From Lachnospiraceae bacterium (GTDB lineage: Bacteria > Bacillota > Clostridia > Lachnospirales > Lachnospiraceae): 58,057 nucleotides of DNA. This document shows, one piece after another, positions 1 through 58,057 of the stretch. The notes under the pieces were generated by a model. That model did not search any database and had not been told where the DNA came from. It was given only the letters and a program-made list of their open reading frames with translations. Location of the stretch: contig JAGAQJ010000065.1 in assembly GCA_017622845.1 (NCBI GenBank), forward strand, positions 1-58,057, in the 5' to 3' direction. Within the stretch, counting starts at the first letter, position 1, and each line of letters starts with the position of its first letter. The translations under genes and the position numbers were made by a program.

Positions 1-1
1 A

Positions 2-199
2 CATGGTTCATGGTTAAACCTAATCGAAAGTTTCTTCAGTAAAATGACAAAGCAGATGTTGAGGGGGATCAGGGTAACCTCCAAAGAGGAACTGGCAAAC
101 AGAATATATCTGTATTTTGATGAAGTAAACAGGGAGCCAGTCGTATATCACTGGACATACAAGATGGAAGAAATTTCAGTTGAGGAAGCAATCGTTTAA
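2..199 (+). CDS. IS630-family transposase, C-terminal fragment (cut by window edge)
   Basis: The frame opens at the window edge and codes 65 residues before a TAA. It begins HGSWLNLIESFFS, the motif around the last acidic residue of the DDE triad in IS630/Tc1-type transposases, followed by a basic Arg/Lys stretch and a tail typical of the family (IYLYFDEVNREPVVYHW). Only the 3' end is visible, so I cannot tell whether the element is intact. I did not identify the terminal inverted repeat in the bases after the stop. The strand points into the window, toward the 3' end of gdhA. Confidence 0.8.
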   Translation, partial: HGSWLNLIESFFSKMTKQMLRGIRVTSKEELANRIYLYFDEVNREPVVYHWTYKMEEISVEEAIV

Positions 200-355
200 T
201 GTATCAGTTATTAATTATTTAATGTACTAGAGGTACTATGCACATTGCTTGCTTATCGAAATTATCTTGTATAAATATGGGTCAAGTTAAGAGCATAGCT
301 GGGGGATTAGGCTTTTCATTTATGAATATTCTGACAATTCTTTTGTCTTATCCAT

Positions 356-393
356 ACAAAAAGAAAAGCCCCGGAAATTCAGCATTTCCAGGA
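356..393 (-). terminator. Rho-independent terminator of gdhA
   Basis: Reading the minus strand after the gdhA stop, CCTGGAAAT and ATTTCCGGGG pair around a GCTGA loop and are followed by CTTTTCTTTTT. Position just downstream of gdhA fits its transcript end. Confidence 0.7.
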
Positions 394-429
394 CTTCTCA
401 ATATAATCTTTTATCTTAGAAATTCTTAA

Positions 430-1782
<1,353 letters not shown>

Positions 1783-1824
1783 TTATTAAAAAATATAATT
1801 TTAAATTTGTCCGTTTCAACACTG

Positions 1825-1834
1825 TAGTGCACTA
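1825..1834. promoter_or_regulatory. Palindrome TAGTGCACTA in gdhA leader
   Basis: A perfect 10-bp palindrome lies about 15 bp downstream of the proposed gdhA -10 box, where a repressor could sit. No regulator is known to me for this site; it may be chance. Confidence 0.3.
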
Positions 1835-1848
1835 AACTCAACAAACCT

Positions 1849-1877
1849 ATTATAGATTAATTTTTTTTCCAACACAA
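1849..1877 (-). promoter_or_regulatory. Candidate gdhA promoter
   Basis: On the minus strand TATAAT (1849-1854) is separated by 17 bp from TTGTGT (1872-1877). The -10 is perfect and the -35 matches only half. It lies about 85 bp before the gdhA start in an AT-rich stretch with no other gene. Confidence 0.45.
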
Positions 1878-2065
1878 CAAAAATATGCTTTAACAATTAA
1901 TTTTGTGCAATTTACTAAAATTAGTTGTCATAATTAACGATTTTCAGTCTTGTTTAGCGTACGTTGAAGATGATTATAGCGCATTTTAAGATGATTGGAA
2001 TGTCTGAATGATAACACTTATGATAAACTGCCGGTACAGCATTGATTCCGGTTATCAGACTGACT

Positions 2066-2104
2066 CATCGCATTCGAAAATTCCCATTCGAAATCAATTG
2101 CAGC
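2066..2104. repeat. Probable degenerate fragment of intergenic repeat family 1
   Basis: The stretch CATCGCATTCGAAAATTCCC and the bases after it resemble an internal part of the element at 50928-51296 (around CATCGTATTAGGAAATTCCC). The match is imperfect and short. It sits directly beyond the stop of the sensor kinase gene. Confidence 0.4.
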
Positions 2105-2107
2105 ATA

Positions 2108-3424
2108 TCACCTGAAAATCACAAGTATCTGCGTCCCCTTTCCCGGCTCGCTGACCACCTCCAGCGCGGCATGATGCACTTGTGCAATATGTTTTACAAT
2201 CGCAAGCCCAAGTCCGGTGCCGCCCCGCTCCTTTGAGCGTGACTTATCCACACGGTAAAAGCGCTCAAAAATCCTCTCCTGATGCTCCGGCGGTATGCCG
2301 ATACCGTTATCCTTCACAGAGAGAGCCACGCCGCGGCTGCTGCGGTATACCGCCACTTCAACTTTTCCGCCGGGCTTATTATAGCGGATTGCATTGTCAC
2401 AGATATTATAAATCAGTTCATCAATCATCTGTTTGTTGGCGTGTATCGTTTGCGAGGTGCCCTCCGCCCTGATACTCACCTGCTGATTTGCTGCTGCCAG
2501 CTCCAAAAGCTGAACGGTTGCGCATGCCTGCCGGTACAGGTCAATGTCTTCAAACTCCGGAACGGACTGCATGGAGTCCAGTTCCGAAAGCCGTATGATA
2601 TCATTAATCAGGGTCAGCAGTCTGTCCGCATTTTTATGAATTGCCCTTGAAAATTGAATCGTATGCTCCTGATCGGCAATGCCGTTCTCCATAAGCTCCG
2701 CATAACCGGAGATAGAAGTGAGCGGTGTCTTCAGCTCATGTGACACGTTAGCAGTAAAATCCTGACGCATCGTTGCATTTTTGAGAATATCCTGATGCTG
2801 CTTGCTGATCGTTTCCACAAAGGGCTTCAGCTCCTCGTATATTTCCACGGATTCAATATCGTCCATATGCTTGCTCACATTTTCAATCGGGGCAATCAGT
2901 CTGTCCGTAATCAACCGCGCAAGCACCGCACAGAACACAAACAGCAGCAGGGCGATTGCAACAAGGATCGGAATAATTCTCTGCAGCAGGCCAAAGGCGT
3001 TGCTTGCCTGCTTTGATACCCTGACAACGCTGTTATCCCTCGTTATTACTGCATAATAGAAAAGATTTTCCGATAACGTATCCGAGGTTCTGACTGCATA
3101 TCCCTCGCCGTTTTCCAATGCTTCTATAATTTCCTCCCTGCCGGCGTGATTGTCCATGGTTTCCTGATCTGCCTGATTATCATACAGAACGCTTCCATCC
3201 GCCTTAACTGCCGTGATGCGGATATCATCCCGCAGCTCTCCGAAATTCTGCCAATTGATTCCTTCATTATCATACAAATTTTTGAGGAGATATGCATAAG
3301 AACGAATCTCCTCTGTCACCTGTTCCTTCACCATATCATAAGACACAAAAAGCGTGAGAAAAAGCGTCGAAAGAATCGCAATCGCCGTGACAATCATAAA
3401 ATGCAGATAGATTCTTCGTCTCAT
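2108..3424 (-). CDS. Membrane sensor histidine kinase, PhoR-like
   Basis: 438 residues. A membrane segment at about 7-28, an extracytoplasmic region to about 150, a second membrane segment at about 151-172, then a linker and the kinase core. The HisKA motif NVSHELKTPLTSISGY places the phosphorylated histidine at H229; ATP-binding boxes DNGIGIP and GGTGLGLAIVK follow. It overlaps the response regulator stop by 4 bp (ATGA), so the two are co-transcribed and translationally coupled. The PhoR assignment rests on the neighbouring Na/phosphate symporter with a Pho box; the sensed signal is inferred, not seen. Confidence 0.88.
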   Translation of the reverse strand: MRRRIYLHFMIVTAIAILSTLFLTLFVSYDMVKEQVTEEIRSYAYLLKNLYDNEGINWQNFGELRDDIRITAVKADGSVLYDNQADQETMDNHAGREEIIEALENGEGYAVRTSDTLSENLFYYAVITRDNSVVRVSKQASNAFGLLQRIIPILVAIALLLFVFCAVLARLITDRLIAPIENVSKHMDDIESVEIYEELKPFVETISKQHQDILKNATMRQDFTANVSHELKTPLTSISGYAELMENGIADQEHTIQFSRAIHKNADRLLTLINDIIRLSELDSMQSVPEFEDIDLYRQACATVQLLELAAANQQVSIRAEGTSQTIHANKQMIDELIYNICDNAIRYNKPGGKVEVAVYRSSRGVALSVKDNGIGIPPEHQERIFERFYRVDKSRSKERGGTGLGLAIVKHIAQVHHAALEVVSEPGKGTQILVIFR

Positions 3425-4101
3425 TCGATTACATACCCCACATTTCTGACGGTTCTGATATGGTTGCCTTCACTGCCCAGCTTTTGCCGGAGGGTCTTGA
3501 TGTGCATATCTACTGTTCTGGTCTCACCGCTGTAGTTCACACCCCATATTCTGTTCATAATGCTTTCTCTAGTCAGAACAATTCCTGTATTTTCCAGAAA
3601 CATTTTCAGAAGCTCGTATTCCTTAAAGGTCAGCTCGCAGCTTTCCCCGCTGACAGATACCGCATGCTTCCTGTCGTCCAGCAGGATGGAACCAAGCGAC
3701 AAGGTATCGGACTGTGACGGAGTCTGCTCGGCTGCTGTCCTTCGAAGCAGCGCCCTTACCCTTGCAATTAACTCCATGACGCCAAAAGGCTTGGTCAGAT
3801 AATCGTCCGCACCTGCGTCAAGTCCCTTTACTTTATCGATTTCGGTGGTCTTTGCCGTTACCATGATAACAGGAAGCTTCTTCCACTCCTTCTGTTCCCT
3901 GAGGTTCTGCACAATCTGCATGCCGTCTTCATCAGGAAGCATGATGTCAAGCACTGCAAGCTCCGGAGTCCTTTCGCGCATCGCTTCATAGAAGCCTTTT
4001 GCGCTGCTAAAGCCCTTCACCTCGTATCCGCTGTTTTTCAGCGCAAAACTCTCTACCTCAAGAATATCCGTATCATCTTCTACAATATAAATCAGCGGCA
4101 T
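3421..4101 (-). CDS. OmpR/PhoB-family response regulator
   Basis: 226 residues: a receiver domain (about 1-118) with the acidic pair E8/D9/D10, phospho-acceptor D52 in AVLDIMLPDEDG and K103 in LTKPFG, then a winged-helix DNA-binding domain (about 130-224) ending in the typical GYVIE. The start has AAGGG ten bases upstream. It leads directly into the kinase gene. Because a four-repeat Pho box precedes the symporter just upstream, this is probably the PhoP/PhoB-type phosphate regulator of the strain (inference). A repeat element (4116-4247) lies between it and the symporter. Confidence 0.9.
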   Translation of the reverse strand: MPLIYIVEDDTDILEVESFALKNSGYEVKGFSSAKGFYEAMRERTPELAVLDIMLPDEDGMQIVQNLREQKEWKKLPVIMVTAKTTEIDKVKGLDAGADDYLTKPFGVMELIARVRALLRRTAAEQTPSQSDTLSLGSILLDDRKHAVSVSGESCELTFKEYELLKMFLENTGIVLTRESIMNRIWGVNYSGETRTVDMHIKTLRQKLGSEGNHIRTVRNVGYVIE

Positions 4102-4115
4102 TTTTGTATTCCCTT

Positions 4116-4247
4116 GTAACGCTTCAGTACCCTCATAGTTACGTCATCAAGTCATGCAAAACCACTTCGCGGCGGCTTGATGCCTAACGCAGTTTACGCA
4201 TTCTTACGCACTCCGCAGCAAGTGCGCAGCGCTGTACTGAACATTAC
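4116..4247. repeat. Intergenic repeat, family 2, copy a
   Basis: A 132-bp segment bounded by imperfect inverted ends (GTAACGCTTCAGTAC and GTACTGAACATTAC). Its core CATGCAAAACCACTTCGCGG recurs at 50250-50385 with one base changed. The left end reaches into the ribosome-site region of the response regulator, so the element is part of the leader of that gene or of the transcript joining it to the symporter. Confidence 0.65.
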
Positions 4248-4266
4248 GTTCCTTTCCTATTATTAT

Positions 4267-6048
4267 TTATTCATGCTTTATTGGAAGCTCATAATGTTTC
4301 AGGTAGTCTTGATAAAGCCTGTCAAACTCGCTCCCTTCACCCTTCTGCAGATTATCCACATACTCATGTGCGTGAGTGTCGTCTTCATAGAGCTGCATGA
4401 CATTGATTGCCAGATTAGAGCAGTGGTCCGCTACTCTCTCATAATTGTTGGTAATATCCGAAAGGACAAATCCCATCTCGGCAGTGCATTTTCCTTTTCT
4501 GAGGCGCTTGGTGTGGCGTTTCTTCATTTCCTTCTGCAGCGTGTCAATTGCTTCCTCAAAAGGCTCTATCGTCTTTGCTGCCTGCTCATCCTCTGTCTTG
4601 AATGCATTGATAGACGCATCTACAATATCCAGAACAGCCTGTGAAAAAATCCGAAGCTCCTCGATTGCTTTCGCAGAAAAGCTCTGCTCCTTTTTATTCA
4701 TCTCTTTTGCGCAGTCTGCCAGATTCATCGCATGATCCGAGATACGCTCCAAATCCCCCACGCTATGCAGAAGCATATTGAGCTTTCTGGAATCCGTTTC
4801 ACTGAGATTTCTGCTGGAAAGCTTTACCAGATATCCGCTGATTTCGTCATCATAGCGGTCTACAAGATTCTCCTTGCGCTCCACTTCCTTTGTCGTATTT
4901 TTATCATATTCAAATAAATCACGCATGGCATCGCTCAATGCTTCTCTTGTAATCTCTGCCATTTTCACAACATACGAGTATGCCTGCTCCAGCGCAAACG
5001 AGGGTGTACTTAAGAAACGCTCATCCATCTTGGCAAAAATCTCGTTCTCTCTTGCCTGCCGTTCCTCCTCCTCATCAGGCTTGATAATAATAAAGGAAAG
5101 CTTTTCAAGCAGATTAGCAAAGGGCAGTAAAATCAAGGTGGCGGCGACATTGAATCCGGTATGCACAACTGCGATTCCCGCTGTGTCCGCCGCCTGTGAC
5201 ATAAACGAAAAGTGCATCAGCGCATTTAAAGAATAAAATACTGCCATAAAAATAATCGTACCAATAATATTAAAAAGCAAATGAACAATTGCAGCGCGCT
5301 TGGCATTTTTTCCTGCACCTACGCCGGACATCAGCGCGGTGACGCATGTACCAATATTTTGTCCGAGGATAATCGGCACTGCTGCTGCATAGGTCACTGT
5401 TCCGGTGCTGCATAACGCCTGCAATATACCTACGGAAGCAGAGGACGACTGAATCACCGCGGTCAGAATCATACCCATCAAAAGTCCCAGTATCGGATTG
5501 GTAAACATGGTAAAAAGCCTTGTAAACTGCGGTATTTGGCTTAACGGCTTCATCGCGGAGGACATCATATCCATGCCGAACATTAAGATTGCAAAGCCTA
5601 CTAAGATACTGCCTAAGTCGCGCTTTTTGCCGTTTTTTAAAAACATGATAAAAATTACGCCGACTATGGCAAGTATGGGAGAAAACGAAGTCGGCTTGAC
5701 AAGCTGCAAGAGAAGATTATCACTTTCAATTCCCGTCAGACTCAGCAGCCATGAGGTAATTGTTGTTCCAATATTCGCGCCCATGATAATTCCTATTGCC
5801 TGCGAAAGCTTCATGATTCCCGAATTTACAAAGCCTACTACCATAACGGTTGTCGCTGAGGATGACTGAATCACCGCGGTCACGCCTGCACCCAGCAGTA
5901 CCGCCTTCAATCTATTGTTGGTGAGGCTCTCAAGGATTTTCTCAAGCCGTCCGCCCGAAAGCTTCTCAAGCCCCTCACTGAGCAAATGCATTCCATACAA
6001 AAACAGGGCAAGCCCTCCAACCATTGTCAATAAATCAAATACACTCAT
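4267..6048 (-). CDS. Na+/phosphate cotransporter with C-terminal PhoU-like domain
   Basis: 593 residues. The membrane part carries the two inverted Na/Pi repeats with their hallmark QSSSATT (Q61) and QSSSASV (Q200), and further glycine-rich membrane segments up to about residue 320. From about 345 to 570 the chain is charged and helical like PhoU (LHSVGDLERISDHAMNLADCAKEM; NNYERVADHCSNLA, both with PhoU metal-site character). Family role: sodium-driven phosphate uptake. A Pho box stands before it and a two-component pair follows, so it is probably induced on phosphate limitation. Confidence 0.93.
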   Translation of the reverse strand: MSVFDLLTMVGGLALFLYGMHLLSEGLEKLSGGRLEKILESLTNNRLKAVLLGAGVTAVIQSSSATTVMVVGFVNSGIMKLSQAIGIIMGANIGTTITSWLLSLTGIESDNLLLQLVKPTSFSPILAIVGVIFIMFLKNGKKRDLGSILVGFAILMFGMDMMSSAMKPLSQIPQFTRLFTMFTNPILGLLMGMILTAVIQSSSASVGILQALCSTGTVTYAAAVPIILGQNIGTCVTALMSGVGAGKNAKRAAIVHLLFNIIGTIIFMAVFYSLNALMHFSFMSQAADTAGIAVVHTGFNVAATLILLPFANLLEKLSFIIIKPDEEEERQARENEIFAKMDERFLSTPSFALEQAYSYVVKMAEITREALSDAMRDLFEYDKNTTKEVERKENLVDRYDDEISGYLVKLSSRNLSETDSRKLNMLLHSVGDLERISDHAMNLADCAKEMNKKEQSFSAKAIEELRIFSQAVLDIVDASINAFKTEDEQAAKTIEPFEEAIDTLQKEMKKRHTKRLRKGKCTAEMGFVLSDITNNYERVADHCSNLAINVMQLYEDDTHAHEYVDNLQKGEGSEFDRLYQDYLKHYELPIKHE

Positions 6049-6146
6049 ACTTTTCTCCTTCAGTTTTCTGCCGCAGCAGTTCCTCTATCCCAACTCCTGC
6101 TGCCGTTCTACTATATATACAGTTATCACCCATACAAAGCCAGAAT

Positions 6147-6196
6147 ATCATAAATGTGTAAAATTTACATACAAAGTTTTGTAAAATGTATGTAAA
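6147..6196 (-). promoter_or_regulatory. Pho box and -10 of the Na/phosphate transporter
   Basis: On the minus strand four hexamers spaced by exactly 5 bp appear in a row: TTTACA, TTTACA, TTGTAT, TTTTAC (6196 down to 6158). This is the PhoP-binding arrangement known in Bacillota (TT[A/T/C]ACA repeats, 11-bp period). A TATGAT -10 (6147-6152) follows directly, which suits an activated promoter without its own -35. Confidence 0.75.
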
Positions 6197-6208
6197 GTAA
6201 GCCATGCA

Positions 6209-6272
6209 GAAAAAAAGAAAGCCGCAGCCCGTGGGAGCTTGCTCACTAAGGACTGCGGCTTTCTTTTTTTCT
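6209..6272. terminator. Strong bidirectional hairpin terminator
   Basis: AAAAAAAGAAAGCCGCAG and CTGCGGCTTTCTTTTTTT pair perfectly around a 25-base loop that itself contains GAGC/GCTC. A run of T follows on both strands. It separates the 3' end of the lectin gene array from the Pho-regulated promoter. Confidence 0.8.
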
Positions 6273-6287
6273 ATAGGGCGCACGCCC

Positions 6288-6355
6288 GGCATGCATAAGT
6301 TGGCTCCATTTCCTTATATTTTTCCTATACCTTTCCCCGCCAACTTATGCATGGC
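6288..6355. repeat. Inverted repeat around GCATGCATAAGTTGGC
   Basis: Arms at 6288-6304 and 6339-6355 match at about 16 of 17 bases, with a 34-bp AT-rich spacer. The flank CGCACGCCCGGCA also resembles the repeats at 34105 and 49265. No function is evident. Confidence 0.5.
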
Positions 6356-6387
6356 ATGGCTGTCCTGCATCCATAAAACATATTCAA

Positions 6388-6433
6388 CCAGTCCGTGGGA
6401 GCTTGCTCTCTAAGGACCGGGGCTTTCTTTTTT
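6388..6433 (-). terminator. Hairpin after the lectin gene
   Basis: CCAGTCC and GGACCGG pair around GTGGGAGCTTGCTCTCTAA, nearly the same loop as in the hairpin at 6209-6272. No good T run follows on the minus strand, so termination here may be weak and completed at the second hairpin. Confidence 0.45.
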
Positions 6434-6434
6434 C

Positions 6435-7022
6435 CTACTTTTCTTTTTTGTAATAAATTAATCCCAGCTGCGCTACGTACCCTCCGTTTCCTCCGGTTCC
6501 GGCATTGCCGCACAAGCCTTTAAACTCTCCGCCCTTGGGAATCTCAAGCTTGAAATCCGTACCGCCGCCCCAGCTGCCAAAGGGTCCGTAGGTTTTTCCT
6601 TTTACGGTCTTGATGACAACCTTTGCAAAGGATTTGCCGCCGCCGAAGGAAATCCCCTTTCTGCCTTGTATTCCTGCAAGACTGTCACCGTCCTCAAACC
6701 GGATTACCTGCTCTTGCCCTCCGAAGCTGCTGCCATGCAGAGGCCCTCTCTCGCCGTCGGTATAAAGCACCTGAATCGCATCGATAATTCCTCCGCTGCG
6801 AATGACAATTCCAGCCGGCTGCTTCTGCTTCTCTCCGATGAGCTCCGATTCGTCAAAATCCCTGCCGCTTTTGGTTCCCTCCGGACCTGCTTTGTGATAG
6901 TTTCTGCCCTCTGTCATTGCACCGGACAAGCTTCCCATAATATCAGCGTCTCCCGATGCTTTTTCCTTTCCAAACATTCCTGTCAGCCCGTCAAGTCCCT
7001 GTGTAATTTTATCTGTATTCAT
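6435..7022 (-). CDS. Jacalin-like lectin domain protein
   Basis: 195 residues. After a 65-residue polar N-terminus, the segment from about 70 to 190 has the beta-prism pattern of jacalin-like lectins: GGIIDAIQVLY, RFEDGDSLAGIQG, KTYGPFGSWGGG, FKLEIPKGGEFKGLCGNAG, and a C-terminal LGLIYY strand. Such domains bind carbohydrates. There is no signal peptide, so it is made in the cytoplasm. The start has AGGAGGATTTTT. It is the last gene of a long minus-strand array after two DUF2589 genes and a lysin. Sugar target and role are unknown; a lectin that recognises cell-wall or host glycans after lysis would fit the context (inference). Confidence 0.75.
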   Translation of the reverse strand: MNTDKITQGLDGLTGMFGKEKASGDADIMGSLSGAMTEGRNYHKAGPEGTKSGRDFDESELIGEKQKQPAGIVIRSGGIIDAIQVLYTDGERGPLHGSSFGGQEQVIRFEDGDSLAGIQGRKGISFGGGKSFAKVVIKTVKGKTYGPFGSWGGGTDFKLEIPKGGEFKGLCGNAGTGGNGGYVAQLGLIYYKKEK

Positions 7023-7054
7023 AAAAATCCTCCTGTCTTATGCGACTGCATGCT

Positions 7055-8257
7055 CTAATTCTCTCCTGACTTCTGCGTCTTTTCCGGAAGAGCAGCCGTC
7101 CTGCCTGCCATAGCATCATTATACTCGGCTTTCTTGCTAAAGAGGTCATTTTCCAGCTTGCTTACATTTCTCTGGTTATTGACAGCGTTCTGCTGTGCTG
7201 TTTCCATTGCCTTGTAATATGTTTCGCTGCTGTCGTAGCTCTTTGCGGCGCCCTCATTGTCCACCGCCTTTAGTGCAAACAGATCAGACACACCCTCCGG
7301 CATATTCTGGCTGTCGGCAATCATCTTCACAAAGTCGCCCGCCTGATTTTGGAATGCGCCCCAGCTTTGATTGATACTGTCCATCGTCTGTGTGTAAGCC
7401 AATGCCCTCTTATCGCTTTCCTCACGCTGCTGCTCAATCTGTCTTTTCTCCTCCTCAGTCGCGGCATTTTTCAGTCTGTTGTCAAATTCCTCTCTGTCAA
7501 CGCTGTTCTGCAGACGGCTCATAATCTCCCTGTAAGCATTGAGCTGGGCGGATGCAACCTTTTTCATCTGTATCAGGCTGCAGGAAAGTCCGTCCTGCGC
7601 GGTTGCCAGACGATTTTCTATCTGGCTGATTTCCTGACGAAGCGCCTTAAGCCGCTCTGCTCTTGCCTTTGCCTGCTCGGAAAGGTTCTGTCCGTTTCCG
7701 TCCTTCAAGGTGCTTCCCACCAGCATCGGCGCTACATTCGCTGCCATCATATCAAGCACTCTTGCAAGCCCCTCCGGTGTCCCATGGTTTGTTGCCCGTA
7801 CATCTACGTGATACTTTGCGGAATTGTCAGAGCTTCTTGTATGTGACTGATGCGCACTGATGCTTCCTGTCACGCTGACCTTAACGATTCCCAGTCTCAC
7901 GCCGCCTGTGATGCTTGCACTCAGGTCCATGCCGGATTCCTGACGCTCGCTCTGTTTTACCTCCATGTCAAAGAGTATGTTCACCTCGTCCACCTGAAGA
8001 TTCGGAATCGGTACGATTGCCAGCATGGGCACGTCTACCTTCATCTCGTCAAGGTTGCTCGTTCCGTCCTCGTTGACGCTGCGTCTCTGATAGCCAAACG
8101 CCGCAGTGCGGACTTTTCCCTCTGCGTCAAAACCGACGCGATTGATAAAATCAGCCGTAGAATTGGCAAGCTGTGTGCCGGCATCTGCTGCCGCACGCAA
8201 GGGCGCTCCGATAAGCTGGTCCATCTGTAATCCTGCAAATTGTTCTGCAATTGCCAT
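7055..8257 (-). CDS. DUF2589 domain protein, long form
   Basis: 400 residues. The N-terminal half matches my memory of DUF2589: LQMDQLIGAPLRAAADA, ADFINRVGF, and the strand-rich VDVPMLAIVPIPNLQVDEVNILFDMEVK, then a glycine-rich strand SASITGGVRLGIVKVSVTGS and the VRATNHGTPEGLARVLDM block. Residues about 205-390 are long charged helices likely to form a coiled coil (RLKALRQEISQIENRLATAQ). No signal peptide or membrane segment. Second-last in the array; a shorter paralogue lies two genes upstream. Molecular function of the family is not known. Confidence 0.75.
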   Translation of the reverse strand: MAIAEQFAGLQMDQLIGAPLRAAADAGTQLANSTADFINRVGFDAEGKVRTAAFGYQRRSVNEDGTSNLDEMKVDVPMLAIVPIPNLQVDEVNILFDMEVKQSERQESGMDLSASITGGVRLGIVKVSVTGSISAHQSHTRSSDNSAKYHVDVRATNHGTPEGLARVLDMMAANVAPMLVGSTLKDGNGQNLSEQAKARAERLKALRQEISQIENRLATAQDGLSCSLIQMKKVASAQLNAYREIMSRLQNSVDREEFDNRLKNAATEEEKRQIEQQREESDKRALAYTQTMDSINQSWGAFQNQAGDFVKMIADSQNMPEGVSDLFALKAVDNEGAAKSYDSSETYYKAMETAQQNAVNNQRNVSKLENDLFSKKAEYNDAMAGRTAALPEKTQKSGEN

Positions 8258-8303
8258 AATAATCCCTTCTTTCTGTTTGTATTTTATATTTGTAACTTAT
8301 GTG

Positions 8304-8660
8304 TTACCGTTTGTTTTTGCGGCACGCTTCCCTTGTAGCCGAAACGTGTCCGTTTCTGTACTGCGTACCCTGTCTGTCAAAGCTTCGGCGGCGCCCGATG
8401 ATATGGTATGCCAGCCTGCGGATACGGCAAAGCATTCGTGCAAAAAAGCCTGCTTTCTTCTGTTCCTGCGGATAAGATATATCCATGACAGCAATGCTCT
8501 CCACAAAAAGGACTTCTCCCTGCGTTTCCTGTTCCAATAACAGCCGCAGGTTCATCTCTGCTGCCAGCTCCTTTGCATGAAAAAGGATTTCCTGCTTCAC
8601 CCGTTCCTGTTCTTGGGCACGTTCTATTGCCTTTTCTTTCTTTGCAGCGTTTTTATTCAT
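8304..8660 (-). CDS. Small basic protein of unknown function
   Basis: 118 residues from the ATG at 8660, which follows AAAAGG and overlaps the preceding DUF2589 stop by 8 bp; a TTG at 8678 would add six residues. The N-terminus is a charged helix (KKEKAIERAQEQERVKQ), the middle a strand-like LLLEQETQGEVLFVESIAV, and the tail is strongly basic (RMLCRIRRLAYHIIGRRR). I recognise no family. The position between two DUF2589 genes suggests it works with them, perhaps as an adaptor or nucleic acid/membrane-binding partner (inference). Confidence 0.6.
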   Translation of the reverse strand: MNKNAAKKEKAIERAQEQERVKQEILFHAKELAAEMNLRLLLEQETQGEVLFVESIAVMDISYPQEQKKAGFFARMLCRIRRLAYHIIGRRRSFDRQGTQYRNGHVSATREACRKNKR

Positions 8661-9531
8661 AATCCTTTTCCAAGCCAAACTCGATTTCCTTGTTCATAAT
8701 TTTTTCCTGATATTCCATGATGCGGTTGGCAATATTAGACTGCGCCATCAGGTACTTATCCTTGTCAAACTCTCTGGTGTCCTCTTCAAAAGCATCGTAG
8801 CTAATCTGCTGCAGCCGCTCCTGCTCGGCAATCATATCCGTAATCTTTTGGTAGAGCTGCCTTAACCGCTTAATCTTTGCCTTCATCTTGGATACCTCCT
8901 GCCATGTATTCTTCTGGTCATCGCTTCCCAGATTGCCGTCCACCGCTACCGGCGTGGTATCTGTTTTCTTTGCTATCTGGTTGGAACTGAGCAGGTCTGT
9001 CAGGCGCAGAATCCCTTCTGTTGCCGGCAGGGAGCTAATCTGCATCTTATATGTAACTCTGGGAAGAAAATCGCTTTCCCTCTGCTCAGGAGAACAGATA
9101 CGGGCAGTAATGGCACATTTTCCTTCGTCGCTTTTTTCTGCCTTCACCTCCGTGGAAAAGTCAATCTCCGCCTTCTCTACGTTGAGATTTGTGATGGGAA
9201 CTATCGAGAGCAGCGGTACCTGCATCTGCAGATTATCCACGCTGTATCCCTCCTCTCCCTCGGGACGGACCTGCTCATAAGCAATGTTAATATTATTCAG
9301 CCGTACCGTCTCCTCCGTACCATTCTGGCGCAGCGTTCCCATGCTTTTGATGGCATCTACCACCTGCGCACGAAGCTGCTGATTGGATTTTGCAAGCGCA
9401 TGAAGGGGGGCATACACCAAATCATCTAACGGGATAAAATCACTTTCCTTAAATCCGCCGCCCGAGCTGTCCTCCCCCTCCTCATCGCCCTCATAATATT
9501 CTCCGCCATAATACTTTTCTTCGTCAGCCAT
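8653..9531 (-). CDS. DUF2589 domain protein, short form
   Basis: 292 residues. An acidic, tyrosine/glycine-rich start (residues 1-25) leads into the DUF2589-type core: FIPLDDLVYAPLHALAKSNQQL, then LQMQVPLLSIVPITNLNVEKAEIDF, the same block order as in the 400-residue paralogue. The C-terminal third is charged helix (MKAKIKRLRQLYQKITDMIAEQERL). AAGGAGTGTAGGAC precedes the start. The two paralogues could form a hetero-oligomer (inference). No secretion signal. Confidence 0.68.
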   Translation of the reverse strand: MADEEKYYGGEYYEGDEEGEDSSGGGFKESDFIPLDDLVYAPLHALAKSNQQLRAQVVDAIKSMGTLRQNGTEETVRLNNINIAYEQVRPEGEEGYSVDNLQMQVPLLSIVPITNLNVEKAEIDFSTEVKAEKSDEGKCAITARICSPEQRESDFLPRVTYKMQISSLPATEGILRLTDLLSSNQIAKKTDTTPVAVDGNLGSDDQKNTWQEVSKMKAKIKRLRQLYQKITDMIAEQERLQQISYDAFEEDTREFDKDKYLMAQSNIANRIMEYQEKIMNKEIEFGLEKDYE

Positions 9532-9591
9532 GTCCTACACTCCTTCATGAAACGCAATCATTTCGATGCCTTTACTCCTGCATCCGCTTCT

Positions 9592-10974
9592 CTATTTCAA
9601 AAATAATGCTCTTTCCTCTTCTCTCCTGCGTACCAGTCCGGCAAGCACCTTTCCGCCTCCTTTATTGTACTGCAGCATCGTCTCCGCAATTGCGGCGGCG
9701 CTTCTTCCCGTGACCAGCTTCTGCAGGCTTCCGTTTCCGCAGTTATAGCAAAAGCTGGTCAGTGCATCAAACTGATTCTGCGACAGCGGAAAGGTAATCA
9801 GTCCCTTTTTGAAACAATTGTTTACATATCCGCCGTATTTTTTCAGGTCTTCCTTTAGCAGCGCCTTTGCCGCCTCCTGCGAGGGAAGCTTGTCCCCGGA
9901 CTTCACTCCCTGCGTATGCCCGTACCCGATTGTCCATATGCCGGCAGGGCATTTATACGCCTCCAGACGGCACCCTTCATACTTGGCAATCAGCTCCACG
10001 CCGCAGTCGGAAACCGCCATTTCCCCCGATTCATTTGCCTTAGCTGTTTTTTCACCTTCCGTGTATCCGACGTCATAGGCTGCCTGCGGCACGGAAACAC
10101 TGCACTGCAGACCGATAGCTGCCGCAATCAGATATTTTACATGCACCGGACTGCAGATAGACTTACTTTCGCTGACATTTTTGTCAATTACTGCCCGGTC
10201 GCCGCTGACGGATTTGACAATCCACTTGTCATTTTTCACCCAGTCCGGTATCTCCTTTCCGGTGTAATACACTGCATCGGAAGCCAGCATCACAATATCT
10301 CCTGCCTGCAAAGCTCCGTTGTTTTCCTTTGGAGCGCTGCCTGTCAAAAACTCGTGTATTTCCTTTTGTGCATCTCTCTGCTGCCCTGACGGCAATGACA
10401 TCCTGCCGTTTCCCATCGCTGCACATACATCTCTGCGGAAGCCGTCCATTGTATAGCCGCTCTGCAGTCCGTTCCACAAGTGGTCAGGGTCTGCGTGGCC
10501 TGACGCAATGCCTCTGTCATGTCCTTCCTTATGACTGATAATCACACCATCCGCCATCGGATTCAGCTGAAACTTCTCACACAGAAACGCAAACAGTTCC
10601 ACCGCTGCATCATATGTACGCTTCACCACGGCAAGCGCCGTCTCCCTGTGGGAGCAGACAAATGCCGAACCGCCTGTATACCTGATGCAGGCAGGCTCAC
10701 ACATTTCCACGCCGATATAAGAATTGTTGGAGCTGCCGCCGCCATGCCATGCGCGGTAATCCCAGGGAAGGGTCTGATAGACTTTTCCTGTATTGCCGTC
10801 AATAAATGCATGCACACACGCCCTTGCTTCCTCAGGGCGGTTCCACTTGCGCACGAAGGTTTCCGCCGACGGCTGCGGACAGCCTACGCTGTGCAGCATC
10901 AGTCCCTTTACCGTAATTCTCTTTCCAGCCTTATAGCATGGATTATTTGTTAAAATACTCTTAATAATTTCCAT
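9592..10974 (-). CDS. Two-headed cell-wall lysin: N-acetylmuramoyl-L-alanine amidase plus GH24 lysozyme
   Basis: 460 residues in three parts. Residues about 20-185 form an amidase_2 domain with zinc-ligand candidates H28 (GLMLHSVG) and H160 (ASGHADPDH). Residues about 222-285 look like a small SH3-type beta domain (LQAGDIVMLASDAVYYTG). Residues about 320-460 form a phage-type GH24 muramidase with catalytic E333 in KYEGCRLEAY, TIGYGHT, and the QFDALTSFCYNCG block. It would cut both the peptide bridge and the glycan of peptidoglycan. No signal peptide and no holin gene nearby. AAAGGAGAACAATAG precedes the start, 1 bp after the LytTR gene stop, so the two are coupled. Confidence 0.88.
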   Translation of the reverse strand: MEIIKSILTNNPCYKAGKRITVKGLMLHSVGCPQPSAETFVRKWNRPEEARACVHAFIDGNTGKVYQTLPWDYRAWHGGGSSNNSYIGVEMCEPACIRYTGGSAFVCSHRETALAVVKRTYDAAVELFAFLCEKFQLNPMADGVIISHKEGHDRGIASGHADPDHLWNGLQSGYTMDGFRRDVCAAMGNGRMSLPSGQQRDAQKEIHEFLTGSAPKENNGALQAGDIVMLASDAVYYTGKEIPDWVKNDKWIVKSVSGDRAVIDKNVSESKSICSPVHVKYLIAAAIGLQCSVSVPQAAYDVGYTEGEKTAKANESGEMAVSDCGVELIAKYEGCRLEAYKCPAGIWTIGYGHTQGVKSGDKLPSQEAAKALLKEDLKKYGGYVNNCFKKGLITFPLSQNQFDALTSFCYNCGNGSLQKLVTGRSAAAIAETMLQYNKGGGKVLAGLVRRREEERALFLK

Positions 10975-10975
10975 T

Positions 10976-11683
10976 CTATTGTTCTCCTTTCGTTCTTAAA
11001 ATGCTTTTTCTGATGTCACAATATCGCTTCACCGGAATCTGAATCGTCTCCGTATTGTCCATTTCTGCATAACACCGCGCAATTTTACGGACATGCCTGG
11101 TGTTGACAATAAAGCTCCGCTGAACCCTGATAAAGCTTTGCGGCAGTACCTTCTCCATCTCCTTTAAAGAGCCTACCGACTCCACTTCAAAATATTTGCA
11201 GTGCCAAATAATATGATTATGGCTTGCCTCCAGATAAAGCAGTTCATCTTCCTCAATAAAAAATGCTCTTTCCCTGATGTCCTTGATATAAAGCTCCAAT
11301 CCGCTGTTTCTGTCCTGAGAGATATGTAAATGCCTGATTTTCGTTTTTCCTCTGCTGTCCCGCTTTAAAACCATTGTATAGCACATCAGTTCTTTTTTAG
11401 CACGGTCATGCTCCCACTCCACATGGTAGCTTCCTGAGAGAATGCACAAGTCATTTGTCTGTTCCACGATGCTGCATGATTTGTGGCGGATTTTATGAGC
11501 CTGCGCCTGAAGCGTTTTCAGGTATGCCTGCACTTGAGCAGGATAATGCTCCTGACTGTTAAACGGTGTCCACAGCTGCGTATCGGAAGCCAGAAATCCT
11601 GCTGTAAGAAATGCTTCTCCCTGATATAATGTGTCAATAATGCTCATTGCTGTTTTTCTTAAACTCTCTTTATGTTCATCCAT
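10976..11683 (-). CDS. LytTR-family transcription regulator with N-terminal NTF2/SnoaL-like domain
   Basis: 235 residues. The C-terminal half (about 130-232) is a LytTR DNA-binding domain: EDELLYLEASHNHIIWHC, then LPQSFIRVQRSFIVNTRHVRKI. The N-terminal 125 residues are not a receiver: they read like a cone-shaped NTF2/SnoaL fold (helical start, FLASDTQLWTPFNSQEHY, then strands ILSGSYHVEWEHD and TMVLKRDSRGKTKIRHLHIS). So the input is probably a small ligand or dimer partner and not phosphorylation (inference). It stands directly before the lysin and probably controls this array. Confidence 0.78.
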   Translation of the reverse strand: MDEHKESLRKTAMSIIDTLYQGEAFLTAGFLASDTQLWTPFNSQEHYPAQVQAYLKTLQAQAHKIRHKSCSIVEQTNDLCILSGSYHVEWEHDRAKKELMCYTMVLKRDSRGKTKIRHLHISQDRNSGLELYIKDIRERAFFIEEDELLYLEASHNHIIWHCKYFEVESVGSLKEMEKVLPQSFIRVQRSFIVNTRHVRKIARCYAEMDNTETIQIPVKRYCDIRKSILRTKGEQ

Positions 11684-11832
11684 CTTTTCTCTTATGTCTG
11701 TGCCCTCCGGTTGTTTTTACCATCATAAAACGGCAAAGCCGTCAACTTACAATCCGCAGAAGCAACCGTGCAAAAATGCTCACAAACTTTTACAGTTTGG
11801 TCTTATGGCATTTTATTTCCGGAATTATACTG

Positions 11833-14013
11833 CTATAAATCCTGTTTTTGTATGGTCAGGCAGTTTTTATTCCCGGCGTATTCATATATGACCCTGTCCA
11901 TGCGCTTCTTAACCAGATAGATGCCAAGCCCTCCCTCCTTTCTCTGTTCCCAGGCTTCTTCTATATCCGGGTCCGGTTTCGCTAAAGGATTATACGGGAT
12001 TCCATCATCCTCAAAGCACAGCATTACGTTTCTGTGCTCCTGTTCATCCACGCGCACTTTGACCGTAACCTCAGCGGCGCCGCTGTAATAACAGATATTG
12101 GAAAAGATTTCATCTGCTGCCATTAAAATTTTGATGCGGGTCCGCATCGTTACGCCTTTTTCCGCCAGACACTCCTCGATAAAGGCTGAAAACTCCCGGA
12201 TATACGCCATGTCCGGCTTTCCGGTCTTCTCTGCAAAGCCGTTCCCCAGATAAGTGACTGCCAGCAGTGTAATATCGTCAAACTGCTCTGTCCCCTTCTG
12301 AAAAATTTCTACATCCTTCCACACTGCCTGTATCAGCTCTGAAGGAGATGCCGGACTGTCTCCGCTGCTTCCTGCCACGTCCTTAAGCCGTTCTTCTCCA
12401 TACAGCTTCTTTTCAATGCTTGTCGCTTCCGTCACGCCGTCGGTATAAAGCAGCAGGGTATCTCCCGGATGCAGACGGAGACTGCTCTGTTGATACGGCG
12501 CTTCCTCCATGCCTGCAAGCACCAGACCTCCGCGAAAAGTGTCATACAGGCAGGCGCCGTCCTTACGGCGAATCAGCGGCCGGCAGTGTCCGGCATTGAC
12601 AAAGACAAGCTCGCCGGTGGAGAGCGTCAGCACGCCAATCCACGCTGTGACGAACATTCCGTTTTTATTGTTAGCGCACAGGCTGTCATTAATCTCCATC
12701 ACCGCATGCGCCAGCCGGTTCTCCGTTTCCGGTGCTCCTTCCCATTCTTTTGCAGCGCTCATCAGCCTGCTTTTCATCAGGGTACGGGACACCACCATAA
12801 ACAACGCCGCCGGAACGCCCTTGCCGGACACATCTGCCATGACAAGCGCGAGCTTGTCCTCTCCCAGCAGAAAAAAGTCATAAAAGTCTCCGCCCACACC
12901 CTTTGCAGGCGTCATAGATGCCGCGAGCAGAAAGTCTGTTCTGTTATTAAAAATTCCGTCCGTCGTTGGCAGCATGTCCGCCTGCAGACGGGAAGCCACA
13001 AGAATCTCCGTGCGAATGCGCTCCTTTTCCGCCATAATCGAAGTAATATTTTGAATATACTGCTCTACTTCCTCAAGCATAATTCCAAACGCCGACGCAA
13101 GCTGTCCTGTTTCACCGGAGAGTCTGCCCAATTCCCCACACCTCATCGTCCATTGCTCCAGATTTTTTTCATGTGCCAGCTTTGTTTCCCCGCTCTCTGA
13201 CAGGACATCTCCCCTTCGCGCATATGCTGCCGCAATTTTGCAAAGCTCCTCAATCGGAACAATTATTTTTTTCTCCATATTCTGCAGAAAGCAGACGGAC
13301 AGGCCGCACATGACGAAAAAATCCGCAAATACACAGATATAAATGCTGTTCCACAGCTTTAACGGGTCCCGAACCGTATCAGCCAGCGCTGCATAGGACA
13401 GGACTCCTGCCAGCGCTGCCGACACTACGCTCAGCAGAAGAAAAATCAGTACAAACCTTACATTTAAGGTCAGCACGTTTCTCCGCCCCAGTCCTCCTGC
13501 CAGACGGCACAGCAGAATCATCGGAATGCCTAACAGAACAGAAAAAACAAGGTTGTTAAAAAACAGCAGCAATGTAGACTGCGACAAAGCTTTTCCCATG
13601 CCGAGAAGCTGCAGCATGCTTCCCAGGACTGCCGCCATCAGAAGGGTGTCTGCAAAAATAATCCACAGATATCGTTTCACATCTGCAACGCTGCGGAAAT
13701 ACGGACCTTCTTTTCTTTTCGCTTTTCCAAACCCATGCCATAGTACATAGGGCAGCCAGCCATATAAAAACTGTGCAGCAAAACCGTATATGCAGACCGG
13801 AGCTGCATACCCTGACAAGATATCCGCCCCCAGATTTCCAACTGCACAGCCCAGCGCGCCCGGCACCCCAAACAGCATTCCAAATACCGGCGGAAACGCG
13901 CCTGCCGGACGCACCTCCGTCAGTCCTGCCATTGCAAACAGTCTTCGGAAGGGCATTGTAACCGCAAAGAATAATAAGGCAGTCACACAAAACACAGTTC
14001 CTTTTTTACGCAT
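11833..14013 (-). CDS. Membrane SpoIIE-type PP2C phosphatase fused to a HATPase (anti-sigma kinase-like) domain
   Basis: 726 residues. Residues 1-245 hold about seven membrane segments, including GLTEVRPAGAFPPVFGMLFG shared with the next gene. A HAMP-like helical linker (245-340) leads to a PP2C/SpoIIE domain (340-590) with metal-ligand aspartates in GGDFYD (D376), ADVSGKG (D394), YTDGVTEA (D525) and FDDIT. Residues 605-722 are a HATPase of the RsbW/SpoIIAB type: ADEIFSNICYYS (N box), FEDDGIPYNP and EGGLGIYLVKK. One chain thus could dephosphorylate and rephosphorylate a STAS protein such as the one at 16141. No sigma factor gene is in the window. AAAGGAGGGAAAAAG precedes the start. Confidence 0.9.
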   Translation of the reverse strand: MRKKGTVFCVTALLFFAVTMPFRRLFAMAGLTEVRPAGAFPPVFGMLFGVPGALGCAVGNLGADILSGYAAPVCIYGFAAQFLYGWLPYVLWHGFGKAKRKEGPYFRSVADVKRYLWIIFADTLLMAAVLGSMLQLLGMGKALSQSTLLLFFNNLVFSVLLGIPMILLCRLAGGLGRRNVLTLNVRFVLIFLLLSVVSAALAGVLSYAALADTVRDPLKLWNSIYICVFADFFVMCGLSVCFLQNMEKKIIVPIEELCKIAAAYARRGDVLSESGETKLAHEKNLEQWTMRCGELGRLSGETGQLASAFGIMLEEVEQYIQNITSIMAEKERIRTEILVASRLQADMLPTTDGIFNNRTDFLLAASMTPAKGVGGDFYDFFLLGEDKLALVMADVSGKGVPAALFMVVSRTLMKSRLMSAAKEWEGAPETENRLAHAVMEINDSLCANNKNGMFVTAWIGVLTLSTGELVFVNAGHCRPLIRRKDGACLYDTFRGGLVLAGMEEAPYQQSSLRLHPGDTLLLYTDGVTEATSIEKKLYGEERLKDVAGSSGDSPASPSELIQAVWKDVEIFQKGTEQFDDITLLAVTYLGNGFAEKTGKPDMAYIREFSAFIEECLAEKGVTMRTRIKILMAADEIFSNICYYSGAAEVTVKVRVDEQEHRNVMLCFEDDGIPYNPLAKPDPDIEEAWEQRKEGGLGIYLVKKRMDRVIYEYAGNKNCLTIQKQDL

Positions 14014-14075
14014 CTTTTTCCCTCCTTTGCGGCAATCATCTGCCGCGCCGACATCTCACAGCAGCAATTCAGCCA

Positions 14076-14780
14076 TTATATAGATAGCAGCATAAGCAGA
14101 ATCAATGACGCTCCCGACAGTATCCTCATCCACAGATGCTCTATAGGGTTACTGTGAAAAAACAGGATGCCTCCGCAAATCACCAGCATCAATGCCGTAT
14201 AAACTGCCGGAAGCACTGCTTTTGCTGCCCTGCCTCTTAAAATCAGATACCTGCGCGGCGCAGGACAGCAGGATATCTCCACACAGTCTGCGGTCAGCAT
14301 GATGAGAACCGGCATTCCCAAGCCAATCGAAAACCCAAGATTATTGAAAAATACATAGCGGTAAATTTCCTCATACCATATTTCCTCCATCACATAAAGT
14401 CCGATAGAGAGAAACCACGCGGAAGTCATGGCGCTGACTGCACAGACAAAGCAATAACAGACAATATTTCTGCTGCTGTGCAGATTCGGCGCTTCCTTTC
14501 TGTACAGATACCATAACCGGTAGGGAAGCCATGCTGCCGCAAAATTTCCGATGATTCCCAGTATGGAAGCTTCGGAAAATGTCCCGGCCATATCTGCAAG
14601 CAAGTTGCCCAGTCCGCATGCCGCTGCTCCTGTGAATCCCCATAAAAGCCCGGCTACCGGCGGCACTGCATTGACAGGGCGTACCTCTGTCAGCCCCTCC
14701 ACCAGCACCATCGCCTTAAAAGAAATTCCTAACAGTAAAAATGCTCCTAACGTTATCATAAATTTTTTTGTTCTGCTCAT
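14076..14780 (-). CDS. Membrane sensor-like protein, paralogue of the phosphatase N-terminus
   Basis: 234 residues, almost all membrane segments (about six). The first half lines up with residues 1-170 of the SpoIIE-type protein next to it: GLTEVRPVNAVPPVAGLLWGF, GAAACGLGNLLADM, IIGNFAAAWLPYRLWYLY and FFNNLGFSIGLGMPVLI. The pattern recalls S components of ECF transporters (QueT type), which suggests a small-molecule-binding membrane fold (inference). It ends where the phosphatase HAMP linker would start, so it is a free sensor domain. ATGA overlap with the transporter gene upstream shows coupling. Confidence 0.72.
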   Translation of the reverse strand: MSRTKKFMITLGAFLLLGISFKAMVLVEGLTEVRPVNAVPPVAGLLWGFTGAAACGLGNLLADMAGTFSEASILGIIGNFAAAWLPYRLWYLYRKEAPNLHSSRNIVCYCFVCAVSAMTSAWFLSIGLYVMEEIWYEEIYRYVFFNNLGFSIGLGMPVLIMLTADCVEISCCPAPRRYLILRGRAAKAVLPAVYTALMLVICGGILFFHSNPIEHLWMRILSGASLILLMLLSI

Positions 14781-15673
14781 TTTTCACCTTCCATCTGCTG
14801 CTGACTGCCTGCCATTCCTGCTGTCACTGCCCCTGCCGCAATCAGCACAGCTCCTGCTAAAGACTCATAACGAAAATCCCCGCCTCCTCCATAAGCCGCA
14901 GGCAGCAGCAGAGAAAGAAGCAGTGTGACAATCGGCTCTGTGGACGCAATAACCGTTACACGCAGCGCATCTGTATATTTTTGAGAGAACATCAGTGCGA
15001 TATAAGCATATGCCTTTGTAAAAAACGCTAATATAAAAATGTTTGAAAGCAGTTCTTTTGTAAATGTAATCTCCCTTAAGGCTTGAGGACTTTCCAGGCG
15101 CCACAGAATAAATCCTGTCACTGCCGTGAACGTCATCTGCACGATACAGATAACCAGCGGATCATCTTGTTTGGCATAACGGTCCGCCGCAATCGTATAT
15201 ACCGATGAGCAGAAACAGGCGCCTAACATATATCCGGTTCCCACTGTGCAAAACCCCGTGATGTCAAAGCCATTACTGACACACAATCCAAGCAGAATCA
15301 CGCCTGCGCCTGCCATATGATTCCGCGACAGTTTCTGATGAAGAAAAAGCTGCAGCAGCGGCACCATGAGAATTGTCAGCGATGCAAGAAAGCTGGCATT
15401 GGCAGCCTCCATCATGGCAATGCCCTTTTTCTCCAACAGCAGATTGGCGCTTAATATGATCGACAGCAAAAAACCTCTTCTGCAGGTTCCTGCTGTCATC
15501 TGCCGGAATCGTTTTGCAAAAATGACTGCCATCACAGCTGCTGCAATACCGCAGGTAAGCGCCAGATAAGCATATGAGGAAAATTCCTCCGGCAGATTCC
15601 TGATAAAAATATATGAGGCAGACCAGCAGAGCGTGATGGAGAACAGCAAAATACTGCTTTCAGTCTTTGTCAT
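14777..15673 (-). CDS. EamA/DMT-superfamily transporter
   Basis: 298 residues with about ten membrane segments in two repeats, typical of drug/metabolite exporters: FSITLCWSASYIFIRNLPEEFSSY at the start and the second-repeat block FILAFFTKAYAYIALMFSQKYTDALRVTVIASTEPIVTLLLSLLL. Substrate unknown. It overlaps the previous gene by 14 bp and the next by 4 bp, so it belongs to the array. It may export a metabolite sensed by the adjacent membrane proteins (inference). Confidence 0.85.
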   Translation of the reverse strand: MTKTESSILLFSITLCWSASYIFIRNLPEEFSSYAYLALTCGIAAAVMAVIFAKRFRQMTAGTCRRGFLLSIILSANLLLEKKGIAMMEAANASFLASLTILMVPLLQLFLHQKLSRNHMAGAGVILLGLCVSNGFDITGFCTVGTGYMLGACFCSSVYTIAADRYAKQDDPLVICIVQMTFTAVTGFILWRLESPQALREITFTKELLSNIFILAFFTKAYAYIALMFSQKYTDALRVTVIASTEPIVTLLLSLLLPAAYGGGGDFRYESLAGAVLIAAGAVTAGMAGSQQQMEGEK

Positions 15674-16151
15674 ATTCCTGCTGCTCCTCTCCTGTGCCTG
15701 AATAATAGTAAGAAACAGAGTCTCTTTCTTCTATTAAGATGCTGTTCTGGTTCAGTGCTGTAAGCGACTTATCCATAATTGCCCTGACCGCTTCTAAATC
15801 CGCATTGTGGAAAGAATAAATCAATGTTTTTTCCATTGTGAGTGTTCCCGAGTCGTCTACCCATGCTCCTGATGCTTCCTGCATGGTATAACCGCTGACA
15901 TATTCTAAGCAGATGGCATTCACAATCTCCTGCGCTTCCTCATCAGAGATTCGCTGATGATACTCATCCTTGTCATTCAAGCCTATGTAAATGACATACT
16001 CCTTGTCCGGATTTTCCTGATTCTCTCTGCCGCTAAAGCTTAAATCAGATACGGTGCTGCCTGACACTCCTGTCATAATTGCGATAAAGCACATCAGGAT
16101 ACCCTTTTTCCAATTTACTTCCACAGCTGCCGTGCCCCCGCTATTCCACAT
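15660..16151 (-). CDS. Membrane-anchored DUF3574-like protein
   Basis: 163 residues. A hydrophobic N-terminal stretch (about 17-35, ILMCFIAIMTGVSGSTV) is a signal anchor or signal peptide. The rest resembles DUF3574: YVIYIGLNDKDEYHQRISDEEAQEIV, GYTMQEASGAWVDDSGTLTMEKTLIYSF. The start overlaps the STAS gene by 11 bp, without a clear ribosome site, so translational coupling is likely. Function is unknown; it is the only member of the array with a likely extracytoplasmic domain other than the sensors. Confidence 0.6.
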   Translation of the reverse strand: MWNSGGTAAVEVNWKKGILMCFIAIMTGVSGSTVSDLSFSGRENQENPDKEYVIYIGLNDKDEYHQRISDEEAQEIVNAICLEYVSGYTMQEASGAWVDDSGTLTMEKTLIYSFHNADLEAVRAIMDKSLTALNQNSILIEERDSVSYYYSGTGEEQQEYDKD

Positions 16152-16440
16152 TCAAAATGTCCGCAAAGCCGGTGATGGTAAATACCTCACGTACTTCCTC
16201 ATTGGCACCCTTTACCACCATTGTTCCCTCTTGCTTTTTCATTGCCTTGTGTGCCGCAAGCAGTACGCGCAGCCCGGCAGAGGAAATGTATTCCAGCAGC
16301 GTAAAATCCAGTACCAGATTACCGGTTCCATCCAAATAATCTCTCAATGCTTCCTCAAGCTGTCCGGCTGTCGTCGTGTCCAGCCTGCCCTTTAACTTGA
16401 GCGTCAGCTTCTCCTGCTCTTTCCTTGCTTCAATTGTCAT
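16141..16440 (-). CDS. STAS-domain anti-anti-sigma-type protein
   Basis: 99 residues from the ATG at 16440, which follows AAGGAGGAGATACCGC and overlaps the upstream stop (ATGA); the longer frame would be an unsupported extension. It is a bare STAS domain: LTLKLKGRLDTTTAGQLEEAL, LVLDFTLLEYISSAGLRVLL, with the conserved phosphorylatable serine in the SSAG motif (S53/S54). Family role: binds a HATPase anti-sigma kinase when unphosphorylated; phosphatase of the SpoIIE type restores it. The 726-residue protein carries both opposing activities, so this is its probable partner. Confidence 0.9.
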   Translation of the reverse strand: MTIEARKEQEKLTLKLKGRLDTTTAGQLEEALRDYLDGTGNLVLDFTLLEYISSAGLRVLLAAHKAMKKQEGTMVVKGANEEVREVFTITGFADILNVE

Positions 16441-16727
16441 GCGGTATCTCCTCCTTCTTGTTCCTCCCACCCGGGTTTTCTCACAAAACCCACGTGGTAT
16501 GTGATTTTTTCCATTGTCAGCTCATGTTCTCCGATTAAATATCTGCCTATCGTAATATCTTTTCCGATAATCATTCCTTTGGGATAATCGTTAAGACATT
16601 TATTGAGCAGAGCTGCCTGAGCCTCCTTTGCCTGATCTGACAGGGGATTGTTGGGATTGACACTGCCTATCGGCACCAGCTTGATATAGTGGATATCTGT
16701 CAGTGCCGTTTTTTCCTCCTTGTTCAT
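16437..16727 (-). CDS. Conserved-looking small protein of unknown function
   Basis: 96 residues, first gene of the array. Readable parts are IHYIKLVPIGSVNPNNPLSDQAKEAQAALLNKCL, MIIGKDITIGRYLIGEHELTMEKITYHVGFVRKP. No membrane segment or signal. I do not recognise a family; the compact alternation of strands and helices suggests a globular domain. AAGGATAGGATC precedes the start. The stop overlaps the STAS start. Confidence 0.6.
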   Translation of the reverse strand: MNKEEKTALTDIHYIKLVPIGSVNPNNPLSDQAKEAQAALLNKCLNDYPKGMIIGKDITIGRYLIGEHELTMEKITYHVGFVRKPGWEEQEGGDTA

Positions 16728-16860
16728 GATCCTATCCTTCTTTCTGTGATACAGGCTGCCTTTGAAAGCAGCTTATTTGTTCCCGTAACATTCCTTATGA
16801 AAAGCTTCTGCATATTTTACGGAAGCGGCTTTTCTGTTTTCTGCTTGTTACGTTATCCAT

Positions 16861-16889
16861 ACTATACCGAACAGCTCCGCCGCCATCAA
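16861..16889 (-). promoter_or_regulatory. Candidate promoter of the 12-gene lectin/lysin array
   Basis: On the minus strand TTGATG (16884-16889) and TATAGT (16861-16866) are 17 bp apart, about 135 bp before the first start codon. A possible leader hairpin with AAAGCCGCTTC lies between. This is a vegetative-type promoter; I see no obvious stress-sigma motif. Confidence 0.5.
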
Positions 16890-16969
16890 TGAAACCGGAT
16901 AAATGACCAATCAGACGGTTTGAAAGACACATAATCCGTAATTGGGCAGCGGAATGTCCTTCTCCGGGT

Positions 16970-17432
16970 GTTTTTGCTTTTATGCATCTCTATCCGGACG
17001 AAAACTGCAGATAGTATCCCTCAGACTGCCATTGGTTCCGAATGGGAATTTCCTAATACGATGAATCAAGGCTTTCTAATGAGCACGGAGCCGGCTCGAG
17101 TCGGCATCCATGCCTCCGTCTCCAACCTGATGATTTATCATCGTATAAGGAAATATCACCATTCTCCACCGAGGCATTCTACGGGATACTATCTGCAGTT
17201 TTCTGTTCATTAAAACCATAAAATGGAACAGTTGTCAGTACACAGAAGGTCGGCAGTTCGATGTCGGTACAGGCTGGCGGAAAATGCTGACATTTTCTTA
17301 TGGGTGATTCGATATGCAGAGAAAATCCGGCATCACCCATTAGAAAATTCGCATTCGGAGTCCAATCGCCTGTACCGGCATAGGACTGCCGACCTTCGTC
17401 CTGATTAAAATATCCATACGGCTGAACTGTTA
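16970..17432. repeat. Intergenic repeat, family 1, copy A (long form)
   Basis: About 460 bp. The right end is GGCTGAACTGTTA (17420-17432); the left end is degraded. Nested inverted repeats include a perfect 21-bp pair (arm around GAAAACTGCAGATAGTATCC and its complement at about 17184-17204), the central AGCCGGCTCGAGTCGGC hairpin, and a GAAGGTCGGCAGT/ACTGCCGACCTTC pair. A module around TTATGGGTGATTCGATA is shared only with copy B. It sits between the divergent array and terD promoters. Confidence 0.75.
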
Positions 17433-17462
17433 CGATATCTTCCCTCTTTGCATGTTGCCCCC

Positions 17463-17492
17463 TGTACACTGACGCTATCAATGTGCTATAAT
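17463..17492 (+). promoter_or_regulatory. Candidate promoter of the terD-AIM24 operon
   Basis: TGTACA (17463-17468) and a perfect TATAAT (17487-17492) with an 18-bp spacer, 97 bp before the terD start. Confidence 0.5.
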
Positions 17493-17498
17493 AAATCT

Positions 17499-17549
17499 GT
17501 TACTTCGTTGTAACATTTCAGGCAGGTATGAATTGTTCTGAAATGTTAC
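17499..17549 (+). promoter_or_regulatory. Leader inverted repeats, two competing hairpins
   Basis: GTTAC (17499) can pair with GTAAC (17510), or GTAACATTTCAG (17510-17521) can pair with CTGAAATGTTAC (17538-17549); both use the same segment. The region covers the expected transcript start, so it could also be a protein operator. Which of these is real cannot be told from sequence. Confidence 0.45.
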
Positions 17550-17588
17550 GTCCAATAATACATTTAATACATTGAAGGAGATTCTAAC

Positions 17589-18611
17589 ATGATAAATGTA
17601 GCGGTGAAATCAAAGGGTACCATAGACCGCAGCTCTATTCTATCTATCAATGTACCTGATCCGCAGAGCGTGAAAAATCAAGGAAATATCCAAACTCTGA
17701 TGCGGCATCCGCAAAATCAGCCGCAGTACTCACAGCCTGACACCTCGCACGCTCAGCCGCAGTACTCACGACCTGACGCGCCGCAAAATCAGCCGCAGTA
17801 CTCACGACCTGACGCGCCGCAAAATCAGCCGCAGTACTCACGACCTGACGCGCCGCAAAATCAGCCGTGGTACTCACGACCTGACACCTCGCACGCTCAG
17901 CCGCAGTACTCACGACCTGATACCTCGCACGCTCAGCCGCAGTACTCACAGCCTGCCATGACATGTGTTTCGCAGCCGCAGACTGTCCAGCCTGCCTTCA
18001 CTTCCGCTATGCAAAATACAGGAAGCATTGCCTCTTCATCTGTCATAAAGCCGATTCCCACACTGCAAAACAAAGTGCAGAAGGGGCAGAAGACACTGCT
18101 TTGCGCCACACCGCTTGACGCCGTCAATGCCTGCTTTGGGTGGAATACGACGGACAGCAGATGTGATGTTGATGTGTCCGCTTTCCTGCTCGGCGCAGAC
18201 GGCAGGGTAATCGGAGATTCCTGGTTTGTATTTTACGGTCAGACGCTCAGCCCCGACCAAAGCACAAGATTTACAGCAGACAGCCCGACAGACCGCGAAA
18301 CAATCCAGATTAACTTTAAAAAACTTGACAGCAGTGTCAAAAAAATCGTTTTTGTACTGACCATCAATGACGCACTGGCAAACAGGCTGCATTTCGGAAT
18401 GCTCAAGGATGCCTATGTCAGAATCATGGATTCAGCGGGAAATGAGCTTGTCAGCTTTATGATGACGGAATACTACAGCAATGTAATCTCCATGATGATT
18501 GGTGAACTTTATCAGCACAATGGAGCATGGAAATTTAATGCCGTCGGAAACGGTGTCGCAAAGGACCTTGCCGGTTTATGTGAATTATATGGCGTACAGG
18601 TTATCGATTAG
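17589..18611 (+). CDS. terD: TerD-family protein with N-terminal tandem-repeat extension
   Basis: 340 residues. Residues 44-127 are seven 12-residue repeats (consensus QPQYSRPDAPQN), a Pro/Gln-rich low-complexity linker. Residues about 155-340 are a TerD domain: LCATPLDAVNACFGWN, CDVDVSAFLLGADGRV, VFYGQ, LHFGMLKDAYVRIMDSAG, MMIGELYQHNGAWKFNAVG. TerD domains bind calcium in stress-response (Ter) complexes; here some acidic residues of the usual DNLTGxGDGDDE loop are replaced by FTADSPTDRETI, so calcium binding may be weakened. A ribosome site GAAGGAG precedes the start. Encoded with the AIM24 gene, divergent from the rest. Confidence 0.9.
   Translation: MINVAVKSKGTIDRSSILSINVPDPQSVKNQGNIQTLMRHPQNQPQYSQPDTSHAQPQYSRPDAPQNQPQYSRPDAPQNQPQYSRPDAPQNQPWYSRPDTSHAQPQYSRPDTSHAQPQYSQPAMTCVSQPQTVQPAFTSAMQNTGSIASSSVIKPIPTLQNKVQKGQKTLLCATPLDAVNACFGWNTTDSRCDVDVSAFLLGADGRVIGDSWFVFYGQTLSPDQSTRFTADSPTDRETIQINFKKLDSSVKKIVFVLTINDALANRLHFGMLKDAYVRIMDSAGNELVSFMMTEYYSNVISMMIGELYQHNGAWKFNAVGNGVAKDLAGLCELYGVQVID
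17718..17969 (+). repeat. 36-bp tandem repeats inside terD (7 units)
   Basis: Seven in-frame 36-bp units coding QPQYSxPDxxxx. Units 2-4 are nearly identical at the DNA level and units 5-6 carry the TSHA variant, pointing to recent unit duplication and copy-number change. Confidence 0.9.
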
Positions 18612-18620
18612 GAGGATTTT

Positions 18621-19352
18621 ATGTTAACTTTTGAAATTGTAAACGAATTAACCCTGAAGGTTACCTGCAGAGGAAATGATGTCCTGTTTGCAAAGGCAGG
18701 TTCTTTTATCTGCGGTGAAAACGGAGGATATAAGAATTATAAATTTGAAAAGCTCCTGCTTGGTCCCCAGCAGAATATGGGACAGGCGCTTTGGGGTTCT
18801 ATTGTAAGACGTGTAACAGGTGAAAACCTTCCTCTGATGAAGGTAATGATGAATGGCGACAGCATTACATATTATGCAAATCACAGTCAGCATGTAGTTG
18901 TATACCAGCTTCAGCAGGGTGAAGTGCTCTCCATTGAATCGGAAAATATCCTTGCATTTACCCCGGACTGCAAATATGATGTGCGTTTTATCGGCTGCGG
19001 CGTTATCTCGCAAAAGGGACTGGCAACCTCAACCCTTACAGGCATGGGGCCAAACGCATATGTTGCTGTCTTAGTCGACGGAAATCCTATCGTGCTGAGC
19101 AACATTCAGTCAGGCGCCACGCTTGCCGTTGACCCTGATGCTGTCGTATGCTGGATGGGTGCAGGTCCCTGTGATCCTGACATCAAGATGGACGTAAACT
19201 GGAAAACCTTTATCGGACAGTCCTCCGGTGAATCTTATAGCTTTGAGTGGGGAGGACACCAGCCTGTTTCCGTCATTATCCAGCCAAGCGAACGTAACAG
19301 CGGTGTCAGCATAGGCATGGACGGCGGCCGCCTCGGCAGCAGACCAAACTAA
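18621..19352 (+). CDS. AIM24 family protein
   Basis: 243 residues, the usual size of bacterial AIM24/TIGR00266 proteins, a beta-rich fold often found beside TerD genes. Recognisable parts: VLFAKAGSFICGENGGYKNYKFEK, GENLPLMKV, VVVYQLQQGEVLSIESENILAFTPDCKYDV, GPNAYVAVLVDGNPIVL, PDAVVCWMG. No signal or membrane segment. It starts 9 bp after terD behind TAGGAGGATTTT, so the two are one operon. Its biochemical role is unknown; the context indicates the Ter stress pathway. Confidence 0.85.
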   Translation: MLTFEIVNELTLKVTCRGNDVLFAKAGSFICGENGGYKNYKFEKLLLGPQQNMGQALWGSIVRRVTGENLPLMKVMMNGDSITYYANHSQHVVVYQLQQGEVLSIESENILAFTPDCKYDVRFIGCGVISQKGLATSTLTGMGPNAYVAVLVDGNPIVLSNIQSGATLAVDPDAVVCWMGAGPCDPDIKMDVNWKTFIGQSSGESYSFEWGGHQPVSVIIQPSERNSGVSIGMDGGRLGSRPN

Positions 19353-19366
19353 ATTGTTATTAACTA

Positions 19367-20194
19367 TCAATGCCTGCTTCTGCAGATTTGAAGTACGCTC
19401 TCAAGCACTGCTTCTGCGTACAGCCTGTCTGCAGGCGGGCATTTTACATGAACAGAAAAATCATGTTTCCGCACAAGCTCCGGTGCAGCAATCCCATAAT
19501 CGGCTGCTTCCAGCATGGATATATCAAATTCGCTGTCGCCTGCCGCAATCACACAGTCAATTCCGGTACAATTTTTCACAGCATGTTCCTGCTGCTTCCT
19601 GTCTTTTCCCACATTCACATTATCACGAATATAAGACCGGAATCTGTCTACGGCGTTTCCCTTGCTCAATGTCTTTGGCACCACATAAAGCTTTGCACCA
19701 TTATGAAAGACATCGACGACTCCCGCATCCAGCACACTCTTTAACTCCTCAACTACAGACTCCGGTTCTTCACACTTCGTAAATACAAACAGCTTCCTGA
19801 TAAATCTCAATTCAAAACATCTTCTTTTATCCTGCTGCAAAAATGCAACCGCTCTGGAAAGCTCTTGTTCGCTGTCGCTTACCAGCTCCAATGACTTCTG
19901 ATACCAGTTTTCCTCTTCCTTTCCATCAACAAGAAGCACACCGCCATTGCAAGCCAGTGCATACCGGAAATCTCCTATTCCTAAATCAATGCGCCTGTAC
20001 TGCTCTATCGTCCTTGTCGTAGTAGGTACAATAACAACTTCTTTCTGTACCTCCTTCAAAAGCCGGTAAGTCTCCTGTGTAATAAAAGAAATCTCCCGTC
20101 CCTGATACACCTCCGTACAACGCTTATCCTCTCCGATATCATGCTTGTAAGAGTATATTAATGTATTATCCAAATCCGTGTGAAAAATAATCAT
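19367..20194 (-). CDS. HAD-family phosphatase, Ter-associated
   Basis: 275 residues from the ATG at 20194 (GGAG seven bases upstream; an ATG at 20206 is also possible). Motif I is HTDLDNTLIYS, motif II VPTTTRT, motif IV GIDCVIAAGDSEFDISMLEAAD. The cap and order resemble Cof/sucrose-phosphatase-type HAD proteins. It converges on the AIM24 gene with a 14-bp gap. In the comparative-genomics description of Ter systems a HAD phosphatase accompanies the phosphoribosyltransferase and C-C lyase genes; these are present at 30.7-34.1 kb, so a role in that proposed nucleoside-like pathway is likely (inference). Confidence 0.83.
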   Translation of the reverse strand: MIIFHTDLDNTLIYSYKHDIGEDKRCTEVYQGREISFITQETYRLLKEVQKEVVIVPTTTRTIEQYRRIDLGIGDFRYALACNGGVLLVDGKEEENWYQKSLELVSDSEQELSRAVAFLQQDKRRCFELRFIRKLFVFTKCEEPESVVEELKSVLDAGVVDVFHNGAKLYVVPKTLSKGNAVDRFRSYIRDNVNVGKDRKQQEHAVKNCTGIDCVIAAGDSEFDISMLEAADYGIAAPELVRKHDFSVHVKCPPADRLYAEAVLESVLQICRSRH

Positions 20195-20229
20195 GCTGCT
20201 CTCCATTCCTTTCTTTCCTTCCCACATCG

Positions 20230-20482
20230 CGGCCCACGAGGCGCTTTAGCGACCTTTTCCCCTGCATGGAGCTGTGCTATTGAGAAGAAGAATCACGGGG
20301 ATGCACAGAACAAAAGCAGGCAAGCCTGCTCTCAGCTCCCCAACCCCTCACTCATGAGGGGCTTGCTTGCTTTTGCGCGCCAGATGCGGTCACATAGTGA
20401 CATTTTCCATACGCATCTGTGCGCATCCTGCCGGAGGCTTTTATGATATAGGAAAATGCGAAGCACTTTCCTATATCATAAA
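20230..20482. repeat. Structured intergenic region with nested palindromes
   Basis: No gene. Contains ACAAAAGCAGGCAAGCC against GGCTTGCTTGCTTTTG, CCCCTCACTCATGAGGGG, GGATGCACAG against CTGTGCGCATCC, and a near-perfect stem of about 18 bp starting TTATGATATAGGAAA (20440-20482). The arms nest, so the whole stretch could fold as one long RNA or DNA structure. Confidence 0.5.
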
Positions 20483-20524
20483 AAAGGCTGAACTGTCATG
20501 TCCCCCATGAACGGTTCAGCCTTC
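20481..20524. terminator. Bidirectional terminator built from GGCTGAAC arms
   Basis: AAGGCTGAAC (20484-20493) and GTTCAGCCTT (20514-20523) pair, followed on the minus strand by TTTTTTAT. It ends the P-ATPase transcript. The arms resemble the terminal inverted repeats of the family 1 elements. Confidence 0.75.
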
Positions 20525-20601
20525 TAAAATAGATTCTCTTATCATATCCCGTCAATTCAGCGCATGTCCGAAAGCATAATCGCTGAACTGCTGCCGGAAA
20601 A

Positions 20602-23262
20602 CTACTTTCTGTTTACGATCATCTTTCTGATCATATCCACAGGAATCACTGTGACAGCTAAGATAACAATTGCTATCCAGCCCTTAATGCCAAACGGCAC
20701 ACAGCTAAACATATTTCCAATCCAGGTAAATACCGTGAATGGCACAAGTGCCGCATTTACAATCAATGCCTGAACTAAAATAATCAGGAGGAATACTTTC
20801 AAAAATCCCGTATTCTGGTCAAGTCCCTTAAAGATGCCGAAGCCGTCATCTCTGACATTAAAGCCGTTGAACAAGGCACTGACAATAAACAGTACAAAAT
20901 AGCCTGTCAAGTGCTGTTCCTCTGTCTCAAAAAGACCGGTAAAGAACGGCGCTTTCAGATAGACAAAGCTTATCACAGTAAGCCAGAGACCCATGGTAAT
21001 AATCTGAGCCATCATCTGTCTGCTGATAATGCTCTCATCTCTCCTTCTTGGCTTCTCAAGCATATACTTCTCAAGTGCAGGCTCGTTGCCAAGCATGATT
21101 GCGCCCAGGCTGTCCATTACAAGATTTACAAACAGCAAGTGTGTTACCTTCAGCGGCTCATCAATGCCGAAGAACGGAGCGATTGCACTGACAATAACCG
21201 CCGTTACATTAATGACAAGCTGGAACTTACAGAACTTCAAAATATTATGGTAAATGGTTCTGCCGTAAAGAATCGCATCCTTGATTGACTTAAAGTTGTC
21301 ATCTAGGATAACAATCTTACCTGCTTCCTTAGCAGCCTCCGTACCGCTGCCCATTGCAAAGCCTACATCGGCACGCTTCAATGCCGGCGAGTCGTTAACA
21401 CCGTCGCCTGTCATGCCAACTACAAGATTCATTTCCTGACAAAGCCTTACCATACGCGACTTATCAGTAGGAAGCGCACGTGCAATCACGCGAATCTTAG
21501 GAATAATCTTCTTTACCTCATCATCTGTCATCTCATTTAGCTGGGCAGAAGAAAGCGCCATGTCATCATTGCTCCGCAAAAGTCCCGCGTCCTTTGCAAT
21601 TGCAACTGCTGTCTCCAGTCTGTCGCCGGTAATCATGACAACCTGTATCCCTGCATTCTGAACCTCTTTGATGGCATCTCGTGCCTCGGGTCTTACATCA
21701 TCCCGGATGCCTACCAAACCAATGATTACAATATCGTCGTTAATCTTGCTCTCCACAAGCGCGCTCTCAGAATAGCCAAAAGCAAGCACACGCATCGCCT
21801 TTGCCGCAAGCTCGTCAATCTTTCTGTTAAGAACTGCCTTATCAATCTCCCGGATATTTCCGTCTGCATCAAGATACTTAGCAGCAGACGCAAGAAGCCT
21901 CTCCGGCGCACCTTTGTAGAAGGTCTTGCCAACGCTGTCAATTCTTGCCTGACTGAACTTATTGGTAGAGTTAAAGCCCTGCTGCGCCGTAACAACATAC
22001 TCTGTGTTGGAAGCAAGCGCATTGAAAGTATCCTCGCCGATAAATTTCATAAGAGCCTGATCAGTGGCATTACCGCCGATAACCCTGTGTGATGCGTCAA
22101 ACATAGACTGTGTGTTCTTACCGATTGCAAGGTCTACCAGTCCCTTTACCTTACTGTGCCTGCTAAGCTGCGGAATGTCAATGGAATTTCCGTCCGCACA
22201 GAAGAAATCAACAACTTCCAAAGAACCTTTTGTTATCGTACCTGTCTTATCGCTGAAAAGAATATTTAATGAACCTGCTGTCTCAATACCCTCTGCCTTT
22301 CTGACAAGGACATTGTGGTCAAGCATCTTGCTGGTATTCTGCATCAATACCAGAGAAATCATCAGCGGCAATCCCTCCGGCACAGCACAGACGATAATAA
22401 CAACTGCAAGAGAAACCGCATTAATCACGCTCATAAGGATATCCTGCACCGGCTGTGCGAAATAGCCGGAAGGACCGCCCTCAAATACAAGTATGGCATG
22501 TGCCAGATAAAACAGCGCAATGACAACCGCACCGATATAGCCGAAGGTTGAAATCTGCTTTGCCAGCTTTGCCAGCTTTACCTTTAACGGGGAATCCGGC
22601 TCATCCTCCTGCATTTCCTCAGCCATCTTACCCATCATTGTCTTTAAACCGACTTTTCTGACATCGAGGATACCTTCTCCGTCAAAGACAACAGCGCCTC
22701 TGAACAGGGAAAATTTGTCGACAAAGGTATCGCCGGTAATATCATCTGCAAGCTGCACACTCGGGTCTGCCGCTGTCTTTTTGCACTCCTCCGCCTCTCC
22801 GTTCAGAGCAGAGTTGTCCACCTTGAGCGCACCGTCAATCAAAATACCGTCAGCAGGAATCTTATCACCTGACTGCAGTAAAACCTTATCGCCTACTACA
22901 ACATCATCTACCTCAATGACAGTGACAACACCATTCCGGTGTACCTTACATTTGTCCTTTTCCGTGTTGTCCTTTAATTCACGGTACTTCGTATCACTTG
23001 CCACACCCGTCTTTGCGGAAACAAATGCTACAATAAATACTGCGATAATGGTTCCCAACGGCTCATATATTTCTGCATAGCCAAAGAAAAACATCACAAT
23101 CATCAATGCTGCAATTGCAAGAAGGATTTTAATCATCGGATCGGAAAAGGTCTCCTTAAACTCCTCCCAAAAAGTAGTTGGCTCCGAGTCAGGAATCGCA
23201 TTCGAACCATATTTCTCCCTCGACTGCTCGACTTCTTTGTCACTAAGTCCATTAAATTTCAT
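20602..23262 (-). CDS. Calcium-transporting-type P-type ATPase (P2)
   Basis: 886 residues, full length for a P2-type pump with about ten membrane segments. The phosphorylated aspartate is D338 in FSDKTGTITKG; PEGLPL (about 295) is the transmembrane-4 ion site, GDRLETAVAIAKDAG and MTGDGVNDSPALKRADVG are in the catalytic domain. The actuator loop reads LNGEAEE instead of the usual TGES. It is the last gene of the yceG-telA-terD operon, 20 bp after a terD, behind AGGAGAAAATGAAA. Moving calcium would suit the calcium-binding TerD proteins (inference). Confidence 0.92.
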   Translation of the reverse strand: MKFNGLSDKEVEQSREKYGSNAIPDSEPTTFWEEFKETFSDPMIKILLAIAALMIVMFFFGYAEIYEPLGTIIAVFIVAFVSAKTGVASDTKYRELKDNTEKDKCKVHRNGVVTVIEVDDVVVGDKVLLQSGDKIPADGILIDGALKVDNSALNGEAEECKKTAADPSVQLADDITGDTFVDKFSLFRGAVVFDGEGILDVRKVGLKTMMGKMAEEMQEDEPDSPLKVKLAKLAKQISTFGYIGAVVIALFYLAHAILVFEGGPSGYFAQPVQDILMSVINAVSLAVVIIVCAVPEGLPLMISLVLMQNTSKMLDHNVLVRKAEGIETAGSLNILFSDKTGTITKGSLEVVDFFCADGNSIDIPQLSRHSKVKGLVDLAIGKNTQSMFDASHRVIGGNATDQALMKFIGEDTFNALASNTEYVVTAQQGFNSTNKFSQARIDSVGKTFYKGAPERLLASAAKYLDADGNIREIDKAVLNRKIDELAAKAMRVLAFGYSESALVESKINDDIVIIGLVGIRDDVRPEARDAIKEVQNAGIQVVMITGDRLETAVAIAKDAGLLRSNDDMALSSAQLNEMTDDEVKKIIPKIRVIARALPTDKSRMVRLCQEMNLVVGMTGDGVNDSPALKRADVGFAMGSGTEAAKEAGKIVILDDNFKSIKDAILYGRTIYHNILKFCKFQLVINVTAVIVSAIAPFFGIDEPLKVTHLLFVNLVMDSLGAIMLGNEPALEKYMLEKPRRRDESIISRQMMAQIITMGLWLTVISFVYLKAPFFTGLFETEEQHLTGYFVLFIVSALFNGFNVRDDGFGIFKGLDQNTGFLKVFLLIILVQALIVNAALVPFTVFTWIGNMFSCVPFGIKGWIAIVILAVTVIPVDMIRKMIVNRK

Positions 23263-23282
23263 TTTTCATTTTCTCCTCATTT

Positions 23283-23870
23283 TTAGATAAATCTGTTTGC
23301 AAGCTCGCCAAGACCCGGGTCATTTGTTCCCTGCCCTATGGCATTGAACTTCCACTCCCCATTGTGTCTGTATATCTCGCCAAAAATCATTGCTGTCATG
23401 TTGGAATAATCCTCTGACAGATTGTACCTGCACATCTCCACATTGTTTCTGCCGTCAACAAGACGGATAAAAGCATTCTGAATCAATCCGAAATGTTGCT
23501 TTCTCTGATATGCCTGATAAATATTTACAACAATGACAATTCTGTCATATTCAGCAGGAATCGCAGCAAGGTCAACAAGAATCTGCTCATCATCTCCGTC
23601 TCCGGCTCCGGTCAGGTTATCTCCCATATGCTGTACTGTTCCTGTCATATGTCTGAGATTGCCGAAATAAACCAAATCCTCCTTCGCACAAAGCTTTCCG
23701 TTTCTCAGCAGAATCGCAGATGCATCACAGTCAATCGGCTGCGGCTTTGGTGCAAAAAGCCCCCTCTTCTGCTGAACCTCATCCCAGCCTAAGCCGACAA
23801 GAACCTTTGAAAGTCCTGCGTTGTCCTTTGATAAGCTTACCTTCTGCCCTTTTTGTAAACTAACTGACAT
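23283..23870 (-). CDS. terD: TerD-family protein
   Basis: 195 residues from the ATG at 23870, which has GGAGGAAAAGAAA upstream; the longer frame adds 24 residues that do not match the family. It starts [20 protein letters not shown] and keeps the calcium loop [17 protein letters not shown]. The first acidic motif, usually DFDLDA, is PIDCDASA here. Third and most diverged of the TerD trio in this operon; the next two upstream are closer to each other. Confidence 0.95.
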   Translation of the reverse strand: MSVSLQKGQKVSLSKDNAGLSKVLVGLGWDEVQQKRGLFAPKPQPIDCDASAILLRNGKLCAKEDLVYFGNLRHMTGTVQHMGDNLTGAGDGDDEQILVDLAAIPAEYDRIVIVVNIYQAYQRKQHFGLIQNAFIRLVDGRNNVEMCRYNLSEDYSNMTAMIFGEIYRHNGEWKFNAIGQGTNDPGLGELANRFI

Positions 23871-23969
23871 TTTCTTTTCCTCCACATTATCTAAACAATT
23901 GCAGCAATTCAGGCAAGACTGAACTGCTTCCAAATGAATCACAATAAACCACTCTGCATCAAATACTAT

Positions 23970-24551
23970 TTACTCAACGTCCACGCCGAAATTAGCGCAG
24001 AGCGCTGCAAGTCCTCCCTGGAAGCCGCTTCCAATCGCATTGAATTTCCACTCACTGCCATTCTTATAAAGCTCTCCGAATACTGCCGCTGTCTCAATGG
24101 AGAAATCCTCTCCCAAATCGTAACGGAGCATTTCCTCACCTGTAGCCTCATTGTAAATTCTGATAAATGCGTTGTTTACCTGTCCAAAATTCTGCCTTCT
24201 TTTCTCAGGTTCATAGATTGTCACTGTGAATGCAATCTTTGTAATGTTTTCGGGCACTTTTGCCAAGTCAATCTTAATCTGCTCGTCATCTCCGTCTCCG
24301 GCTCCTGTCAGATTATCTCCCATGTGCTGCACGCTTCCTGACGGATGCGTCAGATTTCCATAAAATACAAAGTCCTCCGCCTTTGAAACCTTTCCGGAAT
24401 CGGTCAGCAGAAACGCTGCCGCATCAAGGTCAAAGTCTCCGCCTGTGTCAAATGCATTGACATCCCATCCAAGTCCGACAACAACATTCTTTAATCCCGG
24501 ATTATCCTTCGTAAGACTGACCTTCTGTCCTTTTTGCAAACTAATCGGCAT
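23970..24551 (-). CDS. terD: TerD-family protein
   Basis: 193 residues, canonical: [90 protein letters not shown], ending [15 protein letters not shown]. Both calcium-binding acidic motifs are intact. GGAGGATATGAGTT precedes the start. Cytosolic calcium-binding component of the Ter stress system. Confidence 0.97.
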
Positions 24552-24600
24552 AACTCATATCCTCCATTTTCTATATTATAACCATGACTTTCTCATAGCT

Positions 24601-24665
24601 TGCGAATTTGAGCCGCAGGCACAAATTTGCCGTGTGAAAAAACTGTCATATATGGTTTTTTCACA
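24601..24665 (-). promoter_or_regulatory. Two stem-loops between terD genes
   Basis: GTGTGAAAAAAC and GTTTTTTCACAC pair perfectly (24632-24665), and GCGAATTTG pairs with CAAATTTGC next to it. No clear T run follows on the minus strand, so these are more likely RNA-processing or partial attenuation structures within the operon than a terminator. Confidence 0.5.
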
Positions 24666-24690
24666 CTATATCCATTCTAATCGTTCCGCT

Positions 24691-25272
24691 TTATGCAACC
24701 TCAATGCCATAGTGACCGCAAAGCGCTGCAAGACCGCCCTGGAAGCCGCTTCCAATCGCATTGAACTTCCACTCGCCGTTATGTCTGTAAAGCTCACCGA
24801 CAACAACTGCCGTCTCAATGGAGAAATCCTCTCCCAAATCATAACGGATCAGCTCTGTGTTTGTCGCCTCGTCAACAATGCGGATAAATGCATTGGAAAC
24901 CTGACCGAAATTCTGTCTTCTGACATCAGCGTCATAAATCGTAACGGTGAAGGCTACCTTCTCGACATTTGCGGGAATCTTGGTCAGGTCAATCTGAATC
25001 TGCTCGTCATCTCCGTCTCCCTCTCCGGTCAGGTTATCTCCCATATGCTTGACAGCTTCACTTGGATGCGTCAGGTTTCCATAAAATATGAATTCTTTCT
25101 CTGTCGGGCACTTACCGTTTGCACCCACCATAAATGCTGCTGCGTCAAGATCAAAATCCGCTCCGGAATCAAATGCATTGACGTCCCATCCAAGTCCGAC
25201 CATAATGTTCTTCAGACCCGGATTTCCTTTTGTTAAATCTACCTTTTGTCCTTTGGATAAGTTGATCGGCAT
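24691..25272 (-). CDS. terD: TerD-family protein
   Basis: 193 residues, canonical Ter[100 protein letters not shown]. Both acidic calcium motifs are intact. Close paralogue of the next gene in the operon. TTAAGGAGGAAAAAGAA precedes the start; telA ends 33 bp upstream. Confidence 0.97.
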
Positions 25273-25305
25273 TTCTTTTTCCTCCTTAAATCAAACTATG
25301 AAATA

Positions 25306-26454
25306 CTATCTCTTGTCGGGCATATGATACATCCTGTTAAATTCCTGTTTGATATTTTCGAGTCTTGCCTGATCCTCAATACGCTTCTTTCTTGCGTCAT
25401 TCTGAATCTCTCTCGTCTCGTTAATACCATTCACAATCGTTCGCCAGGTTGTTTCCAATGTTTCAATCTTGATAGAGCTGCCTGCCGCCATGGCTGCCGT
25501 AAGCTTTGTCTGCTCTACAGTGTTCTGGGCATTTTTAATCAGAAGCTCATTTGTCTTTGCGTCAAGCGCGCTCATTGCCTCCGCCTGCATTTTCTGCCGC
25601 TTGAGCATGACAGCCTGCGCCAATGCCTGTTTAAATACAGGAAGCGTAATAATAAATGCTGAGTTGATTTTTCTGACGAGGTTCATGTTGCTGAACTCCA
25701 TCGCCTTAATCATCGGAATAGACTGCATCGCAACGCTCTCAGCGGTTCTCAAATCCTGCGTTCTTTGCTCCAGCATCATCAATGCCTGATTCAGGCTTGT
25801 AATCTCAAACTGAATCGAGCTGTCGCCTGTCGTCTGCATATCTGCCTCTCTCTGTGCAATATATGCCTCAAGCTCTCTGCAGCCCTGCTCACCTGCAAGA
25901 ATATACTTTACCAGTTCGTGATAATAATTGACATTTGCATCAAACATCGTATTCAGATTACGGTTGGACTGTTTAATCTCTGACTCATACTTTTTCAATT
26001 CCACATAGATTTTGTCAACTTCATCACCCATCGTATGATATTTATCCAATATCTTATCAAGCTGTTTCCTCATATTTCCAAAAAGCTTGTTAAAAAGAGA
26101 CGGATTTTCCTGCAGCTCGTCAATATCAAATTTATCCATAATCTTTGCAAGCGCATTGAGCAGCTCGCTCGAATCATCAAGCTGCGACATATTTACGTTA
26201 TTTAAAACAACATCGGACGCCTTGGAAATCTCCTCCGCAACCTCTGCTCCGAAGGATACAATCGTCTCAAGGTTGCTGACTTCAATCGTACTTACGATGT
26301 CGTCAACCTCCTTAGAGCCTGTAAGCACTTCATTCATCTGCTTTCGGTCTTCCGCAATGTCATACGACTGGACAACCTCAATCTCGTTCCTGGGTTCTGC
26401 TGCCGGCGCCATCACAGGTGATTGTGCCTTTGTTTTGGTGAAATCAAGTCCCAT
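25306..26454 (-). CDS. telA: Toxic-anion resistance protein TelA
   Basis: 382 residues from the ATG at 26454, behind TAGGAGGGGAATATA and 1 bp after the yceG stop; the longer frame upstream only runs through yceG. Recognisable TelA/YceH helical body: MGLDFTKTKAQ, SIEVSNLETIVSFGAEVAEEISKAS-type region, LAKIMDKFDI, YHELVKYILAGEQGCRELEAYI, TQDLRTAESVAMQSIPMIKAMEFSNM, VEQTKLTAAMAAGSSIKIETLETTW. Mostly long helices, no membrane segment. Family known from tellurite and other stress operons; mechanism unresolved. Confidence 0.93.
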   Translation of the reverse strand: MGLDFTKTKAQSPVMAPAAEPRNEIEVVQSYDIAEDRKQMNEVLTGSKEVDDIVSTIEVSNLETIVSFGAEVAEEISKASDVVLNNVNMSQLDDSSELLNALAKIMDKFDIDELQENPSLFNKLFGNMRKQLDKILDKYHTMGDEVDKIYVELKKYESEIKQSNRNLNTMFDANVNYYHELVKYILAGEQGCRELEAYIAQREADMQTTGDSSIQFEITSLNQALMMLEQRTQDLRTAESVAMQSIPMIKAMEFSNMNLVRKINSAFIITLPVFKQALAQAVMLKRQKMQAEAMSALDAKTNELLIKNAQNTVEQTKLTAAMAAGSSIKIETLETTWRTIVNGINETREIQNDARKKRIEDQARLENIKQEFNRMYHMPDKR

Positions 26455-26455
26455 A

Positions 26456-28729
26456 TTATATTCCCCTCCTAAAAATTTTGTCACGCCATGAAGGCCGTGT
26501 GTTAGATGAAACCAGCGCCATGTTGGGAACCTGTAAATCATATACATATTCGCCGATCTGATGCTCTTCCATCGGTCTTGTGTTAAAATATTTTTCGATA
26601 TTCTGATAACCTGTCGGCACGAAAAATACCACATCAAAGCCTGCCAGATTGAGAAATGCCGCAAGAATCGAGTCCTCAAGTGAAATCATTTTCTCACCGG
26701 TATTAAAATAAATAAGCTTTGGATTCTTTTTCGTAAAGTCAAACTTCTGTATCAGTCTGACAATCTCCTTTGGCAGATTCAGAATCGTCGCGACAATCGT
26801 GTACTCCGTTCCGTTTTCAAAGGTTCCCCTGATTGTCTTCTGGTCAATCAGAAGCTGCAGCTTATCAAGAATATGCTCTTGTATTTCCTCCCTCAAAAAG
26901 CTGTAGGGATAGCTTTGGTGCTCCTTAATCTTTTTTTTCTGTACGCGTCCGTTCTTAAAAAATTCCGCTGCAAATGCTTTCATAGGATTAGGAGCGGCAG
27001 CGTCAATAAACGGAACTGCCTTCACTACAAATGTATCCTCTGTCATCAGCTCCTTTGCCGCGCTCCAGTACTTTGAAACAATGCCGTCCTTCACGCCTGA
27101 TACCTTGGCAAAAATAACAGGAAGCGTGACCACGCCATTCTCCGTGCTGAAATTGGGCCGGTACTTGAGTTCTTCTTTCCACAAAATCGGTATTTCCTCA
27201 TACATTGTCTGCAGGGTTATGGAGTCAGCCTTCGCATACTGCTGATTGCGGTAAATTCCGGTATCCTGATACATCAGTCCGTCAAGCTCCCGTTCCGCAT
27301 GGTACGCCGCTGTTCCCATATGCACATCAGAGCTTTGCTGCGGATATTTGCACAGCGCAAGAGACTCCGGAAATGTAATTTCATATAAAAGACTATCCTC
27401 AAGACGGCATTTTGTATTAAGGTTCGGATTTAACACAAGCACATCGACCGGAAGCCTTGCGAGAATTCGCAGGAACAACGTCTCATTCTCATTTGTGCAT
27501 GGTCCCATATGGATAAAGCAGCCGATATCTGGCATTTTCCAGTTGGAAAACAGCTCCTTCTGATACCGCTTTAACCAGCAGAGCATGTAAACCGCCTTGT
27601 TTGTCAGCTTATTCAGACTGCTGTCCGGCTCTTTTGCCTCCGCAAGCATGACATCAACAAATGCTTTCACCATTAGTCTTTGCAGTTCTATATTAGCAGT
27701 GTACTGAATATTGGCTGACAAGTCCATCAGCATCTCATCGTGCTTTTTGTAATTTCTGCGTTTCACAGCCGCGATTTCCTCCATCGTCGGCATTGGTATG
27801 GCTTCATCAACAATCACTACATGACGGCGGTTGCTCTTTAACTCAAGCTGAAACTGGTACAGCTCATTTACATAAGTAACCTTATCCTCCGCTCCATTGA
27901 TGCGGTAAAAACAATTGTAAAACAGCCCGGGGTCATTTCCCCTTGCTGTAATGCTTTTTTTGAAATCCGAAAATCCTTTTCCGTCTATCCATGCATTGGT
28001 ACAGTTCAGGATTTGCGGCTTTATTCCGTAGATTCTTTCCTGATTCACAGCGTTTTGGATTTCCGTGCGAATCCGCTTCAAATTAAAATCCTTTGGAAAT
28101 TCCTTCATATCAGGCAGCACCAGATTGTCTGACTTGCTGCTGCCGGCATCAAGGCTTAAATATTTTGCATCTCCCTGATACTGTAACAGTACCGCATCGC
28201 ATCCGGCTTTGGTCAGCACCGTCACCAACAACAGCTCATAACTGCTGATTTCTCCCTCATATAATATCTTGGGCAGCTTCTTTTCGCCGAGCTGATTGAC
28301 AATGCGCTCAAATTTATAATACAGCCAGCACATGAACTTAATATATGCGTTTTTGAGCATATTGTCATTCTTGCCTGATTTTCGCAGCATATCCAGCGTC
28401 TCATAAATAGCCCCTGCCACGTTCTCTCTCTGATAATCATTCATCCGCGGAAGCCACTTTTTGAGGCTCTGTGCGATAAACTGCCTGTTCATTTGAAAAT
28501 CCATTCCCATGATTTCCTCATAGTAAGCGAGATTTTTCTCATCGGGATTGGGTATCTTTCCTTCTATAATAACACCTGACAGCCTTGCTGCTTCATAATA
28601 TTTCTGTATAAACTGACCGATTTCCTCCGTGTACCCGTTAATCCGGTAAAAATATACACCCTGCTCCGGTCTTCTGTCCCGTTCCGTAAAAAAATCATTC
28701 AGATTTTTTATTTTAATATGCGTAAACAT
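26456..28729 (-). CDS. yceG: YceG-family Ter-associated protein
   Basis: 757 residues. It matches the YceG family encoded next to TelA in Bacillota stress operons (not the unrelated MltG/YceG lytic transglycosylase). Parts: YRINGYTEEIGQFIQKYYEAARLSG, YIKFMCWLYYKFERIVNQLG, LVTVLTKAGCDAVLLQYQGDAKYL, a middle FYRINGAEDKVTYVNELYQF, a second half with LARLPVDVLVLNPNLN and a C-terminal SILAAFLNLAGFDVVFFVPTGYQNIE repeating the same fold pattern. No membrane segment. First gene of the operon yceG-telA-terD-terD-terD-pump; AAGGAGTAAC precedes the start. Function unknown. Confidence 0.88.
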   Translation of the reverse strand: MFTHIKIKNLNDFFTERDRRPEQGVYFYRINGYTEEIGQFIQKYYEAARLSGVIIEGKIPNPDEKNLAYYEEIMGMDFQMNRQFIAQSLKKWLPRMNDYQRENVAGAIYETLDMLRKSGKNDNMLKNAYIKFMCWLYYKFERIVNQLGEKKLPKILYEGEISSYELLLVTVLTKAGCDAVLLQYQGDAKYLSLDAGSSKSDNLVLPDMKEFPKDFNLKRIRTEIQNAVNQERIYGIKPQILNCTNAWIDGKGFSDFKKSITARGNDPGLFYNCFYRINGAEDKVTYVNELYQFQLELKSNRRHVVIVDEAIPMPTMEEIAAVKRRNYKKHDEMLMDLSANIQYTANIELQRLMVKAFVDVMLAEAKEPDSSLNKLTNKAVYMLCWLKRYQKELFSNWKMPDIGCFIHMGPCTNENETLFLRILARLPVDVLVLNPNLNTKCRLEDSLLYEITFPESLALCKYPQQSSDVHMGTAAYHAERELDGLMYQDTGIYRNQQYAKADSITLQTMYEEIPILWKEELKYRPNFSTENGVVTLPVIFAKVSGVKDGIVSKYWSAAKELMTEDTFVVKAVPFIDAAAPNPMKAFAAEFFKNGRVQKKKIKEHQSYPYSFLREEIQEHILDKLQLLIDQKTIRGTFENGTEYTIVATILNLPKEIVRLIQKFDFTKKNPKLIYFNTGEKMISLEDSILAAFLNLAGFDVVFFVPTGYQNIEKYFNTRPMEEHQIGEYVYDLQVPNMALVSSNTRPSWRDKIFRRGI

Positions 28730-28755
28730 GTTACTCCTTCAATCATACCGTTCAA

Positions 28756-28776
28756 TTCAGGAAATGTTCCCCTGAA
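28756..28776 (-). promoter_or_regulatory. Inverted repeat in yceG leader
   Basis: TTCAGG and CCTGAA bracket an inner GGAA/TTCC pair about 60 bases after the proposed transcript start. Possible RNA hairpin or operator. Confidence 0.35.
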
Positions 28777-28833
28777 AGACTCAGGCTGCGATACGTGGCT
28801 TTGATACCGCGAAAAGGTTTTACATGAGATAAA

Positions 28834-28862
28834 ATTATACTACATTGACATAACAGATTCAA
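28834..28862 (-). promoter_or_regulatory. Promoter of the yceG-telA-terD operon
   Basis: TTGAAT (28857-28862), 17 bp, TATAAT (28834-28839) on the minus strand, about 105 bp before the yceG start. Confidence 0.7.
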
Positions 28863-28925
28863 CAGGCATAGAACATATTTTTGGTTTTTAATACATTTTT
28901 AATCTCATTTTAATAAAACATTTTC

Positions 28926-30425
28926 TCATTCAAAGCCCTTAATAAACATATTTATAAATTCATAGCCGACAGCCAGATTAATATTCTGTCCGTCGTCAAA
29001 TCCTGCCGTGCTGATTCCGATAACCTCCCCGTACATATTCAGAACCGCTCCGCCGGAGCTTCCATGGGAAATCGGTGCGGTAAACTGTATCATACCCACG
29101 TGGTCAATGCTTCGGAAGCCTGATATGATGCCGTCGGATACCGAGTTAAAAAGCCCTAAGGGACTGCCGATAGCAACAACCTTCTGACCTCTGACAAGCT
29201 TTTGCGCTCCTTTGTATACGGGAAGCGGATTTAGTGACCTGTCAATTCTTATCATCGCAAGATCAAGCACTTGATTATACTTAATCATTTCATCTGTCCG
29301 ATAACTGTTTTCATCGTCCTCAATCTTCACCGTATAGAATTTTCCGCCGCAGGCAACATGGCTGTTGGTAAGAATATACCCTTTTCTTCCTATCATAATT
29401 CCCGAGCCGGAGCCTATTGGTTTTCCGGTGCTGTCGTGTATGGTTATCATCACAACAGAGGACGCAAGCAGCGCAAGCTGCTCAAAGCTTTTTTCTGTCC
29501 GGGGCGCCCTCTGTGATGTGTGCGGCGGCATCTGTACCGAAACCGCAGCAGACGGCAGAGGGCTGTTTTGCAGTGCTGCCGCATTGGGCTGTGTCTGTTT
29601 TTTGGCAGGTCTTTCGGGAATGACCATTCTGATACTGCCCGAATTGCTGCCAACGCCTGATTCTGCCGGCTGATACATCGTATTCACCGCAATGGCAGGC
29701 TGCTGTGCTTCTTCTATAGAAAATGCAGGTGAAAAAGCAGGAATCTCCACGTCGCCATAACTGCCAAGCACCAGCTCCGAAGAAAGCTCTTTTAATGATG
29801 CACTCAGCGCAATATCCGCTTTGCTCTGAAGCAGGAGGACATCCGCCCCCACAAGTGTGAGCAGATAATAAAATAAATATTCCTGCTCTTTCGTGATATT
29901 ATGTACTGCCAGCTTGATGCTGCTTTTTTCACTCCACTGCTGCCCTGCAAAAAGGTCATTCACAGCAAGGTCAAACCAGTACAGAAGCTTTACTGCAAAA
30001 TTTTTTTCAATCGTCTCAGACACGCCGGGTTTTGCCAGCCTGTACTGCCCAAGCGTCTCTGCAAGCGCTCTTCCAAGCGCCTCCGGCAGTCCCGTGCTCT
30101 GCACGGTCATTTTTGTATCCACACGTTTTCTCTGACAGTCGAGCCACTTCTGAAAGCATCCGGCATAATAATCTGCCTCCTGCGCTGTCGGCATCGGGGG
30201 AGGCGTACTGATTCTTTTATATACTGTTCTTCCCTCACGCATCTGCTGAAGCATGGTGCGGTCAAGCTTTAGAATTTCCTCCGTATAGCCTGTGCTGATG
30301 CCAAGCGCACGCACAAAATATACGGTTCTGCGGTTTTGGCTGAGTACGCCTCTTATCTTCCCAAACGCTTCTATTGAATGAATGCTCATCGCATTATGCA
30401 TATATCTGATAATCTCTTGTTTCAT
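28926..30425 (-). CDS. Fusion of YceG-like domain and trypsin-like serine protease
   Basis: 499 residues. Residues about 70-230 align with the N-terminal half of the neighbouring YceG (compare LLYWFDLAVNDLFAGQ and LLTLVGADVLLLQSKADIAL with the YceG blocks). A Pro/Gln-rich linker (about 235-315) follows. Residues 315-499 are an HtrA-like trypsin fold with a complete triad: H356 in ILTNSHVACGG, D388 in VLDLAMIRID, S457 in HGSSGGAVLN. No PDZ domain, signal peptide or membrane anchor, so the protease is cytoplasmic. It has its own promoter. Cleavage of Ter components or of stress-damaged proteins is possible (inference). Confidence 0.88.
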   Translation of the reverse strand: MKQEIIRYMHNAMSIHSIEAFGKIRGVLSQNRRTVYFVRALGISTGYTEEILKLDRTMLQQMREGRTVYKRISTPPPMPTAQEADYYAGCFQKWLDCQRKRVDTKMTVQSTGLPEALGRALAETLGQYRLAKPGVSETIEKNFAVKLLYWFDLAVNDLFAGQQWSEKSSIKLAVHNITKEQEYLFYYLLTLVGADVLLLQSKADIALSASLKELSSELVLGSYGDVEIPAFSPAFSIEEAQQPAIAVNTMYQPAESGVGSNSGSIRMVIPERPAKKQTQPNAAALQNSPLPSAAVSVQMPPHTSQRAPRTEKSFEQLALLASSVVMITIHDSTGKPIGSGSGIMIGRKGYILTNSHVACGGKFYTVKIEDDENSYRTDEMIKYNQVLDLAMIRIDRSLNPLPVYKGAQKLVRGQKVVAIGSPLGLFNSVSDGIISGFRSIDHVGMIQFTAPISHGSSGGAVLNMYGEVIGISTAGFDDGQNINLAVGYEFINMFIKGFE

Positions 30426-30469
30426 AATTAGGTTCCATTTCCCTTTAAACGTTCATAGTAAAGCCTATT

Positions 30470-30498
30470 ATCATATTCTCTTTCTAAACAACTGTCTA
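30470..30498 (-). promoter_or_regulatory. Promoter of the YceG-protease fusion gene
   Basis: TAGACA (30493-30498), 17 bp, TATGAT (30470-30475) on the minus strand: one mismatch in each box. Confidence 0.7.
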
Positions 30499-30596
30499 CC
30501 CTGTAATATCCAAAATATATAAACAATATTTTATTTGATTTTAACACATATTTATTTATTTCGCTACCATTTCATGAAAATGTGTGTTATTATTAG

Positions 30597-30706
30597 TAAC
30601 AGTTCCGCCTTTTATGCATTCCTATCCGGACGAAAACGGCAGATTGTATCCCTTCCGCTGACATTTTCTTATGGGTGATTCGATACATCAGCGAAAATCC
30701 GCACGG
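30597..30706. repeat. Intergenic repeat, family 1, copy B (truncated)
   Basis: Starts with TAACAGTTCCGCC and TTTATGCATTCCTATCCGGA as in full copies, then jumps to the TTATGGGTGATTCGATA module found in copy A and stops without a right end. It forms the leader of the C-C bond lyase gene and creates a spurious GTG-initiated extension of that frame. Confidence 0.65.
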
Positions 30707-30758
30707 ACATGCATTTAAGACGAAACGCGTCTATGGAGTTACAATCAGGAGCATTATT

Positions 30759-31724
30759 ATGAATCAATCGTTACTTTACTATAGCGTCGGCGCACTGCTG
30801 TACTGCCCTGCCAACAACGAGACTGTCGCCGATTCCATCATCAATCAGAAATTCGGAACGAAATATTCTCTCGCTCTTTGCCTTGAGGATACGATACCGG
30901 ACGGCTGCGTTGCAGAAGCAGAAGGAAAATTGATGGCTGCCATGCAGCGTTTGTCCGCGTCCTGCGCACAGCGTGATTTTTATCTTCCTAAAATTTTTAT
31001 ACGCGTAAGAAACGCACAGCAGATTACAAGGCTTTACAAAGCGCTCGGCAAAAATGCAGACCTTGTCACAGGCTTTATCCTTCCTAAATTTTCCCTGGAA
31101 AATGCAGATGCCTACATACAGGAGATTATCAGGGTCAATGAAATCTCCGGTCAGCCTGTCTACACTATGCCTATCTATGAAAGTCCAAGCATTATCGACC
31201 TTCGAAACCGGTATGACATCTTATATACTTTAAAAGAGAAGCTTACAGCGGTTGAAGACAAGGTATTAAATATCAGAGTCGGCGGAAATGACCTGTGTCA
31301 TGCGTTTGGTTTCCGGCGCCACGACGATGAATCCATTCATCAGCTCCGTCCCGTTGCAAACATCTTCTCTGATATCATAACAATATATGGCATGGACTAT
31401 GTGATATCGGGGCCGGTGTGGGAATACTACCGCAGTGCAAACTGGGAGCAGGGACTCAGAAAGGAAATCGCTGATGATATGCTCTGCGGCTTTGTCGGCA
31501 AAACAGTTATCCACCCTGCGCAGATTCATATTGTAAATGAAGCCTGCAAGGTTTCCCAAAAAGATTATGATGATGCCTGTGCGGTTCTTCACTGGGACAG
31601 CCAGTCACATTCCTTAGTATCTGCAAGCGCCGGCAGGGAACGCATGAATGAATATAAAACGCATTCCAACTGGGCGCAGCGCACTTTGCTTATGGCTGAA
31701 AGCTTTGGAATCAGGGAAGCTTAG
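30759..31724 (+). CDS. Ter-associated C-C bond lyase (HpcH/CitE-like)
   Basis: 321 residues from the ATG at 30759 (AGGAGC upstream, MNQSLLYYSVGALLYCPANN); a frame 28 residues longer is only repeat DNA. A TIM-barrel lyase of the HpcH/HpaI/CitE type: LALCLEDTIPDGCVAEAE, KIFIRVRNAQQ, GFILPKFSLENA, TMPIYESPSII, VLNIRVGGNDLCHAFGFRR, GFVGKTVIHPAQIHIVNEA. The acidic metal ligands of the family are present in the CLEDTIPD region. It matches the lyase of the proposed Ter nucleoside-like pathway. Convergent with the phosphoribosyltransferase gene, 34 bp apart. Confidence 0.85.
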   Translation: MNQSLLYYSVGALLYCPANNETVADSIINQKFGTKYSLALCLEDTIPDGCVAEAEGKLMAAMQRLSASCAQRDFYLPKIFIRVRNAQQITRLYKALGKNADLVTGFILPKFSLENADAYIQEIIRVNEISGQPVYTMPIYESPSIIDLRNRYDILYTLKEKLTAVEDKVLNIRVGGNDLCHAFGFRRHDDESIHQLRPVANIFSDIITIYGMDYVISGPVWEYYRSANWEQGLRKEIADDMLCGFVGKTVIHPAQIHIVNEACKVSQKDYDDACAVLHWDSQSHSLVSASAGRERMNEYKTHSNWAQRTLLMAESFGIREA

Positions 31725-31758
31725 CATCAGTGCACATCACGCCAGCATGCAATGCGTA

Positions 31759-32808
31759 TCATGCTTCTGCCATTTTTTTGATGATGCCGCAGCACTTATA
31801 ATGCTTGAGCGGATAATACTCTATGGGGACATTTTTTTCTTCAGCAAGTCTCACGATATGTCCAAGTTCCGGATTCTCCTTGTACCGTTCATCAATCAAT
31901 ACCTTCCATGGAATCCGCCGCAGAAGCACACGCGTTGTCTCTCCGATTCCCGGCTTGATGAGGTTGATGTCCTTTATGCCAAATCTCTCTGCGAGCATTC
32001 TCACCTCATCAGCTCCACAGCCTTGTACTGCCTTTTCCGGCACAGTGCTATCAAGCACAAAGCACCGTTCTATCGATTCGATAAATTCATATGACAAATC
32101 GGAGTCTGCAAGCTCTCCGTAAAAGACTGCTCCATGAAAATCGTCAGGACCTATGATATCGTCCCGTAAAAAGGTTCTGCTGACAAGCCCGGAAACAGTG
32201 CAGTTCAGGCAGGAGCTTGGAATCAGGATATCCTCATGCGTGCCGCAAAGCGCTGTCACATTGGCAGGGTCCGCTGCCACGGCAATATCCGGGGACACGC
32301 CCTCATAAGCTTTCAAATCCTTTTTGAGCTCCTCCAATATCGCACCCTTCCCAATCCAGCCGTCAACAAAAAGAAGCCGCTGCGGCGCATACCGTTCAAG
32401 CAGATATTTCATCGCGTTGTTATCAATTCCTCTTCCTTTGATGATAGATATGGAATAATGCGGCACGTCAGCCCCATATTTGAATCGGATATAATGCTTT
32501 ATCAAAATTCCTATCGGGATGCCTGCCCTTGCCAAAGATACGAGCACAACATCGTTCCCTCTGGTTTCCACAATCTTATCACAAAGCCGTCCGACAGCAA
32601 GAGCCGTCGGTCCGGAATACTTCCTGAGCGCCTCTTGGTAAACCTCCATATATTTCTCTGTCGGCACATATTCAATCGGAAGCATCTCACTGTAATGCTT
32701 TCCTGCCTGTATCAGCCGTTCGCGTTCCTCCGTAGGCTGCGGCTTTACAAGTCCTGTGATATCCTTTAGAAGAAGTGTGACATCATTTTCTTTATATGAA
32801 CTTCTCAT
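31759..32808 (-). CDS. Ter-associated phosphoribosyltransferase-like protein (PRTase_1/StiP) with PELOTA-like C-terminus
   Basis: 349 residues from the ATG at 32808, behind GGAAGGAAAACAAT. The N-terminal two-thirds match the family annotated as cysteine protease StiP or PRTase_1: SEMLPIEYVPTEKYMEVYQEAL, LARAGIPIGILIKHYI, YSISIIKGRGID, QRLLFVDGWIGKGAILEELK (phosphoribosyltransferase-like loop), SSCLNCTVSGLVSRTFLRDD. Residues about 265-349 form a small PELOTA-type RNA-binding-like domain (INLIKPGIGETTRVLLRRIPWKVLID). Whether it is a transferase or protease is unsettled; the Ter context favours the former. Confidence 0.85.
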   Translation of the reverse strand: MRSSYKENDVTLLLKDITGLVKPQPTEERERLIQAGKHYSEMLPIEYVPTEKYMEVYQEALRKYSGPTALAVGRLCDKIVETRGNDVVLVSLARAGIPIGILIKHYIRFKYGADVPHYSISIIKGRGIDNNAMKYLLERYAPQRLLFVDGWIGKGAILEELKKDLKAYEGVSPDIAVAADPANVTALCGTHEDILIPSSCLNCTVSGLVSRTFLRDDIIGPDDFHGAVFYGELADSDLSYEFIESIERCFVLDSTVPEKAVQGCGADEVRMLAERFGIKDINLIKPGIGETTRVLLRRIPWKVLIDERYKENPELGHIVRLAEEKNVPIEYYPLKHYKCCGIIKKMAEA

Positions 32809-32895
32809 ATTGTTTTCCTTCCTGTTATTCATTGCAAGCATTGAGCTTCTAATACGCAGCAGATGAAAGCCGTAAGCCGGAATACAATGTCTGCA

Positions 32896-34065
32896 TTATG
32901 GAGTAACCACAATGATATGCTCATTTCTGCTTAGCTTCAGTGCATTCATCAGAGAAGCAAGCCCGTCCTGCGCTGGTTCCTGTGCGTCTGTAATAATGAC
33001 AACTGTGTCATATTTTTTCAAATCATAGATATACGTTGTCCGTTCCCTGTCATAGAGGCTTTTCAGTTCATATCTTGTGTGAAGCGGATAATCCTCCTCC
33101 ATGCTCACTGCAATGGGGCTTCTGGTCGTGGCATGGAAACGCACCTTCTTCCCCTGTGCTTCCAGTCTGTCTGCCGTAAAAAGCGCAGGATACATCAATT
33201 CCTCTGTTCCAAGTACAAGCAGCGTATCGGATTTATCCAAATCAACCTGATTTACGATATTTTGATACAGATTTTCACAGAAGGCAGCATAGTCAGCCGA
33301 ATGAACAAGGCGTCTTGCATTCATAAAACCTTTTATTTTTATATGCCTTTCATTCCAGTCTGTCTCTCCTGACATTTGCATATCTGTGCATAATTTCCCA
33401 TCCTCCGAATACAGCGGCGTCTCCGCATGTTCTCTTACCTCTGTACACACAACGTATTTCCCGTCTCCCTTATATGCCTCTGCAATATTCGTGTAATCCG
33501 CATGATTTGTCTTCACGAGCCAGAACAAATCAATTTCCTTGTCCTTGTACGTCTCCAGCGCATTCCCGTCCATACCATTTAATAAGGAAGCAACTCCAAA
33601 TTGAACCTGATTCGGATATTGCTTTTCCAATATATGAATGATATTTAAGATGGTATTTCCCGTGGTGACTTCATCTTCAATAAAAACAACGCGGTCTGTC
33701 TCTCCTATCACATTTTCGATATCATTTTTTACAAGCTTCTGCTCTGTAGCATGACTATGCTCCTCCGAAAAGTACAAAAACTCCACACCGGGAATCAGTT
33801 CTCTTGTTGTCTGCATGTAATCTGCCCCAAGCTCCACGGCAACTGCCGCGCCGATAGCTGTCGCTGTCTCCGCAAACCCTATCAGCAGAAGCCTTTCGCC
33901 GGAATATCTGTCTCGCAGGACATCTGCAAGCGCCCGAAACATCGCAAACGCCTCATGAGGTTTTACCGGAATATGCTTACCCTGAAGCCGATTTACGACG
34001 AGATATTTTCTTTTATTGTTATTTTCTCTTTTTGCAATTCTTACTAAATCCTGTTCACAATACAT
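32896..34065 (-). CDS. Ter-associated phosphoribosyltransferase (PRTase_2) with TRSP C-terminus
   Basis: 389 residues. Residues about 20-210 are an orotate-phosphoribosyltransferase-like domain with LLLIGFAETATAIGAAVA and the PRPP loop VVFIEDEVTTGNTILN. Residues about 245-389 resemble the TRSP domain linked to it in Ter loci (DTLLVLGTEELMYPALFTADRLE, VRFHATTRSPIAV, YDTVVIITDAQEP). Cytoplasmic. Ribosome site AAAGGAAAG. Upstream of and probably co-transcribed with the PRTase_1/PELOTA gene (87-bp gap). Predicted to attach a base to a phosphoribosyl group in an unknown Ter metabolite (established proposal, unproven here). Confidence 0.87.
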   Translation of the reverse strand: MYCEQDLVRIAKRENNNKRKYLVVNRLQGKHIPVKPHEAFAMFRALADVLRDRYSGERLLLIGFAETATAIGAAVAVELGADYMQTTRELIPGVEFLYFSEEHSHATEQKLVKNDIENVIGETDRVVFIEDEVTTGNTILNIIHILEKQYPNQVQFGVASLLNGMDGNALETYKDKEIDLFWLVKTNHADYTNIAEAYKGDGKYVVCTEVREHAETPLYSEDGKLCTDMQMSGETDWNERHIKIKGFMNARRLVHSADYAAFCENLYQNIVNQVDLDKSDTLLVLGTEELMYPALFTADRLEAQGKKVRFHATTRSPIAVSMEEDYPLHTRYELKSLYDRERTTYIYDLKKYDTVVIITDAQEPAQDGLASLMNALKLSRNEHIIVVTP

Positions 34066-34104
34066 TGCAAACTTTCCTTTCCATTTTAGCCAGGCAGGCT
34101 TTTA

Positions 34105-34138
34105 CCCGTGCGCCGGGCACCCGTCAGCTCTGCTGACA
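34105..34138. repeat. Short repeat CGGGCACCCGTCAGCTCTGC, copy 1
   Basis: A 34-bp segment nearly identical to 49265-49298; contains the GTCAGCTCTGCTGAC palindrome. Function unknown. Confidence 0.5.
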
Positions 34139-34173
34139 CAAAAAATCGGGACAGACCGCTGCTGTCCCGATTT
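34136..34173 (-). terminator. Terminator of first DUF5722 gene
   Basis: AAATCGGGACAG and CTGTCCCGATTT form a perfect 12-bp stem; TTTTT follows on the minus strand. Confidence 0.85.
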
Positions 34174-34177
34174 GATT

Positions 34178-35785
34178 TTAGTTCACGCCGAGCGCCGCCC
34201 AGCTTGACGCTCCGATAATCGGCAGGGCAAACTGTGTATATGCCGCCGACTGCGGTGTGTCGATATATTTAAATACATCACATATCTGCTTCGGCGTTGC
34301 TGCCCATCCGTTTGCATCACAGTTATAAAGACCGCAGGCTATCTTATCGCTTGCCTTTTCATAAGGGGAATCCACCATTCGGTGTACGACAAATGCCTTA
34401 ATATATGGATTTTTCTCCGCCAGCTTATATGCATATGCAAAGGAAGCTGCCTGTGTCGCCTCATTGGAACTCATGGAGTTGAACAGGATTTCAGATATCA
34501 TAATATATCTGACCTGACCATTCGGTGCAAGGAATGCCGGCTGACTCATATATGTCGTAAATACATCCATATTCTGCGGATTTATCATTCTTGTATTCGC
34601 CGTATTATCAATCAGATGAAGTGCCTTGTAATTTGACGGCATATCCCAGAATTTTGCTGCGGTCAGCGGTACCGGATGCGGATGCCATGCTACGCCCCAG
34701 TCAATATTGCCGTGGGAAGCGATGTCCGTATTAAAGGCATCAATAAACTTCTTGGCACCGTACTGGTTTGCTGTGCCGTCCTCCCATGTCCAGCGCTGGT
34801 CGATACAGGTCAGGACTCTTGCATTTGCATTCTGGCCCTTAATCGCATTGTAGCACATGCGGAATGCCTTCTCGTACTCAAGCGCAAAGTTCGTAACATT
34901 ATAATTTCCTGCAAAATACCATGGATTGTTGTTGTTAACCTCATTGCCGATAATCCAGTTTGTGATTAGCCCTGTCGCCTGATTGCTGTAACGGGAAGCA
35001 AGGAACGCCATCAGCGCTTCGATAGACTCTGCCCCGAGCTGCTCGTCCGTATTAAAGGCATAATGTCTGTAACCAGCTACACGCGCAGAAGGCTTTACAG
35101 TTACAGCCGTCGCTGCATTGTAGTAATTTACGATATTCATTGTTACCTCTACCTGCTGTGTAGCAAACAATGTCATAATCATATCATACTCCGCAACAAC
35201 TCCTTGGTTGAAATTGTAGGTTTTTCCGTTATAAACGTAAGCAAGACCTGCACCCGGCTCGAAAAATCTGTTGATTGCCAGCTCATAGCTTGCATGCTGA
35301 ACGCCCAGCTCAGAAAGTTTCATAATCGCTGCATTATCTGCTGTAATTCCTTTAATTGATGTGGTCACAGGGTTTGCTGCCGTGTGCGTTGCCGCTGCCT
35401 CAGGATTGGTAATATAAAATTCCTGGCTTACCGGCACAAAGGTGCCGCCGGTCTTAACAGCAACAATGAATTTGGAACAGAGCTTAGACGCTGCAGTCCC
35501 GTTGTCAAGCGTTGTCACAAAGGTAACGGTACCTGACTTTGCTGCCGAAGCGCAGAAATCCTGTCGGTTTCCAATTGCATTTTGATATGTTTTTAATTCA
35601 AACAGGTAATAATTGTTGTCATCGCTTGGCACTGCCGACGGAGCGGTTGCCACAACTGTGACCTGATTATTTCCGCTGATGATACACTGATTAATAGTTA
35701 CATTGCCGGCTGCGGCGGCTGTCATCTGCGTGAGACAGATAAATACCATGCACAATACCGCCCATAAGCTGATTTTTCTTTTCAT
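34178..35785 (-). CDS. Secreted DUF5722 protein (glycosidase-like), paralogue 1
   Basis: 535 residues. A signal peptide (about 1-26, KISLWAVLCMVFICLTQMTAAAAG) indicates export. An N-terminal beta domain (about 27-130) is followed by the DUF5722 body, which looks like a TIM-barrel glycosidase: EQLGAESIEALMAFLASRYS, TNWIIGNEVNNNNPWYFAGN (a glutamate at strand 4 as in clan-A hydrolases), NARVLTCIDQRW, IDWGVAWHPHPVPL, RYIMISEILFNS (second candidate catalytic glutamate), AFVVHRMVDSPYE. No sorting signal seen. GGAGGTATGA precedes the start; its terminator follows. Substrate unknown. Confidence 0.82.
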   Translation of the reverse strand: MKRKISLWAVLCMVFICLTQMTAAAAGNVTINQCIISGNNQVTVVATAPSAVPSDDNNYYLFELKTYQNAIGNRQDFCASAAKSGTVTFVTTLDNGTAASKLCSKFIVAVKTGGTFVPVSQEFYITNPEAAATHTAANPVTTSIKGITADNAAIMKLSELGVQHASYELAINRFFEPGAGLAYVYNGKTYNFNQGVVAEYDMIMTLFATQQVEVTMNIVNYYNAATAVTVKPSARVAGYRHYAFNTDEQLGAESIEALMAFLASRYSNQATGLITNWIIGNEVNNNNPWYFAGNYNVTNFALEYEKAFRMCYNAIKGQNANARVLTCIDQRWTWEDGTANQYGAKKFIDAFNTDIASHGNIDWGVAWHPHPVPLTAAKFWDMPSNYKALHLIDNTANTRMINPQNMDVFTTYMSQPAFLAPNGQVRYIMISEILFNSMSSNEATQAASFAYAYKLAEKNPYIKAFVVHRMVDSPYEKASDKIACGLYNCDANGWAATPKQICDVFKYIDTPQSAAYTQFALPIIGASSWAALGVN

Positions 35786-35920
35786 TCATACCTCCAAAAT
35801 TTTTATTAACAGCGCTCAGGCTGTCCAAAGTTTCGATTTCATTATAGCATTTCCAGTCTTTGATTACAACGCTTTTCCGCGCGGGCGCAGCAAATAGTGT
35901 AATAGTTTAGCAATCAGGTG

Positions 35921-35963
35921 AAAAAACAAATCGAGCAGACCGCAGCCTGCTCGATTTGTTTTT
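35921..35963 (-). terminator. Terminator of second DUF5722 gene
   Basis: AAACAAATCGAGCAG and CTGCTCGATTTGTTT pair perfectly (15 bp), with TTTTTT following on the minus strand. Confidence 0.85.
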
Positions 35964-37551
35964 AATTTACACCAAGGTCAGCCCAGCTTGAAGCTCCGAG
36001 ATAAGGAAGCAGCGAGTCTGAGATTGAGGTGTTTGCAGTGTCCATATACTTAAATGCATTGTAAGACACTTTCGGTACACCGTTTGCATCTCTGATGCCG
36101 ACAGCCATTCCATCATTAATCACCTCAGATGCATGGTCAATCTGTCTGTGAATGATTACACCTTCAATAAACGGATTAGACGATGTGAGCTTATATGCAT
36201 ACACCATAGCCGCTGCCTGAATATTCTGATCAGTCGGAATTTGTGGGTTTGATGAGGTAAATCCCATCTCGGAAATCAGAATATGTCTAACCGAACCGCT
36301 GGGTGAAAGCAAAAACGGCTGTGCCATATGATTTGTTATAACATCTACGTTAGTCGGATTTACCATCTTGGAATTATCCGCATGTGTTACCAGCTTCATT
36401 GCCGCATAAGCAGGCGGTAAATTCCAGAACTGGCAGTTATACAACGGTACAGGATGCGGGTGGATTGATAATCCCCAGTCAATATTGCCTGTCTCGTTGA
36501 TATTATTTGCAAAGCTGTCTACTATCTGTCTTCCTGCATAAGCATACGGATTGGAATCTGTATGTGTCCATCTCTGGTCAATATTGATAAACACTCTTGC
36601 TCCTGCATTCTGACTCTTAATCGCATTGTAGCAAAGTCTGAATTCCTTTGCATACTGCGCTGCAAAAGCTTCTGCGTCCATATCACCGGCATAGTGCCAT
36701 GGTGAATTGTTATTAATCTCGTTCCCGATAATCCATGTATGGATTGTTCCGTTAGCGCCGGAATAGCGGTTTGCAAGGAAAGACAGCAATGCCGCAATCT
36801 TTTCGGAAGAAGCCTGCTCCGCAACATTGAGTGCATAGCAGTTTTTGCCTGCCACACGTGCTGTCGGAAGAATTAAATCAAGCGTTGCAGGATTGTATGA
36901 GTTCTTAATAACCATCACAACATTGCAGCCTGCATTGGCAAACTTCTGACACACAACATCATATTCAGCAACCACGCCGGAATTAAAGCTGTAAGTCTTT
37001 CCATTATAAGTGTAGTTTGTACCGCCTGCTGTAAAGAATCTGCTGACATCTAATTCATAGGAAGCATATCCGACTCCTAAGTCTGTCAAATCATCTGCAT
37101 ATCTCCAGTCAGCGGTGAGCCCCTTCTTGGAACGTATCGGATAAGCGGCAGCCTTGGAAGCAACTGCCTCCGGATTGGTAATATACATCTCGTTGCTGAC
37201 CGGCACATATGTACCGCCCTGTAATGCAGCAACCACAAACCTTGAATACAGTTTAGAATTTGCTGTATTAAAATTCAAAGGTGTTGTAAACTGTGCCAGT
37301 TCTGCTGCCGGAACGGCTGCACAGTAGTCCACTCTGGAACCAATTCCCAATTCGTATGGCTTTAACTCAAACAAATAATATTGTCCGGAATCACTCGGCA
37401 CAACAGCGCCTGAAGCCACTACCACCACGTCCTGACCTGCAATCACACACTGATTAATGGTAATTTTACTTTCTGCTGCCGATACTGTAGTCTGCAGCAA
37501 AAATACCATCATCATGGCAAGTGCAAGCCATAATCCGCATCTTTTTCTCAT
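35962..37551 (-). CDS. Secreted DUF5722 protein (glycosidase-like), paralogue 2
   Basis: 529 residues from the ATG at 37551, chosen because MRKRCGLWLALAMMM matches the start of paralogue 1 and GGAGGAG lies upstream; earlier in-frame starts exist. Signal peptide about 1-27. The same order as paralogue 1: HTWIIGNEINNNSPWHYAGD, ARVFINIDQRW, DWGLSIHPHPVPLYN, RHILISEMGFTSS, GVIIHRQIDH. The two candidate catalytic glutamates (GNE, SEM) are kept in both. The ends of the proteins (LPYLGASSWADLGVN) are almost the same, showing tandem duplication. Confidence 0.82.
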   Translation of the reverse strand: MRKRCGLWLALAMMMVFLLQTTVSAAESKITINQCVIAGQDVVVVASGAVVPSDSGQYYLFELKPYELGIGSRVDYCAAVPAAELAQFTTPLNFNTANSKLYSRFVVAALQGGTYVPVSNEMYITNPEAVASKAAAYPIRSKKGLTADWRYADDLTDLGVGYASYELDVSRFFTAGGTNYTYNGKTYSFNSGVVAEYDVVCQKFANAGCNVVMVIKNSYNPATLDLILPTARVAGKNCYALNVAEQASSEKIAALLSFLANRYSGANGTIHTWIIGNEINNNSPWHYAGDMDAEAFAAQYAKEFRLCYNAIKSQNAGARVFINIDQRWTHTDSNPYAYAGRQIVDSFANNINETGNIDWGLSIHPHPVPLYNCQFWNLPPAYAAMKLVTHADNSKMVNPTNVDVITNHMAQPFLLSPSGSVRHILISEMGFTSSNPQIPTDQNIQAAAMVYAYKLTSSNPFIEGVIIHRQIDHASEVINDGMAVGIRDANGVPKVSYNAFKYMDTANTSISDSLLPYLGASSWADLGVN

Positions 37552-37686
37552 TTCCATTCTCCTCCGTCTTTCTATATTCCTGTAGCAATTCACTCCCTGA
37601 TAGCTGTGGGGGCAAATCTACAGCAATTATAGCATTCCTTTTTCGTTTTTTCAATTCATTTTAGCATTACTTTACAACTGCTTTGC

Positions 37687-37985
37687 TACAGTTCAGCATA
37701 TAGATTATTTTAATCAGGACGAAGGGCGGCAGTCGTATGTCGGTACAGGCGATTGGACTCCAAATGCGAATTTTCTAATGGGTGATGTCAAGTGTACTGG
37801 CAACTGTTCCATTTTACAGCTTCAATGAACAGAAAACAGCAGATAATATCCTGCAGGCTGCCCGGTGGAGAATGGTGATACTTCCTTATATGATGAGGAA
37901 ATTCCCATTCGGAATCCATGGCAGTCGGAAGGATACTATCCGCCGTTTTCGTCCGGATGTTCATACATAAAATGCTGAACTGTTA
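37687..37985. repeat. Intergenic repeat, family 1, copy C (lacks central hairpin)
   Basis: 299 bp bounded by TACAGTTCAGC and GCTGAACTGTTA. It carries the GGACGAAGGGCGGCAGTC and GAAAACAGCAGATAATATCC segments but not the central CCGGCTCGAG part. Lies upstream of the second DUF5722 gene and downstream of the 840-residue gene. Confidence 0.75.
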
Positions 37986-38004
37986 TGCTGTTTTATGGCT
38001 CCGC

Positions 38005-40527
38005 CTACGAATCCACCCTCATGTAAGTCACAAACGAATTTCCCGAAGCGCTCAGCATTTGCGCCGCATCATTCATGCCAACCTTGTAAACGGTTCCCGT
38101 CTGCGGGTCCATAAACACCACGTTTAATTCATTAAATCCGGTTATCAGCACCGCTCTGTCGTTTTCCATAGTAGCAAGCACAGGGATATCGCGGTTTACG
38201 TAATAGAGTACCGCGTCAAGGCTGACTCCCTTTAATTCAAGCACCCTGATATCTTCCAGATTTTCCTCCAAAATCTGTCCCACCGTCTTGCCGCTGTCAA
38301 GCATGGGCTGTACATTCTTGGAAATCCCCTCAAACTCCAAAATCGTCTCCAGGCAGACTGCCAGATCGGACTCACCCTCACCGCCTGCCCTTCCGGTTAT
38401 CGCCATAATCTGATTTCTGGTGCTCCTTGCTGTCTTCTTCCAGACATAGTCACCATTTTGGCTGACTACCGTTCCGCTGATGGTGTATGCCAGATTGACT
38501 GCCTGCGCCTCATGCGTAAAGGTACCGTCAATGCCGTATTTTCCATATACATAATACCTGCTGACCGGATTTTCAATCTCCACCTCAAGCTGCCTTGACC
38601 CCTCAAACATGACCTGAAGCGGTTTTGTATTTTTCGGCTTTCCGGTTTCTATTGTATTCTTCAGCACAAGCTGCACAATCTTCTCATAATTCTGAGTCGC
38701 CACAACCTCCGAGGAATTATAGCCGTCGTCTTCTACCAGGTTGTTTACAATCTGGTCGTCCTTGATACCGGTGTAACCGCCATCCTCATCCTTGGAGACT
38801 CTCGCAAACGTAATCAGGTTGTCATCAACGGAAGCCTCTGTGACATAGATTCCATCCTGCTGGTACGTTTTGAGTATATTGCCCTGCTCATCCTGTATAT
38901 ACACCACATACATCGGGAAGGTCACGGAGCCGGAGAAATCGGTACTGATATCAGTATAACGCGCCACACCATAAATCAGGTCTTCATTGATAAAGCCTAA
39001 CGGAAGCAGCCGGCTGCTGCTGTCCGTATGAATTTCCCGCGTATTTCCTGTATTGAGATTCATCAAAATCAGCTTCGTGCAGTCATAGGCATCTGCTGAA
39101 TTCTGCCATACAAGCATCTTGTCCGTGTTGGATACCTGAAAGCTTCCCTGCTGCAAATCCTGCGCAATCTCCTCACAGGTCTGATCCATGAGATTGACCG
39201 CAAGGATAGAACCGTCCAGATAGATATAAAAAATGCCGTTCTTATTAATATAGGAAAGCTGTTCCATATCCGTCTTAAGCGTCGCATAGGACTTATTGTA
39301 AGGAATAAAAATCAATTCCTCCACCGTGTTGAGCATACCATTGTACTCATACACTTGTATGCCGATGCTGCCCTCATGCGTTCCCCGGTTCATGTAACCG
39401 TACACGACAAAGCTCACCGTTCCTGTCTCATCAACATTGAGTATCTTGATATCGTGATTGTTATAATTGCTTCTGGGGTCGTCACCATCATAAAAGCTGA
39501 AAAGATAAGCAATTTTTTTATCAGCGGCATGATAACAGAAAAGCTGGTTCTCGTTGACAAATGCAAGGTTTGAGCCGCCGTCGCTCTCCATCATCTGAAC
39601 CTCGCTGTCCCTGATACCAAGCATAATCTTATTGCCGCCGTACACATCTGCATCCGGGGCAAATATCTGGTTCATCGTGCGCTCATAATCCAGCAGATAC
39701 GTTCTGTCAGCCGTATATCTGATACGGAAAAACTCTACGATATTATACTGGTTGTTTGTTTTCCCCTCTGTAGTCATCACTCTGTATTCCATACGTATCG
39801 AAGCCGTCTGCGGTTCCATCTCGCTGATCATAATCTGCGGCTCAGTAATCTCCTTTACCTTCAAATCAGCCCACGTAACCTGCTTTAAGCTGCAATGAAT
39901 ATCCACAAGACTCAGCGTCGTGTTATCTCCCTTGGAATTCGGCTCTAAATAGGCCGCAAGCTCCGCTGCCTGTTCTTTGTCAAAGGTCTTGTCATGAAAA
40001 TCCTTCACAAAGCTGAGCTTTTCATACGTATTATAAGCTCCGCCGTCAACAATGCGCGTATAATAGCGGATAGTCTCATTGCAGGACTCAAGCCTCAGAA
40101 TCCAATTGTACTCCCTTCCGGACTCAATCAAATCCTTAATCGTAACCGATGCACGGATGCTTTCCTCATCCTCCTCGAAATCACTGACCTCTGTGCTCTC
40201 GACAAGACGTGTACCATCGATGCTTCGGACTTCAAAGGATATCGCATCGATCTGGTTCCCATACTTGTCAATCACAAAGCTGAGTGTCCGTCCCTCCCCC
40301 AAAGGCGTAATTGTATCCCTGAAAAAGCTTCCGTCCATCTCCTGCTTTAAGCCGTGAAGATAATTATATGCAATTCCATTTGTCGTAATATGCACAAGCG
40401 GAAGTGACGCCTGTGTCATATTTGCAGTTGTTTCCTCGTTTCCTTTATTATAGATGCTGCTGCTCACAAAAAGCGTGAGAATGAAAACCGCAATGCAGAC
40501 AATCAATTTGCTGATAACTCTTTTCAT
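38005..40527 (-). CDS. Large exported protein with degenerate C39-like C-terminus
   Basis: 840 residues. A membrane anchor or signal at about 5-26 (ISKLIVCIAVFILTLFVSSSIY), then a beta-rich region (about 40-330) and a propeller-like middle (about 330-600: NQLFCYHAADKKIAYLFSFYDGD, NGIFYIYLDGSILAVNLMDQ, DLIYGVARYTDI). Residues about 725-840 recall a papain/C39-like fold (SDLAVCLETILEF, IPVLATMENDRAVLITGFN, VVFMDPQTGTVYKV), but the position of the usual catalytic histidine is alanine (DRAVLI), so it is probably not a protease. GGAG precedes the start. Known to me only as an uncharacterised clostridial type. Confidence 0.65.
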   Translation of the reverse strand: MKRVISKLIVCIAVFILTLFVSSSIYNKGNEETTANMTQASLPLVHITTNGIAYNYLHGLKQEMDGSFFRDTITPLGEGRTLSFVIDKYGNQIDAISFEVRSIDGTRLVESTEVSDFEEDEESIRASVTIKDLIESGREYNWILRLESCNETIRYYTRIVDGGAYNTYEKLSFVKDFHDKTFDKEQAAELAAYLEPNSKGDNTTLSLVDIHCSLKQVTWADLKVKEITEPQIMISEMEPQTASIRMEYRVMTTEGKTNNQYNIVEFFRIRYTADRTYLLDYERTMNQIFAPDADVYGGNKIMLGIRDSEVQMMESDGGSNLAFVNENQLFCYHAADKKIAYLFSFYDGDDPRSNYNNHDIKILNVDETGTVSFVVYGYMNRGTHEGSIGIQVYEYNGMLNTVEELIFIPYNKSYATLKTDMEQLSYINKNGIFYIYLDGSILAVNLMDQTCEEIAQDLQQGSFQVSNTDKMLVWQNSADAYDCTKLILMNLNTGNTREIHTDSSSRLLPLGFINEDLIYGVARYTDISTDFSGSVTFPMYVVYIQDEQGNILKTYQQDGIYVTEASVDDNLITFARVSKDEDGGYTGIKDDQIVNNLVEDDGYNSSEVVATQNYEKIVQLVLKNTIETGKPKNTKPLQVMFEGSRQLEVEIENPVSRYYVYGKYGIDGTFTHEAQAVNLAYTISGTVVSQNGDYVWKKTARSTRNQIMAITGRAGGEGESDLAVCLETILEFEGISKNVQPMLDSGKTVGQILEENLEDIRVLELKGVSLDAVLYYVNRDIPVLATMENDRAVLITGFNELNVVFMDPQTGTVYKVGMNDAAQMLSASGNSFVTYMRVDS

Positions 40528-40554
40528 ATATAATCTCCGTTATGACAAACCGTC

Positions 40555-41733
40555 TTATTTTTCTTCCAACAGCCTCCGAAGCGTCGGAGTGACACCCAAA
40601 AACTCCTCAAGCCTGCCAGGCTCCTCCTTCTTTTTCCTGCCTGCATCGTATTTCATATGATTTCGTTTCACAGCTCTGATCAGGATATTTTTCGGAGTAT
40701 GCTCCATATCAATAAACTCAAGAATCTGCGTGTCATATCCCTGTTCCTCCAGCAGATTTGCCCGAATCGCATCTGTCATCAGCGCCGCCATACGCTCCTT
40801 AATCAAACCGTATTTAAGCAGCGGCGCAAGTTCTTCACAGAAAAGCTGTTTGTTCAGCTCATGCTGGCAGCATGGGACAGACAAAATGACGTCTGCCTTC
40901 CACCGGACTGCTTTCGCAAGCGCATAATCGGTTGCCGTATCGCATGCGTGCAGAGTCACCACCATATCCACACTATCCGTTCCATTATACGAACCGATAT
41001 CTCCTACAAGGAATTTTAACCCATCATATCCAAGTTTATCCGCTAGTGCCTGACAGTTTTCTATGACATCCGCTTTCAGATCAAGCCCTGTGACACGAAT
41101 GTCATATTGATTCATCACCTTTAGGTAATAGTACAGTGCAAAAGTCAGATAAGATTTGCCGCATCCGAAATCAATAATGTTTATCACGCGCCCCTCCTCG
41201 CGCGAAAGGGCAGGAAGCACATCTCTTACAAATTCCAGGTATCTGTTAATCTGCCTGAATTTATCATACTTTGCCTTGACAATCTTCCCGTCAGGCGTCT
41301 GTACCCCAAGCTCCACCAGAAACGGCACAGGCTCTCCCTGCGGCAGGATATACTGCTTCTGCTTGTTGTGTGAAAGGTCTCCCTCCTGCAAAGACGCCTG
41401 CTGCGTCTTTTGCTTCTCTTTGATGGTCAGCTTTCCTTTTCTGCTCACAAGCACAGTCAGCTTATGCTGCTGCGACTCAAGCTCAAGCTGTTTAAAATCC
41501 TGTGTAAGCGCCTCTGCAATCAGCTCTGGAAGCTCTTTAGGCGTTATATTTTCATGGTATACCTTTGTTCCCACAAAACGCTCTGCCTGATAGAAAAGCT
41601 CTTTCTTCTTAAGCACCGGACGAATGCGGAGCTTTTGTATTTTCTCCCGATTGCGCGGATTGCTGACTGTCGCATTTAAAATCATTTCATTGTTATTCAA
41701 ATAATCATTCAGTATTCTTTTTAAATTTTCCAT
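40555..41733 (-). CDS. Class I SAM-dependent methyltransferase, RNA-type (SVPCC motif)
   Basis: 392 residues. The N-terminal 150 residues are a substrate-binding extension. The Rossmann core has motif I IIDFGCGKSYLTFALYYYL (about 188-206), the acidic GLDLKADVIENCQALA, LHACDTATDYALAKAV and SVPCCQHELN, the pattern of methyltransferases of the METTL25/TRMT13-like group. Nucleic acid is the likely substrate, but the target is unknown. Weak ribosome site (GGCGGAATAAAAT). It lies 28 bp upstream of the 840-residue gene, so co-transcription is likely though functional linkage is doubtful. Confidence 0.85.
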   Translation of the reverse strand: MENLKRILNDYLNNNEMILNATVSNPRNREKIQKLRIRPVLKKKELFYQAERFVGTKVYHENITPKELPELIAEALTQDFKQLELESQQHKLTVLVSRKGKLTIKEKQKTQQASLQEGDLSHNKQKQYILPQGEPVPFLVELGVQTPDGKIVKAKYDKFRQINRYLEFVRDVLPALSREEGRVINIIDFGCGKSYLTFALYYYLKVMNQYDIRVTGLDLKADVIENCQALADKLGYDGLKFLVGDIGSYNGTDSVDMVVTLHACDTATDYALAKAVRWKADVILSVPCCQHELNKQLFCEELAPLLKYGLIKERMAALMTDAIRANLLEEQGYDTQILEFIDMEHTPKNILIRAVKRNHMKYDAGRKKKEEPGRLEEFLGVTPTLRRLLEEK

Positions 41734-41882
41734 ATTTTATTCCGCCATAAACCTCATTTCCATTCCGTCTTTACCAGCTCAGTCCTTTACGTCATTCGCC
41801 GTTCGCATTGAGCAGACTTCGTCTGTTCCCGCTCTCTAACGCTCATTCTATCATGAAACAATTCTCTTTGAAAGAGTAAAAG

Positions 41883-41919
41883 CAAAAGATGGACCTGTGC
41901 GAAATGCGGCAGGTCCATC
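41883..41919. terminator. Bidirectional hairpin terminator after the PilZ chemoreceptor gene
   Basis: GATGGACCTG and CAGGTCCATC pair perfectly; minus-strand continuation is TTTTGCTTTTAC. Confidence 0.75.
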
Positions 41920-41924
41920 CTTTA

Positions 41925-44030
41925 TTATTTCATTTTCTCATTCACATAATCGCGGATTGTCCTGCTGTCCTCATACATGCGTCCGCCGATTAAAAGCTCA
42001 CCGCTGTGATCGGATACCCTGATAATCACGCCGTCTAACGTCTTACCCTCCAACAGCGGGAAATTGCTTACTGCAATGGAGACTTCTTTTCCTCTCGTCT
42101 CCTTAAATTCCTTTGCATAGGTTGAAAAAGCAAATCCGTTGGCACTGATGTCAATCATCTTAGCGTCGCAGACTATATTCCTATCCTTCAGCGTTACTCT
42201 GCAGGCATTTGTTATCGGGAGTCTTGGATACTTTCTCCTGTTGACAACCTCTGGATTGTCCTGAATATCTATGGCATTCACCATTCTGTCGCCGCTCCTT
42301 ACGGGAACAATTGCGACACCCTTCCATATATAAAGGGCATTCTGCACAATCACATGAAGATTATACTTTTTATGCTTATCCTTAGTGTCAAGCACCTCGC
42401 CTCCGCAAGAAATCGTACCTAACCTGATATGCTGCCCGTTTACCTCGACAACCTCTGCCTTGTACTCCTTTGCGCTCCTGTCCTCTGCAGCAAATACGGA
42501 AACCTTCATGCCCGGGATGATATCCTTCACCCCCATAAATCCGCCTTCGCCCAACTCTTTCATCAATTCTCCGACAACAGTCTCTATGCTGATGACACTG
42601 TTAGAAGTCTCCTCATATTTGCTGAGCATCGCTTTTGTTGTCTGTTCCGAGCCTGCCACGCTCTGCGTCATAAGCTCCATAACCTCATTGATCTGCGTCA
42701 TATTTTCAACAAGATTCCTGTTGGAAGCCTCAACCTCTTTCATCGCCCTGTCAACGACCAGAATGCCGTCATCAAGCTCCGCTGACTCATTACTGATGCT
42801 TGCCACACTCTCATCGACATGGTTCACCTTACCCTGCGCGTCTGTAATCAGCTCAAGAATTGTGGTGATGGAATGGGTCATCTTGTCAGCAGTCTCCTCC
42901 AGATGGCCAAGCGCTGCAAGAATACTGTTTGAGGAATTCTTTGTCCCCATACTGAGGTCTCTGATCTCGTCGGCAACAACTGCAAATCCCTTTCCTGCTT
43001 CTCCTGCTCTTGCCGCTTCTATCGATGCATTGAGCGCAAGCAGATTGGTCTGCGCCGTGATTTTCTCAATGGTTCCTGTCTCCTGCTTCACCATCTCGAA
43101 CTCTTTCTTAAATTCGTCGAGAACCTTCTCTACCTCCGCAGAGACATTTGCCATCTCATTCGTTTCATCAACAACGGCCGACAGCTCATTGGAGCTTGTC
43201 TTTGCATGTGCGGCAGATTCATTGATCAGCCCTGCCATCTTTGTGACAAGCGCAGCCACATTTTCCACCTGTGTATTAATATCCTTTGTCATATCAAGGG
43301 AGGACATCGCCTTTTCACTCATCGTAGCATTGTTCTCCGACAGCTTATTCATACTGTCAACGACATCCAGCGCTCCCTGCTTATTCTCGTCGGCAAGCTC
43401 ACGAACCACCGTCACGCCGTCAACAATGGAGGTGCTGGCATCCTTTACCTGCTCTATCGTATTGATTACCTTATTCAGATTGGCATGCATCGCCTTAAAC
43501 ATCGTTCCGTCTGATTTCAGCAGATGGTCTATCGAAAGAACATATCCCAAATAACACATAATGGTGCAGCCCATCTCAATCTCCATCTGCACCAGATGTC
43601 CGTCTGCAGACTGGCCTCTTGTATAAATCAGGGCATTCTGAATAAATATGATGATAAGATTATATATTCCCAAGGCAGTCATAAGCCTCTTGTTCTTAAA
43701 CAGAATCAGCATGCCTGCAATCGGAAGCATAAAACAGAATGCTACCGTGCTGTTGAGCGTAATCACTACAAAACCGTAAAAAATACCATAGCCTACTGCC
43801 ACTATGGCCTTGTACCATTCATTTGCCTTCCCCTTGAAATGCAGCTGCAGAACTCCGACCAGATAGGGTACCCAGCAAAAAAACAGCATGAGAAGAAACG
43901 TCGCATGAGACATTCTTCCCTTTGCAAGTTCTCCGGCATAAATCCCCGGCAGAAGTATGCACATGACCGCCCATACTATTGATGCCTTTTTATTCGCACT
44001 CGCCTTAAACTGTTCCTCATTATAATCCAT
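41925..44030 (-). CDS. Methyl-accepting chemotaxis protein with C-terminal PilZ domain
   Basis: 701 residues. Six or so membrane segments fill about 15-175, without a periplasmic sensor domain. The signalling domain (about 200-510) contains the conserved hairpin tip [20 protein letters not shown]. Residues 598-701 are a PilZ domain with both cyclic-di-GMP-binding motifs intact, RKYPR (R599-R603) and DISANG (627-632). A YcgR-like strand region (520-595) precedes it. So the receptor could couple cyclic-di-GMP level directly to motility output (inference). GGAGAGGAA precedes the start. Confidence 0.92.
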
Positions 44031-44130
44031 TTCCTCTCCGCCCCTTCTGCCGCTTTCAGTCTATCGATAATACACGGCTGTATAACAGATATTTTAACAT
44101 AATCATACAATTATTTCCATACTTTTCTGG

Positions 44131-44499
44131 TAACAGTTCAGCCTTTTATGCATTAACTTCCGGACGAAAATGGCAGAGAGTATCCCTCCGGCTGCCATTG
44201 GTTTTGAATGGGAATTTCCTAATACGATGAATCAAAGCTTTCGAATGAGGACGGAGCCGGCTCGAGTCGGCATCCATGCCTCCATCTCGCCTAAATTTGC
44301 TTCCGTGCAAATTTACTCCTGAGTATCTATCATCGTATAAGGAAATATCACCATTCTCCACCGAGGCAGCCTGCAGGATACTCTCTGCCATTTTCTGTTC
44401 CGTGAAACCATAAAATCGAACTGTTGTCAGTATACAGAAGGGCGGCATAGGACTGCCGCCCTTCGTCCTGAATAAAATATCCATCAGGCTGAACTGTTA
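44131..44499. repeat. Intergenic repeat, family 1, copy D (full length, perfect ends)
   Basis: 369 bp with perfect 13-bp terminal inverted repeats TAACAGTTCAGCC and GGCTGAACTGTTA. Inside: paired GAAAATGGCAGAGAGTATCC arms, a CATCGTATAAGG/CCTAATACGATG pair, the AAATTTGC/GCAAATTT pair and the central GCCGGCTCGAGTCGGC hairpin. No open frame of note. It lies between the chemoreceptor start and the methyltransferase promoter. Confidence 0.85.
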
Positions 44500-44511
44500 C
44501 GAATAATTCCC

Positions 44512-44540
44512 TTGACAAAGCCTCCCCTGCATCATAAGAT
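44512..44540 (+). promoter_or_regulatory. Promoter of the structured-leader methyltransferase gene
   Basis: Perfect TTGACA (44512-44517), 17 bp, TAAGAT (44535-44540). It starts 12 bp after the repeat element end and implies a leader of about 250 nt. Confidence 0.75.
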
Positions 44541-44570
44541 AAAAATGTAACAAAAAATAAAGAAAAGGTG

Positions 44571-44618
44571 ATGAAATCCGGCACGTTCGATGCTGTGCAT
44601 CCAGCAGCATGGACATGA
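44571..44618 (+). CDS. Possible 15-residue leader peptide
   Basis: An ATG directly after AAGAAAAGGTG codes MKSGTFDAVHPAAWT and stops. Position between the promoter and a terminator hairpin fits an attenuator peptide, but there is no run of one amino acid to name the signal. May be chance. Confidence 0.3.
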   Translation: MKSGTFDAVHPAAWT

Positions 44619-44634
44619 CTGGAAAAGAGCAGAT

Positions 44635-44704
44635 AAAATCAATTGAATCAGGTCAAAGGAAGCTGCCTCCGGCAGTTTGGTTTTTGTACCTGACGTTTGA
44701 TTTT
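44635..44704 (+). promoter_or_regulatory. Structured leader RNA
   Basis: AAAATCAA (44635-44642) pairs with TTGATTTT (44697-44704), CAGGT (44649-44653) with ACCTG (44688-44692), and an inner GCTGCC with GGCAG (44662-44675). This gives one long interrupted stem upstream of a terminator. I do not recognise a known riboswitch class. Confidence 0.5.
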
Positions 44705-44740
44705 ATTTTACTCTTAGCTGTGTTTCATCATTTGAAGATA

Positions 44741-44770
44741 AGCCGCAGAGTAAAATCTGCGGCTTTTTCT
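44741..44770 (+). terminator. Leader terminator (attenuator) before the methyltransferase
   Basis: AGCCGCAG and CTGCGGCT pair around an 8-base loop and are followed by TTTTCTTT. It lies only 28 bp before the start codon at 44798, so it must be controlled for the gene to be expressed. Confidence 0.7.
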
Positions 44771-44797
44771 TTGCCCATTCAGAAAGGAGAGCATATT

Positions 44798-45628
44798 ATG
44801 TTTCATCAACTGTGTACACTTTTAGAAAAACCACCACTTTACACGAAGTCAAAGGCGGCGTTTTGGGATGACGAATATATTTCAAAACAAATGCTTAAGG
44901 CACATCTGGACCCCGGCTTTGAGGGAGCAAGCAGAAAGCTGGACTTTATCGACAGCTCTGCTGCATGGATAAAGAAGACTGTAAATCCCACGCTCTATCC
45001 CACGCTCCTTGATATCGGATGCGGTCCCGGCATCTATGCCGAACGTTTTGCCAAGGCAGGTTATCAGGTAACAGGGATTGATTTCTCCAAAAGGTCAATC
45101 GCCTATGCAAAAGATATGGCAGCTCAGCAAGGATTAAACATCAAATACCTGTATCAGAATTATTTGTCTATGGATTTAAAGGAAACCTTCGATTTTTGCA
45201 CAATGATCTACTGCGATTACGGGGCATTGTCATCAGATGACAGGCAGATAATTATGAGCAGAGGCTACCGCCATTTAAGGCAGGGCGGCAGATTTTTATT
45301 AGATGTATTCTCCATGACGGAGTATGACGCATTCCAGGAAGGACAGAGCTGGAAAATGTGTAATGGGGACGGATTCTGGAAGGACGGAGAATATATTGAA
45401 CTGAGCGGACGCTATAAATATCCTGGCAATGTGACATTAGAGCAGACCATTGTTATCTCTGACGCTGATTCTGCAGCATACTATTTGTGGAATACCTGCT
45501 TTACCAAAGACCTTCTGATACAGGAAGCACTGGCAGCCGGATTTCATGTATGCGGAATTTTCAGTGATGTTGCAGGAGGAGCATATCAGGAGGAGTGTCC
45601 CACAATTGCAGTCCTCTTGGAAAAATAG
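44798..45628 (+). CDS. Class I SAM-dependent methyltransferase
   Basis: 276 residues from the ATG at 44798, which has AAAGGAGAGCATATT upstream; the 63 residues in frame before it run through the leader terminator. Motif I LLDIGCGPGIYAERFAKAGY is followed by TGIDFSKRSIAYAKDMA, FDFCTMIYCDYGALSSDDRQIIM and LRQGGRFLLDVFS. The N-terminal 60 residues (LLEKPPLYTKSKAAFWDDEYISKQML) are like small-molecule methyltransferases of clostridia. Substrate unknown. Regulated through its leader (inference). Confidence 0.87.
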   Translation: MFHQLCTLLEKPPLYTKSKAAFWDDEYISKQMLKAHLDPGFEGASRKLDFIDSSAAWIKKTVNPTLYPTLLDIGCGPGIYAERFAKAGYQVTGIDFSKRSIAYAKDMAAQQGLNIKYLYQNYLSMDLKETFDFCTMIYCDYGALSSDDRQIIMSRGYRHLRQGGRFLLDVFSMTEYDAFQEGQSWKMCNGDGFWKDGEYIELSGRYKYPGNVTLEQTIVISDADSAAYYLWNTCFTKDLLIQEALAAGFHVCGIFSDVAGGAYQEECPTIAVLLEK

Positions 45629-45718
45629 TGACTGCTCAGCTTCTTATGTATTTACACTTGGACGAAAACGGCAGATAGTATTCCTCTCTGCCGTTTTCTG
45701 TTCGTTAAAACCATAAAT
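45627..45718. repeat. Intergenic repeat, family 1, copy E (minimal)
   Basis: About 90 bp: a degraded left end (GTGACTGCTCAGC), CTTGGACGAAAACGGCAG, a GAAAACGGCAG/CTGCCGTTTTC hairpin (45664-45698) and the TTCGTTAAAACCATAAA segment. Probably also serves as terminator of the methyltransferase gene. Confidence 0.6.
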
Positions 45719-45748
45719 CTATGAAATAAAAATATTTTGCAAAAGCTA

Positions 45749-45802
45749 TTGACATCTTTTTCCATATGTATTATTGTATTAGTGTACTAATCGATTAATA
45801 CA
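45749..45802 (+). promoter_or_regulatory. Promoter and operator of the GntR-ABC operon
   Basis: TTGACA (45749-45754), 17 bp, TATTGT (45772-45777). Overlapping the -10 and start site are two inverted repeats: ATTAGTGTACTAAT (45778-45791) and TGTATTA...TAATACA (45775-45802). They suit auto-repression by the GntR protein encoded next. Confidence 0.6.
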
Positions 45803-45818
45803 GAAGGGAGATGATGCC

Positions 45819-46181
45819 ATGGCATGGGAGATGAATTCCGACCGGCCGATATATACTCAAATCTACGATAAGATACTGACACGCATCGTATGCGGTGTTT
45901 ATCAGGCCGGGAACCGTCTGCCGAGCGTGCGCGAACTGGCGGCCGAAGCAAATGTCAACCCCAACACAATGCAGAGGGCTTTTATGGAGCTTGAACGCAG
46001 CGGATTAATTATAACACAGCGAAACAGCGGGCGCACCGTAACGGAGGACCGGAAAATGATTGATGCAGCAAGACGTGAAATTGCACTGACACAAATCAGC
46101 AGCTTCTTTGCAAATATGAGGGAGCTTGGATATACCAACGAGGAAATCACAGAATTAATCAATAGTTTTATCAAATCGTAA
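45819..46181 (+). CDS. GntR-family regulator, YtrA type
   Basis: 120 residues. A winged helix at about 10-75 (RPIYTQIYDKILTRIVCGVYQAGNRLPSVRELAAEANVNPNTMQRAFMELERSGLI is the standard fold, quoted in parts: PSVRELAAEANV, NTMQRAFMELE) and a short helical tail, the size of YtrA-type repressors that precede ABC transporter genes. GAAGGGAGATGATG precedes the start. It probably represses its own operon through the inverted repeats at 45775-45802. Confidence 0.92.
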   Translation: MAWEMNSDRPIYTQIYDKILTRIVCGVYQAGNRLPSVRELAAEANVNPNTMQRAFMELERSGLIITQRNSGRTVTEDRKMIDAARREIALTQISSFFANMRELGYTNEEITELINSFIKS

Positions 46182-46203
46182 CATCCGAGGGGAGGAATAC
46201 AAA

Positions 46204-47478
46204 GTGAATGAAAATAACTATCCTGTCAGCAATGATGCACAGACTGATGCTTTGCAGGGCGGCCAGGGACAGGCATATGCCCGGAACAAGAATTCGCAGA
46301 TAACCCAGAGCCAGATGTACACCGAAGGCAAAAATGCCGCACCAGACGCACAAGGACAGATTTATTCGGAAAATGACCACACTCAGGGCATTCAGCAAAA
46401 CCAAATATATCATGAAATCAGCAGCATCCAGCCAAATCAGATTTCTGCTGAAAACAGCAATGTACAGGCAAGCCCAATTTCTGCTGAAAGCAGCAATGTA
46501 CAGGCAAGCCCAATTTCTGCTGAAAGCAGCAATGTACAGGCAAACCCAATTTCTGTTGAAAGCAGCAATGTACAGGCAAGCCCAATTTCTGCTGAAAGCA
46601 GCAATGTACAGGCAAACCCAATTTCTGCTGAAAGCAGCAATATGCAGGCAAATCAGCAGAACCAGATTAATGCACAGTTTATCCAGCCCAATCAGGATTA
46701 CGTGAATCAGCAGACGCCTTATGCAGAAAATGCCAATTCTGCATTTTACAGCCAGGGAAACGTTCCCTATGACATACCGCTTCTTCAGATTAATGACTTG
46801 TGCAAACGTTATCCGGGAATGGGAAATTATATGTCCGTGTTCCATATGAACCTGACGATTCCAAGAGGCAGAATCATCGGTCTCTTAGGTCCGAACGGCT
46901 GCGGCAAATCCACATTAATCAAAATGATTAACGGACTTCTTGCCCCGACAAGCGGAACCGTTCTCATCAATGGCATGAATCCCTGTGCAGCGACAAAAAG
47001 AGTCATCTCATACCTTCCGGAGCGCACCTATCTGGACAACAGCATGAAGGTAACCCAGATGGTCGAGTACTTCGCCGATTTTTATGAGGATTTCTCAAAA
47101 GAACGTGCTTACAATATGCTTCAGGCACTCGGCATCAACATTAACGCCCGCTTAAAAACACTCTCAAAGGGTACGAAGGAAAAAGTCCAGCTTATCCTTG
47201 TCATGAGCCGTCAGGCAGACCTTTATATTCTGGATGAGCCGATTGCAGGCGTTGACCCTGCCGCAAGAGATTATATCCTGCGCACCATTATCACAAACTA
47301 CAATCCCGGTTCTACGATTATCCTGTCAACACACTTGATATCGGATATCGAAAATATACTGGACGACGTTATATTCATGAAAAATGGTTCACTTATGCTG
47401 TACACATCTGTTGACTCCATCAGGAGCCAGATGGGCAAATCAGTGGATACTTACTTCAGGGAGGTGTACGCATGTTAG
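46204..47478 (+). CDS. ABC transporter ATPase with repetitive N-terminal extension
   Basis: 424 residues with a GTG start behind GAGGGGAGGAATACAAA. Residues 1-193 are a low-complexity Gln/Asn/Ser-rich extension not usual in this family; 80-151 are six 12-residue repeats (consensus ISAESSNVQASP). The ATPase spans about 194-415: Walker A GPNGCGKST (K235), signature LSKGTKEK in place of LSGGQ, Walker B LYILDEP, switch histidine in LSTHLISD. It lies between the GntR regulator and the permease, whose start overlaps its stop. Substrate unknown; YtrB-like. Confidence 0.92.
   Translation: MNENNYPVSNDAQTDALQGGQGQAYARNKNSQITQSQMYTEGKNAAPDAQGQIYSENDHTQGIQQNQIYHEISSIQPNQISAENSNVQASPISAESSNVQASPISAESSNVQANPISVESSNVQASPISAESSNVQANPISAESSNMQANQQNQINAQFIQPNQDYVNQQTPYAENANSAFYSQGNVPYDIPLLQINDLCKRYPGMGNYMSVFHMNLTIPRGRIIGLLGPNGCGKSTLIKMINGLLAPTSGTVLINGMNPCAATKRVISYLPERTYLDNSMKVTQMVEYFADFYEDFSKERAYNMLQALGININARLKTLSKGTKEKVQLILVMSRQADLYILDEPIAGVDPAARDYILRTIITNYNPGSTIILSTHLISDIENILDDVIFMKNGSLMLYTSVDSIRSQMGKSVDTYFREVYAC
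46441..46656 (+). repeat. 36-bp tandem repeats inside the ABC ATPase gene (6 units)
   Basis: Six contiguous 36-bp units, nearly identical (ATTTCTGCTGAAAGCAGCAA start), each coding 12 residues. No spacers, so not CRISPR. Variation is mainly at one Ser/Asn codon. Confidence 0.92.
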
Positions 47479-48326
47479 GAAAGCTTCTAAAATACGAATG
47501 GAAGGGATACCGTTTCCCTCTCCTGATTATGCTTATCGTACTGGCAGGCACCACTGCCCTTACCTGCGGTGTCATATTAACAATCAACCCGAAATATGAT
47601 GAGACCATCACAGGCTATTCTGTTATGGCTTTGGTTCTTTCCATATTGCTCTATTATTTTGGAATTATAGGGTGTACTCTGGGTACCACGCTGATCATAG
47701 CAATCCGTTTCTATAAAACCTGCTACACAGATCAGGGCTACCTGACCCACACACTGCCTGTATCGGCAAAGCAGATTCTCAATGCGAAAATTATTATGTC
47801 GCTGGTTACTTATTTACTAATCCTGCTTGCGATAGCCGCTACTGTATTTTTTATCATACAGGTAGGGCTTCATCACATCATGTCCCTGGCACCATATGAT
47901 TATGAAGAATTCAGGAGAGAGTTTTCAAGAGAAATGGCATATATTGCAAGGGATTTCAAAGAAGAATTTGGTCTAAGCATCGGTATGTATATCGTATATT
48001 TAGTCATTTACTGTGTTATCGGATGTGCTGCAAATATCATCATCGTACTTGGATGTGTGTCTCTGGGACAGCTCTATGCAAAACACCGCATCGTGGGCGC
48101 AATTGCTGCATATTTTGTGGTTCAGTTTATACAGCAGATTTTTGGTTATATCTTTACAATCCCGATGTATTCCAAAATGCTCCGCGCCGAGTACAATGAC
48201 GATGCTACTGTATTTGGCATCATGTCTCCGACTATGAATCTGACACTGCTCTCAGTAGTCGTCATAGCAGTCGCAATGTACTTTGTCAACCTGCATATGA
48301 TGACCAAAAAACTCAATCTTGAGTAA
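47472..48326 (+). CDS. ABC transporter permease
   Basis: 284 residues with about six membrane segments: 16-38, 54-85, 108-135, 175-200 and two near the C-terminus (LLSVVVIAVAMYFVNLHMM). A soluble loop at about 135-165. The start overlaps the ATPase stop by 7 bp. With the GntR protein it forms a YtrABC-like transporter, a group induced by cell-envelope antibiotics in Bacillus (family knowledge); substrate not known here. Confidence 0.88.
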   Translation: MLGKLLKYEWKGYRFPLLIMLIVLAGTTALTCGVILTINPKYDETITGYSVMALVLSILLYYFGIIGCTLGTTLIIAIRFYKTCYTDQGYLTHTLPVSAKQILNAKIIMSLVTYLLILLAIAATVFFIIQVGLHHIMSLAPYDYEEFRREFSREMAYIARDFKEEFGLSIGMYIVYLVIYCVIGCAANIIIVLGCVSLGQLYAKHRIVGAIAAYFVVQFIQQIFGYIFTIPMYSKMLRAEYNDDATVFGIMSPTMNLTLLSVVVIAVAMYFVNLHMMTKKLNLE

Positions 48327-48330
48327 TATT

Positions 48331-48376
48331 AATAAAGGGGAAAGACATATTCTATTTCATGTCTTTCCTCTTTATT
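48331..48376. terminator. Bidirectional terminator between ABC operon and murI
   Basis: AATAAAGGGGAAAGACAT and ATGTCTTTCCTCTTTATT pair over about 18 bp with one mismatch, serving both convergent genes. Confidence 0.8.
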
Positions 48377-48380
48377 GATA

Positions 48381-49199
48381 TTACAGCAGCCTCATCTTCT
48401 CAAGACGCTCATGAAGACTCTCTATATAATGAAGCTTCCCGGCGTCCAGTATTTCTCTTCCGGATTCGAAATATCTGACACTTATGTCATTTTTGTTTTT
48501 CTCCCAGCTCTGCGCTTTTTGCGCCAGCGGCTTCGCAAGCGCTCCTTCTGCTTCCAGAATCCTTGCAAGCTGCCGCACTGCTCCGAGACTCCCGTCTATC
48601 ATATGCACCTGTTCAGGCATCAGCTTTCGAAATGTATCTTTAAAAAAATTAAAATGCGTGCAGCCAAGCACCAGCTCTCCATACCTTTCCAGCTCATATT
48701 CCGAAAATTGTTCTTTCAGGTAATCCGTAACCGCCTCCGACACAAATTCGCCCCGTTCCGCAAATTCGACAAGGCGAGGCAGCGCAAGCAAGTCCACCAA
48801 ATGTGCATTATCCACTCGCTGCACCAGATTTCTAAGCTTTTCCTCATGCACTGTAAGCGGCGTTGCAACCACCATCACACGCTTTCCCTCGCTCTCTGCT
48901 ACAGCAGGCTTAACTGCAGGCTCAATACCGATAATCGGCAGCTTATATTTGCTCCGCATCGGCGCTGCCGCCACGGCAGTCGCCGTATTGCACGCAATCA
49001 GCACTGCCTTGCAATCATGGGAAATCATAAATTGTATCACGCCATCCACATAGGATATCACCTGTTCTTTACTCTTTGTCCCATACGGAACATGATCTGT
49101 GTCAGCGTAAAATAGAAACTTCTCATGCGGCATAAGCACCATCGCCTGATGCAGAAGCGTCATGCCGCCTATCCCCGAATCAAAAACACCAATGTTCAT
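48381..49199 (-). CDS. murI: Glutamate racemase
   Basis: 272 residues, normal length. Converts L-glutamate to D-glutamate for peptidoglycan. N-terminal IGVFDSGIGGMTLL (D7, S8), first catalytic cysteine C70 in IACNTATAVA, second C180 in LGCTHF with H182. Convergent with the ABC permease. The ribosome site before the ATG is AGGGGTAACAG, moderate. Assignment is firm. Confidence 0.95.
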   Translation of the reverse strand: MNIGVFDSGIGGMTLLHQAMVLMPHEKFLFYADTDHVPYGTKSKEQVISYVDGVIQFMISHDCKAVLIACNTATAVAAAPMRSKYKLPIIGIEPAVKPAVAESEGKRVMVVATPLTVHEEKLRNLVQRVDNAHLVDLLALPRLVEFAERGEFVSEAVTDYLKEQFSEYELERYGELVLGCTHFNFFKDTFRKLMPEQVHMIDGSLGAVRQLARILEAEGALAKPLAQKAQSWEKNKNDISVRYFESGREILDAGKLHYIESLHERLEKMRLL

Positions 49200-49539
49200 C
49201 TGTTACCCCTTCCACCTCACAACACAACTATGTACCATCCAGCAGGAAAACGTCTTCTCCGCTGCCCGTACGCCCGGCACCTGTCAGCTCTGCTGACATT
49301 CCTTCAAAGAGTACCTGTGTGTGCATATAAAGAGACCCGCAAATCCATGCAGACCTGCGGGCGTTATTGAGAGAGCGAATAGCGAGTCAAACTCGCTTAC
49401 GATGTAAGCTAAATCACGTTAGGTATTATATAACAAATTTCTGTATTTTAAAAGAATTTTTTTATCAGAAATCCATTTTTATTGACTTTAACGATAATTT
49501 GTCAATAAATGCACATACATTTATGCAAACCGGAAGTTT
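49200..49539. other. Intergenic region without a gene
   Basis: Holds a copy of the short repeat at 34105 (49265-49298), a CCCGCA/TGCGGG hairpin at about 49337-49358, and AT-rich sequence toward the acetyltransferase stop. The likely promoter of murI is here but I cannot fix it. Confidence 0.5.
49265..49298. repeat. Short repeat CGGCACCTGTCAGCTCTGC, copy 2
   Basis: About 31 of 34 bases match 34105-34138, including the GTCAGCTCTGCTGAC palindrome. Confidence 0.5.
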
Positions 49540-50148
49540 TTACTCCCATACATCAAGCACTCTGTCTTTATAATAATATTGTCTGTCTTTTTCGCCTATC
49601 TCTCTAACTACTCTGCAAGGCACTCCAAATGCTACGACATTAGAAGGTATATCATGTGTTACTACGCTTCCCGCACCTATAACAGAATTATCACCTATTG
49701 AAATGCCCGGCATAATCTGGCAGCCGGAACCTATCCATACATTCCTGCCGACGTGTATCGGCAAATTATAAACATAATGATTTTCTCTCAGAATCGGCAG
49801 AACCGGGTGCCCTGAGGTCGTAAATACTACATTGGGAGAAATCATACTATAATCCCCAATATAAATATGTTCATCATCAACAAATGTTACATTAGAATTG
49901 ATATAAATCCCCTTTCCTAAATGAACGTGCTTACAGCCCCAATTGGCATTTAACGGTGTTTCTACCGTACACCCTTCTCCTGCTTCTGCAAATACTTCTT
50001 TTAACAAGCTTTGTCGTTTTTCTACTTCTGTTGCCAAAGTCATGTTATAGGTTATCATTTTATCCTGGTAAATGTGCTGTTTGCCCAAAAGCGCAGGGTC
50101 ATCATAACAATATGGCAGTCCAAGCTCTTTTCTTTCTGTATTATTCAT
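49540..50148 (-). CDS. Sugar O-acetyltransferase (maltose/galactoside type)
   Basis: 202 residues. N-terminal LGLPYCYDDPALLGKQHIYQDKMITYNM is the maltose-acetyltransferase helix region; the rest is a left-handed beta helix of hexapeptide repeats with INSNVTFVDDEHIYIGDYSMISPNVVFTTSGHP, the catalytic histidine in the SGHP segment, GRNVWIGSGCQIMPGISIGDNSVIGAGSVVT. Acetyl-CoA dependent, cytosolic. Physiological acceptor not known. GGAGGATGATGC precedes the start. Confidence 0.92.
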   Translation of the reverse strand: MNNTERKELGLPYCYDDPALLGKQHIYQDKMITYNMTLATEVEKRQSLLKEVFAEAGEGCTVETPLNANWGCKHVHLGKGIYINSNVTFVDDEHIYIGDYSMISPNVVFTTSGHPVLPILRENHYVYNLPIHVGRNVWIGSGCQIMPGISIGDNSVIGAGSVVTHDIPSNVVAFGVPCRVVREIGEKDRQYYYKDRVLDVWE

Positions 50149-50249
50149 GCATCATCCTCCAAAACCTCCGGTTGATTTTTCATAACGTAGAAATTGTACC
50201 TCATTTTTACTTCCATCGCAATATCTCTCTTTGTTTTTGCCTGCTCTTA

Positions 50250-50385
50250 GTAACAGTTCCGCCTTCAGCTTCCTGTTGCAGGACTCAAGACATGCAGAAC
50301 CACTTCGCGGCGCCTTGGGTCTTTCATCCGCTGTGTTCTCTTACGAGGTTTGCAGCGAGTGCAAACCTCCAGGCTGAGCTGTTGC
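50250..50385. repeat. Intergenic repeat, family 2, copy b
   Basis: About 136 bp with inverted ends GTAACAGTTCCGCCT and AGGCTGAGCTGTTGC. The core CATGCAGAACCACTTCGCGG matches copy a (4116-4247), and a perfect GAGGTTTGCA/TGCAAACCTC hairpin lies inside. The end sequence is the same type as family 1 ends. Confidence 0.7.
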
Positions 50386-50557
50386 TGCTCTTACCCTAAG
50401 TTTACAGGGAAGCATCACTGCCTAAAGCCGGCTTATTTCTGAGATTGCAAAAACAAGCATTTGGACTATGGGACATCACCAGCGTCAGCGTACACCTGAG
50501 TAAATCCATGCCTGAAGAAGCTCTTCCAGAATCAAGAGCAAAATATTTCAGAAAATT

Positions 50558-50610
50558 TCAAAAAAACAAAAAAGCTTGTAACTGCTCTAAACTTTCGCAA
50601 TTACAAGTTT
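50558..50610 (-). terminator. Terminator of the tRNA-Gly pair
   Basis: On the minus strand AAACTTGTAATTG pairs with CAGTTACAAGCTT and is followed by TTTTTGTTTTTTTG. Confidence 0.8.
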
Positions 50611-50617
50611 CCTCAAG

Positions 50618-50690
50618 AGCGATAGACGGGGCTCGAACCCGCGGTCTCGACCTTGGCAAGGTCGCGCGTTACCAACTACGCCACTATCGC
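50618..50690 (-). tRNA. tRNA-Gly (anticodon GCC)
   Basis: A 73-base cloverleaf: acceptor GCGATAG/CTATCGC, D arm GCGTAGTTGGTAACGC, anticodon arm CGACC-TTGCCAA-GGTCG, T arm GCGGGTTCGAGCCCCGT, discriminator T. CCA is not encoded. 83 bp after the second tRNA-Gly, same strand. Confidence 0.97.
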
Positions 50691-50773
50691 ATATGCTGTT
50701 GTCTGTATCAGACCTTTATTATATTACATGAAATCTTCATATTTGTCAACTACTTTTTCATTTTTTCATGTAA

Positions 50774-50844
50774 AGCGGGTGATGGGAATCGAACCCACGT
50801 ATCCAGCTTGGAAGGCTGGTGTTCTACCATTGAACTACACCCGC
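50774..50844 (-). tRNA. tRNA-Gly (anticodon TCC)
   Basis: A 71-base cloverleaf: acceptor GCGGGTG/CACCCGC, D arm GTTCAATGGTAGAAC, anticodon arm CCAGC-CTTCCAA-GCTGG, T arm GTGGGTTCGATTCCCAT. CCA is not encoded. Together with the GCC isoacceptor it reads all glycine codons except by wobble limits on GGG. Confidence 0.97.
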
Positions 50845-50927
50845 GCATTTACCCTGCGAACGTATTATAGCTTACCATATCAATGTGTAAAAGTCAACCC
50901 CTCAAATTAAATTTTTGCTTTTTAAGA

Positions 50928-51296
50928 TAACAGTTCAGCCTTCCAATTGGTTTCAAGCAGGACGAAGGGCGGCAGTCCTATGCTGCCCTTCTGTGTACTG
51001 ACAACTGTTGCATTTTATGGTTTCACTGAACAGAAAACGGCAGATAGTATCCCGTAGACTGCCCGGTAAAGAATGGTGATATTTTCTTATACGATGATAA
51101 ATACACAGGAGTAAATTTGCACGGACGCAAATTTAGGCGAGACGGAGGCATGGATGCCGACTCGAGCCGGCTCCGTCCTCATTAGAAAGCCTTCCTCATC
51201 GTATTAGGAAATTCCCATTCGGAGTCCATGGCAGGCGGAGGGATACTATCTGCCGTTTTCGTCCGGAAATTAATACATAAAAGCATTAATCTGTCA
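50928..51296. repeat. Intergenic repeat, family 1, copy F (full length)
   Basis: 369 bp in the opposite orientation to copy D and very similar along its length. Left end is a perfect TAACAGTTCAGCC; the right end (CATTAATCTGTCA) is degraded. It ends 8 bp before the GH31 stop codon, so it forms the 3' region of that transcript. Confidence 0.82.
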
Positions 51297-51304
51297 GCGG
51301 TATT

Positions 51305-53329
51305 CTATTGCCTTTCGAATACGGGCATATAGTCAATCGGTGCATCGACCCGGACTGTATTGTTTCCGTCATAGATTTCTCCGGTGGAGGTCAGAAGCCA
51401 TCTTCCCTCCGGCAGATATACTTCACGGCTGAATTCATTCAAATGCAGAATCGGCGCAGCCAGATATTTATCTCCAAACATGTACTGGTCCTGTAATTCC
51501 CAGCATTTGCTGTCCTGCGGAAATTCATAAAACATTGCACGAAGCAGCGGCGAACCGTTCTCATGCGCTTCCTCATATAATTTCCTGATGTAATCATGCA
51601 TGGAGATACGAATATCATAATATTTCTTCATGATTGCATAATTGTCTTCGCCATAGCTCCAAAGCTCATTGGGCTGTCCCGTATGCAGATATCCGCCGCC
51701 CCAGTCTCTGTCATCTAAGGCAGGAATATTGTATGGGCCGCGGTCGCCATGCATACGAAGCACCGGAGAGTAAACCGCAAACTGATACCAGCGAATCAAA
51801 AGCTGTCTGAAATCCGGATCATTTACATCATCTGTCATAAAACCGCCAATATCCGTTGTCCACCAGGGGATTCCGGCAAGTCCCATATTTAAACCGCACT
51901 GCAGCTGGTCAGCAAAAGCTTCAAAGGTACTCGGCACATCGCCGGACCAAACCACATTGCCGTATTTCTGGGAACCTGCCCATGCGCAGCGCAGCAGATT
52001 GACAACCGTACCCTTGCCCATTTTGCTCATTTCATCATAAAATACGCGGCTGTACATCTGCGGATACATATTGCTGAGCGCAAGCGCCGGACCATCGCAG
52101 TAACGATAATTTTCAAAATCATAGACGCCGTAATCCGGTTCGGAATTGTCAAGCCAGAAAGCATCAATTCCATAGTCATAATAATTTTTCTTGCATACTT
52201 CCCATACATATTTTCTCGTCTCGGGATTAAACGGGTCAATCTCGACACAGTCTCCCTGATAATCATAGGTCTGGGCTGCACCGCGCTCTGTTCTGATGAG
52301 CAGCCCTTTCTCCATCATAGGTGCAAAGTTTTCACTCTTGCGGTCTACAGAGGGCCATACTGACACGATAACTTTGATTCCCATGGCATGCAGCTCATCT
52401 ACCATTGCCTTCGGGTCCGGCCAGTATTTCTTGTCAAATTTCCAGTCTCCCTGAACCGTCCAGTGGAAAAAGTCAATGACAATCTGGTCAATCTGAATGC
52501 CTTCCTTCTGATATTGACGCGCAACAGTCAGCACTTCGTCCTGTGTCCTGTAGCGCAGCTTGCACTGCCATAATCCCATCAAATCCTCAGGAAACATTTC
52601 TGCATGTCCGGTAACGGAGGTATAGTTTGCAAGAATCTCTTTCGGCGTATCTGCTGCAGTAATCCAATAATCCATTTCCTTCGTTGCTCTTGCAATCCAT
52701 TCCGAATAATTCTTACCAAATGTCACACGGCCGACTGCCGGATTATTCCACAAAAATCCGTAGCCTAAAGAGGATACTGCAAATGGCACTGAAATCTGGG
52801 AATTGCGCTGTGCCAGCTCAAGCACGCAGCCTTTCATGTCCATGCATTCCTGCTGGTACTGGCCCATTCCGAATATTTTCTCGCCCCGATTGCTTTCAAA
52901 TTTTACATTTAACGAATATTCGCTTCCTCCAATGATGCCCTTCCACTCTCTGTGAACCACCTTCAGGCATCTGCTTTCCCTTGAGAGCGTTCCGTCATAC
53001 GCACGATAGTACTCTCTCAGAATCAGCTTGTCATCTTTATAAAAAGAAATAATTCCGGCAAAATTGACAACTGCTTTGATGCGTCCATTGGTAATCGCTG
53101 CTATTTCCTTCTTGTCAATGGTGCCGTCTCCTACCCAGTGGTCCTCTTGTTCCACGACAATCTGCGTGCTACACTCCGGTACGCTTTCTGTCAATGCCCA
53201 GTCATTTCCGGTAAATTTTGCTGCCATGGTTGACCTCACGCGCAGGGCATCCTTTCCCCATGCTTCAATTCTGACTGTCTCGCCCTGATGATAAAATACC
53301 AATGCGCCGTTATCATTTTCAAATCTCAT
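51305..53329 (-). CDS. GH31 family alpha-glycosidase (alpha-xylosidase/alpha-glucosidase type)
   Basis: 674 residues. N-terminal beta-sandwich (1-230) then the catalytic barrel: IDQIVIDFFHWTVQGDW, VIVSVWPSVD, nucleophile D394 in AFWLDNSEPD, acid/base D464 in VVWSGDVPSTFEA, GIPWWTTDIGGFM, FAVYSPVLRMHGDRGP, and a C-terminal beta domain (DKYLAAPILHLNEFSREVYLPEGRW). No signal peptide, so it acts on sugars taken into the cell. The SEPD form of the nucleophile motif is more usual in alpha-xylosidases than in maltases, but substrate is not certain. TAGGAGGTTACAT precedes the start. Divergent from an AraC regulator. Confidence 0.92.
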   Translation of the reverse strand: MRFENDNGALVFYHQGETVRIEAWGKDALRVRSTMAAKFTGNDWALTESVPECSTQIVVEQEDHWVGDGTIDKKEIAAITNGRIKAVVNFAGIISFYKDDKLILREYYRAYDGTLSRESRCLKVVHREWKGIIGGSEYSLNVKFESNRGEKIFGMGQYQQECMDMKGCVLELAQRNSQISVPFAVSSLGYGFLWNNPAVGRVTFGKNYSEWIARATKEMDYWITAADTPKEILANYTSVTGHAEMFPEDLMGLWQCKLRYRTQDEVLTVARQYQKEGIQIDQIVIDFFHWTVQGDWKFDKKYWPDPKAMVDELHAMGIKVIVSVWPSVDRKSENFAPMMEKGLLIRTERGAAQTYDYQGDCVEIDPFNPETRKYVWEVCKKNYYDYGIDAFWLDNSEPDYGVYDFENYRYCDGPALALSNMYPQMYSRVFYDEMSKMGKGTVVNLLRCAWAGSQKYGNVVWSGDVPSTFEAFADQLQCGLNMGLAGIPWWTTDIGGFMTDDVNDPDFRQLLIRWYQFAVYSPVLRMHGDRGPYNIPALDDRDWGGGYLHTGQPNELWSYGEDNYAIMKKYYDIRISMHDYIRKLYEEAHENGSPLLRAMFYEFPQDSKCWELQDQYMFGDKYLAAPILHLNEFSREVYLPEGRWLLTSTGEIYDGNNTVRVDAPIDYMPVFERQ

Positions 53330-53389
53330 ATGTAACCTCCTAATTTATGATAATTTTAACAGCTCCGTAGTAACAGGATGCTGCATGCC

Positions 53390-53418
53390 TTGTGAAGTTA
53401 TAACTTTTATAATATAAT
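53390..53418 (+). promoter_or_regulatory. Candidate promoter of the AraC-type regulator
   Basis: TTGTGA (53390-53395), 17 bp, TATAAT (53413-53418). The 163-bp region is shared with the divergent GH31 gene, whose own promoter I cannot fix; AT-rich near-palindromes such as GTTATAAC and TAGTATTA lie within it. Confidence 0.5.
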
Positions 53419-53493
53419 ACTATTACATGGGCGATATTACTACTAAAATACTACCCAAAACTGATACTATAATATTTTTAAGGAGGGCTGGCT

Positions 53494-54369
53494 ATGATTC
53501 CAAGCAGGGAAACAGAAGAAAAGAGGCAGCATAGTACTGCTTTTATCCCCTACAGCCATTACGAATGCCGTCTTCCGATGGAATTTATGAATGTTCCGAT
53601 GCACTGGCATAATGAATTTGAACTGGACTATATTGTCGAAGGGCAGGGCGAATTTATCTGCGATAATGACAGATTTACTGCCGGGGAAGGTGATATTCTG
53701 CTCCTGCCGCCTAACATGCTCCATGCCGCTTATCCCTGCGAAAATGATAAGCTGATTTTTTATGCTCTTGTCTTCCACCCTACTCTGCTGGGTGCAAACA
53801 GCAGCGACCGCTGCACCATAGAATGTGTCCGTCCTATTATAAATGGAAGCATGAAGCTTACTGTCTGTCTTCCCTCCAACGCGGAAAATTATACTGAAAT
53901 CAAAGCGTGCGCAGACAGGATTTTTTCATGTGCACACGCAAATTCGCCGCAGATGGATTTATTGCTAAAAAGCGAGCTTCTGCGGTTTTTCTGGCTGCTG
54001 GAAGCAGATGAGAAAATTCTATGCCGCAAGGACAGCAAAGTTAACTACACCGAAATTGTCCGTCCTGCTCTTGAATTTATGTTCAAAAACTTTCAGCAGG
54101 ACATTTCTGTTGAAGAGCTTGCCGGTCTTGTACACCTTAGCAAAAGCTATTTTATGAGCTGCTTCAAAAAAGCCGTAGGGATTGGCGCTATCGAGCATTT
54201 GACGCAGCTTCGAATCAATGCTGCCTGCGAGGCGCTCTTAGCGACCGACGAAAAAATTGCGGATATCGCATTTCACTGCGGCTACAACAATCTTTCCAAT
54301 TTTAACCGTCATTTCAAGGAAAAAACAGGATGTTCCCCGAACGAGTACCGGAAGCGCAGTACAAAATAA
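53494..54369 (+). CDS. AraC-family transcription regulator
   Basis: 291 residues. N-terminal cupin (about 15-150): MHWHNEFELDYIVEGQGEFI, GEGDILLLPPNMLHAAYP. C-terminal double helix-turn-helix (about 188-289): ISVEELAGLVHLSKSYFMSCFKKAVG, IADIAFHCGYNNLSNFNRHFKEKTGCSPNEYRK. AAGGAGGGCTGGCT precedes the start. Divergent from GH31, so it is probably its sugar-responsive activator (inference). Confidence 0.93.
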   Translation: MIPSRETEEKRQHSTAFIPYSHYECRLPMEFMNVPMHWHNEFELDYIVEGQGEFICDNDRFTAGEGDILLLPPNMLHAAYPCENDKLIFYALVFHPTLLGANSSDRCTIECVRPIINGSMKLTVCLPSNAENYTEIKACADRIFSCAHANSPQMDLLLKSELLRFFWLLEADEKILCRKDSKVNYTEIVRPALEFMFKNFQQDISVEELAGLVHLSKSYFMSCFKKAVGIGAIEHLTQLRINAACEALLATDEKIADIAFHCGYNNLSNFNRHFKEKTGCSPNEYRKRSTK

Positions 54370-54400
54370 AAGGCTTTTCAGCCACCTGAAAAGCCCTTTT
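54368..54400. terminator. Bidirectional terminator between araC-type gene and chemoreceptor
   Basis: AAAAGGCTTTTCAG and CTGAAAAGCCCTTTT pair around CCAC; flanking A and T runs serve both convergent genes. Confidence 0.85.
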
Positions 54401-54404
54401 ACCA

Positions 54405-55868
54405 TTATGTTTCATGCAGAATATCTGCTAAGTCCTTCATTCCCTCTTGAACAATTTCCATGGATTTCAACATGCTTTCAATCTCTTTCATCTGATCCAC
54501 TGTGGATGAGCTGATTTCCGAGGTACTTCCTGCCGCCTGTCTGGACATTTCCTCCACTCTGTCCATGGAAGATTTCAGCTTATCCTTGACATCAAAAATT
54601 TGGGATAAATCCATTTTCAGTCCGTTGACTACCTGAATCACTTGTTCGGAGGATTGTAAAATGTCCTCAAAAACCTCTACCGTACTCTGTAATTGCTCAT
54701 GAGATTCTTCCACATTGACATGATTGTCTTCCATAATCTCACTGGTGTGTTCTATGGTTTTAATAATATCCTTTAAAATCTCGTCAATTTTGCCCGTAGC
54801 CTTTGAAGATTCCGCCGACAGGTTATTGATTTCGTCCGCCACAACTGCGAAGCCCTTTCCCGCTTCCCCTGCTCTGGCCGCCTCGATTGCTGCATTCAGC
54901 GCAAGCAGATTTGTCTGCCGCGCAATCTGATTGATACTGCTGATAATCTCTCCAATCAGGCTTGATTTCTTAAGAAGAGTCATTATTTCATTTGACGCCT
55001 CTTTGGTTGACTGGATATTTAAATCGAATTTTTCCGAAAGCTTTTCGATTGATGCAATTCCCTCGTCGTTCTTCTCCTTCAAGTGCTGCATATTTGCAAC
55101 CGTCTCATTGACGCTGTGTTCGGAATGATAAATTCCGTCATTCAGCTCATTAAAGATTTCCACACTTCCCGCTACTTCTTCAATCTGCAGGTTCGCACTT
55201 GCAGAGATTCCCTCTGCGGAGCTGACAATCTCCTGAGAAAGCTGCTTGACACCGGAAATGGAAGTAAAAATGCAGTCAGAGGATTCCTGCACACTGTCAA
55301 ATGCCGTCTTAACAGTGCCCAGCAGTCTTTCCACTTCCTGTTCTTTGACCTCAACATTAGCAAACAAGCCTCTTGTCCGGCTTGCAATGTACACACAGGC
55401 AGTGATAAACAGACCGTATACCATCACAATAAACACCCATATGGAAGCCGTATGCATCTTAACAAACGCTTCAGGACATATCAGCATAAAAACCGCATTG
55501 ACAACAATCGTTACAATTGCATTGACTTTAATGAGATTGATGTTGTAATATGGCACAGCCAGCACTGTAACAAGGAAATAAGCATTCGTCATGGCCCCGA
55601 ATACGCCGTCATTACCCACAACAATTGTAATTGCGCCAATCACCGGAATAATGTTAATGTAACTGTATTTTGCATATTTTCCCAGTACCCCTTCCAGCAG
55701 CTTCGTCAGAACAGCCAATGCTGTCATAATCAACACAACAGCATCAATCATAGTACCGCCATTAAACAGGATTACGTAAAAAAATGCTACTATGGGAATA
55801 ACCGCATCAAACAGAAACAGAATACGGTTCATCAATTTTTCTTCATTTTTCAATACTTCCAGTGACAT
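54405..55868 (-). CDS. Methyl-accepting chemotaxis protein with six-segment membrane sensor
   Basis: 487 residues from the ATG at 55868 (ATGGGGGTATT upstream); an earlier in-frame ATG adds 20 residues. Residues about 15-170 are membrane segments without an outside domain, and include [39 protein letters not shown] and [10 protein letters not shown], the same order as in the kinase encoded next. The signalling tip is [20 protein letters not shown]. Ends without a CheR pentapeptide. Confidence 0.92.
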
Positions 55869-56030
55869 AATACCCCCATTCCCAGATGTGCTGCAGACCT
55901 CCGGACCGGACTGTTGCGAAATAAACACACATCTGCGTACTATTCTTCATAATTTTATATACATTTTAAAATGACAGATTATTTCCAACAATAGGAAGGG
56001 CAATTTTTGCACTTTTTAGGGCGTTTTTTG

Positions 56031-57206
56031 TCACTTTTCAACAGGCAGAACTAAAACTGCCGTAAAACGTTCCTCATCAATAAAGCATTGCAGATATCCA
56101 TTATATTTTCTCACCGTATTTTCTACACTTTTTATTCCAATGCCATGCAGCCCCTTCTCCCACTTGGTAGAAATAAAACCTGATTTTTTCCTCTGGGGCT
56201 TTTCGGCAAAAAAATTGACCAGCTTGACGACACACAGCCTTCCTTCTTTTTCCATGTAAATACGCAGCATTGCCTTCCGTTTATCATCTGAACAGGATTT
56301 TGCAGCCTCAAATGCATTATCAAGCAAATTTCCAAGCATAGCGACCAAATCGCTGTCCGCGGTCATTCCAAACCGGATTCCCGGTTCCACATAAACATCA
56401 AAGTCAATTCCATTTCCGGACGCCTCCCGGGCTTTTTCCGACAGAACGGCATTTACAACTCTGTGGCTGGTATAAATTGTCCGCTCATTCTGCATCAGAT
56501 TCAGATTTAATTCCTTCATAAGATTGATAATTTGATCACAATGTTCTTCCCTTGCCAGCTCTCCGATTGCCTTGAAATAGTGGTTGATATTGTGGATAAA
56601 TTCACCATGCCTTTCTTCCTTCTCCTCCAGTTGTTCCAGATAAGAAAGTTCATCCTCGTATCTTTTCATCTCCCGGGTCTGTTCAATTAAGATGCGCATT
56701 CTTCGGGCAATAATCGCTGCCAGTATTGTTGCCATAAAGTAAATCATAAAAATATAAAGCCAAATTGTCATATTGTCTAACTGCAGCATTGCCTCGGGAA
56801 ACAGGACAATGGCGCCGACGGTGCTGAAAATCGTTACTGCCGAGCAGAAAAGCACCAGCACTACCTCATAGTATGCAATAGACAAAATCAGCCACATGAA
56901 ATATGCTTGTGTTACCGCAGCATATTTGCCGTCATTACTGATAACCATAGCACAGGTGACCCAGAAAGGTCCTGTCATATAAGCATATTTGGCATACTTT
57001 TTGAACCTGCTCAAATGCTTTTCCAAAAAACGTATCAGCAGACATATTCCTACCAGCCCAAGCGAAATCGCGTCTCTGGGCGTACCATCCAAAAAGCCCA
57101 CAACGACAATAAAGGACCCTCCTGATGCAAGCACCCCGAAGATAAATGCAATAAAATTGACTCGTTCTTCCTCTATGCTCAATATACTTGACTTCATACC
57201 TTCCAT
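56031..57206 (-). CDS. GHKL-type sensor histidine kinase (AgrC-like) with the same membrane sensor as the neighbouring chemoreceptor
   Basis: 391 residues from the ATG at 57206, behind AAAGGTAACAAAATA and 7 bp after the regulator stop. Membrane part about 1-175: KYAKYAYMTG, ISNDGKYAAVTQAYF, IAYYEVVL, FPEAML, IWLYIFMIYF. Coiled linker, then the phospho-histidine helix HGEFIHNINHYFKAIGELA, N box GNLLDNAFEAAK and G box KGLHGIGIKSVENTVRKYNG. Such kinases pair with LytTR regulators, as here. Confidence 0.9.
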   Translation of the reverse strand: MEGMKSSILSIEEERVNFIAFIFGVLASGGSFIVVVGFLDGTPRDAISLGLVGICLLIRFLEKHLSRFKKYAKYAYMTGPFWVTCAMVISNDGKYAAVTQAYFMWLILSIAYYEVVLVLFCSAVTIFSTVGAIVLFPEAMLQLDNMTIWLYIFMIYFMATILAAIIARRMRILIEQTREMKRYEDELSYLEQLEEKEERHGEFIHNINHYFKAIGELAREEHCDQIINLMKELNLNLMQNERTIYTSHRVVNAVLSEKAREASGNGIDFDVYVEPGIRFGMTADSDLVAMLGNLLDNAFEAAKSCSDDKRKAMLRIYMEKEGRLCVVKLVNFFAEKPQRKKSGFISTKWEKGLHGIGIKSVENTVRKYNGYLQCFIDEERFTAVLVLPVEK

Positions 57207-57213
57207 TATTTTG

Positions 57214-57933
57214 TTACCTTTCGTATTTCTGTGACAGACTTTGTGCAAATGCTTTCTTAAATTCTTTTCCTCTCGATCTGGAAATCGTGAGTTTTTCCCC
57301 GTTTACAAATTCAAGCTCCTTTGGTCCGACAACTGCTACATGCTTTAAGTTCACAATATAGCTGTTGTGCGCATAAGCAAAACCAAATTCCCCTAACTGT
57401 TCATAAAAGTCAGCCAGCTTTCTCATAGATGTATATGTCTTTTCTTCATTTCCACAGTACAGAACGGTTCCTCTTTTAGCAATGGAAATATAGTAAATCT
57501 GCTCCGGAGGCAGTTTGACAAACTGATTTTTCTTTCGCCCCATTATATAAGGCAGCACCTTGCTCCTTTTCATTTTGCAAAGCACTTCCTCAACCTCCTG
57601 CTGCATGCGTTCTTCTGTATACTCCTTGAGCCAGTAGCGGTAAGGTGTTACCTCAAAGGATTCAGCCGTGGGCATACATACACCCGAGCAGAATACCAAA
57701 AGAGTATTAGGAAACTGCTTTCTAAAAGCTTTCGCCGTCTCATTCCCATTCATTCCGGGCATCAGCACATCTAAAATCAGCAGGTCATAAACCGTTCTCT
57801 GCTCCATATCACTGATTAATTCCTCTCCTGAAAGGTATTCAAAAAATTCTGTTTCCTGCTGTACTTCACTGAAAAGCCGCTTTATGTATCTGATAAATAC
57901 CGGATCATCATCACAGATTCCTATATAATACAT
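57214..57933 (-). CDS. LytTR-family response regulator (AgrA/LytR-like)
   Basis: 239 residues from the ATG at 57933 (GGGAGGCGTACA upstream); a start 45 bp earlier would add 15 residues without family match. Receiver domain 1-120 with GICDDDPVF and the phospho-aspartate in LLILDVLMPGMNG; LytTR DNA-binding domain about 135-238 (QIYYISIAKRGTVLYC, FAYAHNSYIVNLKHV, LTISRSRGKEFKKAFAQSL). First gene of the operon with the GHKL kinase. Target promoters unknown; the adjacent chemoreceptor is one candidate. Confidence 0.92.
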   Translation of the reverse strand: MYYIGICDDDPVFIRYIKRLFSEVQQETEFFEYLSGEELISDMEQRTVYDLLILDVLMPGMNGNETAKAFRKQFPNTLLVFCSGVCMPTAESFEVTPYRYWLKEYTEERMQQEVEEVLCKMKRSKVLPYIMGRKKNQFVKLPPEQIYYISIAKRGTVLYCGNEEKTYTSMRKLADFYEQLGEFGFAYAHNSYIVNLKHVAVVGPKELEFVNGEKLTISRSRGKEFKKAFAQSLSQKYER

Positions 57934-57962
57934 TGTACGCCTCCCATAACGTTCACTCTGTT

Positions 57963-57999
57963 TAAAAAAAATAATCATTACGCAAACCGTAATGATTAT
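57963..57999 (-). terminator. Terminator of tRNA-Phe
   Basis: ATAATCATTACG and CGTAATGATTAT form a perfect 12-bp stem, followed on the minus strand by TTTTTTTAAAC. Confidence 0.85.
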
Positions 58000-58007
58000 C
58001 TTTTCTA

Positions 58008-58057
58008 TGCCCAGAACCGGAATCGAACCAGTGACACGAGGATTTTCAGTCCTCTGC
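58008..58057 (-). tRNA. tRNA-Phe (anticodon GAA), cut by window edge
   Basis: The minus strand reads GCAGAGGACTGAAAATCCTC, then a variable loop, T arm CTGGTTCGATTCCGG and acceptor TCTGGGCA. The loop CTGAAAA gives anticodon GAA. The 5' part lies beyond the window. CCA is not encoded. Confidence 0.93.

What the first reader, a model, noticed from the sequence alone, without database searches (positions are those of the whole stretch)
6435..16727. A twelve-gene array linking partner switching to a two-headed lysin, paired DUF2589 proteins and a lectin
All genes lie on one strand with many overlaps or gaps under 65 bp. At the head are an unknown small protein, a STAS switch, a DUF3574-like anchor, a transporter and two related membrane sensors, one carrying both phosphatase and anti-sigma-like kinase. 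At the tail are a LytTR regulator, an amidase-lysozyme, two DUF2589 proteins around a small basic protein, and a jacalin-like lectin. I know no described system with this set. It is not a prophage: no holin, terminase, capsid or tail genes. A reasonable hypothesis is a signal-gated release or wall-remodelling device, with DUF2589 and lectin proteins as cargo. The close neighbourhood of a Ter locus may mean joint stress use.
Basis: partly seen in the sequence, partly recalled or inferred. Interest (0 to 1): 0.82.

Follow-up and report, generated by a model that had tools for sequence, protein, structure and literature searches.

The report
Switchable wall-opening cassette with DUF2589 proteins
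A set of bacterial genes of unknown function (two related DUF2589 proteins and a small partner) travels with a cell-wall-cutting enzyme and an on/off control circuit, and in many relatives the wall-cutter sits behind what looks like a flippable DNA switch, as if the cells keep a rarely used device for opening themselves and letting proteins out.

Summary
The twelve genes are real and on one strand. In relatives the usual order is lysin, DUF2589-A, small protein, DUF2589-B, u96, STAS switch, phosphatase/kinase; the window carries a permuted version. DUF2589-A, DUF2589-B and the 96-residue u96 form the core, which recurs in Lachnospiraceae, spirochaetes, Chitinispirillales and Oscillospiraceae and on Vibrio and deltaproteobacterial plasmids, in many cases beside peptidoglycan hydrolases of differing families. 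Lectin, transporter, DUF3574 and LytTR are accessory; the Ter locus is not a conserved neighbour. In 26 of 80 loci, plus 6 spirochaete loci with another repeat, the lysin lies behind an inverted repeat carrying a TTGAC[A/T]-17-TAT-type promoter that points away from it in all 32; 24 of the 32 have a tyrosine recombinase nearby. I read this as an invertible promoter caught OFF; inversion was not observed and all 32 are metagenome-assembled records. Best reading: a lysis- or wall-opening-dependent release device that works like a type 10 secretion system but shows no conserved holin. Function is untested. The window lacks the DNA switch and has LytTR instead.

The parts
16437..16727 (-). u96: 96-aa protein of no known family, core component
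   Evidence: No Pfam, NCBIfam or PHROG match; 59-78% identical in six relatives; in 78 of 83 DUF2589 loci; AlphaFold2 model pLDDT 83.8, beta-alpha-beta-beta-alpha; no convincing fold match
16141..16470 (-). STAS-domain switch protein (RsbV/SpoIIAA-like)
   Evidence: Pfam STAS 9.8e-20; in 36 of 55 full-flank loci
15660..16151 (-). DUF3574 protein, accessory
   Evidence: Pfam 29.1 bits, cut-off 25; 6 of 80 loci
14777..15673 (-). EamA-family transporter, accessory
   Evidence: Pfam 1.7e-26; 6 of 80 loci
14076..14780 (-). TM234: membrane protein resembling by eye the N-terminus of the next gene, accessory
   Evidence: no Pfam match; 5 of 80 loci
11833..14013 (-). Membrane sensor + SpoIIE (PP2C) phosphatase + HATPase_c_2 kinase
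   Evidence: Pfam SpoIIE 3.6e-47, HATPase_c_2 5.1e-19; a relative (L043) has dCache+HAMP in front instead; 37 of 55 full-flank loci
10976..11683 (-). LytTR-type DNA-binding regulator
   Evidence: Pfam 8.7e-14; 8 of 80 loci, none of the 26 with the inverted-repeat motif
9592..10974 (-). Lysin: Amidase_2 + GH24 phage lysozyme, no signal peptide seen by eye
   Evidence: Pfam; PHROG endolysin 1.1e-53; only Amidase_2 and only GH24 match found in this genome; 3 of 60 related ORFs have a strongly hydrophobic stretch
8653..9531 (-). DUF2589-A, core component
   Evidence: Pfam 59.9 bits; homologous to DUF2589-B, hhalign probability 98.7; 54 of 55 full-flank loci
8304..8678 (-). small basic protein between the DUF2589 genes
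   Evidence: related small gene in 43 of 83 loci
7055..8257 (-). DUF2589-B with C-terminal helical bundle, core component
   Evidence: Pfam 142.7 bits; AlphaFold2 model pLDDT 75.5, pTM 0.54: helix 12-42, beta domain with long hairpin 91-111/136-156 (residues 102-146 under pLDDT 50), helices 194-384
6435..7022 (-). jacalin-like lectin, accessory
   Evidence: profile of window protein + 3 relatives vs PDB jacalin-type lectins 5.3e-17; 3 of 80 loci

Best explanation
The locus is one version of a conserved cassette that I read as a switch-gated, wall-opening release device. Shown here: DUF2589-A, DUF2589-B and u96 form a core that recurs across phyla; in Lachnospiraceae it is usually joined by an amidase-lysozyme without visible signal peptide and by a partner-switching pair (STAS protein; SpoIIE phosphatase fused to a kinase); some other clades have a different peptidoglycan hydrolase beside the core; in 32 relatives' loci an inverted repeat with a promoter pointing away from the lysin lies upstream of it. 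Inferred: (1) the membrane sensor's phosphatase and kinase set the phosphorylation of the STAS protein, which releases or blocks a partner (u96, a DUF2589 protein or a sigma factor elsewhere); (2) transcription is kept off in most cells, by DNA inversion in many relatives and probably by LytTR in the window; (3) in the few ON cells DUF2589-A/B, the small protein and u96 assemble in the cytoplasm, help the lysin reach the wall in place of a holin, and the cell leaks or lyses, freeing leaderless neighbours such as the lectin.
For: Core: of 60 loci with enough flank 59 have DUF2589-A and 58 u96; among 38 genomes of the genus u96 occurs in 7, the same 7 in which one search shows the long DUF2589-A. 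Three Gram-negative plasmids carry two DUF2589-type genes followed by u96 (the A copy matches its profile only weakly, E about 1e-4, in two and is known from the annotation in L125). Hydrolases near the core by Pfam: Amidase_2 (L103, L102), M23 (L108), SLT (L123, L125), N-acetylmuramidase (L124), GH108 (L157). Lysin and STAS co-occur, 35 of 40 against 1 of 15. Switch: motif pair in 26 of 80 loci, all inverted, the right arm starting within 115 bp of the called lysin start in 22 of 26; none in 240 first-order Markov control sequences. Outward promoter 10-11 of 12 on the far arm against 6-9 on the lysin side in 26 of 26, and 10-11 against 7-9 in 6 of 6 spirochaete loci. Recombinase beside 18 of the 26 and the 6. 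No strongly hydrophobic segment in 84 DUF2589-B and 78 u96 proteins. Neighbouring payload candidates: Fascin, C39/C70-like peptidase, Exo_endo_phos, eCIS_core.
Against: No function of DUF2589 or u96 is known, and neither model matches a known fold convincingly. A hydrolase is not obligatory: of 31 loci probed, 13 matched; one of these (L116) proved false and five are the probes' own loci. Eleven Lachnospiraceae-type loci (some with short flanks) and the three Chitinispirillales loci had none. The M23, muramidase and GH108 cases are single examples, and the SLT proteins of the Vibrio plasmids carry a solute-binding domain and may be housekeeping enzymes. The ON orientation was never seen; the inner segments align on the same strand apart from one weak 31-bp minus match; all 32 switch loci are metagenome-assembled (titles). 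In recombinase-free loci (e.g. L054) the outward promoter may simply serve the divergent histidine kinase gene. Three loci have the recombinase without such a promoter-bearing pair (L048, L075, L114). The alternating pattern of the DUF2589-B hairpin is no stronger than ordinary strands of that protein. Loci are related; the tree-based test had 3 pairs.
Confidence: 0.45

Rival explanations
1. Wall-remodelling or stress operon: the lysin trims the cell's own wall under a partner-switch stress signal, and the DUF2589 proteins with u96 are an envelope-stress scaffold; nothing is released.
For: Partner switching and LytTR are typical of stress and envelope control (recalled); candidate payload genes vary and several loci printed show none obvious.
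Against: Lysin lacks a visible signal peptide and resembles phage endolysins; a promoter facing away in 32 of 32 fits a costly or lethal product better than a housekeeping wall enzyme.
Confidence: 0.2
2. Antibacterial weapon: lysin, lectin and variable enzymes are delivered to or released against neighbouring bacteria, with the DUF2589-u96 complex as the delivery particle.
For: Neighbours include Fascin, C39/C70-like, Exo_endo_phos and eCIS_core proteins, and a jacalin-like lectin in 4 loci counting the window's.
Against: I recognised no immunity gene beside the lysin by eye, but did not search for one; no DUF2589 or u96 match in PHROGs and only a weak coiled-coil match in PADLOC; no structural link to known injection systems established by the fold matches.
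Confidence: 0.15
3. Mobile island: the recombinase and repeats only move or rearrange a selfish cassette, and the lysin is a leftover of a phage.
For: Recombinase is integrase-like and the lysin endolysin-like; patchy distribution (u96 in 1 of 398 phylum genomes; DUF2589-B profile in 12 of 397 family genomes); plasmid-borne trios.
Against: Conserved gene order on one strand, lysin kept with STAS and phosphatase in many species; the inverted repeat flanks a promoter-sized segment, not the cassette; no capsid, terminase or tail genes recognised by reading the window's ORFs.
Confidence: 0.1
4. The inverted repeat is a regulator's binding site rather than an invertible switch.
For: Only one orientation seen, 32 of 32; 8 of 26 loci have no recombinase in the DNA held.
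Against: In the 26 loci the arms enclose 104-452 bp; a recombinase is near in 24 of 32; Lachnospiraceae and spirochaete repeats differ in core sequence but share the promoter layout.
Confidence: 0.25

Closest known systems
Type 10 secretion systems (holin/endolysin/spanin clusters outside phages; Serratia ChiWXYZ, Yersinia entomophaga; typhoid toxin muramidase TtsA)
   Same: Phage-like endolysin outside a prophage, leaderless neighbours, and a design that seems to keep most cells off; the Yersinia system is described as lysing a specialised subpopulation (PMC10847048, abstract start and 12 passages seen). One DUF2589 locus has a GH108 enzyme next door (L157); that TtsA belongs to that family is recalled.
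   Different: No conserved holin found; spanins were not searched for; a DUF2589-A/DUF2589-B/u96 core, which the T10SS passages I saw do not mention.
Partner-switching modules (SigB RsbU/V/W; SiaABCD)
   Same: SpoIIE phosphatase, HATPase_c_2 kinase and STAS protein encoded together; sub-cut-off NCBIfam matches to RssB and SiaA.
   Different: Phosphatase and kinase are fused in one membrane protein; no sigma factor recognised in the window's cassette; genetically tied to a lysin.
Invertible promoters (invertons) of gut bacteria
   Same: Inverted repeats around a promoter with a nearby tyrosine recombinase; the abstract of PMC11892184 (start seen) says invertons often lie near cell-surface genes.
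   Different: Here the gene behind the repeat is a lysin-DUF2589 cassette; inversion itself was not observed.
DUF2589 (PF11655)
   Same: Both window proteins exceed the Pfam cut-off.
   Different: The only held paper that names it mentions a run of short DUF2589-related genes (AF0414-AF0417) up-regulated with lactate in Archaeoglobus (PMC3949148, one passage); no function given in that passage.

Membership tests
Type 10 secretion system | peptidoglycan hydrolase (endolysin) in the cluster | tested here: met
   Amidase_2+GH24 in the window, endolysin PHROGs; match to it in 40 of 55 full-flank loci
Type 10 secretion system | holin-like small membrane protein in the cluster | tested here: not met
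   No small hydrophobic ORF conserved: 8 of 50 lysin loci have any, by eye unlike one another; a holin encoded elsewhere is not excluded
Type 10 secretion system | spanins (Gram-negative systems) | not tested
   No search made
Type 10 secretion system | release of proteins by lysis or leakage | not testable with these tools
   Needs an experiment
DUF2589 (PF11655) | score above Pfam's gathering cut-off (23 bits) | tested here: met
   142.7 and 59.9 bits
Partner-switching module | PP2C-type phosphatase, GHKL kinase and STAS protein encoded together | tested here: met
   SpoIIE, HATPase_c_2 and STAS Pfam hits; of 80 loci 39 have both genes, 4 STAS only, 2 phosphatase/kinase only, 35 neither
Partner-switching module | phosphorylation of the STAS serine controls a bound target | not testable with these tools
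   Target unknown; biochemical assay needed
Invertible promoter (relatives, not the window) | inverted repeats flanking a promoter upstream of a gene | tested here: met
   26 of 80 loci plus 6 spirochaete loci; 0 of 240 control sequences for the 26-locus motif, no control run for the spirochaete motif
Invertible promoter (relatives, not the window) | both orientations observed | tested here: inconclusive
   Only the orientation pointing away from the lysin seen, in metagenome-assembled records of mostly one per species
Invertible promoter (the window) | inverted-repeat motif pair upstream of the cassette | tested here: not met
   No motif pair in the window or in the genome; only distant recombinases, 25-31% identity
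Jacalin-like lectin | homology to jacalin-type lectins | tested here: met
   Profile vs PDB 5.3e-17; Pfam in 3 of 4 aligned proteins, not in the window protein alone
Prophage or phage remnant | capsid, terminase, portal or tail genes | not tested
   None recognised by reading the ORFs of the window; PHROGs run on six window proteins only, of which the lysin alone matched
Ter stress system | conserved neighbourhood with Ter genes | tested here: not met
   No TerD, TelA, AIM24 or PRTase hit in 80 relatives' loci with flanks up to 10 kb; one trypsin/YceG-type hit in L117

The most novel reading that the evidence does not exclude
DUF2589-A, DUF2589-B, the small protein and u96 are the subunits of an undescribed, phylum-crossing lysis-secretion machine: a cytoplasmic beta-hairpin assembly that replaces the holin, paired with whichever peptidoglycan hydrolase the lineage has, armed in rare cells by DNA inversion or a LytTR switch, fine-tuned by an STAS/phosphatase-kinase circuit, and used to free leaderless lectins and enzymes.
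Probability: 0.3. Interest if true: 0.9.

Novelty: categorically new. Interest (0 to 1): 0.74.

Why it matters
If right, bacteria from Lachnospiraceae to spirochaetes and Vibrio share a release device that does not use a holin, and DUF2589, for which my one full-text search of the held papers found no function, gets a testable role. The DNA-inversion design predicts rare self-opening cells in gut commensals, which can be checked with long-read data and a PCR.

Tried and rejected

Pore idea from an alternating pattern in DUF2589-B: window starts 109, 112, 115, 124 and 127 average 1.5-2.2 against 0.6-0.8 shuffled, but 118 and 130 fall to 0.3 and 0.6 and an ordinary strand (start 91) reaches 2.8; kept as an inference only. 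ON orientation: looked for upstream of the lysin in loci without the motif pair, none found. L075 has a third repeat type without the promoter; L048 and L114 have a recombinase but no such pair was found. L116 looked like an SLT neighbour to a probe, but Pfam shows only solute-binding-type domains. Exclusion of LytTR by the switch: 0 of 26 against 8 of 54, p 0.049, with only 3 independent pairs; suggestive only.

Paper searches (titles and abstract starts seen unless said otherwise): DUF2589 alone, 1 paper (one passage read); mix of Ter, SpoIIE, LytTR, DUF2589, jacalin, 1, unrelated by title; partner switching with lysin, 2, unrelated by title; invertible promoter with Lachnospiraceae and tyrosine recombinase, 0; phase variation with endolysin, 33, of which the 15 listed looked unrelated; T10SS, 19, 10 listed (passages of PMC10847048, abstract and outline of PMC9527704); invertons, 14, 12 listed; Ter with partner switching, 0. 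Most subscription papers are not held.
Full report
What is there. The window is contig C51 of a 3.6-Mb, 76-contig genome. Twelve ORFs lie on the minus strand from 16727 to 6435: u96; STAS; DUF3574; EamA; a 234-aa membrane protein; a 726-aa protein with a membrane part, SpoIIE and HATPase_c_2; LytTR; an Amidase_2 + Phage_lysozyme fusion; DUF2589-A; a 124-aa basic protein; DUF2589-B; a jacalin-like lectin. Apart from one 149-bp gap before LytTR they overlap or lie 62 bp or less apart. The lysin's two domains and the DUF2589 pair are the only matches to their families found in the genome.

The two halves belong together. PF11655 was found in 13 of 98 genomes including the own one, 12 of them among 38 of the genus. 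Neighbourhoods of relatives show lysin, DUF2589-A, small gene, DUF2589-B, u96, STAS, intervening genes, phosphatase/kinase; in three genomes the amidase and the lysozyme are separate neighbouring ORFs. A scan of a collection of 84,980 species' genomes found 93 places that encode a relative of DUF2589-B; the best 80 were kept and mapped. In the 80: DUF2589-A 78, u96 75, match to the lysin 50, STAS 44, phosphatase/kinase 41. Of 60 with at least 3 kb before and 2.5 kb after, 59 have DUF2589-A and 58 u96; of 55 with longer flanks, 40 have the lysin, 36 STAS, 37 the phosphatase/kinase. Lysin and STAS go together (35 of 40 against 1 of 15; Fisher 3.6e-8), but relatives are not independent and the tree-based test had 3 pairs only. 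Some record titles (Gastranaerophilales, Mollicutes, Anaeroplasmataceae, one Treponema, L093) may be mis-binned contigs.

The window is a permuted copy. On the DUF2589-B tree its closest rows are L042 and L043 (98% SH-aLRT, quick tree). L042 has LytTR-lysin-A-small-B-u96-STAS-acetyltransferase-like gene-phosphatase/kinase; L045 has lysin-A-small-B-u96-STAS-DUF3574-EamA-TM234-phosphatase/kinase (the acetyltransferase call rests on a sub-cut-off Pfam match of the L043 relative). In the window the block u96 to phosphatase/kinase stands before LytTR-lysin-A-small-B instead of behind it, and a lectin follows. I did not test whether this is an assembly artefact.

A core that crosses phyla, with changing wall enzymes. 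The trio also occurs in Treponema and other spirochaete, Oscillospiraceae, Defluviitaleaceae and Chitinispirillales records, and on plasmids of Vibrio tubiashii, Vibrio sp. 16 and a cockroach-gut deltaproteobacterium. There u96 matches its profile at 4e-22 to 4e-27 and DUF2589-B at 2e-63 or better; the A copy matches only at about 1e-4 in two and is annotated DUF2589 in the two Vibrio plasmids. A Burkholderia and a Streptomyces plasmid have DUF2589 genes but no u96 match. Near the trio lie, by Pfam, Amidase_2 (spirochaete L103; Oscillospiraceae L102), Peptidase_M23 (L108), SLT (both Vibrio plasmids), N-acetylmuramidase PF11860 (L124) and, in one IMG/VR contig, GH108 with PG_binding_3 (L157). 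With five probes over 31 loci lacking the typical lysin or outside Lachnospiraceae, 13 matched; one of these (L116) was false and five are the loci the probes came from. Eleven Lachnospiraceae-type loci, some with short flanks, and the three Chitinispirillales loci had none. The trio is rare: u96 in 1 of 398 genomes sampled across the phylum (the own one) and in 7 of 38 of the genus; DUF2589-B profile in 12 of 397 across the family.

A switch in front of the lysin. In 27 of 83 loci a tyrosine recombinase lies near the cassette (Pfam Phage_integrase for L066). In 26 of 80 loci a pair ATACGATATT[AT]TG with one mismatch allowed occurs as an inverted repeat (63 motif hits in 1.30 Mb, all 26 pairs inverted); in 22 of 26 the right arm starts within 115 bp of the called lysin start (three just inside the called ORF), in the other four 965-1201 bp before it; none occurred in 240 first-order Markov control sequences. 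In all 26 the arm far from the lysin carries TTGAC[A/T], 17 bp, then a -10 box inside the repeat, pointing away from the lysin (10-11 of 12 consensus bases against 6-9 on the lysin side). Six spirochaete loci from five assemblies have another repeat core (TAATACAACA[GT]TAT, looser in L106) with the same layout (10-11 against 7-9), and there the promoter points at the divergent recombinase. Inverting the segment would make the promoter face the lysin. That is an inference: the inverted form was never seen, the inner segments of relatives align on the same strand apart from one weak match, all 32 loci are metagenome-assembled (titles), and in recombinase-free loci such as L054 the promoter may serve the divergent histidine kinase. 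A recombinase is held beside 18 of the 26 and all 6; L048, L075 and L114 have the recombinase without such a pair. The window has neither repeat pair nor close recombinase; it has LytTR, which was not found with the repeat (0 of 26 against 8 of 54, p 0.049).

Structures. DUF2589-A and -B are homologous (hhalign probability 98.7). The DUF2589-B model has a long helix, a beta domain with an extended hairpin (residues 102-146 of very low confidence) and a confident helical bundle; u96 is a small alpha/beta protein. Neither has a convincing match among solved structures. None of 84 DUF2589-B or 78 u96 proteins, 2 of 81 DUF2589-A and 3 of 60 lysin ORFs have a strongly hydrophobic segment.

Possible payload. 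Next to relatives' cassettes lie a Fascin-domain protein (L104; like ORFs in 5 loci counting it), C39_2/C70-like peptidases (L081, L084), an Exo_endo_phos protein (L083), an eCIS_core protein (L075), a DUF2464-like protein (L042), sub-cut-off Glucosaminidase-like proteins (L072, L045), and jacalin-like lectins (L053, L075, L077). The proteins tested are examples picked by eye; their being payload is a guess from position.

How it most likely works. A wall enzyme without a visible signal peptide, core proteins without membrane segments, no conserved holin, a partner switch and a promoter that faces away from the lysin fit a device that a few cells use to open themselves. The closest analogue in function is the type 10 secretion system, where the Yersinia entomophaga version is reported to lyse a specialised subpopulation (PMC10847048, passages). 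By membership it is not one: the holin was looked for and not found in the cassette. I give 0.45 to the release reading, 0.2 to ordinary wall remodelling, 0.15 to a weapon and 0.1 to a mobile remnant; the separate doubt whether the repeat is a binding site rather than a switch gets 0.25.

Noticed in passing
window 16977-17210: Palindromic interspersed repeat of about 235 bp upstream of u96; at least 38 near-full-length places among 93 matches in the genome, 40 of 160 candidates scored. A similar-looking palindrome follows at 17245-17397.
   Followed up: partly
window 17589-34065: Ter-type cluster: several TerD proteins, AIM24, HAD-type hydrolase, P-type ATPase, TelA, two YceG-domain proteins (one with a trypsin domain) and PRTase/TRSP (the ATPase named by eye); the first TerD protein has a Pro/Gln/Tyr-rich tandem repeat N-terminus.
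   Followed up: partly
L036, L037, L038: Two short DUF2589 genes side by side in three genomes of the genus, without u96 in those genomes: perhaps a second kind of DUF2589 locus.
   Followed up: no
L123, L125: Two DUF2589-type genes and u96 on two Vibrio plasmids, with SLT/solute-binding fusion proteins next door and CDS annotated with TcdA/TcdB-type domain names on the same stretches.
   Followed up: partly
L103:12289-12600, L102:4788-5285, L108:9580-9999: A further small protein (about 95-165 aa) accompanies the trio in spirochaetes and Oscillospiraceae; no Pfam match for two examples.
   Followed up: partly
L098:8138-8881: A 247-aa protein that by eye looks sigma-factor-like directly upstream of DUF2589-A; no Pfam match. 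Could be the target of the kinase.
   Followed up: partly
window 34178-35785 and 35962-37593: Two adjacent proteins of 535 and 543 aa, alike by eye and with signal-peptide-like starts.
   Followed up: no
window 46204-47478: Protein that by eye is an ABC-transporter ATPase with a long N-terminal Ser/Asn/Gln-rich tandem repeat.
   Followed up: no
L074:7446-8855 and related ORFs in 7 more loci: Recurrent protein of about 310-470 aa beside the cassette; no Pfam match for the L074 and L096 copies.
   Followed up: partly
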